Part shown: one piece after another, positions 1 through 64,000 of the stretch
How positions within the stretch are numbered: position 1 is the first letter of the stretch
How the letters are laid out: each line of letters starts with the position of its first letter
Assembly: GCF_018598185.1 (NCBI RefSeq)
Contig: NZ_JAHESC010000035.1
Coordinates: 1 to 64,000 of the forward strand
Length of the DNA stretch: 64,000 nucleotides
Origin: Dawidia soli
GTDB lineage: Bacteria > Bacteroidota > Bacteroidia > Cytophagales > Cyclobacteriaceae
Direction: 5' to 3'
Program-made: the position numbers and the translations under genes
Notes under the pieces: model-generated
Told to the model about the DNA's origin: nothing
The model's database searches: none
Seen by the model: only the letters and a program-made list of their open reading frames with translations

Positions 1-79
1 CTGAAATACCATTTCGTTTCTTTCTCTATGAGTATTGATTAACAATTACTTAGACCTTAAGTAGACGGCTATGGTCTGC

Positions 80-177
80 GACTGGCGGGCAGAAGACCGA
101 CGGCAGTTACAAACTGCCGTCAGTTCCCGGCACAAGTTACGCACCTGTGCTAACGCTTGGTGCTAAACTTGCGCCAG
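80..177 (-). repeat. Dispersed double-hairpin element, copy A
   Basis: Read on the minus strand, this copy has a first hairpin with arms GGCGCAAGTT and AACTTGTGCC, then a second perfect 9-bp hairpin (100-108 with 112-120). The first 49 bases match copy F (58664 onward) at about four in five positions. Unlike the other copies it overlaps a gene: the haem oxygenase stop codon and last dozen codons lie inside it. The stretch 1-79 holds nothing else I can recognise. Confidence 0.65.
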
Positions 178-757
178 CAGTAGGCGCAGCCGATGATCCT
201 TCAAACACCTTTGAGAAATGCTCGAACGTTTCATTCGCCGTCCGGATCATATCGGCCTGCTGAGTATCGGTAATGGCTTCCCGGTTCATAACTGCCACAA
301 ATTTTCCCCACATGGGCCCGGTAGCCTCACCGTACCCCGAAAAGAAGGATACACCATCGGTAATGCCGCCTTTCTCCAGCATCTTCACAATAATGCTGCC
401 GCCCATAATAGACCCTTCCATGACATAAAGCGCTCCCAGCGCCTTTACGTGATTGTCGATCGTCGGCACGGTAGTGGCCGGCAGGTCTTCCATCGCACTG
501 CCCAGCGCGAGAATATCGTTCTTTATATAGCTGGAGTTCCGCCGGTCTTTATAGTCTGGCAGAAGGCTTTCGGTTATGTATGGCGCGATGGCCTTTTCTA
601 CATGATTGAAATACGCATAGAAGTATTTCAGGAATGCCGCATAGTCGGCGTTAGCGCGTATGCTTTTAAGGCGTTGCACGACTTGTTTCTCAAGCGCGAC
701 GTGCGCGTCTTTTGTGGCTTCTTTGATGTTGGTGCTTATATTGGTTTTTGTTTCCAT
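137..757 (-). CDS. Biliverdin-producing haem oxygenase (HugZ-unrelated, BphO/HemO-type)
   Basis: Cytoplasmic haem oxygenase-fold protein of 206 residues, expected to cleave haem to biliverdin, CO and Fe2+. The N-terminal helix carries a candidate proximal histidine (DAHVALEK, near residue 19). The distal helix motif GALYVMEGSIMGGSII, near residues 107-122, is the strongest family signature. It is the last gene of a minus-strand haem locus, 28 bp after the S41 protease gene, so it probably releases iron from imported haem. The tail after about residue 186 is a low-complexity Ala/Ser/Thr/Gly run that the family does not need. It is encoded by a dispersed intergenic repeat (copy A), as is the stop codon. 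A role in making biliverdin for a phytochrome is the alternative, but no phytochrome is present here. Confidence 0.85.
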   Translation of the reverse strand: METKTNISTNIKEATKDAHVALEKQVVQRLKSIRANADYAAFLKYFYAYFNHVEKAIAPYITESLLPDYKDRRNSSYIKNDILALGSAMEDLPATTVPTIDNHVKALGALYVMEGSIMGGSIIVKMLEKGGITDGVSFFSGYGEATGPMWGKFVAVMNREAITDTQQADMIRTANETFEHFSKVFEGSSAAPTAGASLAPSVSTGA

Positions 758-785
758 ACCGTGTTTTGTTTTTTCGAATAGATTG

Positions 786-2288
786 TTAATTCCCCAGTAG
801 TCTTTTTCTGGTCTCGATCATGCCGCCGTACCGGGGTGTAGGGCTGATGCTCCGGGGCAGTTGCAATGCGCTGCCCGCTGGCAGCCGGCTATTGTCCGGG
901 GAGGCCAGGGCCGCCGCGAGACTGGCTTCCCGCGGGTCGCCGAAGTCATGTGTCACATCGTCCGATGCCACGATGTCGGGCGCCAGTCCGTCAAAGTAGT
1001 CGCCGTCGCCGGCGGCATTGGTGATCTTAAAGGTAGGCATCCAGAGCCGATATTGGTCGATCGTGACCGGGAAAAACCCCACGGGTTTTCCGTATGACCG
1101 AGTGCCTACCTGGCGTACGCGCAGGTGCGGGCGCAGCGCATGGATGACAAGCTCACTGGCAGAAGCAGTCTCCGCGGTGGTGATGACGGTCACGTCGGTG
1201 ACGGTCTCGAGCGATCCCTGTTTGGCGAGTGTATACGTATTGGCCCGGAGCGAATAGTCGACATCGGCGTAGGTGGCATAGCGGCCTTTGTACGGTATCG
1301 CGTTACCGTTAGCGTCGAGCAGACGTTGTTGGGCGAGGATGGGGGCCCGTCCTTGTTGCAGAAGCGTGTTGTAATGCTCGATGTAGAGTATGGCTCCCTG
1401 CAGGCGTGTAGGCGCCACGAGGCCGAGCAGGTATCCGGCCGTTTCACTATAGCCGCCGGCATTGTATCGCAGGTCGATGACCAGGTGTGTAATGCCCGCC
1501 GTGGCAAAGACGGCAAAGGCACGATCAAGAGAGGCTCTGGCCTCCGTCAGGGGTGGAAAAGCGTTTAGCGCAAGATAACCCGTCGTGCCGTCAGACAATA
1601 GCGTATGGGTGGATATGGGGTCGGCGGTATAGCTTCCCTGGGCAAGGGATATTTCCTGTCCTTGTATCGTGATCTTCAAGGAAGGCTGGAGCCAGGCCTT
1701 CCGGATCTTTTCAAGGTCTTCATCCGAGCGTATCGTGACCGGCTCGCCCTGGATGGCAGTAATTTGCTGCCCACGGTGCAAGCCTGCCGTGGCGGCCGGA
1801 GAGCCCGGCAGTATTTGGCGGATATATAATTCACCCGTGCGAAGTGCGGCGGTCTCGAGACCGAATCCGTACACGGAATGGTTTACGGGTGTAGCTTGTA
1901 CGCGACCCGTGGAAGATGCGTCGCCTGTGTATTGTATAAACGAATATCTTGGTTGGCCGGGTGTGGAAGATGTTTCATAACCCGCTCCGGTAGTAGGATC
2001 AATAGCATACTGCGTCAGCGCAAACAGCTCAGTGTGCAAATTTTCAAGACTGCTGCCTCCGGCTACGTATTGACGTGGATCAAAAGCCGTATACTCCGGA
2101 AGGGCGTCGTACCACAGGTACAGCTCGCGCGCATAAAGATAGAGGGAATCGGCCGTCTGCTCTACCCGTGTGCCCCGGAGGATGTGCAAGCCTGTATCAT
2201 CATCCTGGCATGCGCCCATCACGAACAGCATCATGCTGAACATGATGGTGAGCGAATGGAGCGGGTGATGTATTTGTGTCATCGGCAT
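786..2288 (-). CDS. S41-family C-terminal-processing peptidase, lipoprotein
   Basis: Secreted serine protease of 500 residues. A lipoprotein signal peptide ends at MGACQDDD, so it is probably anchored in the outer membrane or periplasm. A PDZ-like segment (about residues 140-210, YGFGLETAALRTGELYI ... GSPAATAGL) precedes the S41 catalytic domain. The nucleophile serine lies in TAETASASELV, with a downstream lysine in GTRSYGKPVG. Members of this family cut unfolded protein tails. Between the HmuY-like genes and haem oxygenase, its likely job is digestion of haem-carrying proteins or maturation of locus lipoproteins; that is inference. Start could be M1 or M3. It is separated from the upstream gene by a strong hairpin. 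Confidence 0.85.
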   Translation of the reverse strand: MPMTQIHHPLHSLTIMFSMMLFVMGACQDDDTGLHILRGTRVEQTADSLYLYARELYLWYDALPEYTAFDPRQYVAGGSSLENLHTELFALTQYAIDPTTGAGYETSSTPGQPRYSFIQYTGDASSTGRVQATPVNHSVYGFGLETAALRTGELYIRQILPGSPAATAGLHRGQQITAIQGEPVTIRSDEDLEKIRKAWLQPSLKITIQGQEISLAQGSYTADPISTHTLLSDGTTGYLALNAFPPLTEARASLDRAFAVFATAGITHLVIDLRYNAGGYSETAGYLLGLVAPTRLQGAILYIEHYNTLLQQGRAPILAQQRLLDANGNAIPYKGRYATYADVDYSLRANTYTLAKQGSLETVTDVTVITTAETASASELVIHALRPHLRVRQVGTRSYGKPVGFFPVTIDQYRLWMPTFKITNAAGDGDYFDGLAPDIVASDDVTHDFGDPREASLAAALASPDNSRLPAGSALQLPRSISPTPRYGGMIETRKRLLGN

Positions 2289-2301
2289 TGTTCTTTATAA
2301 C

Positions 2302-2333
2302 AGAACGTTCCGGCCCGAAGGCCAGAACGTTCT
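2302..2333 (-). other. Intergenic hairpin with UUCG loop
   Basis: A 14-bp stem with one mismatch (2302-2315 with 2320-2333) closes a TTCG loop when read on the minus strand, giving a C(UUCG)G-type tetraloop. There is no U-run after it, so it is more likely an RNA stabiliser or processing site between two genes than a strong terminator. Confidence 0.6.
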
Positions 2334-2375
2334 TAGACCAGCAACCAGCTTCAGGGAGCCGCTTGAAGCATTTGA

Positions 2376-3134
2376 TTAAAGTTGCTTATAACGGAATTTC
2401 AGGTACGGATAGTTGTTCGGAGGGGTAGCCGAGTTCGGGATACCACCCTGATAAATATCCTGTGGTTCGAGCTTATACTTCACACCGCTGGCAGTGTGTG
2501 TGATTACCAGTGTTACACTACCGCCGTTGTCGGCGAGCGGGTACACAATGTGGTTCACGATGTTGTAGTTGTACCAGCCCGGATGCAGCGGGTTAACCGT
2601 GAAAGACGTCGGCGTGCCCATGGTGATATTGTTATAGCCAAAGGCGCCGCTTACGGCTGTTGTCGCGGTGCTGCTGGTAACGGAGTTGAAGTTGGTGGTG
2701 GTATACGCCAGCGTATAACCCGTGCCCACGGTGATGTCGCCGTTGGCCGTGCCGCCGAATTTCAGTACATAGTTTGAGGATGTACCGCCGTCGATGAGGT
2801 CAAAACGATAATAATACGTGGCGTTCGGTACGTGCGGGTCGGTGCCGGTGCCCGGAGTACCCTGGAAAAAGTCCTCTACGTAGTACACGCCGGCATTGTC
2901 CAGGCGTACAGTACCAAAGGTGGAAGCCGACGTAAAGCTTACGGCGGCACCGCCGGCGATCGGGCTGGCTGCAACGGTTTGGTGTTTCAGGGACGGATCC
3001 GTGGGAGTGATCTCGTCTTCCTGACAGGCGGTGAAAATAACAGCCAGGGCTACAGCGCATACGCGTGCAACGCTGTTCATGCTTTTTGCTAAATTGCGTC
3101 CGGTTTCCGGAGCGGGAGTTGATTTTGTTTTCAT
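2376..3134 (-). CDS. Lipoprotein, divergent HmuY-like
   Basis: Predicted lipoprotein of 252 residues with a signal peptide ending at VIFTACQEDE. The mature part is rich in Thr, Ser, Gly and Tyr and looks all-beta. Its C-terminal stretch (VTLVITHTASGVKYKL ... YPYLKFRYKQL) resembles the end of the two HmuY proteins upstream (VRTGDGKFAKLEM ... YFTFRYFLQADGS). I therefore place it as a distant HmuY relative, with moderate confidence. It sits between two intergenic hairpins, so it may be expressed at a different level from the rest of the locus. Function is inferred from position only: haem binding or haemoprotein capture at the surface. Confidence 0.6.
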   Translation of the reverse strand: MKTKSTPAPETGRNLAKSMNSVARVCAVALAVIFTACQEDEITPTDPSLKHQTVAASPIAGGAAVSFTSASTFGTVRLDNAGVYYVEDFFQGTPGTGTDPHVPNATYYYRFDLIDGGTSSNYVLKFGGTANGDITVGTGYTLAYTTTNFNSVTSSTATTAVSGAFGYNNITMGTPTSFTVNPLHPGWYNYNIVNHIVYPLADNGGSVTLVITHTASGVKYKLEPQDIYQGGIPNSATPPNNYPYLKFRYKQL

Positions 3135-3187
3135 TGTCTTTTAACGGTTCAATGTTTACGATTTATTTAACTTCGGAGATCGTAAGA

Positions 3188-3210
3188 GCCGGGCAGTCGC
3201 AATGCCCGGC
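3188..3210. terminator. Intergenic hairpin, possible terminator/attenuator
   Basis: Perfect 8-bp GC-rich stem GCCGGGCA (3188-3195) with TGCCCGGC (3203-3210). It lies in the 167-bp gap between two minus-strand lipoprotein genes. The T-rich flank is on the plus-strand side (CTTCTTCTTTTCT), so it would act better as a plus-strand terminator. On the minus strand it may only attenuate. Confidence 0.5.
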
Positions 3211-3301
3211 TTCTTCTTTTCTACGAAGATTGCGGCTACGATAGACAGTTGCTGGTTTTATCTTTCGCTACCCCGTATTCGAGGGAGATGGCTGATGCAT
3301 G

Positions 3302-4300
3302 TTATTTTTCTGATTCGGTTACAATGAGTTGAGGATGTACATTCGGAAATCCATTCAATTGGTAGGAATATTCAAAAAAGCCGCTGAAGGTGTCCGTTAT
3401 ACCCGGTAAGATCGTGGCATATTCCCGTACCGGCATATCGTCGGGCACACGATACGTTATTTCATTTGGTGTAAAGCTCACCTGGGTGAGCGTATAGTAT
3501 TCCTCCGAGCCGTCTTGTACCATTACCCGGGCGTCTTCCAGTTGGCGGAAATTTTTTCCATGCAATGTAAAGGTCTCGCCTGGGTGCACAGTGATGGCGC
3601 TGGTGATCGCGTCGAAGGTCGGATAGGGGTATCGTATATAAAGCACCGGCTCGGTGGTAGTCGCCGTCCGTACACCGGTTACGACTTTGATCTTATACCA
3701 GCCCGTGTCGAGCGCGGCGCCTTCTTCCGGGATCTGAGCGAGTATGTTCGAGCCAAAGCCTGTGGCGAGCGCGTCGACGATCGTATCGATGGCTACCGGG
3801 GTCTCTTCGCCATTGGCAGCAATGAGCGATACCGCGGTACGGCTGGCGTCGAGCAGAATGTTCGTGCCGCGGATATCGGCCAGCCGGCCGAACCATACGA
3901 TCGTAGGGTTTTCCTCATCCAGGGACAATGGCGGTTGGTTGACGACGACTTTTAACGTATAGGTAGCTGTGCTGCCATCCTCGGCGGTGACCGTGTAAGT
4001 AACATTGTCTTGCAGCGGAACGGTTGTACCGGAAGCCGGCGTAACAGATGCTTTTTCGGAAACGGCGAGCAGCGGCGTGATCGAGGCTGGAAGGGCCAGC
4101 GCGTGCGGCCAGTATAGCAGGATCTGCCCGTCGGCGATGGCGGCCTCGACCGTGGTGCCGTTGGCGTCGAAGGAGAATGCCATCAGTTCTTTATATGGAT
4201 AAGGCGCATTTTCGTAGTCGGTATCGCAGGCGGTGGCGACGAGTAACGCCATCGCCAGCCAGGCGCCGGAGAAGGTTGCGTGTAGGGAGAAGCGCATCAT
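3302..4300 (-). CDS. Surface lipoprotein with Ig-like/IPT domains
   Basis: Predicted lipoprotein of 332 residues with signal peptide ending LVATACDTDY. Residues about 40-120 form a bacterial Ig-like repeat with the motif VSEKASVTPASGTTVPLQDNV, typical of DUF5018-like or cadherin-like domains. Residues about 225-300 look like an IPT/TIG domain (AITVHPGETFTLHGKNF). No catalytic motif is visible. It follows a shorter relative by 18 bp in the haem operon. A scaffold or accessory surface protein for the receptor is the simplest reading. Confidence 0.65.
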   Translation of the reverse strand: MMRFSLHATFSGAWLAMALLVATACDTDYENAPYPYKELMAFSFDANGTTVEAAIADGQILLYWPHALALPASITPLLAVSEKASVTPASGTTVPLQDNVTYTVTAEDGSTATYTLKVVVNQPPLSLDEENPTIVWFGRLADIRGTNILLDASRTAVSLIAANGEETPVAIDTIVDALATGFGSNILAQIPEEGAALDTGWYKIKVVTGVRTATTTEPVLYIRYPYPTFDAITSAITVHPGETFTLHGKNFRQLEDARVMVQDGSEEYYTLTQVSFTPNEITYRVPDDMPVREYATILPGITDTFSGFFEYSYQLNGFPNVHPQLIVTESEK

Positions 4301-4318
4301 AGGGACTGTTTTATTCGA

Positions 4319-5044
4319 TTAAAGCGGTGAAGTAATTTGAACGGGGTTTTTAAGCGTGACCGATTGGCTATAACAATCGACGCGGATCGTATAGAGGCCG
4401 TTGGGCAGATCCGTATTGAGCGGCAGCGTTACCATCAGGGAAATAGATTCATTGGAGGCGACATCGAGGGCCGGCATTTCGGTGCCGTCTTCGGCAATGA
4501 ACGTGACCTTGGCCAGTACATTTCCTTGCGCGGTTTTGAAGAGATTCTTGCCCGTCAGCATCAGGCCTGAATAGATCGGTGTGCCTTTGTACATCACCGA
4601 GCTATAGAATGCCGCCGGTGTCTCCGGATCAGTCGTGAGTTCGTCAACGACCAGCGTGGGTTGACGGGTGTCTACCAGGAGCCTGTAGCGGTTGGAGCTG
4701 CCGTCCGCCGCCGTCACGTCATAAAATACGGTGGTGTCGCCCTTGGCGATGGCGGGTACGTTTCGCAGCAGCGTGCCACTGGCGGGCGTAACTGTGGCGC
4801 CTTCCGATACCGTTACGTTTCCTTCCAGCACTGTGAGATAATAGAAATAGGGCAGATACACTTTGATGGTCGAGTCCTGATCATTAACAGCGCCATAGAG
4901 CGGGGCTGCTGTGTTGGCAACTTCATACGTGAGGATACGATTGGCAAGCGGCGCCGGCGGTTCGACTGTTTCGGTGTCGGTACACGCGGCCAGGAGGCCG
5001 AGCGCCAGCAATGCCGGGGAGAGGATGTTATGGATATAGTTCAT
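4319..5044 (-). CDS. Ig-like domain lipoprotein
   Basis: Predicted lipoprotein of 241 residues (signal peptide ending LGLLAACTDT). It carries the same VSEGATVTPASGT-type Ig-like segment as the downstream gene and a second beta domain with GLMLTGKNLFK, resembling an IPT core. The two lipoproteins are probably diverged tandem duplicates. It lies 20 bp downstream of a HmuY gene in the same orientation, so it is probably co-transcribed. No enzymatic motif was found. Confidence 0.65.
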   Translation of the reverse strand: MNYIHNILSPALLALGLLAACTDTETVEPPAPLANRILTYEVANTAAPLYGAVNDQDSTIKVYLPYFYYLTVLEGNVTVSEGATVTPASGTLLRNVPAIAKGDTTVFYDVTAADGSSNRYRLLVDTRQPTLVVDELTTDPETPAAFYSSVMYKGTPIYSGLMLTGKNLFKTAQGNVLAKVTFIAEDGTEMPALDVASNESISLMVTLPLNTDLPNGLYTIRVDCYSQSVTLKNPVQITSPL

Positions 5045-5064
5045 GGAAGTGATCGCTTTGTCGA

Positions 5065-5877
5065 TTAGTTGGTTTCGGAGATGTCGAGGTTTTTGGAACC
5101 GTCTTTCTGAATGGCATATTTGAAGGTAAGGAACCCGGCCTTGTGCGAACGGTCCGGATCTTCCGGAGCACCTTTGTACATGCTGTAGAGGATCACCTTG
5201 GCATAGTTGCCCCTGGCTGTGCGCACCAGGATAGGTCGCGGCAAGGCGTAACAGATATGCGCTTTCTCGTCGGATGGCCGGTCGGGGTACATCTGTCCGT
5301 AGAAGTCGTAATAGGCCCAGCCGCTCTTTGTACCACCAAAGTAGTCGAGGTCGATACGCTTGCCCGTCAGGAAATCCTCATCGGCAACAGCGACCGAGGT
5401 TGTGCGGTTGAAAGCATCCTCGAAGAGGCTGCGGGCGGGCAGCGCTTTCAGCGGCTTGCCGCCCTCGTCGTAATACTGTTCGTCGATGTCTTCGTATTGC
5501 AACAGGTATAGACCGCCTTTACCCGGGCCGCCGTAACCCGGCGAGGAGGTGGCGGAGCCGTTGTTTGCCGCGATGCTGCTGTTGTAAATGCTCAGGAAAG
5601 CGATGTCCCAGTTGGCGGTTTGTACTTGTGATGCGGGAACGGCCTTGTTTTGCTCCAGGCTGTAGTACAGGGGCGTGGCGTTGCCGGACGAGGTGGCCAG
5701 TGTGTCGGCCGCCAGGTTCGCGATAGTATAAATGCCGGTGACGGGCACGTCGTTGTCCGGGTCATCTGCTTCGTCCGCCGGCGCTGGATCGTCGGACGAG
5801 CACGCCGCCAGGACGAAGAAAGCAATGAACGTATATAATAGTCGGTGTTGCGCGGTACGTCGGAATGAATATAACAT
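5065..5877 (-). CDS. HmuY-family haem-binding lipoprotein (second copy)
   Basis: HmuY proteins are lipoproteins that take haem from host or environmental proteins and pass it to a TonB receptor. I place the start at 5877 (MLYSFRRTAQ), which gives a clean signal peptide ending FFVLAACSSD; the in-frame start 60 bp upstream would run into the preceding gene. The core shows the family pattern: WDIAFLSIYNSSIAANNG, PGYGGPGKGG, GWAYYDF, then VRTARGNYAKVILYSMYKG and the final FKYAIQKDGS. About 270 residues. It lies directly behind another hmuY and the receptor gene. Confidence 0.85.
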   Translation of the reverse strand: MLYSFRRTAQHRLLYTFIAFFVLAACSSDDPAPADEADDPDNDVPVTGIYTIANLAADTLATSSGNATPLYYSLEQNKAVPASQVQTANWDIAFLSIYNSSIAANNGSATSSPGYGGPGKGGLYLLQYEDIDEQYYDEGGKPLKALPARSLFEDAFNRTTSVAVADEDFLTGKRIDLDYFGGTKSGWAYYDFYGQMYPDRPSDEKAHICYALPRPILVRTARGNYAKVILYSMYKGAPEDPDRSHKAGFLTFKYAIQKDGSKNLDISETN

Positions 5878-5908
5878 AGTGTAAGGGTACGGTATGGATA
5901 TTATGGGT

Positions 5909-6673
5909 TTATCGTGTGGAAAGATTCCGGCTGCCATCCGCTTGCAAAAAATACCGGAAGGTGAAATACGGTGCCGGCGTGTTGACCGTCGGGTTTTCGG
6001 GGTCGCCCAGGTAAAGGGTCTTCATCTCCAGCTTGGCAAACTTGCCGTCGCCGGTGCGAACGACGATGGTCACACCGCTGATGGCCGACATGATGTGGCT
6101 TTGCAGGCTATAGAAGTACCAACCCTTGTGGCCCACCGGGAAGTCGTGCCAGCCGGAAGAAGTCTGTTCAGCCATGAAGGCGTCGAAGACTTCATCGGCG
6201 GGTGCTTCGTCGAGCTCGTCGAATAGCGCATCGAGCACAACCATACCGCCCTGGCCCGTACCACCATATCCCGGGGTATCTGCTATGGTGCCGTTGTTGA
6301 AAGTAATGTACGAGTTGTAGATGCCGCTAAAGCACACATCCCAGTGGTTATCTTGCGCTTTCCCCTGGGGCAAGGTGAGCCACGCACCGTCGGTATCGTG
6401 CGGGTTGATGATGGCATGGTCCTCCAGGTTGAAAAAGATGGGAATGTGACCCGATTCATACGTATTGCCGACGGAACCCGGCAGGTCTTTGATGTATAGG
6501 GTACTGGTTCGTTCATCTATGCTGGTGTAGGTATCCAGGGGCGTCAGGACCACGGGGGTTGTATGGGTGTCGTCGTCACCGTCGGAACATGCCGCCAGCA
6601 GGACGACGAGCAGGCACCAGGGCGTATGGCGGAAGAGTTCTGGAAAGGGAGAGATGTAACGCATATCAATCAT
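5909..6673 (-). CDS. HmuY-family haem-binding lipoprotein (first copy)
   Basis: HmuY-like lipoprotein of 254 residues with signal peptide ending VVLLAACSDG. Family blocks are WDVCFSGIYNSYITFNNG, PGYGGTGQGG, GWYFYSLQ, VVRTGDGKFAKLEMKTLYLG and FRYFLQADGS. The start may be M1 (8-bp overlap with the receptor's stop region) or M4 just after it; either way it is translationally close to the receptor. Two tandem and clearly diverged hmuY copies suggest different haem sources or ligands. I did not identify the haem-ligating residues. Confidence 0.85.
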   Translation of the reverse strand: MIDMRYISPFPELFRHTPWCLLVVLLAACSDGDDDTHTTPVVLTPLDTYTSIDERTSTLYIKDLPGSVGNTYESGHIPIFFNLEDHAIINPHDTDGAWLTLPQGKAQDNHWDVCFSGIYNSYITFNNGTIADTPGYGGTGQGGMVVLDALFDELDEAPADEVFDAFMAEQTSSGWHDFPVGHKGWYFYSLQSHIMSAISGVTIVVRTGDGKFAKLEMKTLYLGDPENPTVNTPAPYFTFRYFLQADGSRNLSTR

Positions 6674-9317
6674 TTTTGTTAAAGCGCCACGACAGCGCGG
6701 TAATAAGTTGCCGGCCAGGCAGGTTCGGGATCAGGCTGTCGTTGTAATCCGTGATGTTATCGCAGATGAGCTGGATGCCCAGCCGTTTTTGAATCAGTCG
6801 TTTTTCGACGGTGGCATTGAGTAATACATAGCCGTCGGCATACAGGTCATAGGGATCGATAAACAGGTTGGGGTAATTACGATCACCCATGCCATACTTG
6901 CCGCGGTATGTTGCCCGTACGCTGGCACTGATGCCGCGCGCCTTGTGTTCATAAAAAATCTTGGCATTGGCCATGTGGCGCGAGCGGCTGGTCAGGTTGA
7001 AGTAGTCGGAAGGTCTTGCCGTACGGATGCGGCCCTCGGGTGTGCGCAGCTGCACCTCGCCCTTTTTGAGCTTGTCTACAATGCCCTGGTCTTTCGCGTA
7101 GAGCAATTGGTAGCCCACAGAAAATTGCAGCTCCGGGGTGACGGCCCACGCGACCGTGGTCTCCAGCCCTTGCGTAAAGGCACGGTCGATGTTGCGATAG
7201 GAGTATAGTTGCGTTCTGTTCTGCTTGACGCCCACCAGATCTTCCAGGATCATGTTGTGGATATCGTTTCGAAAGGCGTTCACTTCGAGGGTGACATCGT
7301 GAACGGGCTGCCATACAAAACCAGCGTTGAACGAACGGGAGCGCTCGGCCTTCAGGTTGCCGATCTGTTCAGCGACCGGGTATAGCTCCTGGATCTCACC
7401 CGCCGCTTGCATGCGGGCCACTTCCTGGTCGAACACAGACGCTCCGAGGACGGTGTATCCAGCGGAGGGATTGTTGAAGGCCAGGTATAATTGCTGGAAG
7501 CTGGGCGCTTTAAAGCCGGTGCCTGCCGTGGCCTTCAGCACCAGCCAGTCGTTAACGGTATATCGGATGCCCAGGCGCGGACTTACCTGCTGGCCATACA
7601 GACTATGGACATCATACCGCACACCGGCGAGGATGCCCGTCTTGTCGGTGGGTGTGTAGTGTGTTTGCAAATAAGCAAAGCCGGTTTCCATGTCGCGTCG
7701 GTTGCCATAGCGGGAGGCCTGGAGTATTTCGGCGTTGCCGCCGATGCCGGCCGTGGCTTTTAACGTCGGCCAGGGATTGTAGCTCGCAAACGACTCTACG
7801 CGGTGGAAGTATTGTTGGAATTTGTTCTCATTCACACGTACATCTTTGTCGAGGTCGGTAGAAGTTGCCCGGGCGGTGTACTGCGTGAAGTAGTATTGCG
7901 TTTGCAGGTCGAACTTTCCGCGCAAGGTATTTTGAAGAACCGCTGTGGCATTGACATCTTGCTCCAGGTTCTTGTCTTCGCGCCGGCCGATGCGATCGAG
8001 GTCGTATTGATTGTGCTGCCGGCGCGACGCAAACCGTGCCGAGCCGGTCAGGAGCGTAGCCGGTGCCAGACGGTATTGCGTTTTACCCTGCAGCGAATAG
8101 CTGTGGAACGGCGGCAACGTTTTACCCGGTGTTTCGGGAGCCGCATCAAAACCGTCGGTACGATAGAAGTTGGTCGAGAAGGATGTCACGGCGCGTTTGT
8201 CCAGCCAGGGCATGCTGCCGTCGAAGGTAGCGTCGAGCGTTTGGTTGGTGCCGTAACGCAACGCCGCCGTGCCGTTCGGACCGTCGATGGGCTGCCTGCG
8301 CGTAATAATGTTGACTACGCCGGCCAGCGCATCGCTGCCATAGACGGCGGCGGAGGTGCCCTTGATGATCTCGATACGTTCGATGTTGGCGATGGTAATG
8401 CGTGAGAGATCGAGAATGCCCACCGAGTTGCGGCCGATCAGCGGCTGGCCGTCGATCATGATCATGGTATACGAGGCGTCGAATCCCTGTACTTGTAATC
8501 CCAGCGCACTGGAGGCACCGCTCGGGTCGGTCGTCAGCGCCAGGCCTGTCTGCTCTTGCAGCACCTCGTGCAGGCGGCGGCTTCCCATCATTTCCAGTTG
8601 CCGGCCCTCGATGATCATCACGGGCATCGGCAGGTCACGCACCGGCACCGCCGTGCGAGTAGCTGTGGACGTTAGCATGCGGTCGGCGGTGACAAGGACC
8701 TCATTCATCTGCACCGTTGCCTCGTGCAGGGTGAACGCGAGCTGCAATGATTGTCCGGGCGCGATCGTCAATGTTTTTTTCAACGGCTCATACCCCACCG
8801 CGGTAGCCACCAGTACACACGGCCCCGGGTCGGGTACACGCAGGGTAAACGATCCATCCTCGCGCGAAGTAGTGCCATAAGGCTTGCCGTCCACCCGCAC
8901 GGTGCCAAAGGGTATCGGGTCGCCTTCGGCCGTTGTGATCTTTCCTTCGACGTGTGCAGACGCCGCGACCAGCAATATCCTGCTGCCGTGCACCTGTATG
9001 CTGCCCAGCGTATCGCGCAGCAGGTCGGCGAGCACATCCCGTAAAGGCATATCGGTATAGTGTACCGTAACGCGGCGGTTCCCACCCAACAATGTGCTGC
9101 TATAGGAAAAAGAGCAGCCGACCTGGCTGGCGATAACGTCGAGCGCATCGCCGAGCGGCAGATCATTCAACCGCAAGGTGATCTTCTTATCGAGAATGCC
9201 ATCGGACGGTAGGGTGGCTGCGCCGACGTGCAGGCTTGCCACGACGAACCAGGTACAAACCGCGGCAGACCCGGCCGGTATGAATTTCATAAAACGTGTT
9301 GTCGTCATCGCACCCAT
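6666..9317 (-). CDS. TonB-dependent haem receptor with STN signalling domain
   Basis: Outer-membrane receptor of 883 residues. After the signal peptide, residues about 45-115 form an STN domain (ITLRLNDLPLGDALDVIA), the part that talks to an anti-sigma factor. A carboxypeptidase-regulatory-like domain follows at about 125-200, then the plug (PVRDLPMPVMIIEGRQLE ... GTSAAVYGSDALAGVVNII) and the beta barrel. FKAPSFQQLY in the barrel resembles the FRAP box of haem receptors. The locus (FecR and ECF sigma upstream, HmuY and haem oxygenase downstream) makes haem the most likely substrate. Sensing probably works FecA-style: ligand binding, FecR, then sigma release. Confidence 0.88.
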   Translation of the reverse strand: MGAMTTTRFMKFIPAGSAAVCTWFVVASLHVGAATLPSDGILDKKITLRLNDLPLGDALDVIASQVGCSFSYSSTLLGGNRRVTVHYTDMPLRDVLADLLRDTLGSIQVHGSRILLVAASAHVEGKITTAEGDPIPFGTVRVDGKPYGTTSREDGSFTLRVPDPGPCVLVATAVGYEPLKKTLTIAPGQSLQLAFTLHEATVQMNEVLVTADRMLTSTATRTAVPVRDLPMPVMIIEGRQLEMMGSRRLHEVLQEQTGLALTTDPSGASSALGLQVQGFDASYTMIMIDGQPLIGRNSVGILDLSRITIANIERIEIIKGTSAAVYGSDALAGVVNIITRRQPIDGPNGTAALRYGTNQTLDATFDGSMPWLDKRAVTSFSTNFYRTDGFDAAPETPGKTLPPFHSYSLQGKTQYRLAPATLLTGSARFASRRQHNQYDLDRIGRREDKNLEQDVNATAVLQNTLRGKFDLQTQYYFTQYTARATSTDLDKDVRVNENKFQQYFHRVESFASYNPWPTLKATAGIGGNAEILQASRYGNRRDMETGFAYLQTHYTPTDKTGILAGVRYDVHSLYGQQVSPRLGIRYTVNDWLVLKATAGTGFKAPSFQQLYLAFNNPSAGYTVLGASVFDQEVARMQAAGEIQELYPVAEQIGNLKAERSRSFNAGFVWQPVHDVTLEVNAFRNDIHNMILEDLVGVKQNRTQLYSYRNIDRAFTQGLETTVAWAVTPELQFSVGYQLLYAKDQGIVDKLKKGEVQLRTPEGRIRTARPSDYFNLTSRSRHMANAKIFYEHKARGISASVRATYRGKYGMGDRNYPNLFIDPYDLYADGYVLLNATVEKRLIQKRLGIQLICDNITDYNDSLIPNLPGRQLITALSWRFNKND

Positions 9318-9330
9318 GGATCGGTCGTTC

Positions 9331-10299
9331 TTAGTATAGAATCAGCCGTTTGTCGTTCAGCTCGTATTGACATTGCATTACCGTGCTGAGCTCTTTCAGC
9401 ACAGTGGCCAGCGCAGGGTTGTTGGTGAACCGGCCGGTAAAACGATGCGTCGCAATTTTCTTATTCTGAATAAGCACCGGTATGTTGTACCAGCGCGCGA
9501 GAATGGCGGCTACTTCGGACAGCGACTCGTCTTTAAAGATGAGCGTGCCATGCCGCCAGGCAGTATAGTTAGCCGCGTATACGCTTTGTACAGTCAGCGG
9601 CTTTCCATTCGGCAGACAAGTAACACCCTGATCGCGGGTAAGCAATACATGATAACCCGCTGCATCCGATACACGTACTTTGCCTTCCTCTACCGTCACG
9701 GTGGTGCTGGCCTCATCCGGGTAAGCCTTTACACGAAAGACGGTGCCGAGGACGCGCACCGTCGTTCTGGACGTCAACACAGAGAAAGGACGCGAAGCAT
9801 CCCGGGCCACTTCCAGATAGGCCTCGCCCGAAAGATGAACGATGCGCGCCGTGTCGGTAAACTTCTCCGGTATCGTCAGTGTGCTCCCCGAGTTCAGGTG
9901 CACGATCGTGCCGTCGGGCAATGTCAGGCGGATTTTTTCACCACGGGCAGCCTGTATCACGCGGCTGGCCGCCAGCGCAGGCGGGGTGTCGGCAGCTACA
10001 AACGCGGAGCGATACTGATAGAGGATACCCATCGCGGCGGCGATAAGCAAAAGCGACGCCGCGATCTGCAACGGCAGCCGGCGGTGTATGGCCCTTTTAG
10101 GCTGTGCAGGCGGTTGCACCTGTTTCCAGATCTCATTCTGTAATGCACGTTTGTCGACACCGCGAAAAACATCGTGATCATCCGGCAACGGCGCGGGGGC
10201 ATGCTTACCAGCCAATGCCTGCATAACAAGCGCCGCTTCGTCGGGTGTACAAAGCCCTTTAAAATATTTCTCCAGCAGTTCCGGTGTGATGTTTTCCAT
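9331..10299 (-). CDS. FecR-family anti-sigma factor
   Basis: Inner-membrane anti-sigma factor that holds the ECF sigma until the STN domain of the receptor signals. The start is placed at 10299 (MENITPELLEKYFKG), the usual N-terminus, rather than seven codons upstream. A transmembrane helix (LPLQIAASLLLIAAAMGILY) lies near residues 78-97. The periplasmic FecR domain follows (IRLTLPDGTIVHLNSGSTLTI, VRVLGTVFRVKAYPDE), then a C-terminal STN-like DUF4974 region (WYNIPVLIQNKKI). It stops 13 bp before the receptor start. Confidence 0.9.
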   Translation of the reverse strand: MENITPELLEKYFKGLCTPDEAALVMQALAGKHAPAPLPDDHDVFRGVDKRALQNEIWKQVQPPAQPKRAIHRRLPLQIAASLLLIAAAMGILYQYRSAFVAADTPPALAASRVIQAARGEKIRLTLPDGTIVHLNSGSTLTIPEKFTDTARIVHLSGEAYLEVARDASRPFSVLTSRTTVRVLGTVFRVKAYPDEASTTVTVEEGKVRVSDAAGYHVLLTRDQGVTCLPNGKPLTVQSVYAANYTAWRHGTLIFKDESLSEVAAILARWYNIPVLIQNKKIATHRFTGRFTNNPALATVLKELSTVMQCQYELNDKRLILY

Positions 10300-10359
10300 A
10301 CGCGGCGGGATAATGCCCACGTATGACTATACCCCGGAACTGCGATCACCACAGCGCGC

Positions 10360-10389
10360 TTTTTAGGAAAACTGCGATTTTCCTAAAAA
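10360..10389. promoter_or_regulatory. Perfect 12-bp-arm palindrome upstream of fecR
   Basis: TTTTTAGGAAAA (10360-10371) and TTTTCCTAAAAA (10378-10389) are perfect inverted repeats around a 6-base centre, about 60 bp before the anti-sigma start. It could be an operator, or a hairpin ending the sigma transcript and separating sigma from anti-sigma expression. Confidence 0.55.
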
Positions 10390-10506
10390 ATACCTTTAAC
10401 AGGGGAGGAACAGGGAACCAGGACCGGGTAGGCTATTGCGCTGGCTGGCTAGCCCCGTATACCGGTTTCCCTATGTCAGGGATAGCGCATGTATATGGCT
10501 GGTATA

Positions 10507-10594
10507 GCTTTGATACGGGTAATATAGGGCTTTGATACGGGTAATGTAGGGCTTTGATACGGGTAATGTAGGGCTTTGATACGGGTATGATACG
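10507..10594. repeat. 22-bp tandem repeat array between sigma and anti-sigma genes
   Basis: GCTTTGATACGGGTAAT-type units begin at 10507, 10529, 10551 and 10573, each exactly 22 bp apart. A degenerate fifth remnant (ATACGGGTGAT) follows. 22 is not a multiple of three, and open frames across it are not conserved, so it is non-coding. The period is about two helical turns, placing repeated sites on the same face of the DNA. It lies in the 334-bp gap that separates the sigma factor gene from fecR. Confidence 0.85.
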
Positions 10595-10633
10595 GGTGAT
10601 CTCCCTTTTTGCAGCCTGGGAGCGGGGGAGTTG

Positions 10634-11185
10634 CTACGATTCCTGCAGCTCTTTTGCCAGGTACCGCAACGCGTTTCCAATATGATATTCCACCGTACTG
10701 GTGGAAATATTCAGCCGTTCGCTGATCTCTTTATGTGTCAGGTTCTCACTACGGCTCATCAGGAACACCCTCTTGCACTGACAAGGCAACTTATCCACCA
10801 ATTCCCCCAACCGGTCTTCCAGCTGCCGGTACAACACCTGGTTCTCCGTGCAATTTTCCTCCCCGCAGTAATCCAGAAAGAAACAATCGAGGTGCCGCTT
10901 CTCCGTTTTCAGATTCCGGTAATAATTATAGGTTTGATACCGGGCGGCCTTGCCGAGGTAGTCGCTTAGCGTACCGGCCACCAGCAACGATTCGCGTCTT
11001 TCCCACAACGACTTGAAGATGTCCTGGGTCATCTCGCGCGACTCTTCCCGCGCGCGGGTGCCGCGGTAGCAGGCAGTATATACCGGGTCCCAATAGCGAT
11101 CGAAGATGATCTTAAAAGCCCGCTCGTCGCCGGCTTGCAGCAGGCGCAGAAGACGTTCATCGCTATATAGATTCAGTAATGACAA
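10634..11185 (-). CDS. ECF RNA polymerase sigma factor (Bacteroidetes expansion family)
   Basis: Sigma-70 family factor of 183 residues. Region 2 spans about residues 22-90 (AFKIIFDRYWDPVYT ... EMTQDIFKSLWERRE) and region 4 about 125-178 (LPCQCKRVFLMSRSENLTHKEISERLNISTSTVEYHI, a helix-turn-helix). Several cysteines fall in the linker (DCFFLDYCGEENC). It is expected to be held by FecR at the membrane and to drive the haem locus when the receptor binds its ligand. It is the first gene of the locus, but an unusually long repeat-bearing gap separates it from fecR. Confidence 0.9.
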   Translation of the reverse strand: MSLLNLYSDERLLRLLQAGDERAFKIIFDRYWDPVYTACYRGTRAREESREMTQDIFKSLWERRESLLVAGTLSDYLGKAARYQTYNYYRNLKTEKRHLDCFFLDYCGEENCTENQVLYRQLEDRLGELVDKLPCQCKRVFLMSRSENLTHKEISERLNISTSTVEYHIGNALRYLAKELQES

Positions 11186-11352
11186 GGGTAGCCGGTGTCG
11201 GTTCAGGCCGGCAATATATCACTATTTAGAAGCGGTTTAAATTAGACGTTGCGAAATCAAGGCCGCGCGCTGTAAAATGACCGATGGAGAGTAGAAGACC
11301 TACCCGATAGATAGTAAGTCAACGAAAAGAATGTTACCGCTATATGTGTAGA

Positions 11353-11775
11353 TCAGTCGGCATGGCGGCTGCGAAATTTCTTGCGTGCTTTGGCGATCTC
11401 CGCTTCGTGCTTCGCGGCCCATTCACCCAGTCCCATCATGACGTCCAGCAGGCTTTTGCCCAGCGGCGTGAGTTGGTATTCCACGCGGGGCGGGATCTCA
11501 GGGTATAATTGCCGGGTCACCAGGCCGTCTTCTTCCAGCGAACGGAGGGTCACCGTCAGCATGCGCTGCGAGATGCCCGACACGCGCGACTTGAGCTCGT
11601 TAAAGCGCGGACTGCCGGCGTAGCCCAGGTTGAGGACCACCAGCATAGACCACTTGTTCGCAAAATGGATCAGGAAATCGTGCACCGGACACAGGCCGTT
11701 GGCCTTCTCCTCCAGGATTTTTGCAATTTTTTTTCTGCGCTCAACTGGTTGATTCTCAGTAATAGTTACCCCCAT
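11353..11775 (-). CDS. HxlR-family transcriptional regulator
   Basis: Winged-helix DNA-binding protein of 140 residues. HxlR core blocks are CPVHDFLIHFANKWSMLVVLNL (residues about 29-50), FNELKSRVSGISQRMLTVTLRSLEEDGLVTR and the wing PPRVEYQLTPLGKSL. The conserved cysteine near the start (LCPV) is the redox or electrophile sensor in characterised relatives. The C-terminus is basic (KARKKFRSRH). It is divergent from yceI, with palindromes between them, so it probably represses yceI and itself. Confidence 0.9.
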   Translation of the reverse strand: MGVTITENQPVERRKKIAKILEEKANGLCPVHDFLIHFANKWSMLVVLNLGYAGSPRFNELKSRVSGISQRMLTVTLRSLEEDGLVTRQLYPEIPPRVEYQLTPLGKSLLDVMMGLGEWAAKHEAEIAKARKKFRSRHAD

Positions 11776-11810
11776 GTGCCTGACGTAAGTATTTGTCTCT
11801 GCTTGTGCCG

Positions 11811-11849
11811 TTGGTAGTTACCAAATAGCTTTGAGTTACTTATAGTAAC
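11811..11849. promoter_or_regulatory. Divergent operator region, hxlR/yceI
   Basis: The 91-bp gap holds GGTA-GT-TACC (about 11813-11822) and the perfect dyad GTTAC-TTATA-GTAAC (11835-11849). A related AGTTACC half-site lies at the hxlR start codon. This AGTTAC/GTAACT motif family suits the symmetric sites of HxlR proteins, so I read it as the operator for the neighbouring regulator. Confidence 0.6.
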
Positions 11850-11866
11850 CAACTTCATACAAATCT

Positions 11867-12436
11867 ATGAAAAAAAGCGTATTAGTCACCTTCCTGTTAT
11901 TGTCAGGTGCTGTAGTCTTCGGACAAACCTGGAGCTTTGACAAAGCACACTCTAAGCTGGGCTTCAGCGTAACCCACTTGATGGTTTCTACCGTAGACGG
12001 TAGCTTCAAAACAGTGGACGCAAAGATCACTTCCAGCAAAGCCGATTTTACGGACGCTGTATTTGAACTGACCGCCGACGTAAACACCATCGACACCGAC
12101 AATGAACAGCGTGACGGCCACCTGAAGAATCCTGATTACTTCGATGCAGCCAAATTCCCGACCCTGACCTTCAAAAGCACTTCTATCAAGAAGGTAGCCG
12201 ACAAGAAGTACAAACTGGTAGGTGACCTGACCCTGCACGGGGTGACCAAGCCGATTACACTCGACCTGACCCTGGGCGGCACAGGCGTGCATCCGTACAC
12301 CAAGAAGACCATCGCGGGCTTCAAAGCTACCGGTACACTGAAGCGTTCTGACTTCGGCATCGGCGCGGGCACTCCCGGCACCATGGTAAGCGACGAAGTG
12401 GAGCTTACTGCTAACGGCGAGTTCTCGAAAGACTAA
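11867..12436 (+). CDS. YceI-family periplasmic lipid-binding protein
   Basis: Secreted lipocalin-like protein of 189 residues with signal peptide ending VVFGQ. Family features are WSFDKAHSKLGFSVTHLMVSTVDG near the N-terminus, DNEQRDGHLKNPDYFDAAKFPTL in the middle, and the strand FGIGAGTPGTMVSDEVELT. YceI folds bind polyprenoid chains and are often induced by stress or base. It is divergent from hxlR and ends in its own terminator, so it is a single-gene unit. Confidence 0.9.
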   Translation: MKKSVLVTFLLLSGAVVFGQTWSFDKAHSKLGFSVTHLMVSTVDGSFKTVDAKITSSKADFTDAVFELTADVNTIDTDNEQRDGHLKNPDYFDAAKFPTLTFKSTSIKKVADKKYKLVGDLTLHGVTKPITLDLTLGGTGVHPYTKKTIAGFKATGTLKRSDFGIGAGTPGTMVSDEVELTANGEFSKD

Positions 12437-12458
12437 GTCCGGAATTACTTCTCAACGG

Positions 12459-12490
12459 AAGAGCCATCCGACAGTCGGCGGATGGCTCTT
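12459..12490 (+). terminator. Terminator after yceI
   Basis: Perfect 12-bp stem AAGAGCCATCCG (12459-12470) with CGGATGGCTCTT (12479-12490), followed by a T-rich tail, 23 bp after the yceI stop codon. Confidence 0.85.
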
Positions 12491-12540
12491 CTTAGTTTAT
12501 AGGAAGATTGTATCGGAGAATATTCTACAAATTGTTGAAA

Positions 12541-12754
12541 AAGTGTGTAAAAGATCACTCAAAATACACACTTATGTTTAACCTGTCGGACTGTCTTATA
12601 ATACAAAAAGGCTGCTTTGCAGCAGCCTTTAAGTCACCTAACCTAACCATTATTTATCCTTATTCTCTATTCTAAGGCCTCTTTTAAGTAGAAGATCGCT
12701 GCTATTCTTGTTTCACGGCGATGTTCTTTTTATAAACGCTTTGTTTGAAGCGTT
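12541..12754. other. Gene-free region with several stem-loops
   Basis: The 431 bp between yceI and the DUF763 gene is AT-rich and holds no protein gene. It contains inverted repeats AAGTGTGTA/TACACACTT (12541-12573), AAAGGCTGCT/AGCAGCCTTT (12607-12630) and AACGCTT/AAGCGTT (12735-12754). The middle hairpin has a T-run on its minus-strand side (CCTTTTTGTAT) and so looks like a minus-strand terminator, although no minus gene is upstream. A small RNA is possible but unproven. Confidence 0.4.
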
Positions 12755-12854
12755 ATGCCAGATAATAATAAATAACTGTGCCAACCTGTTCTAACAACGC
12801 CCGCGGGAGCCGGGTATTGCGTGGAAATAAAAAACAGGTTTCTGTTTTAACCCG

Positions 12855-12862
12855 TACCTTTG
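12855..12862 (+). promoter_or_regulatory. -7 promoter box before the DUF763 gene
   Basis: TACCTTTG matches the Bacteroidota -7 consensus TAnnTTTG and ends five bases before the ATG at 12868. If used, the transcript would be leaderless or nearly so. No good -33 TTG is visible. Confidence 0.5.
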
Positions 12863-12867
12863 AATGA

Positions 12868-14079
12868 ATGTCTACGCTTAAACGATCGGGATCGGCAGAT
12901 CTGCCGTTGCACTATGGCGCCGTACCGCCGTGGCTTGCCGCGCGGATGAGTATGCTCGGGTTGGCCATTACCGAAGCGATCCTGGCAGAATACGGCAAAG
13001 CCGAGGTACTGCGACGTCTCAGCGACCCGTTCTGGTTTCAAAGCCTGGGCTGCGTGTTGGGCATGGACTGGCATTCCTCCGGCATTACCACGGCGGTCAT
13101 GAGCGCATTGAAGCGCGCCATCAACCCCCATGCGAAAGCGCTGGGCCTTTATATCTGCGGCGGCAAGGGCAAACAGTCGCGTGAGACGCCGGCCGAGCTA
13201 CTGCAGGTGGCCGAGCGCACCGGTCTCCCCGGCGACTACCTGGTGCGCTGCAGCAAGCTGAGCGCAAAAGTAGACAACACTGCCGTGCAAGATGGCTTTC
13301 AATTATACCTGCACTCGTTCGTGGTCAGCGACGAGGGGCAATGGGCGGTGGTACAACAAGGCATGAGCCCCGCCAGCGGCACCGCGCGACGGTATCATTG
13401 GCACTCGGCATCGCTGCAATCCTTTGTCGATGAGCCGCACACCTCTATCTGCGGCGAAAGCCAGGGGCAGATCGTAAACATGGTGGCGCACGACGCCGAC
13501 GGTGCCCGCACATCCATTCTCGGTATGACGAAAGAGTCGCCTGCCGCCATGATGCGCGAGATCCAGCAACTCGTCATGCCTTCGCATCACGATGTGCGCA
13601 CGGAAGATGTAGACCTGAAGCGCCTCGGCGCGATGCTGTACCTGGCGCACGAGAAGACGCCCAAAGACTTTGAAGAGCTGTTGTTGCTGGAGGGGCTCGG
13701 GCCGCGCACCTTGCAGTCCCTCGCACTGGTCAGCGAAGTGATCTATGGCACGCCGTCGCGCTTTAGCGACCCTGCGCGCTTTTCATTCGCACACGGCGGC
13801 AAAGACGGACACCCGTTTCCGGTGCCGCTGAAAGTATACGACGAAACGATCTCGACGCTGAAGGTAGCGGTGGCGCGGGCCAAAATAGGAGAGACCGATC
13901 GTCAGCAAGCCATTCGCAGTCTTTCAGAATTATCGTATCGTGCCGAAAAAGATTTTGTGCCCAATACAAACCTGCACGCGGTGATCGAAAAGGAGCGTAG
14001 CGAATCCTGGAAATACGACGGCCGCACCGTGTTCGGACGCGCCAGGCCACCGCGAGGTGGACAACTGAATTTGTTTTAG
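12868..14079 (+). CDS. DUF763 domain-containing protein
   Basis: Protein of 403 residues that matches the DUF763 family along its length. Hallmarks are the N-terminal LKRSGSADLPLHYGAVPPWL, the GMDWHSSGITTAV block, and YHWHSASLQSFVDEPHTSICGE in the middle. FEELLLLEGLGPRTLQSLALV near residues 272-292 resembles a helix-hairpin-helix, which suggests DNA or RNA contact. There is no signal peptide, so it is cytoplasmic. The family's biochemical role is not established as far as I know. It is a lone gene bounded by a terminator, with a promoter box almost touching its start. Confidence 0.8.
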   Translation: MSTLKRSGSADLPLHYGAVPPWLAARMSMLGLAITEAILAEYGKAEVLRRLSDPFWFQSLGCVLGMDWHSSGITTAVMSALKRAINPHAKALGLYICGGKGKQSRETPAELLQVAERTGLPGDYLVRCSKLSAKVDNTAVQDGFQLYLHSFVVSDEGQWAVVQQGMSPASGTARRYHWHSASLQSFVDEPHTSICGESQGQIVNMVAHDADGARTSILGMTKESPAAMMREIQQLVMPSHHDVRTEDVDLKRLGAMLYLAHEKTPKDFEELLLLEGLGPRTLQSLALVSEVIYGTPSRFSDPARFSFAHGGKDGHPFPVPLKVYDETISTLKVAVARAKIGETDRQQAIRSLSELSYRAEKDFVPNTNLHAVIEKERSESWKYDGRTVFGRARPPRGGQLNLF

Positions 14080-14091
14080 CAGACAAAACAA

Positions 14092-14120
14092 AAAAGCCGC
14101 CTCGCGAAGAGGCGGCTTTT
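14092..14120. terminator. Bidirectional terminator
   Basis: Stem AAAAGCCGCCTC / GAGGCGGCTTTT around a short GCGAA loop, with A- and T-runs on both sides. It serves the DUF763 gene (plus) and the converging small gene at 14142-14480 (minus). Confidence 0.9.
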
Positions 14121-14141
14121 GTTATTAACAGACAAGGGCTG

Positions 14142-14480
14142 TTAATAAATAAACCTTTTCAGCATGTTCTCGATCTCCTTGTAGAACAGCCTTTCGTTCC
14201 CTTCGGAAAGGGCCGCGCTGCCGGTCGTACCAAAGTCGTCGAGGATGGGCTTATACCACTCCACGTCTACGGGCGCGATCAGCATCTTCTTCAATTCTCC
14301 CTTGATAAACTCCACCTTCACCGGCGTAAGGTCTGCGATCTTGTAATGATCCGCTACGTAGGTCGCGAGGTTTCGTTCGTCCAGGAAGTCTTTGATCAGG
14401 TCGTTGCGTAGCTTACGAATGACGTCGATAATGTCGGTCACTTCGTTTTCGGTAGTTGAAAAAGTCTTGGGGTTGCTCAT
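14142..14480 (-). CDS. Hypothetical protein
   Basis: Cytoplasmic protein of 112 residues, mostly alpha-helical, rich in charged and aromatic residues (IRKLRNDLIKDFLDERN, FYKEIENMLKRFIY). I do not recognise a family. It has no signal peptide or membrane segment and stands alone between terminators. Codon use and a clean start support a real gene. The 285 bp before the next gene contains nothing recognisable. Confidence 0.6.
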   Translation of the reverse strand: MSNPKTFSTTENEVTDIIDVIRKLRNDLIKDFLDERNLATYVADHYKIADLTPVKVEFIKGELKKMLIAPVDVEWYKPILDDFGTTGSAALSEGNERLFYKEIENMLKRFIY

Positions 14481-14765
14481 AGGGAGGCATAATTAGAAAA
14501 ATGATATAAAATCAGGGAGTACTATTTTAAAATGTATTTCAATATATTGCTTCAAAGGGCTCGTTTCGTCGCGGAGGCAAATCGCTCATGGACAATCATT
14601 TCGCGAACACGCCGCACGATCTGAAAACTTTGTGCCCGGACGTGTGTGACGAACCACGCAGCTTTTTTAGCTTTGGCAGCGTAGCGTGCAAAAACGTTTG
14701 TACGCCCCGGGGCAATATGTTCCCCATTCCACGGTTTTTCTAATAATGAATTATTAACGGTTTAC

Positions 14766-15743
14766 ATGAAGAATATCGTTCTTTTTCTTTTCTGCTCGGG
14801 TGTAGCATTTTCCGTAACGGCACAATCATCCATGCCCGCGCCGGGCAATCCCGTGTTTCCGGGCTGGTATGCTGACCCTGAAGGGATTGTCTTCGGCAAG
14901 GAGTATTGGATATATCCCACCTATTCGGCGCCCTACGACGAGCAGGTATTCTTTGATGCGTTCTCGTCACGCGACCTGGTGCACTGGAAAAAGCACGCGC
15001 ATGTGCTCGATACGGCCAACGTAAAATGGGCGCGCCGCGCCGTGTGGGCACCGTCGGTCATCGCCAAAGGGGGCAAGTATTATTTGTTCTTTGGTGCAAA
15101 CGATATTCAGAATGATCAGGAGCACGGTGGTATCGGTGTGGCCGTAGCCAACCGACCGGAAGGCCCTTTTAAAGACCTGCTGGGCAAACCCCTTATCGAT
15201 AAGTTCCACCACGGCGCGCAACCCATCGATCAGTTTGCTTTTAAAGACAAGGACGGATCGTATTATCTTTTCTACGGCGGCTGGCGTCATTGCAATGTTG
15301 CACGTCTGAAAGACGACTTCACCGGTTTTATACCTTTTGCCGACGGTGAGGTGTTTAAGTCGATCACCCCCGAGGGCTATGTAGAAGGACCTTTCATGTT
15401 TATCCGCAACAATAAATATTATTTCATGTGGTCGGAAGGAGGCTGGGGCGGCCCCGACTATTCGGTAGCCTATGCCATTGCCGACTCACCCTTCGGCCCG
15501 TTCAAACGCATCGGCAAGATCCTGCAGCAGGATGCCGCCGTGGCGACCGGCGCCGGGCATCACTCGGTGATCCATGACGAGAAAAAAGATCTGTGGTATA
15601 TTGTCTATCACCGCCGCCCGCTGGGCGATACCGGTCGCGACCACCGGGTGACGTGCGTGGACCGTATGTATTTTGACGAGCAGGGACTGATCAAGCCGGT
15701 AAAGATCACACACGAAGGTGTGGGCGTTTCGCCGCTGAAATAA
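14766..15743 (+). CDS. Secreted glycoside hydrolase family 43-like enzyme
   Basis: Five-bladed propeller glycosidase of 325 residues with a signal peptide ending VTAQ. The GH43 triad can be placed: general base Asp37 (WYADPEGIVFG), pKa modulator Asp155 (QPIDQFAFKD), and general acid Glu207 (EGYVEGPFMF). Typical substrates are arabinan or xylan side chains. It is a lone gene, with no SusC/SusD pair beside it, so the exact substrate cannot be read from context. The downstream gene is convergent and starts its stop 9 bp away. Confidence 0.85.
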   Translation: MKNIVLFLFCSGVAFSVTAQSSMPAPGNPVFPGWYADPEGIVFGKEYWIYPTYSAPYDEQVFFDAFSSRDLVHWKKHAHVLDTANVKWARRAVWAPSVIAKGGKYYLFFGANDIQNDQEHGGIGVAVANRPEGPFKDLLGKPLIDKFHHGAQPIDQFAFKDKDGSYYLFYGGWRHCNVARLKDDFTGFIPFADGEVFKSITPEGYVEGPFMFIRNNKYYFMWSEGGWGGPDYSVAYAIADSPFGPFKRIGKILQQDAAVATGAGHHSVIHDEKKDLWYIVYHRRPLGDTGRDHRVTCVDRMYFDEQGLIKPVKITHEGVGVSPLK

Positions 15744-15752
15744 TAATGAAGG

Positions 15753-16199
15753 CTATGGCACCAACACCAGGGGGATGGAAAGACGGCCCAACAGGTCGTC
15801 GAACATTTCCTTGTTGACGGCGTGCATGTTTTTGTCCATGACCAGGAACGAGATGTGGTTGTGGCGTAGCTGGTCTGTAATACGGTCGGCCATGAAACCG
15901 ATCTCCATCTGAAAGTCGTAGGACAACAACGGGTCTGCCAGGTATTCTTTTTCAAGTACCCGGAAATGCTGGAGCGAGTCTTCCTCGATCTTCTTTTTCA
16001 TTTCCAGGGCGTGGCCCTGCGTAGGTTTGATGAGCCGGTAGGTATAGAGAATGGTGAGGTGCTCATCGAACTGCCGGGCAAGGCTAACGGCCCACCGCAG
16101 GGCATGCAGCGACGACTCCGAAAAGTCGACCGCGCACAGGATCCGGCGGCTGGTAAGGGGGATATTTTCAGTATGCGTTTTCACACGTTGGGTATTCAC
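15753..16199 (-). CDS. Universal stress protein (UspA family)
   Basis: Single UspA domain, 148 residues: the first strand RRILCAVDFSESSLHALRWAVSLA and the final strand IPLVLVP are typical. The Gly-rich ATP loop is weak here (MDKNMHAVNKEMFDDLLGRL), so it may not bind ATP. The start codon is GTG at 16199. It is divergent from the FixL-like kinase gene, and a CRP/FNR-type palindrome lies between them. Usp genes are frequent members of low-oxygen regulons, so it may be co-regulated. Confidence 0.85.
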   Translation of the reverse strand: MNTQRVKTHTENIPLTSRRILCAVDFSESSLHALRWAVSLARQFDEHLTILYTYRLIKPTQGHALEMKKKIEEDSLQHFRVLEKEYLADPLLSYDFQMEIGFMADRITDQLRHNHISFLVMDKNMHAVNKEMFDDLLGRLSIPLVLVP

Positions 16200-16254
16200 G
16201 TACGAACTTAGGCCTCTTTTAAAAGGTTATCGCCGATTTAAGTCAATCCTCTAG

Positions 16255-16268
16255 CTGATTTTTGTCAT
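16255..16268. promoter_or_regulatory. FNR/CRP-type palindrome before the kinase gene
   Basis: CTGAT-TTTT-GTCAT has the dyad TGAt(N4)gTCA, the same pattern as the sites before ccoI and ccoNO. It lies 35 bp before the kinase ATG (16303) and 56 bp from the uspA GTG, so it could serve either direction. It suggests autoregulation by the receiver-CRP protein downstream. Confidence 0.6.
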
Positions 16269-16302
16269 ATTCGTGTTTGCCGGTAATTACAATACTTGTA
16301 CA

Positions 16303-17577
16303 ATGGAAAACGCACTTCCTATATCCTTTGAGTCGAACGATGCCTTTCGGGAAATTTTCCAAAGCATGTCGGAGGGTATCCTGATGGTCGACGAGGCCGG
16401 AAAGATCATCACCGCCAATGCCGTGGCCGAGCACCTCTTTGGTTATGAGAAGAACGAGATGAACGGCATGTCGCTGGAGGCTCTGTTGCCTGAGCGTTAC
16501 CGCGGCCGGCATTTATCCTTTCGCCGGGAATTTAATGCACACCCCGAGCCACGCCGCATGGGCGTGGGCCGCGACCTGACGGCCTTGCGAAAAGATAAAC
16601 GCGAGTTCCCTGTGGAGATCAGCCTCAGCTATACACACCTGAAGGGAAAGCTGTACGTCATGGCCTTCATCAGCGATATCACCCAACGCAAAAAATCGGA
16701 AGATGCGCTGCGGCGTAGCGAAGAGCAGTTGATCGTCTATGCCGTCGAGCTGGAGAAGAAAGTAGAGAGCCGCACCCAGGCGCTGAATGGCATGGTGGAG
16801 GCGTTGGAGAAGGAAGTGCAGGACCGTAAGCGTGCGGAAGAAGACGCACACCACGCGCTGGGCAAAGAGCGGGAGCTGAACGAGCTGAAGTCGAAGTTTG
16901 TGTCGATCGCCTCGCACGAGTTTCGTACGCCGCTCAGCGCGATACTAAGCTCCGCATCGCTCATCCAGCAGTACAGCGAAAGGCAGGACCGGGAGAAAGT
17001 ACACAAGCATGTGCAGCGCATCAAGACATCGGTCAATCATCTTACATCGATCCTCGACGACCTCCTGTCGCTCGGCCGCCTTGAAGAAGGCAAGATCGAA
17101 GTGTCGCGCGAGCGCATAGAGCTCGCGCCGTTTGTGCAAGAGGTGAAAGAAGAGATCAGCCCGGTCCTGAAAGAGCAGCAACAGATCCAGCTGCTTTGCC
17201 AGCCTACCGAGCAGCCGATCTATTCAGACCCGCGCATCCTGCGCCACATTCTTTTTAATCTGATCTCCAACGCCAGCAAATATTCCGATGCAGGCAAACG
17301 CATTTTTATCGAATGTCAACGGTATACAGACCGGGTCTCCTTTTCTGTACGCGACGAAGGCATCGGTATACCCCTAGACGATCAGAAACATTTGTTCGAT
17401 CGGTTCTTCCGGGCGAGCAATGCCGGCCAGGTGCAGGGCACAGGCCTGGGGCTCAACATCGTGAAACGCTATGCCGACCTGATCGGCGGCAGCATCAGCT
17501 TTACCAGCGAAGCCGGAACCGGCAGTATATTCACCCTTGTAATTCCAGATAAGTATGAAGAAAATTCTGTTGATTGA
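16303..17577 (+). CDS. FixL-like PAS sensor histidine kinase
   Basis: Histidine kinase of 424 residues (start at MENALPISFESN). The PAS domain spans about residues 12-125 and resembles the FixL haem domain: PERYRGRHLSFRR, then RRMGVGRDLTALRKDKREFP. His70 and Arg90 are 20 residues apart, the same spacing as the haem-binding His and signalling Arg of rhizobial FixL. A coiled-coil linker (about 130-195) follows, then HisKA with phospho-acceptor His205 (ASHEFRTPLSAI) and HATPase_c with N (NLISNASKYSD), G1 (DEGIGIP) and G2 (GTGLGLNIVKRY). There are no membrane segments, so it is cytosolic. It overlaps its response-regulator gene by 23 bp. Haem binding is inferred, since PAS relatives without haem can keep the histidine. 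Confidence 0.85.
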   Translation: MENALPISFESNDAFREIFQSMSEGILMVDEAGKIITANAVAEHLFGYEKNEMNGMSLEALLPERYRGRHLSFRREFNAHPEPRRMGVGRDLTALRKDKREFPVEISLSYTHLKGKLYVMAFISDITQRKKSEDALRRSEEQLIVYAVELEKKVESRTQALNGMVEALEKEVQDRKRAEEDAHHALGKERELNELKSKFVSIASHEFRTPLSAILSSASLIQQYSERQDREKVHKHVQRIKTSVNHLTSILDDLLSLGRLEEGKIEVSRERIELAPFVQEVKEEISPVLKEQQQIQLLCQPTEQPIYSDPRILRHILFNLISNASKYSDAGKRIFIECQRYTDRVSFSVRDEGIGIPLDDQKHLFDRFFRASNAGQVQGTGLGLNIVKRYADLIGGSISFTSEAGTGSIFTLVIPDKYEENSVD

Positions 17578-18616
17578 AGACAACGTCGACGTGCGTGAGA
17601 ACACCGGCGAGATCTTAACATTGGCCGGCTATGACGTCGTCACAGCACCCAACGGCAAGAACGGCGTAGAGCTGGCCATGCAAGAAAAACCAGACCTCAT
17701 TATCTGCGACATCATGATGCCCGAGCTGGACGGCTACGGTGTGCTGCACATCCTGAGTAAAAAGGACGAGACCGCCGGCATCCCGTTTATATTCCTGACG
17801 GCCAAGACCGAAAAGACCGACATACGCAAAGGCATGAATCTGGGTGCCGACGACTACCTCACCAAGCCCTTTGACGATACCGAGCTCCTCAACGCCATCG
17901 AAGCCCGCCTGCGCAAAAGCGACCTGCAACGCAAGCTCTATGACACAACCGAAGAAGGGCTCGAAAACTTTATTCGCGACGCCCGCCAGGTATTACGCCT
18001 GGAGGATCTGTGCAAAGACAAAAAAATAAAACCGTTTAAGAAGAAAGCAGAGATCTTTGCAGAAGGCGATACGCCGCTGTATGTATACTTTGTGCGTACC
18101 GGCAGCGTGAAAGTCTTCAAGTCGCACCCCGACGGAAAAGAATTGATCACCAACATCTATAATGCCAACGACTTCTTCGGCTTCGAGGCGGTATTGTCGG
18201 GCAATGTATACCACGAGTCGGCCATTGCCATGACGGACTGCGAATTGATCGTCATACCCCGTCACGATTTCCTGACGCTCTTCCAGGCACACCCCGATGT
18301 ATCGTCCAGCTTTATTTCGCTGCTCTGCAAGAAAGTAGCCGAGCAGGAGAACCAGCTTTTACACCTGGCCTATAACTCCGTGCGCCAACGTACGGCCGAA
18401 GCGTTACTCAAGGTAGAGCAGCTGCGCGACGCCCGGCAGAACATACAGATCTCGCGTGACGACCTGGCCAAGATCGTCGGCACGGCGTCGGAGTCGGTGA
18501 TCCGCGTACTGTCGGATTTTAAGGACGAAGGACTGATCGAGATCGAAGGCGGCAAGATTCGCATCATGCAGGCTGCCAAGCTGGAGAAAGTGGTGCGCTG
18601 GAACGTAGCGCGTTAG
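17555..18616 (+). CDS. Response regulator: receiver fused to CRP/FNR-type activator
   Basis: Protein of 353 residues with three parts. The receiver (1-120) has acidic pocket Glu8/Asp9 and phospho-acceptor Asp52 (IICDIMMPELDGYG). A cyclic-nucleotide-binding-like barrel (about 150-265) follows (FAEGDTPLYVYFVRTGSVKVF). The C-terminal Crp-type winged helix (about 280-340) has recognition helix GTASESVIRVLSDF, where E-S-V-x-R is the pattern that reads TGA half-sites. There is no FNR-type iron-sulphur cysteine cluster, so oxygen sensing must come from the kinase. This combines the FixJ receiver and FixK output in one chain. It likely controls the adjacent cbb3 cluster, whose promoters carry matching palindromes. 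Confidence 0.9.
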   Translation: MKKILLIEDNVDVRENTGEILTLAGYDVVTAPNGKNGVELAMQEKPDLIICDIMMPELDGYGVLHILSKKDETAGIPFIFLTAKTEKTDIRKGMNLGADDYLTKPFDDTELLNAIEARLRKSDLQRKLYDTTEEGLENFIRDARQVLRLEDLCKDKKIKPFKKKAEIFAEGDTPLYVYFVRTGSVKVFKSHPDGKELITNIYNANDFFGFEAVLSGNVYHESAIAMTDCELIVIPRHDFLTLFQAHPDVSSSFISLLCKKVAEQENQLLHLAYNSVRQRTAEALLKVEQLRDARQNIQISRDDLAKIVGTASESVIRVLSDFKDEGLIEIEGGKIRIMQAAKLEKVVRWNVAR

Positions 18617-19293
18617 CGGCACACCACGATATCCGTTCCCGGATTCGCGGCGACGGGCGCGGGATGTGCGAAGTACACCCGCGCAATAAGCAGCACAGCC
18701 GATACGACCAGTAACCCCGTGGTCAATGCACGGGGGGAGACAGGAAAGGAACGGGCGACCCACTGGAATACCGAGGGCAGCCCGATCATGGCCGGCGCGG
18801 TGCCCAGGCCGAACAGCAACATAAAGTTAAAACCATCGAGCGGACCCCGCAGCGTGATGCAATAAGACCACGCTACCGCGGTAAGACCACACGGCAGCAG
18901 CCCGTTTAACATGCCGAGCCATGTCGTTGTCAGCAGGCCTTTCCGCTGAAGCAACACGCCAAACCGTATTTTGAGAAACGATGCCAGCCGGACCCAGGCG
19001 CTGGAGAGCACGGGTATTTTCCAGGCATATGTGCCGGTAACAGCCATCAGCAATAATGCCAGGCCGATGACGAGGGACGTTATCGTTTGGAAATTGCCCA
19101 ATGGCAACCAGGCGCCTACGCTGCTGATGGTGGCGCCGATGACGGCGTAAGTAAAGATCCTGCCGCCATTGTACAGCAAGCGCGCACGCCACACGCGGGC
19201 GTTGCGCACGGTGGCCGCCATGGCCAGGGGACTGCACATGCCCGCGCAGTGAATACTTCCTGCCAGGCCTATGATCAGCGCGGTGAGCCACAT
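18613..19293 (-). CDS. Sulfite exporter TauE/SafE-type membrane protein (cbb3 cluster)
   Basis: Inner-membrane protein of 226 residues with about six helices, of the UreH/DsbD_2-like branch of TauE/SafE. His-Cys-Ala-Gly-Met-Cys at residues 15-20 in the first helix, and a second Cys in LLPCGLTAVAWSYC, look like metal or thiol ligands. Relatives commonly close cbb3 operons next to ccoH, so a role in copper supply or cytochrome assembly is likely; the transported species is unknown. It is the last gene of the cluster, and its stop codon overlaps that of the converging regulator by 4 bp. Confidence 0.8.
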   Translation of the reverse strand: MWLTALIIGLAGSIHCAGMCSPLAMAATVRNARVWRARLLYNGGRIFTYAVIGATISSVGAWLPLGNFQTITSLVIGLALLLMAVTGTYAWKIPVLSSAWVRLASFLKIRFGVLLQRKGLLTTTWLGMLNGLLPCGLTAVAWSYCITLRGPLDGFNFMLLFGLGTAPAMIGLPSVFQWVARSFPVSPRALTTGLLVVSAVLLIARVYFAHPAPVAANPGTDIVVCR

Positions 19294-19303
19294 CGGTATA
19301 GTG

Positions 19304-19732
19304 TTAAAGGTGAACGATCTCTTCGAGATAAAATTCGCGGCCCTGCATGCGCCACGTCATACGTGCGCGATACATGCCCTGCGGCAGGTTGCTACCGAAT
19401 ACTTGTGTCGTCTCGGGCGTAGCCTGGAGCACAAAGGTTCTGTCGGCGGCCGCGTTGGCCGGGCAGAACAGCGTTAGCTTGCCCGCTTCAATGTTGGGCA
19501 GCTGGTCGAACGAAAGCGTTAGCCCGTGCTGCGCCGATGCGGAAATCACAGGTTTGTCAGGCAATGCCGCCGTGTTGGCCATGCGCTCGATCTGGTCCTG
19601 ATATTTCAGCTCCTCCTGGTAATAATCTTTTGTAACCAGGCTTACGTCCTGCCGCATGCAGACAGTGACCAGAACAGCAATGAATGTTGCGAACAAGATA
19701 AAGGCCAGAATAATACTTTTTCCCCAGTTCAT
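19304..19732 (-). CDS. ccoH: cbb3 oxidase assembly protein CcoH/FixH
   Basis: FixH-family protein of 142 residues with one N-terminal membrane helix (SIILAFILFATFIAVLVTVCM) and the conserved segment LVTKDYYQEELKYQDQIERM. The rest is a periplasmic beta domain. CcoH helps to assemble and stabilise the cbb3 oxidase. It is placed between ccoG and the TauE-like gene, as in other cbb3 clusters. Confidence 0.9.
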   Translation of the reverse strand: MNWGKSIILAFILFATFIAVLVTVCMRQDVSLVTKDYYQEELKYQDQIERMANTAALPDKPVISASAQHGLTLSFDQLPNIEAGKLTLFCPANAAADRTFVLQATPETTQVFGSNLPQGMYRARMTWRMQGREFYLEEIVHL

Positions 19733-19745
19733 AATAGTAAAGGTT

Positions 19746-21209
19746 TTAGTGTGACTGTTCGTCTTTCAGACGGCTGTTGACGTCCGCCGAAGAGCGTACC
19801 GGGCCGATGAATTTTACTTTGGCGTTGCCCAGGAGTTTGCCGGTGTCGCGATGGTATATTCCCAGGTATACTACTGTACGGGCCGTTTTTATTTCATCTT
19901 CGGGTATGCGGATAAAAAACACCGTCTTCAGCAAGCCCTCCGCCGGCAGCAGGATGTTCTTGCCATCTACCTTTTGCAGCTTGGCAAAAGACGGAGACTC
20001 TACCCGCACCGTTACCGGTACATCATCAAAGGATTTATTGATGAACTCGACATTGTACAGGTTCGAGATATAGCCGTCGCCGGGCTTTTGATACAAGGTG
20101 CCCGGTACCTTCAGCACGGTCGTTTCCACATCGGAGCGGGTGGCCAGTGTAAATCCTAACAACGCGATGATTACGAGCAGCACGCCGGAATAGACCATCA
20201 GGCGCGGCGTGAATATTTTCGTGCTGCCCTTTTCGATCGCGCTGGCGGAAGCATAGCGGATCAGTCCCGTGGGTTTATTCACCTTCAGCATCACGTCGTC
20301 GCAGGCATCGATGCAGGCCGTACAGTTCACACATTCCAGCTGCGTGCCGTTGCGGATGTCGATGCCGGTAGGGCAGACGTGAACGCACAGCTTGCAATCC
20401 ACGCAGTCGCCCTTGGGCGCCTCTACGGTATGTTTCTTGCGCAGTTGTCCGCGCGGCTCGCCGCGCAGCCAGTCATACGCCACAACGATCGATTCTTTGG
20501 TAAGAAGCACGCTTTGCAAGCGGCCGTACGGGCATACCGCTATACAGGCCTGCTCGCGAAAGCGTGCGTAAACCCCATAAAAGATCACCGTAAAGGCTGC
20601 CAGACCGCTGAAGCCCGCCAGGTTGTCCAGCGGCGACTGGCCGATGATGGCCAGCGTTTGGTCCGTGCCGATCATGTAGGCCATGACGGTGTGCGCAATG
20701 ATGACCGAGATTACGATAAAGATCGCGTGCTTGGCCGTCTTCTTCCATACTTTGCCAAAGCTGAGCGGTGCCGCGTTCAGCCGGCGCTGAGCCGGCGCGT
20801 CGCCTTCGATCCAATATTCGATCTTGCGGAAGACCATCTCCATAAACAACGTCTGCGGGCACATCCACCCGCACCATACACGCCCGAACGCCAGCGTAAA
20901 GACGATGATGAAAATAAAGAACGCCAGGAGGATCAGCGCGAGCAGCACAAAGTCCTGCGGCCAGAAGGCCTGGCCCAGGATGACGAACTTACGCTCGAAT
21001 ACATTGAGCAGCAGGAACGGCTGACCACCGATGCGAAGAAAAGGACCGGCGAAGAGTATCGTCAGCAAAAGCACGGTAACGGCAACGCGCCAGCGGTGAA
21101 AGGAGCCCGAGGGTTTCTTGGGATAGATCCAGACACGCTTGCCTTGTCCATCCACCGTCGCAATGGAATTCCGGAACTCTTCGTTGAATTGATATACTTC
21201 GTCGGTCAT
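19746..21209 (-). CDS. ccoG: Cytochrome c oxidase accessory protein CcoG (FixG/RdxA)
   Basis: Membrane iron-sulphur protein of 487 residues. The N-terminal part has about five helices with CPQTLFMEMVFRKIEYWIEG and CIAVCPYGRLQSVL. A double 4Fe-4S ferredoxin motif follows near residues 270-310 (CVDCKLCVHVCPTGID, CVNCTACIDACDD). The C-terminal third is a periplasmic Ig-like domain (IG-like fold of CcoG). CcoG reduces Cu(II) for cbb3 assembly. It lies 20 bp after ccoP. Confidence 0.93.
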   Translation of the reverse strand: MTDEVYQFNEEFRNSIATVDGQGKRVWIYPKKPSGSFHRWRVAVTVLLLTILFAGPFLRIGGQPFLLLNVFERKFVILGQAFWPQDFVLLALILLAFFIFIIVFTLAFGRVWCGWMCPQTLFMEMVFRKIEYWIEGDAPAQRRLNAAPLSFGKVWKKTAKHAIFIVISVIIAHTVMAYMIGTDQTLAIIGQSPLDNLAGFSGLAAFTVIFYGVYARFREQACIAVCPYGRLQSVLLTKESIVVAYDWLRGEPRGQLRKKHTVEAPKGDCVDCKLCVHVCPTGIDIRNGTQLECVNCTACIDACDDVMLKVNKPTGLIRYASASAIEKGSTKIFTPRLMVYSGVLLVIIALLGFTLATRSDVETTVLKVPGTLYQKPGDGYISNLYNVEFINKSFDDVPVTVRVESPSFAKLQKVDGKNILLPAEGLLKTVFFIRIPEDEIKTARTVVYLGIYHRDTGKLLGNAKVKFIGPVRSSADVNSRLKDEQSH

Positions 21210-21229
21210 AACAGTGAGCGGTTATTGAT

Positions 21230-22174
21230 TTATAGCGATGCCTGCACCGCCGTGCTGTCGGGCGCCGCGTGCGTTTCTTCAAAAAGGTCGCCTTGCGGCG
21301 CCTTGCCGTCAGCCGGGTTGCTGCCTTGCAGGCTCATGACATAAAAGGTTACATCGCGCACATCCTGCGGGCTCAGCGTTTTGCCCCACGCCGGCATACC
21401 CTTTTCGACAACGCCCGTCTTAATGGTGTTGAAGATGTTTTGAATGCCCCCGCCGTGGAGCCAGTACGCGTCGGTCAGGTTCGGGCCGATGGTGTTGCCG
21501 CCACCGTCTGCGCGGTGACACGAGCCGCAGTTGTTGTTGGCAAAGACACCCTTGCCTTTTTCCAGGATCGCCGCATCGGCGATATACTTCAGCGCGTTGA
21601 CGTCGATCTCTTCCACCGGTTGGGCAGCCTTACGCTGACGCGCCACCTCGTTGGCAACCGCCACCTCCTGGTCATACTCTTCCTGCTGCAGCGGCAGGTT
21701 GCCATAAAGGTGGTAAACAACGAGGTATGCCACGGCCCAGACGGCGGTGCCGGCAAAGAGCCACTTCCACCACGGCGGCAGGTGGTTGTCCAGCTCGCGA
21801 ATGCCGTCGAAGTCGTGGCCCATGTCGATATCCTGCTCCTGCGTCAGCGGTACAGACGCGTTGGCCTTCTGCACAAACTGCTGCCAGAAGCTCCCGCGCG
21901 GTACGTACGCAATACCATGCTTTTCGGCGCGTTCTTTTTCGCTCAGGTTGATCAGCACGTTCAGCACGCGCAGCAACGAGATACAGACCACGACCACCAG
22001 CATGGCCACGATCGCGGCAAACAGTGACAGGGCATAGAGTGGCATCAGCGGGTGGTTGACCGGATCGTCCCAAAAGCCCGGGGCGGTGGCTGCGGAAAGA
22101 GCATTGGCGGGGGTGGTGGCCAGCAGGCCTCCTGTAAGCAGCGCAATAGAAGAATATTTCATACCGCTATACAT
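21230..22174 (-). CDS. ccoP: cbb3 oxidase subunit III, CcoP, mono-haem
   Basis: Membrane-bound c-type cytochrome of 314 residues. A long N-terminal region with two helices (PLYALSLFAAIVAMLVVVVCISLL and the cbb3_N helix WWKWLFAGTAVWAVAYLVVYHLY) precedes one cytochrome c domain with CGSCH near residue 215 and the axial Met in GMPAWG. Proteobacterial CcoP carries two haems; I see only one CXXCH here, which is usual in Bacteroidota relatives. Start may be M1 or M5. Its start overlaps the end of ccoQ by 8 bp. Confidence 0.9.
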   Translation of the reverse strand: MYSGMKYSSIALLTGGLLATTPANALSAATAPGFWDDPVNHPLMPLYALSLFAAIVAMLVVVVCISLLRVLNVLINLSEKERAEKHGIAYVPRGSFWQQFVQKANASVPLTQEQDIDMGHDFDGIRELDNHLPPWWKWLFAGTAVWAVAYLVVYHLYGNLPLQQEEYDQEVAVANEVARQRKAAQPVEEIDVNALKYIADAAILEKGKGVFANNNCGSCHRADGGGNTIGPNLTDAYWLHGGGIQNIFNTIKTGVVEKGMPAWGKTLSPQDVRDVTFYVMSLQGSNPADGKAPQGDLFEETHAAPDSTAVQASL

Positions 22175-22361
22175 TAGAAGCGTTGGAGATTGCGTCGCCG
22201 CCGGAAGTGTCCACAGGCAGATTCTTCATCTTGTCGATGAACTTGCGGTCGGCCGTGAACACATACCACAGCAGGCACAGAAAGAAGAGGAAGAAGATAA
22301 CGAATGACACCACGGGCCAGATCGCTATGTTGTCGATGTTTTGCAATACGTTCTTATACAT
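22167..22361 (-). CDS. ccoQ: cbb3 oxidase small subunit CcoQ-like
   Basis: Protein of 64 residues with a single helix (VVSFVIFFLFFLCLLWYVFTADRKFIDKM), typical of CcoQ/FixQ. It is placed exactly between the catalytic fusion gene and ccoP, overlapping the latter. It stabilises the oxidase complex. Confidence 0.85.
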   Translation of the reverse strand: MYKNVLQNIDNIAIWPVVSFVIFFLFFLCLLWYVFTADRKFIDKMKNLPVDTSGGDAISNASNV

Positions 22362-22372
22362 ATAGGTAAGTG

Positions 22373-24517
22373 TTATGGATTGGAACTGAGCACATCTTCG
22401 TCGGCCGGGGCCGCCTGGATGTCCGTACCCAGGCGTTGCAGGTAGGAGATGAGTGCGATGATCTCGGCGTCGGGCGCTACTTCGATGCCGTCGGCCTTCA
22501 GCGACGCCGTAATGGATTGCGCTTGTTTGTCGAGCTCGTCGTTGGCGATCTCTTCAAAACCGTCTTCATACGGCACGCCCAGTGTGCGCAACGCCGTAAT
22601 CTTGTTGCGGGTTTGGGTTTTGTCGATAGACTGTTCGGACAGCCACAGGTAGGCCGGCATGATCGAACCCGTAGACACTGCGTCGGGGGCCAGCATGTGG
22701 TTGTAGTGCCAGCTGTTGGAGTACTTGCTGCCGACGCGGTGCAGGTCCGGACCGGTGCGTTTGGAACCCCACAGGAACGGGTGGTCGTAGACGAACTCCC
22801 CTGCCTTCGAATATTCACCGTAGCGCTCGGTCTCTGAACGGAAGGGGCGAACCATCTGGGTGTGGCAGTTCACACAGCCCTCGCGGATATAGATGTCGCG
22901 GCCATGCAGCTCGAGCGGCGTGTAGGGTTTGACGCTACTGATCGTAGGGACATTGGACTTCACCAGGAACGTAGGGATCATTTCCAATGCGCCCCCGATC
23001 AGAATAGCGATCAAGGTCAGCACGGTAAAGAGTACGGGTTTGTGCTCCAACAGGCGGTGGTGCCAGCCACCGCTGGTAGCCACATAGTCTTTTTTGAGCG
23101 GCATGGCTTCCGCGTCTTCGTTTGCCAGGAAGCTGCCGGCATAGGCCGTCTTGATCAGGTTGTATGTCATCAGGATGGCACCGCTGAGGTACAGCGCGCC
23201 ACCGATCGCACGCAGGGCGTGCAGGGGCAGGATCTGCACCGTGGTCTCCAGGAAGTTCTTATACATCAGGAAACCCTCGGGATTAAATTCTTTCCACATC
23301 AGGCTTTGCACGACACCCGATACATACATGGGCAGTGCATAGAAGATGATCCCCAGCGTACCCAGCCAGAAGTGTACATTGGCCAGACGGGTCGAGTAAA
23401 GTTTGGTGCGCCACATGCGCGGAACCATCCAGTACAGCATGGCAAAGGTAAGGAAGCCGTTCCAGCCCAACCCGCCCACGTGTACGTGCGCCACGATCCA
23501 ATCGGTAAAGTGGGCGATTGCGTTCACGTTCTTCAGCGACAGCAGCGGACCTTCGAGCGTAGCCATGCCGTAAGCGGTAATGGCCACGACCATGAATTTC
23601 AGAACAGGGTCTTCGCGCACCCGGTCCCATGCGCCGCGCAGCGTCAGCAGGCCGTTGAGCATACCGCCCCACGACGGCGCAATGAGCATCAGCGAAAACA
23701 CGGTGCCGAGAGATTGCGCCCAGTCCGGCAGGGACGTATACAGCAAGTGGTGCGGGCCGGCCCAGATATAGATAAAGATGAGCGACCAGAAGTGAATGAT
23801 GGAGAGCCGGTACGAGTACACCGGGCGATTGGCAGCCTTGGGCAGGTAGTAATACATCAACCCCAGGAAAGGCGTGGTCAGGAAGAAGGCCACCGCGTTG
23901 TGACCGTACCACCATTGTACCAGGGCATCCTGAACACCGGCATAGGCCGAATAGCTTTTAAAGAGGCTCACCGGCATTTCGAACGAGTTGACAACGTGCA
24001 GTACCGCCACCGTAATAAACGTGGCGATATAGAACCAGATGGCCACGTACATATGGCGCTCGCGCCGTTTGATGATCGTGCCCAGCATGTTCCAGCCGAA
24101 GACCACCCAGATTACCGTGATGGCGATGTCGATCGGCCATTCCAGTTCGGCATATTCCTTGGACGTCGTGAAACCCAGCGGCAACGTGATCGCCGCTGCG
24201 AGAATGATAAGTTGCCACCCCCAGAAGTGAAGCCAGCTGAGACGGTCGCTGAACATGCGGGTCTTGAGCAGACGCTGCATGGAGTAGTAGACGCCGGCAA
24301 ACATCGCGTTGCCCACAAAGGCAAAGATGATGGCATTGGTGTGCAAAGGCCGTATCCGCCCGAAAGACGTATACTGCAGATCGAAGTTAAAGACCGGGTA
24401 GACCAGCTGAATTGCCGCCGTCAGGCCCACCAGCATTCCCACCAACCCGAAGGTCACAGTGGCAATGATAAAGGCTTTGACGATCCGGTTGTCGTAACTG
24501 AATTTGTCAGGTTCCAT
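22373..24517 (-). CDS. ccoNO: cbb3-type cytochrome c oxidase, CcoN-CcoO fusion
   Basis: Catalytic core of the high-affinity terminal oxidase, 714 residues. Residues about 1-470 are CcoN with about twelve helices, haem- and CuB-ligand histidines (WWYGHNAVAFFLTTPFLG, WAGPHHLLYT, DWIVAHVHVGGLGWNG). A linker leads into CcoO, with one helix and a single c-haem site CVNCH near 546, followed by RSETERYGEYSKAGEF. Separate genes are the rule in Proteobacteria; this fusion is a known Bacteroidota arrangement. The promoter region carries a perfect FNR-type palindrome. Confidence 0.95.
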   Translation of the reverse strand: MEPDKFSYDNRIVKAFIIATVTFGLVGMLVGLTAAIQLVYPVFNFDLQYTSFGRIRPLHTNAIIFAFVGNAMFAGVYYSMQRLLKTRMFSDRLSWLHFWGWQLIILAAAITLPLGFTTSKEYAELEWPIDIAITVIWVVFGWNMLGTIIKRRERHMYVAIWFYIATFITVAVLHVVNSFEMPVSLFKSYSAYAGVQDALVQWWYGHNAVAFFLTTPFLGLMYYYLPKAANRPVYSYRLSIIHFWSLIFIYIWAGPHHLLYTSLPDWAQSLGTVFSLMLIAPSWGGMLNGLLTLRGAWDRVREDPVLKFMVVAITAYGMATLEGPLLSLKNVNAIAHFTDWIVAHVHVGGLGWNGFLTFAMLYWMVPRMWRTKLYSTRLANVHFWLGTLGIIFYALPMYVSGVVQSLMWKEFNPEGFLMYKNFLETTVQILPLHALRAIGGALYLSGAILMTYNLIKTAYAGSFLANEDAEAMPLKKDYVATSGGWHHRLLEHKPVLFTVLTLIAILIGGALEMIPTFLVKSNVPTISSVKPYTPLELHGRDIYIREGCVNCHTQMVRPFRSETERYGEYSKAGEFVYDHPFLWGSKRTGPDLHRVGSKYSNSWHYNHMLAPDAVSTGSIMPAYLWLSEQSIDKTQTRNKITALRTLGVPYEDGFEEIANDELDKQAQSITASLKADGIEVAPDAEIIALISYLQRLGTDIQAAPADEDVLSSNP

Positions 24518-24537
24518 GCGCGTTAGCAGTTAGATTC

Positions 24538-24563
24538 TCTAATTTTTATGACCTAAAATTAGA
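24538..24563. promoter_or_regulatory. Inverted repeat in the ccoNO leader
   Basis: TCTAATTTT (24538-24546) and AAAATTAGA (24555-24563) form a perfect 9-bp inverted repeat 21 bp before the ccoNO start. On the minus strand, TAATTTTA could be part of a -7 box. It may be a promoter/operator or a leader hairpin. Confidence 0.45.
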
Positions 24564-24604
24564 TCGCCCCCCACCGGCCCCGCATGACCCCCGTTAGCCC
24601 CTAT

Positions 24605-24620
24605 CCTGATTTTTATCAGG
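24605..24620. promoter_or_regulatory. FNR/CRP-type operator before ccoNO
   Basis: CCTGAT-TTTT-ATCAGG is a perfect 16-bp palindrome with the TGAT(N4)ATCA core of FNR/CRP-family sites. It lies about 95 bp upstream of ccoNO. If transcription starts just after the AT-rich box at 24555-24563, the centre is near -60, a usual activator position. Confidence 0.75.
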
Positions 24621-24671
24621 CACTCTTTATATCGATTCTAAACACCTGGATTTTAAAATAAGTGTCGGCAA

Positions 24672-24696
24672 CTGGCGCGAGCGTTAGCGCGCAGGA
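24672..24696 (+). repeat. Short copy B of the dispersed element
   Basis: CTGGCGCG followed by AGCGTTAGCGCGCAGG looks like an internally shortened first half of the dispersed element, matching the AGCGTTAGCACAGG part of copy A. It lies just after the hemN stop codon. The match is short, so confidence is limited. Confidence 0.4.
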
Positions 24697-24702
24697 CGAA
24701 TG

Positions 24703-26073
24703 TCAAATAGCCTTGCTAAACACCGGTGCCGTCCCCACCTGCAGCCGCCGCATCCGCTTATCAAACACATGGCAAACATTCCGCACAAACGCCCTTCCCA
24801 TCTCCGTAACAAACAACCCTTCCTGCGCAATCTTCACGATCCCATCCGCCGCCAACGCGCGCAGTCCCAACATAACCTCTTCATCCGAAGCCTGCTCTAA
24901 CAAAGCAGCACGAAGCTTTCCCTGGCAGGCAATCTCCAGGATACACGTCCGTAACAACCTATCCTCATCCGTCTGCACATGCCCTTTCAGCAGGGGCAGT
25001 TGATGCTCTGCCACGGTTGCCTCATACTCCTCGACGTTTTTACTATTCTGTCCATACGCATACCCTGCGTCGCTGATGGCCGAAGCCCCCAGCCCCACCA
25101 ACAGACGCGTGTTACTCGTAGTATACCCCATAAAATTCCGGTGCAACGTCCCTTCCTGCGCCGCGTTATACAACGAATCGGTGGCCAATGAAAAATGATC
25201 CATCCCGATATCGTGGTACCCCGCTTCGTGCAGCAGACGTCGTCCCGTTTCGTAGAGCTGGCGCTTGACGGTATCGTTCGGCAGGTTAGCATCCTCATAT
25301 CCCCGCTGCCCCGGCTTCAGCCAGGGTACGTGCGCGTAACTATAAAAAGCGATACGATCCGGCCGCAGTTGGATCACCTGCCGGAAAGTTTCGGCAATCG
25401 TCTCCACGGTTTGATACGGTAGCCCATAGATCAGATCAAACCCGATCGAATCATACCCGATCTGCCGGCTGTTCCGCACGGCCGCGTCGACATTCGCAAA
25501 AGGTTGTATCCGGTGTATAGCCGTTTGCACCGTCAGGTCCAGATCCTGTACGCCATAGCTCACCCGCCGGAACCCCAGGTCGTACAACGCCTGCAAATGC
25601 GCGGCGGTGGTATTGTTGGGATGTCCCTCAAAGCTGAACTCCCGCGCGGGATGCAGCGTGCACGATTCGAGGATCGTGTGCAAAAGCGTATGCAGGTTCT
25701 GCGGGCTGAAGAATGTAGGCGTTCCGCCGCCCAGGTGCAGCTCCCGCAGCACGGGCTTCTTTCCGAAGATATACCGGTACAGCTCCCACTCCGTCAATAC
25801 GCTGCGCAAATAGCGTTCCTCGACAGCGTGGTTCTTTGTGATCCGTGTATTGCAGGCACAGTACGTGCACAGGCTCTCGCAAAAGGGCAGGTGTATATAT
25901 AAACTAATCCCCCGGCAGTCGTTCGTTTCATCAAACGCTTTCTCGACGGCCTTCACCCACGACCCCGCCGAGAAGGCACTGACATTCCAGCAGGGCACGG
26001 TAGGATAGCTCGTGTACCGGGGCACCGGCACATCGTATTTTTTGAGCAGCGAAGTTTCGGGAGCAGCGATCAT
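24703..26073 (-). CDS. hemN: Oxygen-independent coproporphyrinogen III oxidase (radical SAM)
   Basis: Radical SAM enzyme of 456 residues that converts coproporphyrinogen III to protoporphyrinogen IX without oxygen. The CX3CX2C cluster motif is CESLCTYC, with the following ACNTRI typical of true HemN; GGGTPTFF and the HemN C-terminal domain (KLRAALLEQASDEEVMLGLRALAADGIV) are present. It shares a 4-bp ATGA overlap with ccoS, so it is translated from the ccoI-ccoS-hemN message. Pairing it with cbb3 assembly supplies haem under low oxygen. Confidence 0.95.
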   Translation of the reverse strand: MIAAPETSLLKKYDVPVPRYTSYPTVPCWNVSAFSAGSWVKAVEKAFDETNDCRGISLYIHLPFCESLCTYCACNTRITKNHAVEERYLRSVLTEWELYRYIFGKKPVLRELHLGGGTPTFFSPQNLHTLLHTILESCTLHPAREFSFEGHPNNTTAAHLQALYDLGFRRVSYGVQDLDLTVQTAIHRIQPFANVDAAVRNSRQIGYDSIGFDLIYGLPYQTVETIAETFRQVIQLRPDRIAFYSYAHVPWLKPGQRGYEDANLPNDTVKRQLYETGRRLLHEAGYHDIGMDHFSLATDSLYNAAQEGTLHRNFMGYTTSNTRLLVGLGASAISDAGYAYGQNSKNVEEYEATVAEHQLPLLKGHVQTDEDRLLRTCILEIACQGKLRAALLEQASDEEVMLGLRALAADGIVKIAQEGLFVTEMGRAFVRNVCHVFDKRMRRLQVGTAPVFSKAI

Positions 26074-26234
26074 GATACAGGTTTGGAATCGTCTTTTTTC
26101 GGATCAAAAAGCATACGCACGGAGGGAGTATACATGTCGTCGTATTGGCCGCTTTTGATGTTCCAGAAGAACACCGCCAGGAATGTCAGCGCAATGGCGA
26201 GGCTGATCGATATGAGCAATACGATGATGATCAT
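26070..26234 (-). CDS. ccoS: cbb3 oxidase maturation protein CcoS
   Basis: Small gene of 54 codons, easily missed. The product begins MIIIVLLISISLAIALTF, continues with FFWNIKSGQYDDMYTPSVRML and ends in a charged tail. One N-terminal helix followed by the SGQYDDM-type motif is the CcoS signature. CcoS is needed to insert cofactors into cbb3 oxidase. It starts 10 bp after the ccoI stop, and its TGA overlaps the hemN ATG. Confidence 0.9.
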   Translation of the reverse strand: MIIIVLLISISLAIALTFLAVFFWNIKSGQYDDMYTPSVRMLFDPKKDDSKPVS

Positions 26235-26244
26235 GGTAAAATAG

Positions 26245-28647
26245 TTAGACTGATTTCTTTTTTAAGATGCGCCGTGCGGCAGCGTTCACCGCGATAGACG
26301 AAAAGCCCACCACGCTCACACTGCTCAACGGCATGAGGATCGCCGCGACCAGCGGCGTAAGGTGTCCCGTCACCGCAAAGGTCAGCGCCACGGCGTTGTA
26401 CATAAACGAGATCGTAAAGGCGATCTTCAGGATCCGGGTAGAAGCCTTCGACAGCTGCATGAACCGGTCGAGCGACTGGATCTGGCTGCCGTGCAGGATA
26501 CCGTCACACGCCGGGGTAAAGATGCCGGTGTCGTCCGTTACCGCCAGGCCCACGTCGGCCTGCTTCAGCGCGCCGGCGTCGTTCAGGCCGTCGCCCACCA
26601 TCAATACTTTTTTACCCTGCTGTTGCAGGCGGCGGATATAGTCCAGCTTGTCGTGCGGGCTTTGGTTAAAGTGCAGTTGTACGTGGTCACCAAAGAGCGT
26701 ATACATTTTAGCGCGGTCACCATCGGTATCACCCGACAGCAACGCCACACAACGGCGCCCCAGCCGGCCGAGCATGCCCTTCAAATCTTTCCGCACCGAC
26801 GCCTGTACGGCCATGTGGCCGCGCAGCTCACCGTCGATCGCCACAAACACGTGGCCCGATGGCGTGGCCATCAGATCACGGCTGCCCACGGTGAACGAAG
26901 CCGAGCCGATGCTGATCGTATGGCAGGCAACAACACCTTCAATGCCCTTACCGGGAATTTCTTTGAAGCCGGTCACCACGTCGTCGGTATGCAGGCGAAT
27001 GGCCGCGGCGATCGATTTACTGAGCGGATGTGTGGAGTAGCTCGTCAGCAACTTGATCCAGGCATACTCTTCTCCCGCGATGTTGCCGACAAACGACACG
27101 TCGGGTCGATCGCCGAGCGTGATCGTGCCCGTCTTGTCAAACACCACGGCGTCGACAGCCGCCAGGCGTTCGATCACATCGGCATTCTTCAGGTATAAAG
27201 CATGGCGCCCCATCACACGCAGCATGCTGCCGTAGGTAAATGGCGCCGCCAGCGCCAGCGCGCACGGGCAGGCTACCATCAGCACGGACGTGATGACCAG
27301 CCACATACTGGACGGCGCCGTATAAAACCAATAGCAGGCCGTGAGCACGGCAATCCCCAACACGATCCACGTAAAACGCCGTGCTGCACGGTCAATGATC
27401 TTCTGATAGTTGCGCTCGTCGGTCTTGCGAAAAGCGTCGTTGTTCCAAAGGCTGGTAAGATGGCTTTGCGAAGTAGGCTTCTCTACTACGAACGAAGCCG
27501 GCGGCCCGATGACCCGCCCGCCGGCATATACCATGTCACCCGGGTGGGCCAGCACCGGGCGCGCCTCGCCGGTAACAAAACTATAGTCGATGTGAGCGGA
27601 CGCGTCCAGCAACACGCTGTCGGCAGGGATGATCTCCAGGTTGCGAATGCGGATCGTATCGCCCGGCGTAAGTTCATAGATCACGACGGGTTTCCACTGC
27701 CCGCCCACCTGCTTTTGTACCGCCAGGGGGAAATACGAAGTGAAGTCGCGATCAAAAGCCAGGCTCTCGTACGTTTTGCTTTGAAACCACCGGCCGATCA
27801 GCAGGAAAAAGACCAACCCGGTAAAAGAGTCGAGGTAGCCCGGGCCGGTAGCAGTAATAATGTCGTATGCGCTGCGCAGAAACAACGCCAGCAGCCCGGC
27901 CGCGATGGGCACGTCGATGTTGATCTGTCGCTGTTGGAAACTCTTCAGTGAAGCCTGGAAGTATCCCGCCGCGCTATAGAAGAATACCGGTATCGAGAGC
28001 GTCAGGTTAAGCCACGAGAACACGCGCATCAGGCCGGCGTCGGTGGCATCCAGGCCCAGGTACTCCGGAAAGCTGAAAAGCATGACGTTGCCAAAGCAAA
28101 AGCCCGCGAGGGCCAGCTTCAGCACCGCTTGCTTGCTGACACCCGTCTTCATCGGCGTGTTACGCTCCAGGTTAACAGACGGCGCATAGCCGATGTCGGC
28201 GAGCCATTGGCCCACGCGGCTGAGCGCCATCGTCTGTGGGTTGAAGTCGATGGATACCGTCTTGCGCGCAAAGTTCACTTCCGAATGTAAGAAGCCCGCA
28301 TCGACCCGTTGCAAGTTCTCCAGCAGCCAGATACAGGACACACAGTGAATGGCGGGAATATAAAATTGCACGCTGGCGAACTCCGCGGAGTCGAACGTTA
28401 CTAACTTTTTCCGCACACTCTTCTCGTCGAGGTAAGCATATACATCGTCGCCCGCAACGGCATGCTGGCTGCCCGGCGCTTTATCGAGGCTATAATACTC
28501 ACACAGGTCGTGGGTGTTGAGGATCTCGAAAACCGTCTGGCATCCCGGGCAGCAAAAAGGTTTGTCATCCAGCAGGAGGACCTCGCTTTCGCAGACCTGA
28601 CCACAGTGGTAGCAAGTTGTAACAATCTGTTTTTCCGCAGCGACCAT
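26245..28647 (-). CDS. ccoI: Cu-exporting P1B-type ATPase CcoI/FixI
   Basis: Heavy-metal P-type ATPase of 800 residues that delivers copper for the CuB centre of cbb3 oxidase. The N-terminus has a Cys-rich segment (CYHCGQVCES, CCPGCQTVF) and then an HMA-like domain with HCVSC. The transport motif CPC lies near residue 457, the phosphorylation motif DKTGT near 499 and GDGLNDAGAL near 686. About eight helices. It is the first gene of the minus-strand cluster, with an FNR-type palindrome upstream. Confidence 0.93.
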   Translation of the reverse strand: MVAAEKQIVTTCYHCGQVCESEVLLLDDKPFCCPGCQTVFEILNTHDLCEYYSLDKAPGSQHAVAGDDVYAYLDEKSVRKKLVTFDSAEFASVQFYIPAIHCVSCIWLLENLQRVDAGFLHSEVNFARKTVSIDFNPQTMALSRVGQWLADIGYAPSVNLERNTPMKTGVSKQAVLKLALAGFCFGNVMLFSFPEYLGLDATDAGLMRVFSWLNLTLSIPVFFYSAAGYFQASLKSFQQRQINIDVPIAAGLLALFLRSAYDIITATGPGYLDSFTGLVFFLLIGRWFQSKTYESLAFDRDFTSYFPLAVQKQVGGQWKPVVIYELTPGDTIRIRNLEIIPADSVLLDASAHIDYSFVTGEARPVLAHPGDMVYAGGRVIGPPASFVVEKPTSQSHLTSLWNNDAFRKTDERNYQKIIDRAARRFTWIVLGIAVLTACYWFYTAPSSMWLVITSVLMVACPCALALAAPFTYGSMLRVMGRHALYLKNADVIERLAAVDAVVFDKTGTITLGDRPDVSFVGNIAGEEYAWIKLLTSYSTHPLSKSIAAAIRLHTDDVVTGFKEIPGKGIEGVVACHTISIGSASFTVGSRDLMATPSGHVFVAIDGELRGHMAVQASVRKDLKGMLGRLGRRCVALLSGDTDGDRAKMYTLFGDHVQLHFNQSPHDKLDYIRRLQQQGKKVLMVGDGLNDAGALKQADVGLAVTDDTGIFTPACDGILHGSQIQSLDRFMQLSKASTRILKIAFTISFMYNAVALTFAVTGHLTPLVAAILMPLSSVSVVGFSSIAVNAAARRILKKKSV

Positions 28648-28725
28648 AACCGGAGTGCTTTTTTGCGCACCGTCAAAAGTACCCCGCCCACCGCGTTGGC
28701 CCGGTGATGATACTCAACCGGACGC

Positions 28726-28739
28726 CTGATCTTTGTCAG
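28726..28739. promoter_or_regulatory. FNR/CRP-type palindrome before ccoI
   Basis: CTGAT-CTTT-GTCAG is a perfect dyad of the same pattern as the sites before ccoNO and the kinase gene. It lies about 80 bp upstream of the ccoI start on the minus strand. Confidence 0.65.
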
Positions 28740-28780
28740 GTTTTGTTCCCCGGGTCGTCCACCCGGTATTCCCGTCTCCC

Positions 28781-28813
28781 GGTAGGCACGGCCTGCCTGC
28801 CGATAGGCATAGC
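28781..28813 (+). repeat. Intergenic GGCACGGCCTGCC repeat, copy 1
   Basis: GGTAGGCACGGCCTGCC followed by TGCCGATAGGCATAG. A second, slightly shorter copy lies 250 bp downstream. It is part of the 556-bp gene-free stretch between ccoI and the gene at 29204. Confidence 0.55.
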
Positions 28814-28858
28814 CCCCTGCCGGGCTTATCCGGTGTGAAGTGTACCGATTACCGCAGG

Positions 28859-28888
28859 CATAGCCAAGAGGCTATGGTACATTTTTTT
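28859..28888 (+). terminator. Plus-strand terminator-like hairpin without an upstream gene
   Basis: CATAGCC-AAGA-GGCTATG (28859-28876) is followed by GTACA and seven T residues. It has the form of an intrinsic terminator on the plus strand, yet the gene upstream (ccoI) is on the other strand. It may end an unseen small RNA. Confidence 0.5.
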
Positions 28889-29032
28889 AGTACTAAGGTC
28901 TAATGGTTTTCTAATCGTCCCGGCCTTGGTCTGGTCTGCCAGCTGACGGCCCGGACTGCCATCCAAAATGGGTTTATACAACAATAAGCGCTAAAAATGC
29001 GCGTTTGGTCTTCGTATGCAATCGGCCTGTCT

Positions 29033-29063
29033 GCCGTAAGGCACGGCCTGCCGGTAGGAATAG
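29033..29063 (+). repeat. Intergenic GGCACGGCCTGCC repeat, copy 2
   Basis: GTAAGGCACGGCCTGCC followed by GGTAGGAATAG matches copy 1 at 28781 with a four-base deletion. It lies about 40 bp before a -7 promoter box. Confidence 0.5.
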
Positions 29064-29104
29064 AACTTTCGGGGTCTGATGTTCGTTTTATAACCAACAA
29101 CAGT

Positions 29105-29112
29105 TATCTTTG
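29105..29112 (+). promoter_or_regulatory. -7 promoter box before the gene at 29204
   Basis: TATCTTTG fits the Bacteroidota -7 consensus TAnnTTTG, 91 bp upstream of the start codon. It would drive the unknown gene and truA. The -33 element is weak. Confidence 0.5.
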
Positions 29113-29203
29113 AGGTCATAGGCCACCAGAATGGCCTAAATCCCCCATCTTACTGTATCTCTTTTCAAACAGAAACGCTATTTTTTCCTAGTCACTTTAT
29201 CGC

Positions 29204-29626
29204 ATGAATGATAATGTAATGACCGATACCATATCGGATCTGAATCGCAAATTTTCATTGCAAGAGTATAAAAAGTTGAGGCCGGCACTTCGGGCCACGT
29301 TCCAGAGCGATCTCAAGAAGACCCTGGCACGTCTCAAGAACGGCTATACTATAAAAATGCTCGAAGACGATTATCTGTTCTCGCTGACCGCCACGCGGGC
29401 CAGCTTCAGCATGATGCAGATGATCAACGAATACCGCGAGGTATCACACCGCCTCGGCCACAGCTGGAACAGCGCCCAGGAGAACGCCGAGAACACGCGG
29501 AGCAAACGCGAGATCCGCGACAAGGTACTGGAAGGATTGTTCCAGTCGCGCGGCCTCCTGTTCAACCGGGTAGACGATCGCACCATCGCCGTCGATCCTG
29601 AAATATTAAGCCAGCTCATGAAGTAG
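29204..29626 (+). CDS. Hypothetical protein preceding truA
   Basis: Cytoplasmic, mostly helical protein of 140 residues (SLQEYKKLRPALRATFQSDLKKTLARLK ... SKREIRDKVLEGLFQSRGLLFNRVDDRTIAVDPEI). I do not recognise the family. The end resembles a small folded domain with a conserved-looking RxxDDRTIAVDPE stretch. It is 16 bp before truA and probably co-transcribed with it; M6 is an alternative start. Confidence 0.65.
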   Translation: MNDNVMTDTISDLNRKFSLQEYKKLRPALRATFQSDLKKTLARLKNGYTIKMLEDDYLFSLTATRASFSMMQMINEYREVSHRLGHSWNSAQENAENTRSKREIRDKVLEGLFQSRGLLFNRVDDRTIAVDPEILSQLMK

Positions 29627-29642
29627 CCACCCGCGATCCTTC

Positions 29643-30455
29643 GTGCGCTACTTCTTCCACATCGGATATCACGGACAAGCCTATAGCGGATGGCAAAAGC
29701 TACCCGGCATCGTCAGTGTACAAAAGGTGCTTGAGACCGCGCTCAGCCGCATATTGAAGACCCCCGTCTCCATCAACGGCTGCGGCCGCACCGATGCCCA
29801 GGTACATGCCAGTCAGTTCTTTTTCCATGCCGACCTGACCCTTCCGGAAGATATAGATCTCTTGTTTCGGCTCAACAAGGTATTGCCACCCGACATCGCG
29901 ATCTTTGATATACTTCCCCTCGAAGGAACGCCGCATGCACGCCTCGATGCCGTACAACGGTCGTATGACTATTTTATTCATACCTATAAAGACCCCTTCC
30001 TGCACCACGGCAGCGCGCTATACCTGGGGAAGACACTCGACCTGAAAGCCATGAAGCGGGCGGCCATGTTGCTCCTGCAATACCACGACTACCGCGCCTT
30101 TTGTATCAGCCCCGACAAATATCGCACGACGATCTGTACGGTAACCCGGGCACAGCTGTTTGCCAACGAAGCCGGCGACCGCATCCGCTTTCACATTTCG
30201 GCAAACCGGTTCCTGGGCAAGATGATCCGCATTATTACGCACCGCATGCTGCGGGTGGGCGATGGCAGCATGAGCCTGCACGAATTTGAACGTTACCTGA
30301 TAGATCGGGTACCACCCAAGACCATCCGGGCCGCGTACCCCCAGGGACTATACCTGTCGCGGGTGGTGTACCCCTTCCTCGATTTACCCCGCCGAACAGA
30401 ATTTTCCACCGTTTTCGGGCCCTCAGAATCCTATTGGCGCGAGGTTTTGCTGTAA
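29643..30455 (+). CDS. truA: tRNA pseudouridine(38-40) synthase TruA
   Basis: tRNA modification enzyme of 270 residues. The catalytic aspartate is Asp51 in GCGRTDAQVHASQF. Other TruA blocks are YFFHIGYHGQAYSGWQ at the N-terminus and DYRAFC plus FLGKMIRIITHRML in the second half. The start codon is GTG at 29643. It isomerises U38-U40 in the anticodon arm of many tRNAs. Confidence 0.9.
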   Translation: MRYFFHIGYHGQAYSGWQKLPGIVSVQKVLETALSRILKTPVSINGCGRTDAQVHASQFFFHADLTLPEDIDLLFRLNKVLPPDIAIFDILPLEGTPHARLDAVQRSYDYFIHTYKDPFLHHGSALYLGKTLDLKAMKRAAMLLLQYHDYRAFCISPDKYRTTICTVTRAQLFANEAGDRIRFHISANRFLGKMIRIITHRMLRVGDGSMSLHEFERYLIDRVPPKTIRAAYPQGLYLSRVVYPFLDLPRRTEFSTVFGPSESYWREVLL

Positions 30456-30472
30456 AAACAGATGCACGCGTG

Positions 30473-30501
30473 TTGCATATGGTGAGATTGTGTTACCTTT
30501 G
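30473..30501 (+). promoter_or_regulatory. Promoter of the metal-uptake triad
   Basis: TTG near 30473 and TACCTTTG at 30494-30501 have the spacing expected for a Bacteroidota promoter (TTG, 18-19 bases, TAnnTTTG). The -7 box ends only five bases before the GTG at 30507, so the message would be almost leaderless. Confidence 0.6.
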
Positions 30502-30506
30502 AAAGA

Positions 30507-30914
30507 GTGAACCGGAAACACCGTCATACAGCAACGTCGACACGGCGGGCCAGCAGCCTGTTCGCGTTCCTGTTGTTGTTCCTGTACCTGGCCGGAAATC
30601 TTCAGCCGGAAGCCCTTCACCATCTATCCCATAACGACGAAGCCGATGCGCACACGGCGGTCATGGAAAAAGACCCCTGCCACCGCGCATTGTATCACGC
30701 CGCCCTGGGCGATGGCTGCGAACACACCGCGCACTATACAACACCCAAGAAGTGTGCAGCCTGTCATCTCATATTTCACGCCGCCCACCTCGTCATAACA
30801 TCCGATGAGGCAAGCATAACATATGCCGTTGTGCCCTACACCGTCGCCGACGACGCTCTGCCATGTTTAGGCGACATCGCTTTCTCCTCTTCCCGGGCCC
30901 CCCCCGTAGCCTGA
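30507..30914 (+). CDS. His/Cys-rich membrane-anchored or secreted small protein
   Basis: Protein of 135 residues with one hydrophobic N-terminal segment (SSLFAFLLLFLYLAGNL). It continues with a His- and Cys-rich region: HHLSHNDEADAH, DPCHRALYHAALGDGCEHTAHY, KKCAACHLIFHAAHL. The pattern suggests binding of a transition metal in the periplasm. CAACH also fits a c-type haem motif by chance or design. I do not know the family. Start is GTG directly behind a good promoter. It lies 81 bp before a TonB receptor, so metal capture or sensing for that receptor is the likely role. Confidence 0.65.
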   Translation: MNRKHRHTATSTRRASSLFAFLLLFLYLAGNLQPEALHHLSHNDEADAHTAVMEKDPCHRALYHAALGDGCEHTAHYTTPKKCAACHLIFHAAHLVITSDEASITYAVVPYTVADDALPCLGDIAFSSSRAPPVA

Positions 30915-30995
30915 CGCTCTTCCATCGGATAAGATCGTGGTATCGGGAATATACTTCCCGCGCCGGGCATATTCTTTTTTAACAGGTTTCAGATT

Positions 30996-33398
30996 ATGAC
31001 AATCAAAGTCGTAATGCTCATGGTGGCATTACACGTCTGTATGTCCGTGGTAGCGCAACCCTGTCAGGGTGTGCTCACGGGCCAGGTACTCGACGAGACC
31101 GGAGCGCTCGTGGCGGGAGCGTCGCTTTCGCTGAAGGGGGTGTCGGGTGGACAATTATCGGATGCCTACGGACATTACCGGTTCGAAGCCTTGTGCAACG
31201 GCCGGTATACATTGGTGGTGCAGTTCACGGGCTACAAACCCTTTGAGCAGACCGTTACACTGACCGACACCGCAAGCATAACGGTACGGTTGGTGCCGGA
31301 CATGCGCAGCCTGCAGGAAGTGGTCATCGAAGAGAAGCCACTCAATACGGAGCACGCCCACAACCTGGCAGTCCTCAACGAGAAACAACTTGAGGAGACC
31401 GCGGGGAAGACGCTCGGCGAATCGTTAAAGGAACTGCCCGGCGTCAGCACCATCCAGACAGGCCCCGGCATCTTCAAGCCCGTCATCCACGGCGTGCACA
31501 GCCAACGCGTCCTGATCCTGAACTACGGCATCCGCCAGGAGGGACAGCAGTGGGGCGCGGACCATGCCCCCGAGATCGATCCGTTTATAGCGTCCAACAT
31601 CGTCGTGATAAAAGATGCCTCGGCCATCAAGTACGGCCCCGATGCACTCGGCGGAGTTATTGTTGTCAACCCACCCGAGCTGCCGGAGAAAGCCGGACTC
31701 GGCGGAACATTCAATACGGTGGTCCAGAGCAACGGTCGCTCGGGCACAGTATCCGGCATGCTCGAAGGCGGCATCGGTGGACATGACGGTTGGGGGTGGC
31801 GCGTACAGGGCACGGCCAAACGTGCGGGCGACTATCACACGCCCGATTACAACCTGACCAACACCGGTGTAAAAGAACTGAATTTCTCGGCAGCGGCCGG
31901 CTACCACGGCGCCACCTACGGCATCGAAGCATTTTTCAGTCGCTTCCAGACGGAGATCGGGATCCTCAAAGGAACGTCGGTGGGCAACATCGACGATTTA
32001 AGCAATGCCATGGAACGCGAGCCGCCGCAATACACCCGGTCGTTCGGCTATGACATCGGCGAGCCGCGGCAGGAGGTAACACACAACCTGTTTAAGCTCA
32101 ACGGTCATCTGAACACATCGCGGGGTATACTGCGCATGCAATATGGCTTTCAGAACAATGCGCGCGCTGAATACGATATCCGTATCGGGGGGCTGTCGTC
32201 TACGCCCATACTGGACCTGGTGCTGAATACCCATACACTGGAGACCGAGTGGGAAGTGACAACCGGCCCTTCGTCTACGCTATGCCTCGGAGCAACCGGC
32301 ATGATACAGGAGAACGACAATCAACCCGGCACCATGCGTATACCGTTGATACCGGACTTCACCAGCCTGTCGGGCGGAGCCTTTGCCATTGTCAAATTTC
32401 AAGGCGGGCGTTGGGACGCCGACTTCGGTGGGCGGTACGACTATCGCCACTATGACGTGGCCGGTTATAATTCGAAAAATATTCTCTATAAGACCAACAG
32501 TCAGTTTCACAACCCCAGCTTTACCGCCGGAGCCACCGTGCGATTGCCACACAAGCAGTCCTTGCACCTGAATGTAAGCAGCGCCTGGCGTCCGCCGCAT
32601 GTAGCCGAGCTCTACAGCACCGGCAAGAACCTGGGTACGGGTGCGTATGAAATAGGGCTGTTGCTGGACACGGCCAGCAACGTCGTGGACATCAACCAGA
32701 CCGACTTCAAAGTAGAGCAGGCCTTAAAAAGCATCATCACGTACCGCCGCGACTGGCAGGACTTTTTTATAGAGGTCACACCCTATGTAAACTATATCTT
32801 TAATTATATCTACCTGCGGCCGGAAGGCATCCTTCGGCAGGTCGCGGGGCCCGCGGCCTATTTCCGCTACACCCAGACCGATGCGTTGTTTACCGGTGTC
32901 GACATCACCGGCCAATGGCAGGTGGCCCCGGCGTGGAAGGTCACGCCGCGCGCATCGTTGCTGCGCGTGACCGATGAACGACAACACGACTACCTGGTAT
33001 TTATACCCACGAACCGGTTCGACCTGGGGGTACGCTATGAAAAAAAAACGCTGTCACGCTGGAAGGACTTTTTTGTCGAGTCGCAGGTGCGATACGTGCT
33101 GAAACAATACAATGCGCCCCGCACAATCACGCCGCGTCAGCTTAACGACGCAAAAGGACAAGGAGAAAATCTTTTGACCGACGGCGGGAACTTCGACTTT
33201 CAGGCAGCCCCCGCCAGTTATGCGTTGCTGAATGTAGCCGCGGGTATCTCATTACCCGGCGAAAAGCTAAGGTATGACTTCCGCCTGGGCGTCGACAACG
33301 TACTGAACACATCCTACCGGGAGTATACCAACCGGCTGCGCTACTTCGCCGACGAGATCGGCCGCAACTTTATCTTTTCCATGAAATGTATCTTTTAA
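30996..33398 (+). CDS. TonB-dependent receptor, probable metal (Zn/Cu) transporter
   Basis: Outer-membrane receptor of 800 residues. A signal peptide ending VVAQ is followed by a carboxypeptidase-regulatory-like domain (about 25-105, LTGQVLDETGALVAGASLSLKG), the plug (about 120-235, GIRQEGQQWGADHAPEIDPF, IKYGPDALGGVI) and a 22-strand barrel ending in FIFSMKCIF. There is no STN domain, so no FecR signalling. QWGxDHAPEIDPF in the plug recurs in Bacteroidota receptors linked to zinc or copper uptake. Neighbours with metal-ligand residues support this. Confidence 0.85.
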   Translation: MTIKVVMLMVALHVCMSVVAQPCQGVLTGQVLDETGALVAGASLSLKGVSGGQLSDAYGHYRFEALCNGRYTLVVQFTGYKPFEQTVTLTDTASITVRLVPDMRSLQEVVIEEKPLNTEHAHNLAVLNEKQLEETAGKTLGESLKELPGVSTIQTGPGIFKPVIHGVHSQRVLILNYGIRQEGQQWGADHAPEIDPFIASNIVVIKDASAIKYGPDALGGVIVVNPPELPEKAGLGGTFNTVVQSNGRSGTVSGMLEGGIGGHDGWGWRVQGTAKRAGDYHTPDYNLTNTGVKELNFSAAAGYHGATYGIEAFFSRFQTEIGILKGTSVGNIDDLSNAMEREPPQYTRSFGYDIGEPRQEVTHNLFKLNGHLNTSRGILRMQYGFQNNARAEYDIRIGGLSSTPILDLVLNTHTLETEWEVTTGPSSTLCLGATGMIQENDNQPGTMRIPLIPDFTSLSGGAFAIVKFQGGRWDADFGGRYDYRHYDVAGYNSKNILYKTNSQFHNPSFTAGATVRLPHKQSLHLNVSSAWRPPHVAELYSTGKNLGTGAYEIGLLLDTASNVVDINQTDFKVEQALKSIITYRRDWQDFFIEVTPYVNYIFNYIYLRPEGILRQVAGPAAYFRYTQTDALFTGVDITGQWQVAPAWKVTPRASLLRVTDERQHDYLVFIPTNRFDLGVRYEKKTLSRWKDFFVESQVRYVLKQYNAPRTITPRQLNDAKGQGENLLTDGGNFDFQAAPASYALLNVAAGISLPGEKLRYDFRLGVDNVLNTSYREYTNRLRYFADEIGRNFIFSMKCIF

Positions 33399-33414
33399 TG
33401 TAATAACGCTTATT

Positions 33415-34056
33415 ATGAAACAAACTTCCATTTTTCGATCACACGCTGTACGTTCATTCTTTTACCTCGCACTTCCCCTCGCGGGAGCAGTGGTCCTCGG
33501 CAGCTGTAGCGACGATGACGAACCGGTAAAAGAAGACGTGCCCGAGCTGATCACGACCGTTGAGCTCACCTTCACACCCGTTGGCGGTGGCGATGCAGTC
33601 AAAGTTACCGCTACCGACCCCGATGGTGAAGGCACCGACGAATTGAAAGCGGATGGCCCCATTGCCCTCAAGACGGGCACGACCTATACTATGGATATAA
33701 AACTGTACAACGGCCTGTTGCCGGAGACCGACGAAGAATACGATGTGACCAAAGAAGTAGAAGAGGAGAGCGACGAGCACATGTTCTTCTTCTCGTGGAC
33801 GGCCGACCTGTTTGCCAACCCTGCCGGCAATGGCAACATCGACAACCGCCAGGACCCAGTGGTCTATGCCGACGTGGACGAGAACGGTCTGCCCACCGGG
33901 CTCAGCACGACGTGGTCAACCAAAGAAGACGCTTCTTCCAACGGCGCCTTTCGCGTAGTGCTGAAACACCAGCCCGAATTGAAGTCGGCCACATCGGGCT
34001 ATAACACCGGTGAGACCGATGCAGACGTATCATTTGTCATCAACGTAACCGAGTAA
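33415..34056 (+). CDS. Acidic lipoprotein partner of the TonB receptor
   Basis: Predicted lipoprotein of 213 residues with signal peptide ending VLGSCSDDD. The mature protein is strongly acidic, with clusters such as ETDEEYDVTKEVEEESDEH. It appears all-beta. Similar lipoproteins often follow TonB receptors for metals in Bacteroidota. It starts 16 bp after the receptor stop and ends before a hairpin, closing the operon. A metal-binding or docking role is inference. Confidence 0.7.
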   Translation: MKQTSIFRSHAVRSFFYLALPLAGAVVLGSCSDDDEPVKEDVPELITTVELTFTPVGGGDAVKVTATDPDGEGTDELKADGPIALKTGTTYTMDIKLYNGLLPETDEEYDVTKEVEEESDEHMFFFSWTADLFANPAGNGNIDNRQDPVVYADVDENGLPTGLSTTWSTKEDASSNGAFRVVLKHQPELKSATSGYNTGETDADVSFVINVTE

Positions 34057-34070
34057 TTTTTATCGACAAC

Positions 34071-34103
34071 CGGGCGGAGGTGCGTTGCCATAGCCTCCGT
34101 CCG
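34071..34103. terminator. Bidirectional hairpin between convergent genes
   Basis: CGGGCGGAGG (34071-34080) pairs with CCTCCGTCCG (34094-34103) with one G-T pair. It sits in the 50-bp gap between the acidic lipoprotein gene and the converging phospholipase-like gene. Confidence 0.65.
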
Positions 34104-34106
34104 TTG

Positions 34107-35114
34107 TTATCTTTTATTGCCGATAAACTGAGCCGCCTGTTGCAGGTTGAGAATGTTGGACGTTAATCCGAAGCTCAGCACGTAGATGTTGTTGATAAAA
34201 TAGACGTTGTAATAATCCTGACCGCGGTAGTAACGTATAAAGAAAGCGATCTCGTCAAACCAGGGTGGATAATATTGATAATGGATGTCGACGATCAACC
34301 GATCGCGCGCTTCCACCGGGCTTGTTCCTTTCATCCGTCCGGCGATCCACCCCAGCTGAAGCTCAAAGCTGGAGTGTTGCAGCCAGTTATTGAGCCACGT
34401 TTTCCTGGTTTCACGCCAGGGGCCGCCAAAGGCGACTGCCCCAAAAAAACGGTAGTTGCCATAGATGTCGCGGATCTCCTGTACGGACCAGGACGGCGGA
34501 TGTATCTCCGTACTGGCGCGAAGCAGGCGATAGGCCACCCGGTTCTTCCAGACCTTTTTTACCTTATAGGTAGAGAAGTGCACCATAAAATAATTGGTGG
34601 CAAAGTTTCCGTTTTCAAAGTCGATGGTGTTGGTAGTGTCCCCGATGTAAAAGCTTCCGGCCTTACCGTTGCTGTGATGCCCCAGCGTCACCGACCACAA
34701 AGCATTTTCATAAAACAATCGCTTGAGGAACCGGCTGCGGTTCCAGAAGTCGACGGAATGGAAAAAGGTCAGATGCGCTTTATACGTCGGCGTACTGATG
34801 GGCCACGATTCTCGGTCCTGCATACGGATCTGCACCTGCGGATTGACCAGGATCGCCCACGTGCTTTTTTTGCGCGAGAAGAAATAGCTCGGCGAGAGCT
34901 TGGCCTCCATCAGTAAAGGCTCGAGGTTGCCCAGGCCATCCGTTACCGTGATGTAGCTTTGCTCGCGGTTGGCATTGATCAGGAAATGGAACTTTTCCCG
35001 GTCGAGACTGTCGGCCGCTAATTGCGCCGGGGTTTCCTTTTTGTCCTGACCGGACACCCTTGTGCAGCAGACGCACCAAAAAAATAAAAACACGAATAGC
35101 CGGTAAGAGCGCAT
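34107..35114 (-). CDS. Outer-membrane phospholipase A1 (OMPLA)-like protein
   Basis: Secreted protein of 335 residues, signal peptide ending RVSGQ, that looks like a beta barrel. LGHHSNGKAG near residues 143-152 matches the OMPLA active-site motif, in which His and Ser form the catalytic pair; the downstream GNFATNYFMV could supply the third residue, an Asn. Alternating strands and a final aromatic-rich end fit a 12-strand barrel. The family hydrolyses outer-membrane phospholipids, often when activated by dimerisation. It is a single gene, convergent with the metal operon. Confidence 0.7.
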   Translation of the reverse strand: MRSYRLFVFLFFWCVCCTRVSGQDKKETPAQLAADSLDREKFHFLINANREQSYITVTDGLGNLEPLLMEAKLSPSYFFSRKKSTWAILVNPQVQIRMQDRESWPISTPTYKAHLTFFHSVDFWNRSRFLKRLFYENALWSVTLGHHSNGKAGSFYIGDTTNTIDFENGNFATNYFMVHFSTYKVKKVWKNRVAYRLLRASTEIHPPSWSVQEIRDIYGNYRFFGAVAFGGPWRETRKTWLNNWLQHSSFELQLGWIAGRMKGTSPVEARDRLIVDIHYQYYPPWFDEIAFFIRYYRGQDYYNVYFINNIYVLSFGLTSNILNLQQAAQFIGNKR

Positions 35115-35220
35115 ACTTTTTTAGCAAACAAGTCGGGACATGGGCACGGATTATGAAGATAAAAACCTATGCCCGTCGGGGAGCGATAAACTTAATCCAC
35201 CGTGTATGTGTTCTACGAGC

Positions 35221-36522
35221 ATGTCTAAACTATATATCCTGGGAGTCGCTGTACTCCTCATTGCGTGTAATAGTTTCCACAGTTTACAATCGGGTTTCGT
35301 CAGGAAGAGTCCGTACGAGCAGTACCGGAAATCCCTTGAAGATGCGAACCTGCTGGCTACGCCCATGGCAACCGCATGGCAAGAAGCCGGCCGACGCTCG
35401 CTGTACGATTCCGTCCAGATCAACCTGCCGTTCTCCGAAGCCGGTGTGTTCCAGGCGGCAGAACCTCAGGCGCGCTCGTACAGTTTCCCCGTCAAAGACG
35501 GGCAGGTGTTGAAAGTGACCGGCATGGTACAGGCACAGGCAAACGCCCACCTGTTTCTCGACCTGTTCGTCTGGAAGGATACGATCTGGACCCAACTGAC
35601 ACACGCCGATTCGGCACTGACACTTTCATACGAATTCGACCGCGATGCGCAGTGTCTGCTGCGCCTGCAGCCCGAGCTGTTGGTGAATGCCTATTATTCC
35701 GTAACGATTTCCCTTACGCCGGTGCTGATCAACCCGGTATCCGGCGCTTCGAACCGTTCTATCGGCAGCTTCTATGGCGACGCCCGCGACGGTGGTAAGC
35801 GTAAGCACGAAGGCGTCGACATCTTTGCCCCGAAGGGTACACCCATCATTGCGCCGGCGGCCGGCGTCGTGACACGTGTGGGCACCAGCAACCTGGGCGG
35901 CAAAGTCGTGTGGATGCAGGACGGCAAACGCGGCCACTCGTATTATTTCGCACACCTCGACGAGCAGTTGGTCAAAGCCGGCCAGAAACTTAAACAAGGC
36001 GACACGCTTGGCCTTGTCGGCAATACGGGGAACGCCCGCACAACGCCTGCGCACCTGCACTTCGGCATTTACCAGGCACGCGCCAAAGACCCCATTCATT
36101 ACCTGCTGACACAAGACGCGCTAAAAAGCGACTCACCCCTCGATACCTTGTTCCGGGAGCAGGTATACCGTGTAACGGCCAGAAGGTCGATGATGCGTAC
36201 CGGTCCCGGCCCGAAATACGCGCTGAAAGAAACACTCAATAAGAACGACTACGTCAAGATCATTGCGCAAAGCGATTCATGGTACCGCGTGGCACTAGCC
36301 GACGAGCGCCAGGGCTATGTGGAAAAGAAACAGGTAGGAGAGGCCATCAAAGGAAAAGCACGCAAGCTCGACGCCTCCGCCGTGCTGTTATCGCGCAACG
36401 ATCAGCAGAGTGTTCCCCTGGCCTATCTGGACAAAGCCACCGCCGTGGAAATACTCGCCAGCTACAAAAGCTCACACTTTGTACGCACCAAAGAAGGACA
36501 GGTGGGGTGGCTGTTCCTGTAA
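35221..36522 (+). CDS. M23 peptidase lipoprotein with C-terminal SH3 region
   Basis: Predicted envelope lipoprotein of 433 residues. The start is set at 35221 (MSKLYILGVAVLLIACNSF), which makes a clean lipobox; upstream in-frame Met codons would precede it with unlikely sequence. The LytM/M23 domain lies near residues 170-300: the zinc ligands appear in KHEGVDIFAP and HLHFGIY, so it should be an active peptidoglycan endopeptidase. Two SH3-like segments follow (VTARRSMMRTGPGPKYALKE ... GYVEKKQV). Confidence 0.85.
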   Translation: MSKLYILGVAVLLIACNSFHSLQSGFVRKSPYEQYRKSLEDANLLATPMATAWQEAGRRSLYDSVQINLPFSEAGVFQAAEPQARSYSFPVKDGQVLKVTGMVQAQANAHLFLDLFVWKDTIWTQLTHADSALTLSYEFDRDAQCLLRLQPELLVNAYYSVTISLTPVLINPVSGASNRSIGSFYGDARDGGKRKHEGVDIFAPKGTPIIAPAAGVVTRVGTSNLGGKVVWMQDGKRGHSYYFAHLDEQLVKAGQKLKQGDTLGLVGNTGNARTTPAHLHFGIYQARAKDPIHYLLTQDALKSDSPLDTLFREQVYRVTARRSMMRTGPGPKYALKETLNKNDYVKIIAQSDSWYRVALADERQGYVEKKQVGEAIKGKARKLDASAVLLSRNDQQSVPLAYLDKATAVEILASYKSSHFVRTKEGQVGWLFL

Positions 36523-36577
36523 GGTGTGACCCGCCGGCCTGGCATAATTTTCTTAGGTTATACAGTAAACACCTGAT

Positions 36578-36964
36578 ATGAAACGCCTGCTGCCGATCTT
36601 GTTTTTATTTTCCTGTGGTTATCTCTATGCCCAGACAGACAGTGCAGTGGTGGTACGCGACACTGTAAATGTGAGACGCGATATTCCCGACCCCCGGTCG
36701 GTATACAATTCAACGCTCCCCAAAGATATAGGCCCGCCCAAAGACAGCGTGCTGGTCACCGGTAAACAGATCCCCCGTCGTGTACGCAAGGCACTCAATG
36801 GAAATGACATATACGACGGGTGGGAGAACGGCGAGATCTACCTGAATCGCAACACAGGCCTCTACATGCTATACCTCACCCGCGACAACGAGGTATCCAA
36901 ATTCGGTTTAGACGAAGAAGGGAGGCAGGTAACATTTGTGTCTTTCAAAGAGCCCAACCCCTAA
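36578..36964 (+). CDS. Small secreted hypothetical protein
   Basis: Protein of 128 residues with signal peptide ending GYLYAQ. The mature part contains a short conserved-looking end (NGEIYLNRNTGLYMLYLTRDNEVSKFGLDEEGRQV). I know no family. It is 9 bp before the DUF481 gene, so the two are probably co-expressed. Confidence 0.65.
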   Translation: MKRLLPILFLFSCGYLYAQTDSAVVVRDTVNVRRDIPDPRSVYNSTLPKDIGPPKDSVLVTGKQIPRRVRKALNGNDIYDGWENGEIYLNRNTGLYMLYLTRDNEVSKFGLDEEGRQVTFVSFKEPNP

Positions 36965-36973
36965 CGGTGGCGC

Positions 36974-37723
36974 ATGCAGGAGAACATCATGCAGAAGATA
37001 GTCGCAGGATTGGTCCTTTGGATGGGCAGCCTGCCTGCCTTTTCACAATTCAATGATACGACACATCACTACCTGAATTATGTATCGACGGGCACGATCA
37101 ATAAGACAAACGAAGGTTCCTCGTATGTCCTGAACAATGCCCTGCGTTTCAGCATCAGTAAAAGAGAATATACCTTCAACACGACCAATAGCTGGATATA
37201 CGGCAAATCACTCAGTAACCTGAGCAACAACGATTTCTTTTCAGCGCTGGATGGCAACTTGTATAAGACACTCGAGCATTTTTACTATTGGGGCCTCGCC
37301 AGCTATGAGAAGAGTTTCTCCCTCAAGATCAACCACCGCCTGCAAGCGGGCGTCGGGGTAGGATATAGTGTGTTTGATGTCGAAAAACTTCGCGTTGTAC
37401 TGAGCGATGGTATTTTGTATGAGCGCAGCGACTTATATGACCTGCCCGAAGAGGGAACCAACCGTTACGACGTCTTCCGCAATTCGTTTCGCTTGAAATT
37501 CCGTGCCGTGATCCGCGAAGTGATCGTAATAGAAGGCACCGATTTTTTGCAGCACGCGCTGTCCGATCGCAAGGACTACATCGTAAAGTCCAGCACGAGT
37601 CTTTCCATCAAGTTAAAAAAAGGACTCAGCGTGACCGGCTCCATCGTGTATAATAAATTGAGCAAGACCCGGCGCGAAAATCTGCTGGTAACCTATGGTC
37701 TAACCTATGAAAAGTATTTCTGA
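36974..37723 (+). CDS. DUF481-family outer-membrane protein
   Basis: Protein of 249 residues with signal peptide ending LPAFSQ and alternating beta strands typical of DUF481 (YdiY-like) barrels: GTINKTNEGSSYVLNNALRF, KINHRLQAGVGVGYSV, LSVTGSIVYNKLS and the terminal YGLTYEKYF with final Phe. Function of the family is not established. Start M1 or M6. Confidence 0.7.
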   Translation: MQENIMQKIVAGLVLWMGSLPAFSQFNDTTHHYLNYVSTGTINKTNEGSSYVLNNALRFSISKREYTFNTTNSWIYGKSLSNLSNNDFFSALDGNLYKTLEHFYYWGLASYEKSFSLKINHRLQAGVGVGYSVFDVEKLRVVLSDGILYERSDLYDLPEEGTNRYDVFRNSFRLKFRAVIREVIVIEGTDFLQHALSDRKDYIVKSSTSLSIKLKKGLSVTGSIVYNKLSKTRRENLLVTYGLTYEKYF

Positions 37724-37880
37724 TCCACTTGCCGCGCAGAGCCGTGCATGGGAAACGGCAATCCTGTTTTGGGAAAGAACAACAGCCGGATCTTCGTTTT
37801 TACGCCGGTAGCGCCATCCCACGGAGTGGCACGGAATTCGGAAGGATAGGTTTACCATTCTATCTAACCACCTTTTAACC

Positions 37881-38096
37881 ATGAAGCCCGCATTTCTTAT
37901 CTCCTTTTTTATGATCGTCGTGTCGTCCATGGTCTTCGGATTCGTTTACACCACCTGGACCGAGTTCGTAAACGCAAATCCGGCATTCTTCGCCATCGGC
38001 CTGGTGTCTATCCTCACCGTCGGCATGTGCGGCATGATCATCAGCATGATGACCGGCCCTGCCCTCGAAGCCCAACAGGTCACCCGCGACCGCTGA
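37881..38096 (+). CDS. Small two-helix membrane protein
   Basis: Protein of 71 residues with two hydrophobic segments (AFLISFFMIVVSSMVFGFV and FFAIGLVSILTVGMCGMII). I do not recognise it. It has a terminator behind it and stands alone before the B12 locus. Confidence 0.55.
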   Translation: MKPAFLISFFMIVVSSMVFGFVYTTWTEFVNANPAFFAIGLVSILTVGMCGMIISMMTGPALEAQQVTRDR

Positions 38097-38146
38097 CACG
38101 ACAATTATCGTAGACATACTGTTTAGAGTTGATAGTTTATAATGCA

Positions 38147-38177
38147 AAAAGACCGTCCCGAAAGGACGGTTTTTTTA
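38147..38177 (+). terminator. Terminator before the cobalamin riboswitch
   Basis: ACCGTCC-CGAA-AGGACGGT stem (38152-38170) with a run of seven T residues after it and A-run before it. It insulates the B12 operon from the upstream gene. Confidence 0.9.
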
Positions 38178-38204
38178 TGTTCTCACCATTCCATACTTTT
38201 ACCG

Positions 38205-38400
38205 CAGCATTTGGTTCGCGCAGCACGGTGTTGCGCGATTAAAAGGGAATGCCGTGAAAACCGGCAACAGTTCCCGCTGCTGTAATCCTGATTCCGCCCA
38301 CGCGGAATAAAAGCTTTGTCAATTATATTCTCCACTGTTCGCCCACCGGCGGATGGGAAGGAGTGACAAAAGTCAGGAGAGTCAGAAGACCTGCCCGATG
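38205..38400 (+). ncRNA. Cobalamin (B12) riboswitch
   Basis: The core matches the adenosylcobalamin aptamer: GGGAATGCCGTGAAAACC (38245-38262), then AACAGTTCCCGCTGCTGTAA (38266-38285), CCACTG (38332-38337), GGGAAGG (38355-38361), and the closing box GTCAGAAGACCTGCC (38381-38395). It lies 240 bp upstream of the first gene and probably switches off all five genes when cobalamin is plentiful. The exact ends are estimated, and I did not resolve the expression platform. Confidence 0.92.
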
Positions 38401-38637
38401 CCATCAGGATTTTGTAGCCTGCGGTGAACGGGTATACGGATCAGTGGAAATCGCTGCCAGGCGTCTTCTCTGTTATCGTACGTTACAATTTTCTGCTATT
38501 GTAATCCATGCGTACGATACACATGCAACCTGTAACACTTTTATCAACGACGTCTTGACAACCGCCGGGCATTGCCTGTAGCGGGACGCTGTCAATGCCT
38601 GGTTCTGTCATGTCGCAACATGCTTAACCAACGATCC

Positions 38638-40398
38638 ATGCATAAACTTTACACGCGAATTTTCCTGGTATGCCTGGGCTGCTCTGCGATGGCCCTGCCC
38701 GCGGCCTCCCAGGATGCAACCGGAGTGATTGATTCCAAACCAGCGTCCGGCCGGTTTATCAACGCCCGCTTGACCACATCCCCCACCGCCAATGGCCGTA
38801 CGGCATCCGTCTCGAAGAAAAAACAGGTTGTGTTTGTAAATGGAGGCCAGTTCGGAAGCCTGAACGGAAACATTCAGGTATATGACCCGGAGACCAACAC
38901 CACCGAAAAGCTCGCCGACCTCGATGCCGCGAACTCGGTGCAGGATATCGAAGCTCTGGGTCGATACGTGTATATCTCCGCCGACTACTACATCCTGAAG
39001 TACGATATGACTACCGGTGCCGAAGTAACGCGCCGGTATACACAAGACAAAAGCAAGACCGAGGCAGACGGCCAGGGCACGGATACCCATGGTGTAAACC
39101 ACTCCACCACGCTGTATAAGAACTGGCTGATCGCCACGCGTCAGAACAGCGCCGGGCCACCGGACGATGGCTACAACGTCCGCATTTATAATAAGAGTGA
39201 TCTCTCGCTGGTAAAGAAGATCGCCGTCTCGACGCAGGCCGCCGATGTGGTGGTAGTAGGCGACTCGGCCTTCGTGGCATTGAATGGAGGCTTTCTCGGC
39301 CAGTCCGGCCAGCTCGCCATCATCGACCTGGTAACCCTCGAACGAAAAGGTGAGTACGACTTTGGCCAGGAGGGCGTGGGCATCATGCAGATGTTTGCGC
39401 AAGGAGACAACCTGTATGTACTCGCGCAAAGCAAACTGCTGAAATATTCCATCCGGGAAGGTAAACATACCGCCTACGATCTGCCCATCGGGCATTCAGA
39501 CGCCAGCTCGTCCCCGCTGGGTGTCGGCATCATCGACGGCATGCTATATACCAAGCTCATGGACGAATCCTGGACCAAGAGCTTCGGACGTGTTAACCTC
39601 GACCATGCCACCGTCGACAAACTGGACGTCATTGGCATGAGCACCGATCCCGAGATCGTCGACAATGGCTATACGCTGATGGCATCGGCCTACGATCGTG
39701 AGGCAGAGCGTTTCTACTTCACCTTCGGCCAATGGTGGGGCTGGGGTATCGGTCGCATTTACGACAAAGAAGGTAACAACGTGGGCATCTTTAGCGATGT
39801 GCAGGACTCGCCCGAACGCATGGCTATCAGCTACGGCATGACCAACAGCGCACCCTACAACGCCGTGTTGTTAGAGACCGTCGAAGTCCCTCGTGACAGC
39901 GAGACCGGTATCGCTCTGTCGGACTACTTCGGCGACGACGACAACGAGTCCCTGGCCTATACCTTGACCATGCCCGACGGCTCCGCTGTTCCATCCTGGA
40001 TCACCCTTAACGATGGCGTATTGATGGCTTCCCCCCCCGCAGATGCCGGACTTGACGCCGTGGTGATCACCATCACCGCCAACGACCGGTATTATGACGA
40101 TCCCGCCGTGCAGAATATAGAAGTGATCGTACGCGAAAAAGTCATCACCGGGCTCCCGCAGGAGCCGGTCGTGCGAACGATCTATCCCAATCCGGTAAAA
40201 GAAGTGCTCCATGTGGACGTAACGGCGTTGCCGGCCGCATTGTATATCACAGACACCCGCGGAAACCGTGTAGCAGAACAAGTGATCCGCGAAACGTCCG
40301 GCACAACCGTAGATGTACGCGCGTTGCCGGCGGGCATGTATGTGTTGACGCTGCGCCAGGGTGCGCACGTTGTACGACAGAAGATTGCAAAAGAATAG
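38638..40398 (+). CDS. T9SS-exported beta-propeller protein of the B12 operon
   Basis: Protein of 586 residues (start set at MHKLYTRIFLVCLG, giving signal peptide ending ALPAASQ). Residues about 45-400 contain YncE-like propeller repeats (VFVNGGQFGSLNGNIQVYD, DIEALGRYVYISADYYILKYD, ADVVVVGDSAFVALNGGFLG). An Ig/cadherin-like segment follows at about 425-500 (LSDYFGDDDNESLAYTLTMPD). The last 75 residues are a T9SS type A sorting tag (IYPNPVKEVLHVDVT ... LPAGMYVLTLRQG). It is the first gene behind the riboswitch. The propeller resembles BtuG-type corrinoid binders, but here it is exported by T9SS instead of being a lipoprotein. Confidence 0.8.
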   Translation: MHKLYTRIFLVCLGCSAMALPAASQDATGVIDSKPASGRFINARLTTSPTANGRTASVSKKKQVVFVNGGQFGSLNGNIQVYDPETNTTEKLADLDAANSVQDIEALGRYVYISADYYILKYDMTTGAEVTRRYTQDKSKTEADGQGTDTHGVNHSTTLYKNWLIATRQNSAGPPDDGYNVRIYNKSDLSLVKKIAVSTQAADVVVVGDSAFVALNGGFLGQSGQLAIIDLVTLERKGEYDFGQEGVGIMQMFAQGDNLYVLAQSKLLKYSIREGKHTAYDLPIGHSDASSSPLGVGIIDGMLYTKLMDESWTKSFGRVNLDHATVDKLDVIGMSTDPEIVDNGYTLMASAYDREAERFYFTFGQWWGWGIGRIYDKEGNNVGIFSDVQDSPERMAISYGMTNSAPYNAVLLETVEVPRDSETGIALSDYFGDDDNESLAYTLTMPDGSAVPSWITLNDGVLMASPPADAGLDAVVITITANDRYYDDPAVQNIEVIVREKVITGLPQEPVVRTIYPNPVKEVLHVDVTALPAALYITDTRGNRVAEQVIRETSGTTVDVRALPAGMYVLTLRQGAHVVRQKIAKE

Positions 40399-40401
40399 AA
40401 T

Positions 40402-42864
40402 ATGCACCGCGTGAAAAGGCGTATGCAGAACGGGGCGCTGTGGCTGATAGCACTGTTGTTCGCAATGGCGGCAAACGCCCGGGCACAGAGCCCCTATATC
40501 AGCCGGGTGGTGGAGTATTTTCCGGCGCCCGGCCAGTTTACAAACACCGCAGCCTGGGGGACACCAGCAAAAGCGCAGTCGCTGATCGGCGGTCTCGCCG
40601 GGGGCATAAGCCTGGGTGGCTTTGGCGGATATATCGTCGTGGGCTTCGACCACCGCATCGACAATCACCCCGACAACCCATACGGAGTAGATTTTACCGT
40701 TTTTGGAAATCCACTGGCAACCGCACAAAACTTCGTCATCTGGTCTGAGCCCGGCGCCGTCAGCGTGATGAAAGACGAAAACGGCAACGGCCTGGCAGAC
40801 GATACCTGGTACGAGCTTGCCGGGAGCGATTATTATTTCTCATCTACCGTCAGAAATTACCAGATCACCTATACCAACCCGAAGCAAGTCAATGCGGCCG
40901 ATGTACCATGGGCCGATAACCAGGGCCGGGTGGGCTATATTCTCAAAAATGATTATCACTTTCAGCCGTATTACCCACAGGCCGCACCCTTCCCCGGCGT
41001 AGACCAGCGTCAGATCACCTTCGCGGGCAATAAGATCAAAGGTTATGTAGACCGGTCAGATCCTTCGTACATCCAGGCCTATAAAAGAGGATTTGGATAT
41101 GCCGACAATGCACTGGCCGCTCCCGGCAGTCACGTGGTGCCCGACAATCCCTATACCCCGGCGATAGAAGGCGCCGGTGGAGATGCGTTCGACATCGACT
41201 GGGCGATCGACGCAAACGGCGATCATATTCACCTCGACGGGATCGATTTTATCAGAATATATACAGCCCAGAACGACGACGCCGGCTGGTTAGGAGAGGT
41301 GTCGACCGAGATCCGCGGCATCGCAGATGTAGCGCCTGACATACGCATCCAGGGCGAACTCGACCAGGTCGTCATGGCAGACATACCACGGAAGGTCCGG
41401 GAGAATATGCAGATCCCCCTCGAAGCCTATGCCTTTCATAAAGGAATTTTGCAGGCCGATGCGGCGATCATTTTTTCGGTCGACAAAGATGCCGTGGCCG
41501 GGATCGACCCGGGTATGCTGGTAACAAAGGGCTCCGGCCGGGTAACGATAACAGCGGCATTAAAGGCAAACCCCGCCGTTAAAACACAAACGACGATCGA
41601 CATCGTATCGCCGAAAGCAATAAAGATAGTCACCACCGGGCAGGCCATCCGGCGCCATGCGAGGGCTGCGATATCGGCTACGGTGCTCGATCAGAACGGA
41701 ACCGAAATTGCCGGTGTAGCCCTGGCGTGGCGTACTTCCGACGCGAGCGTGCTCGACATCGGCACACAAGGTGAGCAGATTGTCATGCGCGGCAAAAGCG
41801 AAGGCATTGCCTGGTTGATCGTATCCGCCAACGACATCCCTAACCTAAAAGACAGCGTGCTGATCCAGGTGCTGCCGGAGGCCGAAACCCGGTTGGTATA
41901 CCTCACCATCAAGGACAAAGACGGCCTGGTCATCTCCCGGCGGCAGGTCGCCGTAAACAACTTCGATCTTAATGCCTATGTCGATCACCGCAGCGAAGAC
42001 TACGGCATCGATAAAGTGAACGGCGTTACGGTGGCGCACGCCATCGCCCAGCTCTTTACCAACGAAGACTTTGCCAGCGACCTCCGGTTTCGCGATGATG
42101 ACAAAGGGGGCGGCAGATTATACCTCTGGCGCGTGCCCAAAGGCGATGCCTCCGGTATTTCCTACGTATATGGCTACGGTGGCACGATGGAATATACGTT
42201 CGATAAGGCCTGGTTCGTGCGGGTGAATGAGCGTACGTATGTCAATGGCCTGCACAACGTGCCCGTAAGCGAGGGCGACGAGATCATCGTGTATCCGGTC
42301 GAACGGATCGGCGTTCCATGGCTGTTTATAAAAATACACAGCGACAAAGATACCGTCGATGTGGAAGCGCCGGTGGCACTGACCGTAATCCGGTTCGAGC
42401 AAAGCATAAACCCCGATCGAACAGTAAACACACTGAGCTCTGATGCCGTGGCCGACGCCAGAGTGTCGGTGAACGGCAGGGCATATCCCAACGACTCGGC
42501 GTCGGCGAAGACAGACGAGCTTGGCAAGGTCATCGTAACGTTCAGCTCCCGCGGTACAAAGAACATAACCGTTGCCGGAGAAGCCTGCGTGGTGGTTGTA
42601 CGCAGCGACATACCGGTCGGCATCGGCGACGAAAGCGAACAGGACTTGGCCATATATCCCAATCCCTTCCAAAGTTATCTGAGGCTGGAAGGAGCGGGGA
42701 CAAACGCCGGCTATACGCTCATGACCCTGAGTGGCGCGGTACAACAGTCGGGCCGGATGTCAAACGAAACGACACTCAGCACAGCGGCATTGCCTGCCGG
42801 CATGTATCTGTTACGCATCGAAACCGGCGCAGCCATTCACTATGTTAAGCTCGTCAAGCAATGA
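40402..42864 (+). CDS. T9SS-tagged surface protein with DUF4430/transcobalamin-like segment
   Basis: Protein of 820 residues with signal peptide ending ANARAQ. Residues about 28-310 are homologous to the lipoprotein at 45965-46939 (VVEYFPAPGQFTN, GGFGGYIVVGFDH, NGNGLADDTWYELAGSDY, AGWLGEVSTEI). Two bacterial Ig-like domains follow (about 310-490). Residues about 496-635 resemble DUF4430, the transcobalamin-type C-terminal domain (WFVRVNERTYVNG, VSEGDEIIVYPV). The last 75 residues form a T9SS tag (IYPNPFQSYLRLEG ... LPAGMYLLRIE). Overlaps the receptor gene by 4 bp. Corrinoid capture at the surface is a strong inference; I did not find a described protein of this architecture. Confidence 0.75.
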   Translation: MHRVKRRMQNGALWLIALLFAMAANARAQSPYISRVVEYFPAPGQFTNTAAWGTPAKAQSLIGGLAGGISLGGFGGYIVVGFDHRIDNHPDNPYGVDFTVFGNPLATAQNFVIWSEPGAVSVMKDENGNGLADDTWYELAGSDYYFSSTVRNYQITYTNPKQVNAADVPWADNQGRVGYILKNDYHFQPYYPQAAPFPGVDQRQITFAGNKIKGYVDRSDPSYIQAYKRGFGYADNALAAPGSHVVPDNPYTPAIEGAGGDAFDIDWAIDANGDHIHLDGIDFIRIYTAQNDDAGWLGEVSTEIRGIADVAPDIRIQGELDQVVMADIPRKVRENMQIPLEAYAFHKGILQADAAIIFSVDKDAVAGIDPGMLVTKGSGRVTITAALKANPAVKTQTTIDIVSPKAIKIVTTGQAIRRHARAAISATVLDQNGTEIAGVALAWRTSDASVLDIGTQGEQIVMRGKSEGIAWLIVSANDIPNLKDSVLIQVLPEAETRLVYLTIKDKDGLVISRRQVAVNNFDLNAYVDHRSEDYGIDKVNGVTVAHAIAQLFTNEDFASDLRFRDDDKGGGRLYLWRVPKGDASGISYVYGYGGTMEYTFDKAWFVRVNERTYVNGLHNVPVSEGDEIIVYPVERIGVPWLFIKIHSDKDTVDVEAPVALTVIRFEQSINPDRTVNTLSSDAVADARVSVNGRAYPNDSASAKTDELGKVIVTFSSRGTKNITVAGEACVVVVRSDIPVGIGDESEQDLAIYPNPFQSYLRLEGAGTNAGYTLMTLSGAVQQSGRMSNETTLSTAALPAGMYLLRIETGAAIHYVKLVKQ

Positions 42865-44831
42865 TCAAAAGGATAGTGCTTGTTGTGTTGGGAGTCATCC
42901 TCCATACTGCCACCAGGGCGCAGCGGCGCGACTCCGTTCTGCTGAACGAATTTACCGTACAGGCTACAAGGCTCTTTGAAAAAGAAGCCGCGGGCGGAAA
43001 GGAAACACATGTGGATACAACCGTGCTCGCGGTAAACGTAAACCATACCCTGTCGGAATTGCTCTCGGAAAATACGCACGTGTTTATAAAATCATACGGC
43101 CGGGGCTCGCTCGCCACTGCATCCTTCCGGGGCACCGCGCCGTCGCACACACAGGTAGTATGGAACGGCATGCCGGTCAACTCGCCCATGCTCGGCATGG
43201 TGGACTTTTCCCTTATACCGGTCTATTTCATAGACGACCTGACGCTGAAACACGGCGGAGCATCGATGGAAGAAAGCAGCGGCGCCCTGGGCGGGAACGT
43301 ATTGCTGCAGAACAAACCCGACTGGAACAACGAGCTCAGCGGCCGGTTTATTCAAGGGTTCGGGAGCTTCACCACGGTCGAAGACTTTTTACAGGTGAAC
43401 ATAGGGAATAAAAGGATCCAATCGAAGAGCCGTGCCTACTATACCTATTCAAAAAATGATTTCCCGTTTTACAACGACGCTATCATCGGCAAACCGCGCT
43501 GGCGGAACAAAGACGGAGCCTATACTCTGTACAGTGTTATGCAGGAGTTCTACGGCCGTATCGACGAGTCCAACCGGCTGTCGCTCCGGGTTTGGACGCA
43601 CGTGGCAGACCGCAGCATCCCAAGGCTCAACAGCAACGAAAGCGGCGAAGACACCAACATCAACACGCAGCTCGACAAGACCTGGCGTATAAACTCCGAG
43701 TGGCGCCACAACGGCAAGCGCAGCACGCTGGTGACAATGGCCGGCGTAAACCTGCAGGATCTCGACTATTCCCTGGTGAACCGGGTTATCGGGCTCGGGC
43801 CGCAAAGCGCTATTTATTCCGTAAGCCGGTCCGGCAGCTACATCAACCGGGTTGAATTTCAATATGACCTGTCCCCGAAGTCAACCATCAGCGTCAACGC
43901 GAATTACAATTATCACGGCGTGAATACACGCGACACCGTCAAGCGCACCGGGTATAAAAAAGATCGTCATGAGATCTCTGCATACGCGGCCTATCAACGC
44001 AATTTCTCCGACCGGTTGAACATCAAGCTTGCCGTGCGTCAGGATTACATCGATCACAAAGCCATACCAGTCATTCCGTATGCCGGCTTCGACTTCCGCG
44101 TGTGGACCGACCGGAATATCTTTATCAAAGCGAACATCACCCGCAACTATCACATCCCGACGCTCAACGATCTGTACTGGCAGCCCGGGGGCAATGCTTC
44201 GCTCCGGCCGGAAGACGGGCTGAGCGAAGAGATCGGCGTCGCCTGGCTCACCAACGTGCGCGGCATAACGTTGGAAACACAAATGACGGGCTACTACGCC
44301 GACATCACCGATTGGATCATCTGGATCCCCAGCTTCCGCGGAGGTGGGTATTGGGAGCCCAGGAACGTGGAGAGCGTCATCTCGAAAGGGATCGAGCTTA
44401 CCGCCAAAATAAAGTATGATCGCTACCCCTGGCAGGTCACCGCCAACGGCAACTTTGCGTGGACGCCCTCCCGGAACTATGGTGACAAAACGATCTGGGG
44501 CGACGAGTCCCGTGGCAAGCAGCTGGTCTATATCCCCCTGAATTCCGGAAACCTCTTTGTCAACGTCAAATACAAGAAAAGCGCCATTACGTGGCAGTTC
44601 AATGCGTACGACAAACGATATACAACCTCCAGCAACGATGTAACGACCGTCGGCAGTCTGCCGGACTATTATATGAACCAGGTCTACCTGGCGCAGGAGT
44701 TCAACGTGAAAAAGGCCACCCTGGAAATACAATTGAAAGTCTATAACCTCTTCAACGAGTATTACCGGTCGGTACTGGCCAGGCGCATGCCCGAACGGAA
44801 TTATATGGTATTACTCACATGCAAGTTTTAA
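42861..44831 (+). CDS. BtuB-like TonB-dependent cobalamin receptor
   Basis: Outer-membrane receptor of 656 residues. After the signal peptide (LHTATRAQ) there is a TonB-box/plug region with no STN or carboxypeptidase-like domain ([53 protein letters not shown]). The remaining part is a barrel ending YMVLLTCKF. Riboswitch control and BtuG-like partner in the same operon identify its substrate as a corrinoid. Starts in the ATGA overlap with the gene before. Confidence 0.85.
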
Positions 44832-44832
44832 T

Positions 44833-45921
44833 ATGAAGCCCCGCTACTATATCGTCCTGTCGCTCGTGTTGGGAGGCGCGGCGTATGGGTGTATCGATGA
44901 CCACCTGACACCACATCCGCCGGCACCGTCTTTTTCACGGGGACTGTTCATCACCAATGAGGGGAACTTCATGTATGGCAATGCATCGCTCTCCTATTAC
45001 AACATCGAAGACAAGACCGTTGTGAGCGATGTGTTTTTCGATGCCACCGGTGTGCCGTTGGGTGATGTAGCGCAGTCCATGGTGATCCGCGACAGTCTTG
45101 GCTATATCGTGGTGAACAACAGCGGCAAGATCTATGTCATCAACATTAACACGTTTGAATATGTCGGGAAGATCACGGGGTTGACATCGCCCCGGTACAT
45201 TCATTTTATCAACGACGAAAAGGCCTACGTCACCGATCTGTATGCCAAGGCCATCACGATCGTCAACCCCAGGACATTCGGCATAACCGGCACCATCAGT
45301 GTCGCCAACCACGATACCCGGTTCTACCAGCATCCCACCGAGCAAATGGTGCAGTATAAGAACTTCGTGTTCACCAATTGCTGGTCGTATGACAACAAAA
45401 TTCTGGTGATCGATACAAATACCGACCAGGTGGTAGATTCCATTACTACGCTCATCCAGCCCACCAGCATCGTGCTGGATAAGTTCGATAAGATCTGGAC
45501 CGTGACCGACGGGGGGTACCGCGGCAGTCCCTATGGCTACGAAGCACCCGGTCTGATCAGGATAGACGCGGCGACCCGCGAGATAGAACAAATATTCCGC
45601 TTCCAACGAGGTGACTGGCCATCCGAGCTTTGTCTCAACGGCACCGGCGATACATTGTATTTCATCAACCGGCATATCTACAAGCTACCCGTCATCGCCC
45701 GGGCATTTCCACAATGGCCCTTTATCTATAGCAAGTATAAAGAACAGTATAACGGGGGCTACTACGGCCTCGCCGTAGACGGAAAGACGTCCGAAGTATA
45801 CGTGGCCGATGCGATCGATTACGTACAGCCGGGGGTTATCTATCGCTATACCCCGCAGGGGGCAGCGGTGGACTCTTTCAAAGTAGGGATCATACCCGGA
45901 GCGTTTTGTTTTAAACCTTAA
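44833..45921 (+). CDS. btuG-like: BtuG-like DUF5074 beta-propeller lipoprotein
   Basis: Surface lipoprotein of 362 residues (signal peptide ending GAAYGCIDD). DUF5074/YncE-type propeller repeats run through the chain: [19 protein letters not shown] near the start, [37 protein letters not shown] and [18 protein letters not shown]. In Bacteroides, BtuG caps BtuB and binds cobalamin with very high affinity. One base separates it from the receptor gene, matching the btuB-btuG pair. The homology is by pattern; I could not align it to BtuG. Confidence 0.8.
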
Positions 45922-45964
45922 GTTTTCAGTTATACCAGATGTTTAACATTAAATTACAAAAACC

Positions 45965-46939
45965 ATGAAAAAACAATTGATTCTTGCCACGTGTGCTGCC
46001 ATGCTCACACTCGTTGGCTGCCAGGAAACAGAAGTAAGCAAAGGCACCGGGCTGACACAGCCCGAGCTGCAAGCAGCAAGTCACCTTCCTCCTCCCGCAA
46101 ACTTTTCCGATGTATCGTCCCCTGCCGGCCGGGTAGCGCTGGCGCCTACGAAGTATATCACCCAGGTGTTTGAATACAGCCCGGCGCCGGGGCAGTTCAT
46201 TAACAAATTGCCGGTCTATGCCGCAGGCAACAACGCGGCGGCCATGGCGGCCAAAGCAGCCACGGCGCTGGTAGGCAAGACCAACGGCCTGGTTTGCCTG
46301 GGTGCATTCGGGGGGTATATCGTAGTGGGATTCGATCACACCATTGCGAACGTAACCGGTAAAGACTTCAAAGTATATGGCAATGCATTCGCCGATTGGT
46401 CGGAAGCAGGCATCGTCATGGTGTCGCGCGACGTCAACGGCAACGGTCTGCCGGATGACGTCTGGTACGAGCTTGCCGGAAGCGAATACAGCAACGTCAA
46501 CACCATCCACAACTACTCGATCACCTACACCAAGCCCAGCCCGCTGAATGCCGACGTTCCCTGGACCGACAACCAGGGCAACTCCGGCGTGGTGAAACGC
46601 AACAGCTTTCATACACAAGCATCCTACTACCCGCAGTGGCAGGGGAACACCATCACCTTTACCGGCACACGCGTATGGCCGAATGCCTATGACTCCGATC
46701 CTTCCGCCACCGAGCATTGGGTTGCTCCCGCGTACGCCTGGGGGTATACCGACAACGTAGTGAACACAGACACCAACGCCACGTTCGATATTTCCTGGGC
46801 TGTAAACGCCAGCGGCACACCGGTAACCCTCACGGGCATAGACTTCGTCAAAGTATACACTGCCACCATCCAGGATGCCGGCTGGCTGGGCGAAGTCTCC
46901 ACCGAAATCGCCGGCATTGAAGACATCAACATCCCCTAA
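45965..46939 (+). CDS. Surface lipoprotein paralogous to the 820-residue B12 protein
   Basis: Predicted lipoprotein of 324 residues (signal peptide ending TLVGCQETE). Residues about 60-320 match the N-terminal half of the protein at 40402-42864: ITQVFEYSPAPGQFINK, GAFGGYIVVGFDHTIANVTG, DVNGNGLPDDVWYELAGSEY, DNQGNSGVVKRNSFHTQ and QDAGWLGEVSTEI. The two copies use different anchors, lipid here and T9SS there. It is last in the riboswitch operon. I expect a corrinoid-binding or receptor-docking role, not proven. Confidence 0.75.
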   Translation: MKKQLILATCAAMLTLVGCQETEVSKGTGLTQPELQAASHLPPPANFSDVSSPAGRVALAPTKYITQVFEYSPAPGQFINKLPVYAAGNNAAAMAAKAATALVGKTNGLVCLGAFGGYIVVGFDHTIANVTGKDFKVYGNAFADWSEAGIVMVSRDVNGNGLPDDVWYELAGSEYSNVNTIHNYSITYTKPSPLNADVPWTDNQGNSGVVKRNSFHTQASYYPQWQGNTITFTGTRVWPNAYDSDPSATEHWVAPAYAWGYTDNVVNTDTNATFDISWAVNASGTPVTLTGIDFVKVYTATIQDAGWLGEVSTEIAGIEDINIP

Positions 46940-46946
46940 CGAATAC

Positions 46947-46968
46947 CTGGCGGGCCTTAGCCCGCCAG
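46947..46968 (+). terminator. Hairpin after the B12 operon
   Basis: CTGGCGGGC-CTTA-GCCCGCCAG, a perfect 9-bp stem just after the last stop codon. There is no T-run, so it may be an RNA 3'-end stabiliser. It leads straight into dispersed element copy C. Confidence 0.55.
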
Positions 46969-46978
46969 TTTCCCAACC

Positions 46979-47029
46979 TGGCGCCGGTCTCCGACCGGTG
47001 CCCAGTTTGGCTGCGGTCTCCCGACCGCC
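46979..47029 (+). repeat. Dispersed double-hairpin element, copy C
   Basis: Hairpin 1 is GGCGCCGGTC-TCC-GACCGGTGCC (46980-47002) and hairpin 2 is GCGGTC-TCCC-GACCGC (47013-47028). The compact, most regular copy of the family. The rest of 47030-47323 holds no gene that I can support. Confidence 0.75.
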
Positions 47030-47323
47030 TTTCGAACGTCAGCGCCCAGCCTTACCCCCAAACCCCATAAAGTGTAACCATTCCCGCTACCACTCCTTAT
47101 ATAATAAGGCAAATTGATGCATTGCCCATCTTTATTTAATAACTTCCACCACGCTACCTACCGAACGTTGTGCCAAAGGCGACCACGATAGTCCCGTGAC
47201 ATGGGGTACAAGCCTTTAGACGCCGGCCTCAATCTTAACCGTATTCAACAGACTTCACACGATTGCGGCAAAATATTGACCAGATGCCGTTGTATTTGTG
47301 AACCCAAAAGCGATTCCTTTGCG

Positions 47324-47339
47324 TTAACAAATTTGTTAA
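47324..47339. promoter_or_regulatory. 16-bp palindrome, probable TetR operator
   Basis: TTAACAAATTTGTTAA is a perfect palindrome 18 bp before the GTG start of the TetR gene. Its place argues that the in-frame sequence upstream of 47357 is promoter, not coding. It is a likely autoregulatory site and may also govern the efflux operon downstream. Confidence 0.6.
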
Positions 47340-47356
47340 ACAATATCGATAAGGCC

Positions 47357-47980
47357 GTGAGTGCCCCCGAGCAACAACAAACCGAAGTCCTGATTAAAGA
47401 GAAAGCCCGTGTGCTTTTCTTTCAAAAAGGATTTCTCAATGCGACCACCCAGGAGATCGCAGACGAAGCCGGTGTAAACCGTGCGTTGATACACTATTAC
47501 TTCCGGTCGCGCGAGCAACTGCTCGACACCTTGCTGGAAGAGGTCGTCACCGAGAAGCGCGAACGGGTGAAGGCCATCTTCACCAGCGACCGCCCCTTCC
47601 GGCATAAGATCGCACTATATATCGAAAAGGTGATAGACGTCGGCATTACCTATCCCTACCTGGAGAATTTTATTATTTCCGAAACGGCCCGCGATCCGGA
47701 GAAGACCAAGATCTTCTGCAGCAAAGACAAGCAGCGTTCCTCCGTCATGATCCGCCAGCAGCTACAAGACGAGATCGAGGCCGGCCGCATGGCGCCGATC
47801 CCGACCGAGCATTTTATGGTCAACCTGGTATCGATGTGTAACTACCCGCTGTTAGCCAAAAACGTTCTGCAGAGTGTACACGGCATGAGCGACGCGACAT
47901 ACCGTAAATTCCTCCAGGAACGTAAACAAGTGATCTACCGCACCATCTTCAACGAAGAAATGCCCGAAGGTATTTCCTGA
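47357..47980 (+). CDS. TetR-family regulator of the efflux operon
   Basis: Regulator of 207 residues. I choose the GTG at 47357 (product starts with SAPEQQQTEV after the initiator) because the longer reading frame from 47201 runs through a palindromic promoter. The N-terminal HTH (about residues 8-55) is typical: KARVLFFQKGFLNATTQEIADEAGVNRALIHYYFRSREQLLDTLL. The ligand domain follows. It stands 57 bp before the TolC-type gene in the same orientation, so it presumably represses the pump genes. Confidence 0.85.
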   Translation: MSAPEQQQTEVLIKEKARVLFFQKGFLNATTQEIADEAGVNRALIHYYFRSREQLLDTLLEEVVTEKRERVKAIFTSDRPFRHKIALYIEKVIDVGITYPYLENFIISETARDPEKTKIFCSKDKQRSSVMIRQQLQDEIEAGRMAPIPTEHFMVNLVSMCNYPLLAKNVLQSVHGMSDATYRKFLQERKQVIYRTIFNEEMPEGIS

Positions 47981-48037
47981 CCGTCCGCACACACTAACCT
48001 GCTTATATACTTACTTCAGAAGAACTATTTATTATTT

Positions 48038-49393
48038 ATGCTACTATCTCAAAGAGAAAAAAGACCACTAACCCTGATACTGTTATTGGTACTGTTCGCG
48101 CCGGCCATGCTCTTCGCACAAGAGCAGACCCAGCAGCCGGCAGTTTCCGATAGCCTGTTACAGGAGGCGACCCTGGAAAGGATTGTGCAGTATGCCCTGG
48201 ATCATCAGCCTTCGGTGAAACAGGCCGAAGCCGACCAGGAGATCGTCGAGGCGACCATCGACGGCAAGCTGGCCGACTGGTTCCCGCAGATCAATTTTGT
48301 CTATAACTATCAGCACAACGTAGACCTGCCGGTAAACGTCATCGGTGGCAACGAAATTCGCCTGGGCGTGGACAACACTTCGTCGTTGCAGCTTCAGGCT
48401 ACACAGACGATCTTCAACCGCGACGTACTCCTGGCAGCACGCACGGCAAACAAAGTGCGTATCCAGGCCGAGCAGCAATTGAGCTCGACCCGGATTGACG
48501 TGGTCGTAAATGTGTCGAAAGCCTTCTACGATGTACTGGCTACCACCCAGCAAATCAAGATCGGCCAGGAAGACATCATACGCCTGGAACGAAGCCTGAA
48601 AGACGCGAACGCCCAGTATACCGCCGGTGTAGTAGACAAGACCGACTTTAAACGTGCGCAGATTCAGCTGACAAACGGCAAGGCTACCCTCAAAGCCAAC
48701 CAGGAAGCACTGAAATACAAGCTCGATTACCTGCGTGCACTGATGGGCTACCCGCCGAATGGCACCCTGAACATCCGGTATGACACCCTGCAAATGGAGG
48801 GTGAGATTGCGATGGACACCGTGCAGGCGCTGAGCTACAACCAGCACATCGACTATAAATTGCTGTATACCCAGCGTGAGCTCCAGAAAGCAAACCTGAA
48901 GTATGCCTGGTGGGCATTCCTGCCGACCCTCAATGCGTTTGGTGCCTATATCGCCAACTATCAGAATAACGAGCTCAGCGAATTGTACGGCCAACGCTTT
49001 CCGAACTCCTATTTCGGCGCTACCTTGACACTCCCTATCTTCCAGGGGGGCAAACGTACGGCGCGCATCCGCGAGCAACGATGGACACTGCAGAAGCTCG
49101 ACTGGAGCATGGTAAACCTGCAAAACAACCTCACCACCGAGTACTCGCGCGCCATGGCTACCTACAAAAGCAGCCTGTCCACCTACCTGGCGTTGAAAGA
49201 GAACGTGGTGCTGGCCGAGGAAGTATACAACGTCGTGCAGTTGCAGTACCGCAGCGGTATCCGTCCATACCTCGACGTGACGATCGCCGAAACCGATCTG
49301 CGTACCGTACGCATCAACTACTTCAACGCCCTGTACCAGGTGCTTGCCGCCAAGATCGACGTACAACGTGCGCTGGGACAAATCAATTACTAA
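48038..49393 (+). CDS. TolC-family outer-membrane efflux protein
   Basis: Outer-membrane channel of 451 residues (signal peptide ending MLFAQ). Two OEP repeats with long heptad helices, e.g. ATLERIVQYALDHQPSVKQAEADQEI, LARAFLSKAFYDVL-type helix near the middle (VDVVVNVSKAFYDVLATTQQI) and the matching block in the second half (MVNLQNNLTTEYSRAMATYKSS). Works with the periplasmic adaptor and RND pump encoded next. Confidence 0.9.
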   Translation: MLLSQREKRPLTLILLLVLFAPAMLFAQEQTQQPAVSDSLLQEATLERIVQYALDHQPSVKQAEADQEIVEATIDGKLADWFPQINFVYNYQHNVDLPVNVIGGNEIRLGVDNTSSLQLQATQTIFNRDVLLAARTANKVRIQAEQQLSSTRIDVVVNVSKAFYDVLATTQQIKIGQEDIIRLERSLKDANAQYTAGVVDKTDFKRAQIQLTNGKATLKANQEALKYKLDYLRALMGYPPNGTLNIRYDTLQMEGEIAMDTVQALSYNQHIDYKLLYTQRELQKANLKYAWWAFLPTLNAFGAYIANYQNNELSELYGQRFPNSYFGATLTLPIFQGGKRTARIREQRWTLQKLDWSMVNLQNNLTTEYSRAMATYKSSLSTYLALKENVVLAEEVYNVVQLQYRSGIRPYLDVTIAETDLRTVRINYFNALYQVLAAKIDVQRALGQINY

Positions 49394-49414
49394 TTAACAT
49401 TCTCAAACATCTAT

Positions 49415-50605
49415 ATGTCAGTGAACACAATACAGAACTATTCAGTACTCGGCCTGCTGCTGCTGGCAGTGGCATGCGGTAAAAAAGATCAACCGGGTGC
49501 GATGCAAGGACCGCCGCCGGCGGGTGTCGTACTGCACGAGGTGAAAGCTTCCGATGCTGTTTATTATGATGAATACCCCGCCACCGTGCGCGCCCTGAAC
49601 GAAGTAGAGCTGCGGGCACAGGTGAACGGATATATTACCGCCATCCACTTCACCGAAGGCGAGAAAGTAAAAAAAGGACAAAAACTGTACTCGATCGATC
49701 AGCAACAATACCAGGCAACCTACCAGCAGGCGGAAGCCAACCTGGCGGTACAAGAGGCCAACCTGCTCAAAGCCGAGCGTGACGTAGAGCGTTACCGCGA
49801 GCTGGCCAAGAGCGATGCGATCGCCAAACAACAGGTAGACTATGCCGAAGCAGCCTACGCCGCGGCCCTGAAGCAAGTAGACGCCGCCAAAGCAAGCGTG
49901 CGGGGTGTACAGACCAACGTGCGCTATTCTACGATCACCGCACCGTTTGAAGGGACCATCGGCATCTCGCAAGTGCGCCTGGGCGCAGCGGTATCGGCCG
50001 GCCAGACGTTGCTGAACACCATCTCATCAGACGACCCGATCGCGGCCGATATCACCGTCGATCAGAAAGAGATCCTGCGCTTCACACAACTGCAAGCCAA
50101 AGGCCAAAGCCCGAAGGACTCTACCTTCCGTCTTGCCTTCGGCGGCGAAGTATATAACAAGCCCGGCAAGATCAGCGTGATCGACCGTGCGGTAGACCCC
50201 AACACCGGTTCCATCCGCATGCGTCTCACATTCCCCAACGCCGGCAACGTGCTGCGGGCGGGTATGAGCGGTACGCTGCAAGTATTGTCGACATCCAGCA
50301 CCGCCGCCGTATTGATCCCCTACAAATCCGTTACCGAGCAGCTCGGAGAGTTCTTTGTATATGTAACCGTACCCGACAACAAAGTAACGCAGCGCAAAAT
50401 AACGCTGGGCCAGCAGATCGGAAACAACGTGATCGTGAAGAGCGGCCTGCAAGCCGGCGAAACGATCGTGGTGGAAGGTGTGCAGAACTTGCGCGAAGGC
50501 GCTTCCTATGCAGTCGTACAACCCGGTGCAGCGCCGGGAGCGCCCGCAGCAGGTGCTCCGGCCGCCGGCGCAGCCAAGCCCGAAGCTAAGGCAGAAAAGA
50601 AATAA
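49415..50605 (+). CDS. RND periplasmic adaptor (membrane fusion protein)
   Basis: Lipoprotein adaptor of 396 residues (signal peptide ending LLAVACGKK). Order: lipoyl half-motifs (VELRAQVNGYITAIHFTEGEKVKKGQKLYSID and VRYSTITAPFEGTIGISQVRLGAAVSAGQTL) around a coiled-coil hairpin (about 95-160), then beta-barrel domains. The C-terminal 35 residues are an Ala/Pro/Gly/Lys-rich tail. Starts 22 bp after the TolC gene. Confidence 0.92.
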   Translation: MSVNTIQNYSVLGLLLLAVACGKKDQPGAMQGPPPAGVVLHEVKASDAVYYDEYPATVRALNEVELRAQVNGYITAIHFTEGEKVKKGQKLYSIDQQQYQATYQQAEANLAVQEANLLKAERDVERYRELAKSDAIAKQQVDYAEAAYAAALKQVDAAKASVRGVQTNVRYSTITAPFEGTIGISQVRLGAAVSAGQTLLNTISSDDPIAADITVDQKEILRFTQLQAKGQSPKDSTFRLAFGGEVYNKPGKISVIDRAVDPNTGSIRMRLTFPNAGNVLRAGMSGTLQVLSTSSTAAVLIPYKSVTEQLGEFFVYVTVPDNKVTQRKITLGQQIGNNVIVKSGLQAGETIVVEGVQNLREGASYAVVQPGAAPGAPAAGAPAAGAAKPEAKAEKK

Positions 50606-50637
50606 CCGAGACGGATTCTATTACCATACGAAAAGCA

Positions 50638-53600
50638 ATGATAGCAGACGTATTTATAAAAAGGCCGGTCACTTCCATCGTCGTATCGGTGGTGATCGTA
50701 CTGGTGGGATTGATCGCCATGACGACCCTTCCCATCTCGCAATATCCCGATATCACACCGCCCACGGTGTCCGTATCCGGTATCTATACGGGCGCGGATG
50801 CGCAGACGGTAGAACAGACCACGACCACGGCCATGGAAACGCAGATCAACGGTACCCCCGGCATGGCCTACATGTCTTCCAACAGTACCGGTAGTGGCCA
50901 AAGCAGCATCACCGTAACCTTCGACATCGGTACCGACATCAACATCGCTACCCTTGACGTTCAAAACCGCGTGAGCGTGGCCGAGCCGACGCTGCCCGAA
51001 GTCGTGCGCCGCCTCGGTGTGACCGTGCGCAAGCGTAACCCCAGTATCTTCATGGCGTTGGCGTTGTACTCCCCCGAAGGCACACACGACGCCGTGTTCC
51101 TCGGTAACTTCTCCAACATCTACATGAAAGACGCCTTGTCGCGTGTGAAAGGTGTCGGCGATATCTTTTCGCGTGGCGACGACTTCAGTATGCGGATCTG
51201 GCTGAACCCCGAAAAGCTCGCCGCCCTGAACATGACACCGGCGGAAGTAACGGCCGCCCTGGCCGAGCAAAACCTGCAGGTAGCCGCCGGTTCGATAGGG
51301 GGTAACCCGCAGCGCAACGTCCAGGCATTTGAATACAACGTACTGACCAATAGCCGGATCAACAAGAAAGAAGACTTCGAGAACATCGTCGTGCGTACCA
51401 ACCCCGCCACGGGCAACATGGTATACCTCAAAGATGTAGCCCGCGTCGAGCTGAAACGATTCGACTATGGCAACAACTCGTATGTGAACGGCAAGCCCTG
51501 CGCGTTCCTGCTTATATACCTCGCCCCGGGCGCCAACGCCCTGGAGACCGCCGAAGGCGTAAACCGCACCCTGGCGGAGATGAAGAAAAGCTTTCCGAAA
51601 GATGTGGACTATCTCGTGCCCGTAGAGACAACGTCGGTGGTGGAAGTATCCATCAACGAAGTAGTGCACACCCTGGTGGAAGCCTTGTTGCTGGTGATCT
51701 TCGTGGTGTTCCTGTTCCTCCAGAACTGGCGCTCGACCCTGATCCCCATCCTGGCCATCCCCGTATCGTTGATCGGTACCTTCATCTTCTTTATACCGTT
51801 CGGCTTTACCATCAACACCCTGACGCTGTTCGCCTTCGTATTGGCCATCGGTATCGTGGTGGACGACGCGATCGTCGTGGTGGAAGCCGTACAGCACAAC
51901 ATGGACCACGAAGGACTTTCGCCTAAAGAAGCCACGCAAAAAGCGATGCGGGAGATCAGCGGACCGGTAGTAGCCATCGCGTTGATCCTCACGGCCGTGT
52001 TCGTGCCCGTAGGTTTTGTGCCCGGTATCGTGGGCAAGCTCTATCAGCAGTTCGCGATCACCATCGCGATCTCCGTGCTGATCTCGGCATTCGTCGCCCT
52101 TTCGCTGACACCGGCCCTGTGTATGCTCATGCTGAAGCCCGCCGATAAGAATGGCAATAAGAACTTCCTTGACCGTTTCTTCGCAGCTTTCAACCGCTGG
52201 TTCGATCGCGTGTCACACGCCTATACCGGCGGTGTACACAGCTGGATCAAACGCACGCCGCTCGTCATGGTGATGATGGTGTGTGTATTCGTCGGACTGT
52301 TCCTGCTCTTTAAGAATAAACCGACGGGCTTCATCCCGCCGGAAGATGAGAAGCGCGTGATCGTTACATACGAATTGCCCGAAGGCGCGTCGACCCAGCG
52401 AAGCATCGCCATGATGCTGGAGCTGCAGAAACGTATCAAACAGATCCCGGCCGTCGATGTCGTGGGGGGCCTGGCAGGCCTGAACGTACTGACGTTCTCG
52501 AACAAATCGAACTCCGGTACGGTGTTCATCGCCCTGAAGCACTGGGAAGAGCGGAACCTCAAGACCGAAAGTGTACCAGCCATTATCGCCGAGATCCAGA
52601 AACGTACCGCCGACATCAAAGAGGCACGCGTGATTGCGATCGCGCCACCTGCCATCCCCGGCCTGGGCCAGTCGTCAGGGTTCACATTCGAGTTGCAACA
52701 GACGACGAGCACCGACGATGTGCAGAAGTTTGAAGGTGTACTGCGCAAATTCCTCGGCGCCGTTAACCAGCGCCCCGAGATCGCCATGGCATACTCGTTC
52801 TTCACGGCACGCACGCCTAGCTACCAGGTTGACGTAGACAAAGAGAAGGCCAAGAAGCTTGGCGTATCCGTGGCCGAAGCATACGGAACACTGGCTACCC
52901 TGCTGGGAAGCTCGTACGTCAATGACTTCAACATCTACGGCCGGAACTTCCGCGTCGTGGCGCAAGCCGACTCGACATACCGCGGCAACATCAACGACAT
53001 CGGCCGCTACCGCGTGCGCAACAGCGCGGGCGGCATGGTACCGCTCAGCGCGCTGATCACCTCCCGCGTGATCGAAACGCCGGCCGTGGTGTCGCACTAC
53101 AACCTGTATCGTTCCGCCGAGATCATGGGTTCTGCAAAGCCCGGCTTTAGCAGCGGCCAGGCCATCGAAGCCCTGCGCGAGGTGGCAGACCAGACATTAC
53201 CCGCGGGCTATGGCTACGACTTTTCGGGCATGAGCCGCGAAGAGATCAAAGCCGGTAGCAGTACCGGTATGATCTTCGCCGTCTCTATCGTGTTTGTGTT
53301 CCTCTTCCTGGCAGCCCTGTATGAAAGCTGGTCCGTGCCGTTCTCCGTACTCTTTGCAGTACCCATCGGCGCCCTCGGATCGATCCTCACGCTGACGTTC
53401 ATGCCGGCCCTGACGAATAACATCTACGCGCAGATCGGTCTCATCACCCTCATCGGGTTGGCGGCAAAGAACGCCATCCTGATCGTCGAGTTCGCCAAAG
53501 AGCGTTTTGACAGAGGCATCGACGTGATCCCGGCTACGCTCGAAGCCGTGCAGCTGCGTCTCCGCCCCATCATCATGACGTCGCTGGCGTTCATCCTGGG

Positions 53601-53811
53601 GGTGTTGCCGCTGGCCTTCTCCGCCGGAGCTGGCGCCGAAGCGCGCAAAACCATCGGCTGGACAGTAGCCGGAGGGATGGTTGCTGCAAGCTCGCTGGCC
53701 ATCTTCGTGGTGCCCGTACTCTACGTCCTGGTAACCAAGATCGCCTACCGCAACCGCAAGATCGAAGAACCACCCGCATACGCCGTCGAGCAACCCATCA
53801 CACCGCACTAA
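50638..53811 (+). CDS. RND multidrug efflux transporter (HAE1 family)
   Basis: Inner-membrane proton-driven pump of 1057 residues with twelve helices and two large periplasmic loops. HAE1 hallmarks: MIADVFIKRPVTSIVVSVVIV at the start, PDITPPTVSVSGIYTGADAQTVEQT, the TM4 proton relay Asp-Asp in IGIVVDDAIVVVEAV, and GLAAKNAILIVEFAKE in TM10. Substrates are hydrophobic toxic compounds in characterised relatives; not specified here. Last gene of the operon, followed by a terminator. Confidence 0.95.
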   Translation: MIADVFIKRPVTSIVVSVVIVLVGLIAMTTLPISQYPDITPPTVSVSGIYTGADAQTVEQTTTTAMETQINGTPGMAYMSSNSTGSGQSSITVTFDIGTDINIATLDVQNRVSVAEPTLPEVVRRLGVTVRKRNPSIFMALALYSPEGTHDAVFLGNFSNIYMKDALSRVKGVGDIFSRGDDFSMRIWLNPEKLAALNMTPAEVTAALAEQNLQVAAGSIGGNPQRNVQAFEYNVLTNSRINKKEDFENIVVRTNPATGNMVYLKDVARVELKRFDYGNNSYVNGKPCAFLLIYLAPGANALETAEGVNRTLAEMKKSFPKDVDYLVPVETTSVVEVSINEVVHTLVEALLLVIFVVFLFLQNWRSTLIPILAIPVSLIGTFIFFIPFGFTINTLTLFAFVLAIGIVVDDAIVVVEAVQHNMDHEGLSPKEATQKAMREISGPVVAIALILTAVFVPVGFVPGIVGKLYQQFAITIAISVLISAFVALSLTPALCMLMLKPADKNGNKNFLDRFFAAFNRWFDRVSHAYTGGVHSWIKRTPLVMVMMVCVFVGLFLLFKNKPTGFIPPEDEKRVIVTYELPEGASTQRSIAMMLELQKRIKQIPAVDVVGGLAGLNVLTFSNKSNSGTVFIALKHWEERNLKTESVPAIIAEIQKRTADIKEARVIAIAPPAIPGLGQSSGFTFELQQTTSTDDVQKFEGVLRKFLGAVNQRPEIAMAYSFFTARTPSYQVDVDKEKAKKLGVSVAEAYGTLATLLGSSYVNDFNIYGRNFRVVAQADSTYRGNINDIGRYRVRNSAGGMVPLSALITSRVIETPAVVSHYNLYRSAEIMGSAKPGFSSGQAIEALREVADQTLPAGYGYDFSGMSREEIKAGSSTGMIFAVSIVFVFLFLAALYESWSVPFSVLFAVPIGALGSILTLTFMPALTNNIYAQIGLITLIGLAAKNAILIVEFAKERFDRGIDVIPATLEAVQLRLRPIIMTSLAFILGVLPLAFSAGAGAEARKTIGWTVAGGMVAASSLAIFVVPVLYVLVTKIAYRNRKIEEPPAYAVEQPITPH

Positions 53812-53830
53812 ACGGTCAAATCATAACACC

Positions 53831-53864
53831 AAGCTGCCCTGGTTTCCCGGGGCAGCTTTTTTTT
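53831..53864 (+). terminator. Terminator of the efflux operon
   Basis: AAGCTGCCCTGG (53831-53842) with CCGGGGCAGCTT (53847-53858), loop TTTC and a run of eight T residues. Confidence 0.92.
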
Positions 53865-53877
53865 ATGCCAGCGGCAT

Positions 53878-53946
53878 CTGGCGCCGGTCTTAACCCCGTC
53901 CCGGGGTGAGACCGGTGCCACGTATGGCTGCGGTCTCCCGACCGCC
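53878..53946 (+). repeat. Dispersed double-hairpin element, copy D
   Basis: Hairpin 1 arms GGCGCCGGTCT (53880-53890) and AGACCGGTGCC (53909-53919) enclose an extra ACCCCG/CGGGGT hairpin. Hairpin 2 is GCGGTC-TCCC-GACCGC (53930-53945). It follows the efflux terminator. Confidence 0.75.
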
Positions 53947-54041
53947 GTGAGCAATGGTACCACATTTTTCAACTACTACTGACATACCCTTGTCACCGAC
54001 CAGCGCCAGATTGCGTTGTACAAAATAAAACCACAAACGAT

Positions 54042-54599
54042 ATGCGAAAAATAATCCTGGACCTTGCCGTCACACTCGACGGCTTTATCGAAGGCCCCAA
54101 CGGCGAGATCGATTGGTGCATCATGGACGACGAAGTCGGAAAATACTTCGAAACCTTCCGTGCGTCCATCGATACCGTGCTCTACGGCCGCACCAGCTAT
54201 GTGGAGTTCGGCAATCACCAACCCGACGCCAACAGTCCCCAGGACGTCATCGACTTCTACCGCGACATAAACCAGATGAAAAAATACGTCTTCTCGCGGA
54301 CGCTCGGCACGGTCACCGACAATGCCACCGTGATCAAAGACAACGTCGTCGAAGAAGTGAACAAGATCAAACAGCAACCCGGCAAAGACATCTGGCTGTT
54401 CGGCGGCGCGTCGTTGATCACCACCTTTGTGAACCACGACCTTGTAGACGAGTACCGGTTGTCGGTACATCCTATTATACTGGGCGGGGGCAAATCGCTC
54501 TTCCAGGACATCAAACAACGCGTGGGGCTCACATTCCTCAAAGCCGTGCCCTATACATCCGGCGTCGTCACCTTGTATTATCAGCGCGCCACAACGTAA
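54042..54599 (+). CDS. RibD C-terminal/dihydrofolate reductase-like protein
   Basis: Cytoplasmic protein of 185 residues of the YyaP/YwjB type: KIILDLAVTLDGFIEGPNGEIDW at the start, TVLYGRTSYVEF, and the NADPH-loop WLFGGASLITTFVNHDLVDEYRLSVHPIILGGGKSLF. Such stand-alone reductase-like domains have no settled substrate. Single gene. Confidence 0.88.
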   Translation: MRKIILDLAVTLDGFIEGPNGEIDWCIMDDEVGKYFETFRASIDTVLYGRTSYVEFGNHQPDANSPQDVIDFYRDINQMKKYVFSRTLGTVTDNATVIKDNVVEEVNKIKQQPGKDIWLFGGASLITTFVNHDLVDEYRLSVHPIILGGGKSLFQDIKQRVGLTFLKAVPYTSGVVTLYYQRATT

Positions 54600-54616
54600 T
54601 GCTACCCGGAAATTAG

Positions 54617-54625
54617 TACCTTTTG
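54617..54625 (+). promoter_or_regulatory. Possible -7 box before the gene at 54629
   Basis: TACCTTTTG differs from TAnnTTTG by one inserted T and ends four bases before the ATG, again suggesting an almost leaderless message. No -33 element is clear. Confidence 0.35.
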
Positions 54626-54628
54626 CCC

Positions 54629-54886
54629 ATGAACAACACGCCCGACAATACCGCAACGCCCCGCATCAGCACCGACAAAGCGCTGATCACGCTGCTGAAG
54701 TACAATATAGAGAACTCCATCAAGCTGACCTCCATCATGAAGCGCCAGCTGGAGCTGAAAGCCCTGCTGCAACACGGCACCCTCGACAACGACCAGGTCA
54801 ACGAAGAGCTGGCCATCCGCCTGGCACAGATCGACGAGCTGGTACAAAAAGAGTTCCGAAAAGACCTCGACTTCATCACCTCCTGA
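54629..54886 (+). CDS. Small hypothetical helical protein
   Basis: Protein of 85 residues from the ATG at 54629, predicted helical and charged (ALITLLKYNIENSIKLTSIMKRQLELKALL ... QIDELVQKEFRKDLDF). No family recognised. The ATG is preferred to the in-frame TTG six bases upstream, which lies in a promoter-like box. Confidence 0.6.
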   Translation: MNNTPDNTATPRISTDKALITLLKYNIENSIKLTSIMKRQLELKALLQHGTLDNDQVNEELAIRLAQIDELVQKEFRKDLDFITS

Positions 54887-55019
54887 CAGCTTAATTTATT
54901 GGTGCAAGGTACCGTCATAAAAATCAAGAGCCGTACTGACAATTTCTATGCGCTGACTTTTTTGCGTCAGCAAAAGTTAACGCGGGTAGTAGGGGCGCAG
55001 CCCCTGCACACATCAGCCC

Positions 55020-55105
55020 CTGGCGCAAGTCTTCCGACCGAAGGGAGGGCGACTTGTGCCCAGCACTGTTCGTGCGATCAATGGAGGTGGTCTCCCGACC
55101 ACCGG
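55020..55105 (+). repeat. Dispersed double-hairpin element, copy E
   Basis: Hairpin 1 arms GGCGCAAGTC (55022-55031) and GACTTGTGCC (55051-55060); hairpin 2 GGTGGTC-TCCC-GACCACC (55086-55103). An AGGGGCGCAGCCCCT hairpin precedes it and a degenerate TTGCGTAAGTCTTAGCGCGC piece follows near 55163-55182, so this 450-bp gap may be a cluster of decayed copies. No gene is seen in 54887-55202. Confidence 0.7.
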
Positions 55106-55202
55106 CCGCCACGCAAATTGTCTTCGAGGCCTACCGGTAACAGCGATCAGTTGCCGCCACACCTTGCGTAAGTCTTAGCGCGCACAACACCCGTTACCAC
55201 TC

Positions 55203-55241
55203 ATAGTATACATACTATAGTATAATAATACCCTATATTTG
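55203..55241 (+). promoter_or_regulatory. Promoter and inverted repeat before the XRE gene
   Basis: ATAGTAT-AC-ATACTAT (55203-55218) overlaps a second dyad ACTATAGT, and TATATTTG at 55234-55241 fits the -7 box TAnnTTTG. The palindromes are candidate binding sites for the XRE protein itself. Confidence 0.5.
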
Positions 55242-55339
55242 CCAGAGGCAGTACCCCGCCAACGCTGCTGCCATCCTCTCTCCTGACAATCTTGCTCCCG
55301 CCGCACAAGCCAAACGGAACATTTATTAAAATATACTAC

Positions 55340-55579
55340 ATGAGCCAGTCAGAAGACCTGACGCCCGCGCGGCGGGCCATACTACAACGCATTGGCGCCA
55401 AGCTCCGCGAGACACGCGAGCAGCAGGGGCGGAGCATCGAGTCCGTGGCCGCCGAAGCCGGCATCACCGTAGAGCTCCTGTGCGCGATCGAAGCGGGCCG
55501 GGAAGAGGTGGTGCTGGAATCGCTGGCATGGATCAGCGCATTCTACGGCACGTCCCACGACGACCTGCCGGGGAGATAA
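55340..55579 (+). CDS. XRE-family helix-turn-helix protein
   Basis: Small DNA-binding protein of 79 residues (start at MSQSEDLTP). The HTH_3 domain covers most of it: IGAKLRETREQQGRSIESVAAEAGITVELLCAIEAGREEVVLESLAWISAFY-type pattern, shown here in pieces such as LRETREQQG and AGITVELLCAIEAG. There is no effector domain. Possible regulator of the MFS gene downstream or of itself. Confidence 0.82.
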   Translation: MSQSEDLTPARRAILQRIGAKLRETREQQGRSIESVAAEAGITVELLCAIEAGREEVVLESLAWISAFYGTSHDDLPGR

Positions 55580-55642
55580 TAGGGAAGCTTTTTGAAAAAA
55601 AACTTGCATGGATCATCGTTCCCGTAAACGACGTGGAGCCGT

Positions 55643-55689
55643 TCGTTAGATTGGTGCAATCGTTAGCTAACAAAATAATGAGTCGTTAG
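55643..55689. promoter_or_regulatory. Three TCGTTAG repeats before the MFS gene
   Basis: TCGTTAG occurs at 55643, 55660 and 55683; the middle copy is part of the palindrome GTTAGCTAAC (55662-55671). They lie 130-180 bp before the MFS start and could be operator half-sites. Confidence 0.4.
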
Positions 55690-55819
55690 CGAAGGGATCG
55701 TCAGAAGACCGGTAACGATGTCGGTGGTTTTTTATACCCGGAATGCGGGAATTATTCAAGGGGCAGAATATGTTCAGTATTTTTGCCGGTTGCAAGATTG
55801 CAGCGATACGAATAAAAAG

Positions 55820-57004
55820 ATGAAGAAGAGTTTACTCGCATTGATGTTGGGCGGATTGGCCCTCGGTACGACGGAGTTTGTGATGATGGGCATCCTGCCG
55901 GACATTGCCAACGACCTCGACATATCCATTCCCGTAGCAGGCCACCTCATTTCGGCGTATGCGCTGGGCGTGGTGATCGGCGCGCCCCTGCTGGTGGTAC
56001 TGGCCGGAGCTTATCCGCCCAAGAAGATCCTGCTCGCGCTGGTCATGATGATCACCGGCTTCAACGCCCTCTCCATGCTGGCACCGGGCTATGACCTGCT
56101 ATTCGTCACACGCCTGTTGTCAGGCCTGCCGCACGGCGCCTTCTTTGGCGTGGGAGCCGTGGTCGCAAGCCGCCTGGCCGACAAAGGCAAAGAAGCACAA
56201 GCCGTGTCGATCATGTTTGCCGGGCTCACCGTTGCCAACCTGGCAGGTGTACCGCTGGGCACCTATATCGGCCACCACATCGACTGGCGTTATGCCTTCG
56301 TACTCATAGCCGTCATCGGCCTGGTAACCCTGCTGTGCCTGCAATTGTGGATGCCACGCCTGGAAGCAAAGAGCGACGGCAGCCTGAAGGAACAAATGAA
56401 GTTCTTCCAAAGGGCCGACGCCTGGCTGATCATCTGCATCACCGCCATCGGCACTGGCGGCTTGTTCTGCTGGATCAGCTACATTGCGCCGCTGTTGACG
56501 GAGATCTCGGGCTTTGCGCCGGAATCCGTACCCTATATCCTGGCCTTTGCGGGTCTGGGCATGGTGTTCGGTAACATCCTCGGCGGCTGGCTGGCCGATC
56601 GCTTTTCACCGGCGAAAACATCCGCCGCGTTGTTGGTCGCCATGGCCGTGTCACTTATTCTTGTATATTTCGTGTCGTATAACAAAGCCTTTTCCCTGAT
56701 CATGACATTTGTCACCGGCGGCATGGCCTTTGCCCTGGCAGCGCCGATACAAATGCTGATGATCCAGACCGCAAAGGGAGCGGAGATGCTGGCCGCCGCC
56801 GTATCGCAGGCATGCTTTAACCTGGGCAATGCGTTGGGCGCCTATCTGGGCGGCCTGCCCATCGCCGCGGGCCTGGGCTATACATCCCCGGAGTGGGTAG
56901 GCGTGCTGATGGCCCTCACGGGAGCGCTGGCGGCCGTCGGGTTGATCCGCATACAACAAAAACGCGAAACGGAAGTGACCGAACCGACACCCCAGGCCGT
57001 ATAA
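55820..57004 (+). CDS. MFS transporter (AraJ/sugar-efflux-like, DHA1 family)
   Basis: Inner-membrane transporter of 394 residues with twelve helices. I set the start at 55820 (MKKSLLALMLGGLALGTTEF), which begins directly at TM1. GTTEFVMMGILPDIANDLDI and the loop VVASRLADKGKEAQAVSIMF are typical of the AraJ-type export branch. Substrate could be a sugar or drug; nothing in context decides. Confidence 0.88.
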   Translation: MKKSLLALMLGGLALGTTEFVMMGILPDIANDLDISIPVAGHLISAYALGVVIGAPLLVVLAGAYPPKKILLALVMMITGFNALSMLAPGYDLLFVTRLLSGLPHGAFFGVGAVVASRLADKGKEAQAVSIMFAGLTVANLAGVPLGTYIGHHIDWRYAFVLIAVIGLVTLLCLQLWMPRLEAKSDGSLKEQMKFFQRADAWLIICITAIGTGGLFCWISYIAPLLTEISGFAPESVPYILAFAGLGMVFGNILGGWLADRFSPAKTSAALLVAMAVSLILVYFVSYNKAFSLIMTFVTGGMAFALAAPIQMLMIQTAKGAEMLAAAVSQACFNLGNALGAYLGGLPIAAGLGYTSPEWVGVLMALTGALAAVGLIRIQQKRETEVTEPTPQAV

Positions 57005-57047
57005 TAGTATAGTAGAAAAAGAAGATATACTTACCCCAACCCATTTT

Positions 57048-57521
57048 ATGAAAACAAACATCGGAATCCAGGAAGATCGCACCCAGGCGGTAGCCGTTCA
57101 ATTGTCCAAGCTGCTGGCGGACGAATATGTACTCTACACCAAGACGCGCAATGCGCACTGGAACGTAGAAGGCCCCGACTTTCACAACATGCACCTCTTC
57201 TTCGAAAGCCAGTACGAGCAGCTCGACGAGATCATCGACAACGTAGCCGAACGCGTACGCGCCCTGGGCCACTACGCACCCGGTACCCTCAAAAGCTTCC
57301 TGTCGCTGACACACCTCACCGAATACAGCGAGCGTGAGAACACCAGCAATGGCTTCCTCCGGGAGCTGCTGGCCGACCACGACAGCATCATTACCTTCCT
57401 GCGCGAGAACATCGAGCCCTTCGCCAACGAATACCGCGACGCCGGCACCAGCGACTTCATCACCGGGCTGATGGAACAGCACGAAAAGATGGCCTGGATG
57501 CTGCGGGCACATTTGAAATAA
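57048..57521 (+). CDS. dps: Dps-family ferritin-like DNA protection protein
   Basis: Dodecameric mini-ferritin of 157 residues. The inter-subunit ferroxidase site is visible: KTRNAHWNVEGPDFHNMHLFFESQYEQLDEIIDNVAERVRALG holds the His, His/Asp and Glu ligands, here cited as AHWNVEGPDFHNMH and FESQYEQLDE. It oxidises and stores iron and protects DNA from peroxide. Single gene, near an AraC regulator. Confidence 0.93.
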   Translation: MKTNIGIQEDRTQAVAVQLSKLLADEYVLYTKTRNAHWNVEGPDFHNMHLFFESQYEQLDEIIDNVAERVRALGHYAPGTLKSFLSLTHLTEYSERENTSNGFLRELLADHDSIITFLRENIEPFANEYRDAGTSDFITGLMEQHEKMAWMLRAHLK

Positions 57522-57541
57522 TCTTCGTAGTATAGGCGTAG

Positions 57542-58648
57542 ATGCTGCAGCAACCCCTATGTTCCATCTACGCCTTTACCAGCGGATGCGCCTTTCTGCT
57601 GGCCTTCCTGTTGCTGGCTAACCCCCTGCGCAGGAACCGGACCGCCAACCGATGGCTGGGCCTCTTCCTGCTCGCATTAGCCTGTGCGTTATCCGACCAA
57701 CGCGACTGCCAGGCAGAAGTATACATGCATTATCCCTGGATCGCGGCATTACAGGAAATTACACGCCTGGCCATGGCGCCCGCATTATACCTCAGCGTCA
57801 TCAGCTTTACCGTGCCCGGCCGGCGTTTCGTCCGCCGGGATCTGTGGCATTTTCTTCCCTTCTTTCTGTTCATCGGCTTCACCCTCTCGCTGTTGCTGGA
57901 TGTGTTCGAGCCCGCCAAAAGCATCGGGATGTTCCTGTTCTTCGCCATAAAGGTGCAGGTAGTGGCCTATTGGATCATGTCCTATCTCCGGCTTGTACGC
58001 CATGAAGCCGACATCCGCCTGTTTACCGCCGCCGTCGAGACGATCGACCTTCGCTGGTTGCGCTATTTCCTCTACGGCCTCGCAGGCATGCTGCTGCTGT
58101 GGCTCAACGACGTGTTTATACACAACCCCGTCATTACCGCGGGCACCCCGATAGGCTATTTAGTGGGCGTGATCGGGGTAGCCTATTGGTCCCTCCGCCA
58201 ACAGGAGGTCTACCCGTTTCCGCCGCGCGAAGCCGCCGCCCTCGCCGACATCATCACCGAACAACACCGATCCACCCCGCGCGCGCCACGCCTCACCCCC
58301 CAGCAGCTCGCCAGCCTAAAAGAACAGCTCATACACCTGGTGGAGCGCGACAAAATATTCACCGATCCGGACCTCGACCTTCCCGGCCTCGCCCGCCGCA
58401 TGTCCATCACCACGCATGAGCTATCCTATCTATTGAACGAAGGCTTCGGCCAAAACTTCTTCCAGTACATGAACGCCCACCGCGTGGCCGAAGCCCGCCG
58501 CCTCTTGCTCGACCCGGGCCACAGCCACCTGAACATGCTCGGCATTGCCTTCCAATCCGGCTTTACCTCCAAAACTACCTTCAACACCACCTTCAAAAAG
58601 ATCACCGGCCAATCTCCCTCCCAATTTCAAAAAACAGGCCGGGCGTGA
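57542..58648 (+). CDS. AraC-family regulator with membrane-embedded N-terminus
   Basis: Protein of 368 residues. The first about 220 residues form seven hydrophobic helices (SGCAFLLAFLLLANPLRRNR ... ITAGTPIGYLVGVIGVAYWSL), the rest an AraC double HTH: LARRMSITTHELSYLLNEGFGQNFFQYMNAHRVAEARRLL and LGIAFQSGFTSKTTFNTTFKKITGQSPSQF, given in parts such as SGFTSKTTFN. This 7TM-AraC layout is common in Bacteroidota and suggests a signal sensed in the membrane. Target unknown. Confidence 0.88.
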   Translation: MLQQPLCSIYAFTSGCAFLLAFLLLANPLRRNRTANRWLGLFLLALACALSDQRDCQAEVYMHYPWIAALQEITRLAMAPALYLSVISFTVPGRRFVRRDLWHFLPFFLFIGFTLSLLLDVFEPAKSIGMFLFFAIKVQVVAYWIMSYLRLVRHEADIRLFTAAVETIDLRWLRYFLYGLAGMLLLWLNDVFIHNPVITAGTPIGYLVGVIGVAYWSLRQQEVYPFPPREAAALADIITEQHRSTPRAPRLTPQQLASLKEQLIHLVERDKIFTDPDLDLPGLARRMSITTHELSYLLNEGFGQNFFQYMNAHRVAEARRLLLDPGHSHLNMLGIAFQSGFTSKTTFNTTFKKITGQSPSQFQKTGRA

Positions 58649-58661
58649 CCACGCATCAACG

Positions 58662-58740
58662 CCTGGCGCGTGTTAGGCACCTAGCGCCAGCGCAGGTGCG
58701 TCACTTGTGCCCCGCATGGGGGCAGTCTCCCGACTGCCCA
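58662..58740 (+). repeat. Dispersed double-hairpin element, copy F
   Basis: Starts CTGGCGC (58664) and reaches CACTTGTGCC (58703-58712), closely matching copy A in the first half. Hairpin 2 is GGGCAGTC-TCCC-GACTGCCC (58720-58739). It lies 14 bp after the AraC stop codon. Confidence 0.75.
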
Positions 58741-58872
58741 GTGGTCACGTCGTAATCTGCGCAACCACACAACCATCCCGGCAACGCCGACCTATCCGCC
58801 AAAAAAAGACGTTCGATCGTATCCATCCGAACATCCCATCACCAAACCCTGCCCACCTTCACCCCCTAAACC

Positions 58873-59958
58873 ATGAGCACCATGAAAAACCACCATCCCA
58901 CATCCCTGTTCTCCAAACTCCTGCTATGCCTGCTATCCGGCATCACCGCCGGCGCCACCCTCGCCCGCCTCGGCCACCGCTTTCTGGTAGCCTGGCTCCC
59001 CTTGCCGGTCATCTACGGCGCCAGCCTCCTGCTGGTGCTGGCCGCCGTCATCGCCGCAGGCGTATGGCACCACCGCGACAAGGGCCGGGAACCCCAAAAA
59101 ACAACCCTGGCCTACTGGCAAGGCGTCTTGCGCTACGCCGTCGCCCTGGACCTCTCCATGTTCGGCTGGCAAAAAATCTTCCACCTGCAGTTCATCACGC
59201 CGCTGGCCATGCTCGATGAGCCCTTCAGCAGCTTCACTGGCGAGTGGCTCACGTGGAGCTACTTCGGTCATTCCTATCCCTTTGTCGTAACCGTTGCCCT
59301 GCTGCAGATCGGCGGCTCGTATGGGCTGCTCTTCCGCCGCACCCGCCTGCTCGCCATCTTCATCCTGATGCCCGTGATGGTGAATATTGTTCTCATCGAC
59401 CTGTTTTACGGTCTCGAAACACTTGTCCTGATCCACGCCTGCATCCATACAACGGCCTTGCTATACTTAATGCTCACCGAACGCCGCCGCCTCTGGACTT
59501 TCTTCCTCAACACCCCCGCCGCACTACCGGCGTCCATCCGGCATCCGGGTCTCCGAAATACCCTCCGCATCAGCGCCATGATCATTCCCCTCATACTTCT
59601 CGCCACGTATCGCTTCCCCGACCATCACCCGCACCTCACCGGCAAATACACCGTCCACAACCTCCGCATCAACGGCAACACCATACGCAACGCCACGCGC
59701 CAGGACAGTGTCCTTACCGATGTATACCTCGACATTGCCGACGAATGCGTCTTCACCTTCAACAGCCTGGACCGCCGCGCCTTCGGCCACTATACGTTCG
59801 ACGAAGCCACCGACAGCCTCCACATCGCCTGGCACTACCCGATCCCCAATCCTCCCCGGCTCCGCGCCACGCTCACCGCCACTCCCGGCGACAGCCTGCG
59901 CTTGAATGGGATCATCGGCCACAGCCACATCACCGCCGCTATACGTCGCGTAAAATAA
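58873..59958 (+). CDS. DoxX-like integral membrane protein with C-terminal soluble domain
   Basis: Protein of 361 residues. Six to seven membrane helices lie in residues 10-250; LRYAVALDLSMFGWQKIFHLQF and GHSYPFVVTVALLQIGGSYGLL recall DoxX-like proteins. The last about 110 residues (after LATYRFPDHHPHLTGKY) form a small soluble beta domain (DSVLTDVYLDIADECVFTFNS). Substrate and role unknown. Start M1 or M4. The 254 bp downstream contains only the GH125 promoter region. Confidence 0.65.
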   Translation: MSTMKNHHPTSLFSKLLLCLLSGITAGATLARLGHRFLVAWLPLPVIYGASLLLVLAAVIAAGVWHHRDKGREPQKTTLAYWQGVLRYAVALDLSMFGWQKIFHLQFITPLAMLDEPFSSFTGEWLTWSYFGHSYPFVVTVALLQIGGSYGLLFRRTRLLAIFILMPVMVNIVLIDLFYGLETLVLIHACIHTTALLYLMLTERRRLWTFFLNTPAALPASIRHPGLRNTLRISAMIIPLILLATYRFPDHHPHLTGKYTVHNLRINGNTIRNATRQDSVLTDVYLDIADECVFTFNSLDRRAFGHYTFDEATDSLHIAWHYPIPNPPRLRATLTATPGDSLRLNGIIGHSHITAAIRRVK

Positions 59959-60131
59959 CGTTAAAAAATAGGGCGCCGGCCCAACCCCGGCATCTGCCGT
60001 CACCGCAGACGAATAGCCTCAGCCAAAGAAAAATTGCTAAAACGTGCCACCAAAGCCAAAATCACACGACCGCACATCCATATTCCCCACGAAATTTTGC
60101 TTCCGATGCGCCATCGTCGAAAACGGATTAT

Positions 60132-60139
60132 TACATTTG
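60132..60139 (+). promoter_or_regulatory. -7 promoter box before the GH125 gene
   Basis: TACATTTG matches TAnnTTTG, 73 bp before the start. The leader after it contains a GC-rich GGGGC...GCCCC pairing. The -33 element is not obvious. Confidence 0.45.
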
Positions 60140-60212
60140 GGGCTTCCCGGCGGTCCGGGCGCGCCGAACGGTGCCCCACGCCGTTTTTCATTAAGCAACC
60201 GAAACACCAATT

Positions 60213-61634
60213 ATGAACAGAAGAACATTTATGCAGCAGGCCGGAATGGCAGGAACAGGCATCCTGTTAAGCAGCCACCTGGCACTGGGTGCAGAAGATG
60301 CGGGTTTTCCCATCGTACGCACGGCGCCGTCCAAACGTAAATTCACAAGCAAGGCCGTGGAGCAAGCCATCGCCGAGTTTCGTAAGAACGTCAAGAACAA
60401 GGAGCTGGCCTGGTTGTTTGAAAATTGCTTCCCCAACACGCTCGACACCACCGTATTTCACACCACCAAGAACGGCCGTCCCGACACGTACGTCATCACC
60501 GGCGACATCGACGCCATGTGGCTCCGCGACAGCAGCGCGCAAGTGTGGCCTTACCTCGACTTCATGAAAGCCGACAAGCCCCTGCAACAGCTCATCGCCG
60601 GCGTCATCAACCGTCAGACCGCATGCGTGCTGAAAGATGCCTACGCCAACGCCTTCTACGGCGACGAGACAAAAGTAGGAGAGTGGGCCAAAGACCACAC
60701 CGACATGAAGCCCGGCGTACACGAACGCAAGTGGGAGATCGACTCCCTGTGTTACCCCATCCGCCTGGCATACCACTACTGGAAGATCAGCGGCGACACC
60801 GCCCCCTTCGATAACAACTGGCAGCAAGCCATCAAGACGATCCTGAAGACCTTCAAGGATCAGCAGCGCAAAGAAAACCTCGGCCCCTATAAGTTCCAGC
60901 GCGAGACGGCCGTGGCAACCGATACACTACCCATGAGCGGCTATGGCTATCCGGTAAAACCCGTAGGCCTCATCTGCTCGGCGTTCCGCCCCAGCGACGA
61001 CGCGACGGTATATTCGTTCCTCATCCCGTCCAACTTCTTCGCCATGGTAAGCCTGCGCCAGGCAGCCGAAATGTTCGTGGCCATTGCCAAAGACAACCAG
61101 ACTGCCGGCGAGCTGAAGGCCCTGGCCGACGAAGTAGAGAAAGCGCTGCAGCTCTACGCAACCACCGAGCACAAAGACTTCGGCAAAGTGTACGCCTTTG
61201 AAGTGAACGGCTTCGGCAGCTACCTGCTCATGGACGATGCCAACATCCCCAGCCTGCTGGCGCTGCCCTACCTGGGGGCCGTAGCAAAGAGCGACCCGGT
61301 ATATGTCACTACCCGTAAGTTCTTGTTCTCCGACGAGAACCCCTTCTTCTTCAAAGGCACCGCCGGCGAAGGCATCGGGGGCCCGCACGTAGGACAAGAC
61401 ATGATCTGGCCCATGAGCCTCATCATGCGCGGCCTCACCAGCGACGACGACCAGGAGATCAAGACCTGTATCGACATCCTGAAGCGCTCGCACGGCGACA
61501 CCGGCTTCATGCACGAGTCGTTCCACAAAGACGATCCGAAGAAATTTACCCGGTCGTGGTTCGCGTGGACCAACACCCTCTTCGGCGAGTTCCTGTGGAA
61601 AGTATATAAACAGAAACCGCAACTGTTGGCTTAA
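60213..61634 (+). CDS. Glycoside hydrolase family 125 exo-alpha-1,6-mannosidase-like enzyme
   Basis: Exported enzyme of 473 residues. MNRRTFMQQAGMAGTGIL is a twin-arginine signal, RRTFM being the core. The catalytic (alpha/alpha)6 barrel shows GH125 blocks DIDAMWLRDSSAQVWPYL, ERKWEIDSLCYPIRLAYHYW, CSAFRPSDDATVYSFLIPSN and GFMHESFHKDDP with FAWTNTLFGE. The family removes non-reducing alpha-1,6-mannose, as in yeast mannan or N-glycan cores. Single gene with its own terminator. Confidence 0.9.
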   Translation: MNRRTFMQQAGMAGTGILLSSHLALGAEDAGFPIVRTAPSKRKFTSKAVEQAIAEFRKNVKNKELAWLFENCFPNTLDTTVFHTTKNGRPDTYVITGDIDAMWLRDSSAQVWPYLDFMKADKPLQQLIAGVINRQTACVLKDAYANAFYGDETKVGEWAKDHTDMKPGVHERKWEIDSLCYPIRLAYHYWKISGDTAPFDNNWQQAIKTILKTFKDQQRKENLGPYKFQRETAVATDTLPMSGYGYPVKPVGLICSAFRPSDDATVYSFLIPSNFFAMVSLRQAAEMFVAIAKDNQTAGELKALADEVEKALQLYATTEHKDFGKVYAFEVNGFGSYLLMDDANIPSLLALPYLGAVAKSDPVYVTTRKFLFSDENPFFFKGTAGEGIGGPHVGQDMIWPMSLIMRGLTSDDDQEIKTCIDILKRSHGDTGFMHESFHKDDPKKFTRSWFAWTNTLFGEFLWKVYKQKPQLLA

Positions 61635-61663
61635 GCGAACAAAGCACATAGGCATCACGATAG

Positions 61664-61693
61664 CACCCCGGCGAAAAACGTCGGGGTGTTTTT
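61664..61693 (+). terminator. Terminator after the GH125 gene
   Basis: CACCCCG (61664-61670) and CGGGGTG (61682-61688) around an A-rich loop, followed by five T residues. Confidence 0.85.
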
Positions 61694-61739
61694 ATATACA
61701 GTGCCCGTGTGGAAAAACAGAAACAGTGGTGTGGAAGCG

Positions 61740-61967
61740 TTATTGCAGGACAGCGTGTCCCTCCAGTATACAATCACCTTTGGTGACCGTCATTTCGCGG
61801 CGCACCGCCTCGCTGGTCATGCGCACGATCCAGTCTTTCCAGATCGGATGGAGTACCACGGTATAGGTATGGTCCGCCAGCAGAAAGTCCGGAAACTCAT
61901 CCAGAAAGACGACGTAGAGGTGCTTGAAATAGCGGACCTTTTGATGAAGCTCAGGATCGAATTCCAT
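61740..61967 (-). CDS. Small hypothetical protein
   Basis: Protein of 75 residues (MEFDPELHQKVRYFKHLYVV ... DWIVRMTSEAVRREMTVTKG), plausible in composition with no signal peptide. No family recognised. It is the better coding candidate of the two overlapping frames here, because the plus-strand frame from 61686 runs into the GH125 terminator. Weakly supported. The 62001-62199 stretch has nothing else I can call. Confidence 0.45.
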   Translation of the reverse strand: MEFDPELHQKVRYFKHLYVVFLDEFPDFLLADHTYTVVLHPIWKDWIVRMTSEAVRREMTVTKGDCILEGHAVLQ

Positions 61968-62199
61968 AGAGAACGACAGACGACTGCGTTTTATTCATAG
62001 TGTAATGTTAGCAAATCCTGAGAACACACGGTCGTAAAGGCATAGTACTATTTTACCATTCGATACCCGGAAATATCCCCGTACTACTGGAAGCAGGATA
62101 CAAAGACGACCTGATTATGAATGTTTTAGGGAAATAGGGTGAATCCTCGTAATTTTACGGAGCAGGTACCGGTCTGCCATTATACGCACCAGGAGCACT

Positions 62200-63243
62200 A
62201 TGTTTTCACACGTACATTTCCCGCAAAAGCTCGCTCCCGAAGACCTCGATGTGTACCTGGCCGCAGGCTGGTTCCGCATGGCTCAAAGCATCTTTACCAC
62301 CAACTTCCTCAACTTCAAAGGACAGTTCTATAGCGCCGTTTGGCTGCGCGTAGCACTGGAGAATTTTACCGCCGACAAAAACCAGCAAAAGATCCTCAAA
62401 CGCAACAGCGCCTTTCGTACGGAGATCCTTCCCGCCAAGGTAACCCTGGCACAAGAGGCCCTCTTCGCCACCTACCGCGCCAGTGTATCGTTCGAAGCCG
62501 CCACCTCGCTCAACAGCCTGCTATACGGCAAAGTATTCTATGCGATATACGACACCTACGAAGTGAACATATACGACGGCGACAGGCTCATCGCCTGTGG
62601 CTTCTTCGACCTCGGTCGCAACAGCGCCGCCGGGATCACGAGCTTCTACGATCCCGAATATCGCAAATATAGCCTCGGCCGTTACCTGATATACCTCAAG
62701 ATGGCGTATTGCCACCAGCAGGGCCTGGAGTATTTTTACCCCGGCTACTTTGTACCGGGCTATGCGCTGTTCGACTACAAGCTCGACATGAACCGCGACC
62801 TGCTGCAGTTCCTGTCGGTAAGCACAGGGCAGTGGACTCCCATCGAAACATTCTCACCCGCCGTAAACCCCTTGCTGGTCATGCGTCAGAAGCTGGAAGC
62901 TATACAGGAAGAGCTCCGGCACGCCGGCATAGACATGACATTATATCAATACGAATTCTTCGACGGCAACCTCATACCCGAGCTGAGCGACATCGATCTG
63001 TTCGACTTTCCGGTGTTCCTCAAAGGCACCGACCCCGCGCTGGGCGAGCTCGGGCCGTGGATCGTCTACGATGTACGCGACGAACACTACCACGTCTTCC
63101 AATGTACCATCATCGGTACCCCCGCCATGCCTGGCCAGACACCCGGCAACTATACCGAGCACCTCGTCAAGGTCGACCACGACGTAGCCGCCGCCCCCAA
63201 CGCCGAAGGCATCGTGACCATCATCAGGGCCCAGTTGGCATAA
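62200..63243 (+). CDS. Arginyl-tRNA-protein transferase-like protein
   Basis: Cytoplasmic protein of 347 residues. The central part (about 95-225) resembles the C-terminal catalytic (GNAT-like) domain of Arg/Leu-tRNA-protein transferases: GFFDLGRNSAAGITSFYDPEY, SLGRYLIYLKMAYCHQQGLEYFYPGYFVPGY and FDYKLDM. True members attach an amino acid to protein N-termini for degradation. The N-terminal zinc/Cys domain of ATE1 is not evident. An AGGAG ribosome site (62191-62195) supports the start. It is 102 bp before a glycosyltransferase gene. Confidence 0.7.
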   Translation: MFSHVHFPQKLAPEDLDVYLAAGWFRMAQSIFTTNFLNFKGQFYSAVWLRVALENFTADKNQQKILKRNSAFRTEILPAKVTLAQEALFATYRASVSFEAATSLNSLLYGKVFYAIYDTYEVNIYDGDRLIACGFFDLGRNSAAGITSFYDPEYRKYSLGRYLIYLKMAYCHQQGLEYFYPGYFVPGYALFDYKLDMNRDLLQFLSVSTGQWTPIETFSPAVNPLLVMRQKLEAIQEELRHAGIDMTLYQYEFFDGNLIPELSDIDLFDFPVFLKGTDPALGELGPWIVYDVRDEHYHVFQCTIIGTPAMPGQTPGNYTEHLVKVDHDVAAAPNAEGIVTIIRAQLA

Positions 63244-63345
63244 GGCCGTCCCGAACGGAGACATGTCGAAAAAATAAAGGCCACCAATAGGGATTGTGTT
63301 TCCCAACGTCGAAATTCGCCCGCACCGGACATAACTGCCCCCCGC

Positions 63346-64000
63346 ATGAACTATATCGTCTATCTTTCGCACACCAGCAAAGACATCTACTACGAAGCCC
63401 TGTATTCCATTTACTCCCTGGCCATACGCCAGGACCTGCAGAACGTTTCGTTCATCATCTACACAGACGACCCCGGCGCCTTTCAGAAATACCTCGGCCA
63501 CCTGCAGGTACACTACGAGATCATGACGCCCGCGTTGATGCGCGAGTGGCGCGGCAAACACAACTTCGTGCACCGCGCCAAAGTCCGGACGCTGCAAGAC
63601 GTGCTGACCAAATACACCGGCAACTTCCTCTTCCTCGACTCCGATACCTACGTCCAGGAAGACCTCACACCCATCTTCGACCGCATCCAGGCCGGCGAGT
63701 TGTTTATGGACCGCATGGAAAAACACCTGGACCGCTCGAAGATCTATAAGCCGCTGCACAACCACACGGTGACCATCGACGGCCAGCCCGTCACCTTCAC
63801 CGAAGCCGTAGAGATCTGGAACACCGGCGCCGTGGGCTACACCAATGCCAGCGCACCCCTGCTGGAAAAAAGCCTGGCATTGACAGATCAGCTGCTGGAC
63901 TATTACATCCGACACATCATCGAGCAGTTCGCCATCTCTTATACCTTCCAACGCGCCGCGCGCCTCCACCCCCTCGACGCCTACGTTTTCCACTATTGGA
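63346..64000 (+). CDS. Glycosyltransferase, GT-A-like (3' end outside window)
   Basis: Partial gene: 218 codons from the ATG at 63346 to the right edge, still open. The N-terminus MNYIVYLSHTSKDIYYEALYS and the metal-binding DxD motif at Asp98-Ser99-Asp100 (FLFLDSDTYVQED) indicate a nucleotide-sugar-dependent transferase, similar to glycogenin/GT8-like or hypothetical sugar transferases. WNTGAVGYTN matches the typical acceptor-site block. Sugar and acceptor unknown. Confidence 0.75.
   Translation, partial: MNYIVYLSHTSKDIYYEALYSIYSLAIRQDLQNVSFIIYTDDPGAFQKYLGHLQVHYEIMTPALMREWRGKHNFVHRAKVRTLQDVLTKYTGNFLFLDSDTYVQEDLTPIFDRIQAGELFMDRMEKHLDRSKIYKPLHNHTVTIDGQPVTFTEAVEIWNTGAVGYTNASAPLLEKSLALTDQLLDYYIRHIIEQFAISYTFQRAARLHPLDAYVFHYW

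Follow-up and report, generated by a model that had tools for sequence, protein, structure and literature searches.

Most of what is known about oxygen control of the cbb3 oxidase comes from proteobacteria. The closest described arrangement to the one reported here is the FixL-FixJ-FixK system of rhizobia, in which a haem-PAS kinase and a phosphorelay act on targets that include cbb3 genes, with a final regulator of the CRP/FNR type that has no Fe-S cysteines. Among other haem-PAS sensors, DosP has the PAS fold and the proximal His, yet it is a cyclic-di-GMP phosphodiesterase and not a kinase. A further relative, FG214 of Fimbriimonas ginsengisoli, is an HTH-PAS one-component protein with a mainly bis-His haem, which responds to redox state and ligands and has His156 as its proximal haem ligand (PMC13060918). 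The locus considered here lies in a window of 64,000 nucleotides (the whole stretch of DNA analysed) from Dawidia soli, and encodes a sensor kinase and a response regulator beside a cbb3 gene cluster. Like the rhizobial system, it combines a predicted haem-PAS kinase, a putative phosphorelay, cbb3 genes as likely targets and a CRP/FNR-type final regulator without Fe-S cysteines. Unlike that system, (i) one protein stands in the place of FixJ and FixK and has no GerE/LuxR-type output; and (ii) the candidate operators consist of TGAYN4RTCA palindromes paired at a 22-bp spacing, and the kinase of the window retains only part of the FixL pocket. The genes of the locus and their main features are as follows.

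15753..16199, minus strand: universal stress protein gene (usp), divergent from the kinase gene, with a candidate operator common to both (Pfam)
16303..17577, plus strand: PAS-HisKA-HATPase sensor kinase, ATG start at 16303 with a GTG alternative at 16273 (Pfam)
16345..16680, plus strand: PAS domain of predicted haem type (Pfam, PDB sequence matches, structure model)
17555..18616, plus strand: response regulator with receiver (Asp52), cNMP-type barrel and CRP-type HTH in a single chain (Pfam)
17555..17577, plus strand: kinase/regulator gene overlap of 23 bp (ORF coordinates)
18613..19293, minus strand: gene for a DsbD_2-type membrane protein, part of the cbb3 cluster and running towards the regulator gene (Pfam and the loci of relatives)
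19304..19732, minus strand: FixH/ccoH (Pfam)
19746..21209, minus strand: ccoG-like gene (named by eye from sequence and conservation in relatives, without a Pfam scan)
21230..22174, minus strand: ccoP, FixP_N plus cytochrome c (Pfam; below its NCBIfam cut-off)
22167..22361, minus strand: 64-aa ORF in the ccoQ position (size and place only)
22373..24517, minus strand: fused ccoNO (Pfam; above the NCBIfam cut-off)
24703..26073, minus strand: hemN (above the NCBIfam cut-off)
26070..26234, minus strand: 54-aa ORF in the ccoS position (size and place only)
26245..28647, minus strand: ccoI-type P-type ATPase (Pfam)

All domains scored above their Pfam cut-offs, both in the kinase (PAS, residues 15-126; HisKA; HATPase_c) and in the regulator (Response_reg, 4-116; cNMP_binding, 159-246; HTH_Crp_2, 278-345), and no membrane or periplasmic sensor domain was found in the kinase by the Pfam scan. 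The features of a two-component pair are present, with an H-box His (His205, numbered from the ATG at 16303), a receiver Asp and adjoining genes; the latter overlap by the 23 bp given in the first-pass annotation of this DNA and are probably coupled in translation. That annotation began the region at position 16255, which lies in an open frame 5′ of the kinase gene. Its placement of the pair beside a cbb3 cluster was borne out by the ccoNO, ccoP, ccoG, ccoH, hemN and ccoI genes of the window, and by the presence of cbb3 genes near the regulator in many relatives. Elsewhere in the window, at 6666-11185, is a row of TonB-dependent receptor, FecR-like and sigma factor-like genes, named from sequence only.

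The PAS domain of the kinase was compared with proteins of known structure by single-query, profile and model searches. With the window PAS as single query against the PDB, 14 haem-PAS sequences (FG214, FixL, and DosP) scored 43 to 66 bits and the next match 21 bits, the top match being FG214 with FixL close behind. When a profile built from the PAS domains of 50 kinases was used, those 14 sequences reached 84 to 120 bits and the next, a LOV domain, 50 bits; in this search FixL and DosP outscored FG214, with FixL-like rows contained in the profile. Foldseek ranks 1 to 26 of the window PAS structure model (pLDDT 88) were found to be haem PAS chains only (FixL, FG214, and DosP). Ranking by Z also placed haem proteins first, with LOV and other PAS domains close behind, such that the fold alone is of little weight for haem. 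The alignments paired His70 with the proximal His of the F helix, FixL His200 and FG214 His156, in agreement with the earlier proposal that it is the equivalent of the FixL ligand. This position was occupied by His in 56 of the 58 kinases adjoining a receiver-CRP regulator, the exceptions being L144 and the kinase next to the second regulator of the window genome, and in all 18 kinases linked to cbb3. It is also one of only three invariant columns in the PAS alignment A3, whose 50 rows (the window, an orphan paralogue and 48 others) share 25-68% identity with the window domain. Nine of the 58 rows (L132 and L145, which are duplicates, and L035, L036, L125, L144, L149, L150, and L154) are left out of A3, and since L144 has no His, the 50/50 was helped by choice and 56/58 is the fairer count. 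Background PAS rows had a His at this position in 9 of 64 cases, at least four of the nine being fragments of the same kinases or of the orphan paralogue, and a gap in 28 of 64. A further sample was drawn by searching 60 genomes of the class with the PAS profile; 37 matched, 31 of them new, and 20 of the new genomes were chosen among the best-scoring. All 20 kinases have His at the His70 position, 17 adjoin a full-length receiver-CRP gene, and 7 have cbb3 genes close by; the three others show a partial match (L349), a short match close to the end of a contig (L356) or none (L352) in place of the full-length neighbor. As these kinases were chosen by profile score, this test is separate and not blind. 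Overall, the sequence, profile and model matches suggest that the kinase PAS very likely holds haem and senses oxygen or redox state. A second kinase in the same genome, on contig 111 (162892-163314; L132, L165), has a PAS 69% identical to that of the window and adjoins usp genes; it has no receiver-CRP gene beside it, and a paralogous receiver-CRP gene lies about 9 kb from this orphan.

The first-pass annotation had placed His70 and Arg90, 20 residues apart, in the context of the FixL haem domain. Counting from the ATG at 16303 confirmed the spacing, and Arg90 is the equivalent of the distal Arg220 of FixL. The wider context was kept only in part, as the equivalents of the FixL pocket residues Arg206, His214, and Ile215 are Glu76, Arg84, and Arg85 in the window; the equivalents of His200, Arg206, His214, and Arg220 are kept together in seven relatives. 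With this partial pocket the window kinase is grouped with haem PAS domains and not with full FixL. At the Arg90 position, Arg was found in 36 of the 50 rows of A3 and in only 3 of the 20 kinases of the further sample, where Met (8), Ile (3), Leu (3), and Val, Phe, and Tyr (one each) make up the remainder; thus, Arg90 was rejected as a family marker. The frequency of Met, Leu, and Ile among relatives, with Met serving as the distal ligand in DosP, would suit a kinase responding to redox state or to a different haem ligand (NO or CO), in the manner of the bis-His FG214, and not to oxygen in the manner of FixL, as would the rank of FG214 as nearest solved sequence in the single-query search. We consider this reading unlikely: Arg90 is kept in the window and its closest relatives, the likely targets, cbb3 and hemN, make up a low-oxygen set, and FG214 falls behind FixL and DosP once the profile, with its FixL-like rows, is used. 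The earlier claim that the kinase is the oxygen sensor is in this way very likely to the extent of a haem-PAS sensor of oxygen or redox state, and is tempered by the frequent replacement of Arg90 elsewhere.

The combination of receiver, CRP-type barrel and CRP-type HTH in one protein, as first described, was recovered by the Pfam scan, and Asp52 was found to be invariant across 26 aligned regulators. The cNMP-type barrel and Crp HTH assign the regulator to the FixK/CRP-FNR superfamily, with the NCBIfam FixK and CRP models matched only below their cut-offs. Glu72, Arg82, and Ser83 of CRP have roles in its cAMP pocket. When compared with E. coli CRP and FNR, the regulator lacked these cAMP residues as well as the N-terminal Fe-S cysteines of FNR, and kept the recognition-helix Glu and Arg. 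Its cysteines lie at positions 51, 153, 229, and 258 and hence form no FNR-type cluster motif, as had been stated at the outset. The recognition Glu and Arg are also kept by the own-genome paralogue, a second receiver-CRP copy on contig 111 that is 51% identical, and by five other CRP-like proteins, while a CX2C before the barrel was found in 0 of 20 other CRP-like proteins of this genome (two of 24 matches left out). The structure model of the regulator had a pTM of 0.46, and its domain arrangement was not drawn upon. The Pfam scan detected no FixJ-type (GerE/LuxR) DNA-binding domain in the regulator. The suggestion that FixJ and FixK are merged here may therefore describe how the protein works and not its descent, as this domain is missing and the CRP half adjoins an FNR-type group; the sequences are better described as a fusion of a receiver with a CRP/FNR-type protein akin to the FNR-like proteins of Bacteroidota.

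Receiver-CRP fusions beside cbb3 genes, for which a database search had been proposed, were found. Full-length receiver-CRP proteins are encoded at 48 or more places in at least 43 of 296 genomes of the phylum, both numbers being lower bounds as at most seven candidates were scored per genome, and all of these genomes belong to the class of the window (73 genomes in the sample). We collected 64 loci with flanks, the window included; several are short, and L145, which duplicates L045, was dropped from the regulator tree and from the upstream-motif and pair-spacing counts. A histidine kinase lies directly upstream of the regulator in 58 of the 64 loci (one a duplicate), the two genes overlap in 34 loci, and 10 pairs out of the 58 measured, that of the window among them, share an overlap of exactly 23 bp. 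At 21 of the 64 loci cbb3 genes are located within about 10 kb of the regulator, 18 of these having an adjoining kinase, and hemN alone is nearby at 5 more. Among the 38 sampled genomes having both, the regulator and a FixP_N match are within 12 kb in 15 and within 34 kb in three more, and the cbb3-linked loci are scattered over the regulator tree. The presence of the regulator was not associated with that of cbb3 in genomes of the class (38/43 versus 25/30, p 0.73), and a tie between the two at this level was rejected. Two kinase-regulator pairs are on plasmids (L035, Hymenobacter swuensis; L036, Runella rosea), that of L035 adjoining truncated haemoglobin genes and ccoS/ccoN. The lack of a characterised example, remarked upon earlier, agrees with our search of the open literature, in which the accessible text of the papers, a weak form of evidence, yielded no characterised receiver-CRP regulator; none is described in the available parts of PMC8510549, PMC4999443, and PMC13060918. 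The kinase/receiver-CRP pair itself is not unusual, and as judged from these genomes is a class-wide module.

The three palindromes mentioned in the first-pass annotation exist, at 16256-16267, 24607-24618, and 28727-28738, and lie in the promoters of kinase/usp, ccoNO and ccoI. They have the form TGAYN4RTCA, and each was found to be half of a tandem pair of sites 22 bp apart (in pairs of this kind the spacing is sometimes 23 bp):

16234..16267, unstranded: candidate tandem operator CGATTTAAGTCA-N10-TGATTTTTGTCA (one mismatch), between usp and the kinase gene
24585..24618, unstranded: candidate tandem operator TGACCCCCGTTA-N10-TGATTTTTATCA (one mismatch), upstream of ccoNO
28705..28738, unstranded: candidate tandem operator TGATGATACTCA-N10-TGATCTTTGTCA (one mismatch), upstream of ccoI

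The tandem pairing of palindromes at a 22-bp pitch is new in this analysis. Two species of one other genus of the family have retained both the kinase/usp block CTGATTTTTGTCATA and the ccoNO block CCTGAYAAAAATCA; their ccoNO sites are at -103 and -104, compared with -102 in the window. Of the regions 100 bp or longer upstream of kinase, ccoNO and ccoI genes, 42 of 67 contained TGAYN4RTCA; for the remaining genes in these loci the count was 157 of 450. With 179 chances of finding a second site (at most one mismatch) beside a perfect one, such a site occurred 38 times at 22 bp and 8 times at 23 bp, against 0 to 2 times at each of the remaining spacings between 12 and 40 bp; pairs of two perfect sites were counted from both ends. 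The pair is also present at other genes of these loci (84/638), a count in which upstream stretches can overlap and some pairs recur. We suggest that the tandem pairs are operators probably used by the regulator.

The search for pairs was extended to whole genomes. In the window genome 14 pairs at 22 bp (at most one mismatch) were found, compared with 0 for the control patterns (reversed, at 25 bp, and at 20 bp). All 14 avoid the bodies of called genes: the three window pairs are intergenic, and among the other 11, three fully and three by 1 to 13 bp overlap the first codons of a gene with an uncertain start. Adjoining genes encode universal stress proteins (at four places), a PPDK-type enzyme, and OsmC, BON, MlaE, beta-CASP, and L,D-transpeptidase proteins. 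Perfect pairs were detected in 28 of the 43 genomes with the regulator and in 10 of the 253 without it (Fisher p 3e-20), the latter comprising 4 of 30 genomes of the class and 6 of 223 others of the phylum; within the class the association held at Fisher p 1e-5. Twelve of the 15 regulator genomes that lack a perfect pair are in one family (f7), which groups with the named Flavobacteriaceae rows in the regulator tree. The single-site motif TGAYNTTTRTCA was also tried as a regulon marker (45 places versus 5 reversed) and rejected, as 28 of the 45 places are inside ORFs, where codon usage inflates the count, and the 22-bp pair was used instead; CTGAYN4RTCAG gave 46 places versus 4. Contig 104 has a cluster of four tandem pairs within 7 kb (4421-11119; L233, L409), and genes close by encode a universal stress protein, a PPDK-type enzyme, an OsmC-like protein and an MlaE permease. 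Another pair (C27:117305; L204) is located between divergent genes for a 394-aa membrane-like protein and a 598-aa protein, neither of which had a match in the Pfam scan, and a single TGACATTTATCA site (C59:51950; L222) precedes the glutamyl-tRNA reductase gene of haem synthesis by about 46 bp.

Ten genomes have perfect pairs and no receiver-CRP gene. In the four of these that were examined (G273, G150, G271, and G017), and in G146, which has both, we found a CRP-type protein of 238-254 aa with an N-terminal CX2C. The recognition helix of these five proteins (L402, L403, L404, L406, and L407), GTA-S/T-E-S/T-x-IR, is near-identical to that of the regulator; three have a FixP_N match no more than about 11 kb away, and perfect pairs are present in the stretches around L402 and L407 and absent from those around the other three. 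Two genomes (G095 and G265) encode a related protein without the CX2C and have no perfect pair. These FNR-type proteins of Bacteroidota resemble the regulator in recognition helix and, for L402 and L407, in tandem operators; they differ from it in having no receiver and no kinase and in carrying, to judge from their cysteines, a putative Fe-S sensor within the protein itself. They group next to the receiver-CRP proteins in the tree of CRP halves. That tree has open forks and long branches (E. coli CRP, own_L289, and own_L288), with E. coli CRP and own_L289 falling among the receiver-CRP rows, and a sister relationship of the CX2C group to the receiver-CRP halves is only a suggestion. The same tandem pairs in FNR-type genomes indicate that the operator may predate, or be independent of, the receiver; with the pitch shared, the idea that receivers cause the 22-bp spacing is weakened. 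The same finding would accord with the pairs of the window genome being bound by another of its CRP/FNR-type proteins, either the contig 111 paralogue or a one-component protein, with the kinase pair acting elsewhere, and the recognition Glu and Arg are indeed kept in several of these proteins. We regard this alternative as improbable because perfect pairs track the receiver-CRP gene among genomes, the promoter of the kinase operon itself holds a pair whose main palindrome is kept in the two species of the other genus, and none of the 20 other CRP-like proteins has the CX2C. The tandem pairs are thus still best assigned, in probability, to the receiver-CRP regulator. A low-oxygen regulon may be common to the two kinds of sensor, as the few genomes at hand suggest. 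A wider proposal, to which we would give slightly less than even weight, is that Bacteroidota have one low-oxygen regulon marked by 22-bp double palindromes and served by related CRP/FNR-type proteins in which the sensor has been exchanged, being in some lineages an Fe-S cluster of the protein itself and in others a receiver under the control of a haem-PAS kinase; two dimers would sit next to each other and bind cooperatively, and may be bridged by the receivers where the system is of the two-component kind.

Our preferred interpretation, which we hold to be probable, is that the locus encodes an oxygen- or redox-responsive two-component switch running from a haem-PAS kinase through a receiver-CRP regulator to the tandem operators of the cbb3 set. 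It draws on the domains, the coupling of the two genes, membership in the haem-PAS family, the near-invariant His, the linkage to cbb3, and the operators with their genome association, all read from the DNA. We infer that the kinase PAS would be loaded with haem b through His70, and that oxygen would be the signal: when it is scarce, the kinase would autophosphorylate on His205, being off with oxygen and on without it. The phosphate would pass from His205 to its predicted partner Asp52, and the phosphorylated regulator would be the protein that binds the TGAYN4RTCA pairs 22 bp apart, with two neighboring dimers probably occupying one face of the helix. Its effect would be to activate and not to repress (i) the ccoNO operon; (ii) ccoI-ccoS-hemN; (iii) universal stress proteins and other genes; and (iv) perhaps its own operon. 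An ordinary, non-haem PAS that resembles FixL by chance, for which the His in some background PAS rows and the incomplete FixL pocket might speak, is highly improbable given the score gaps in both PDB searches and a His70 that is invariant across rows as distant as 25% identity. Overall, the observation in the first-pass annotation is confirmed and its interpretation supported in part. If correct, this interpretation would provide a specific candidate for the oxygen control of cbb3 across a whole class of Bacteroidota, with the likely operators named to the base, and an apparent example of a change of oxygen sensor with the DNA-binding half and its operator retained.
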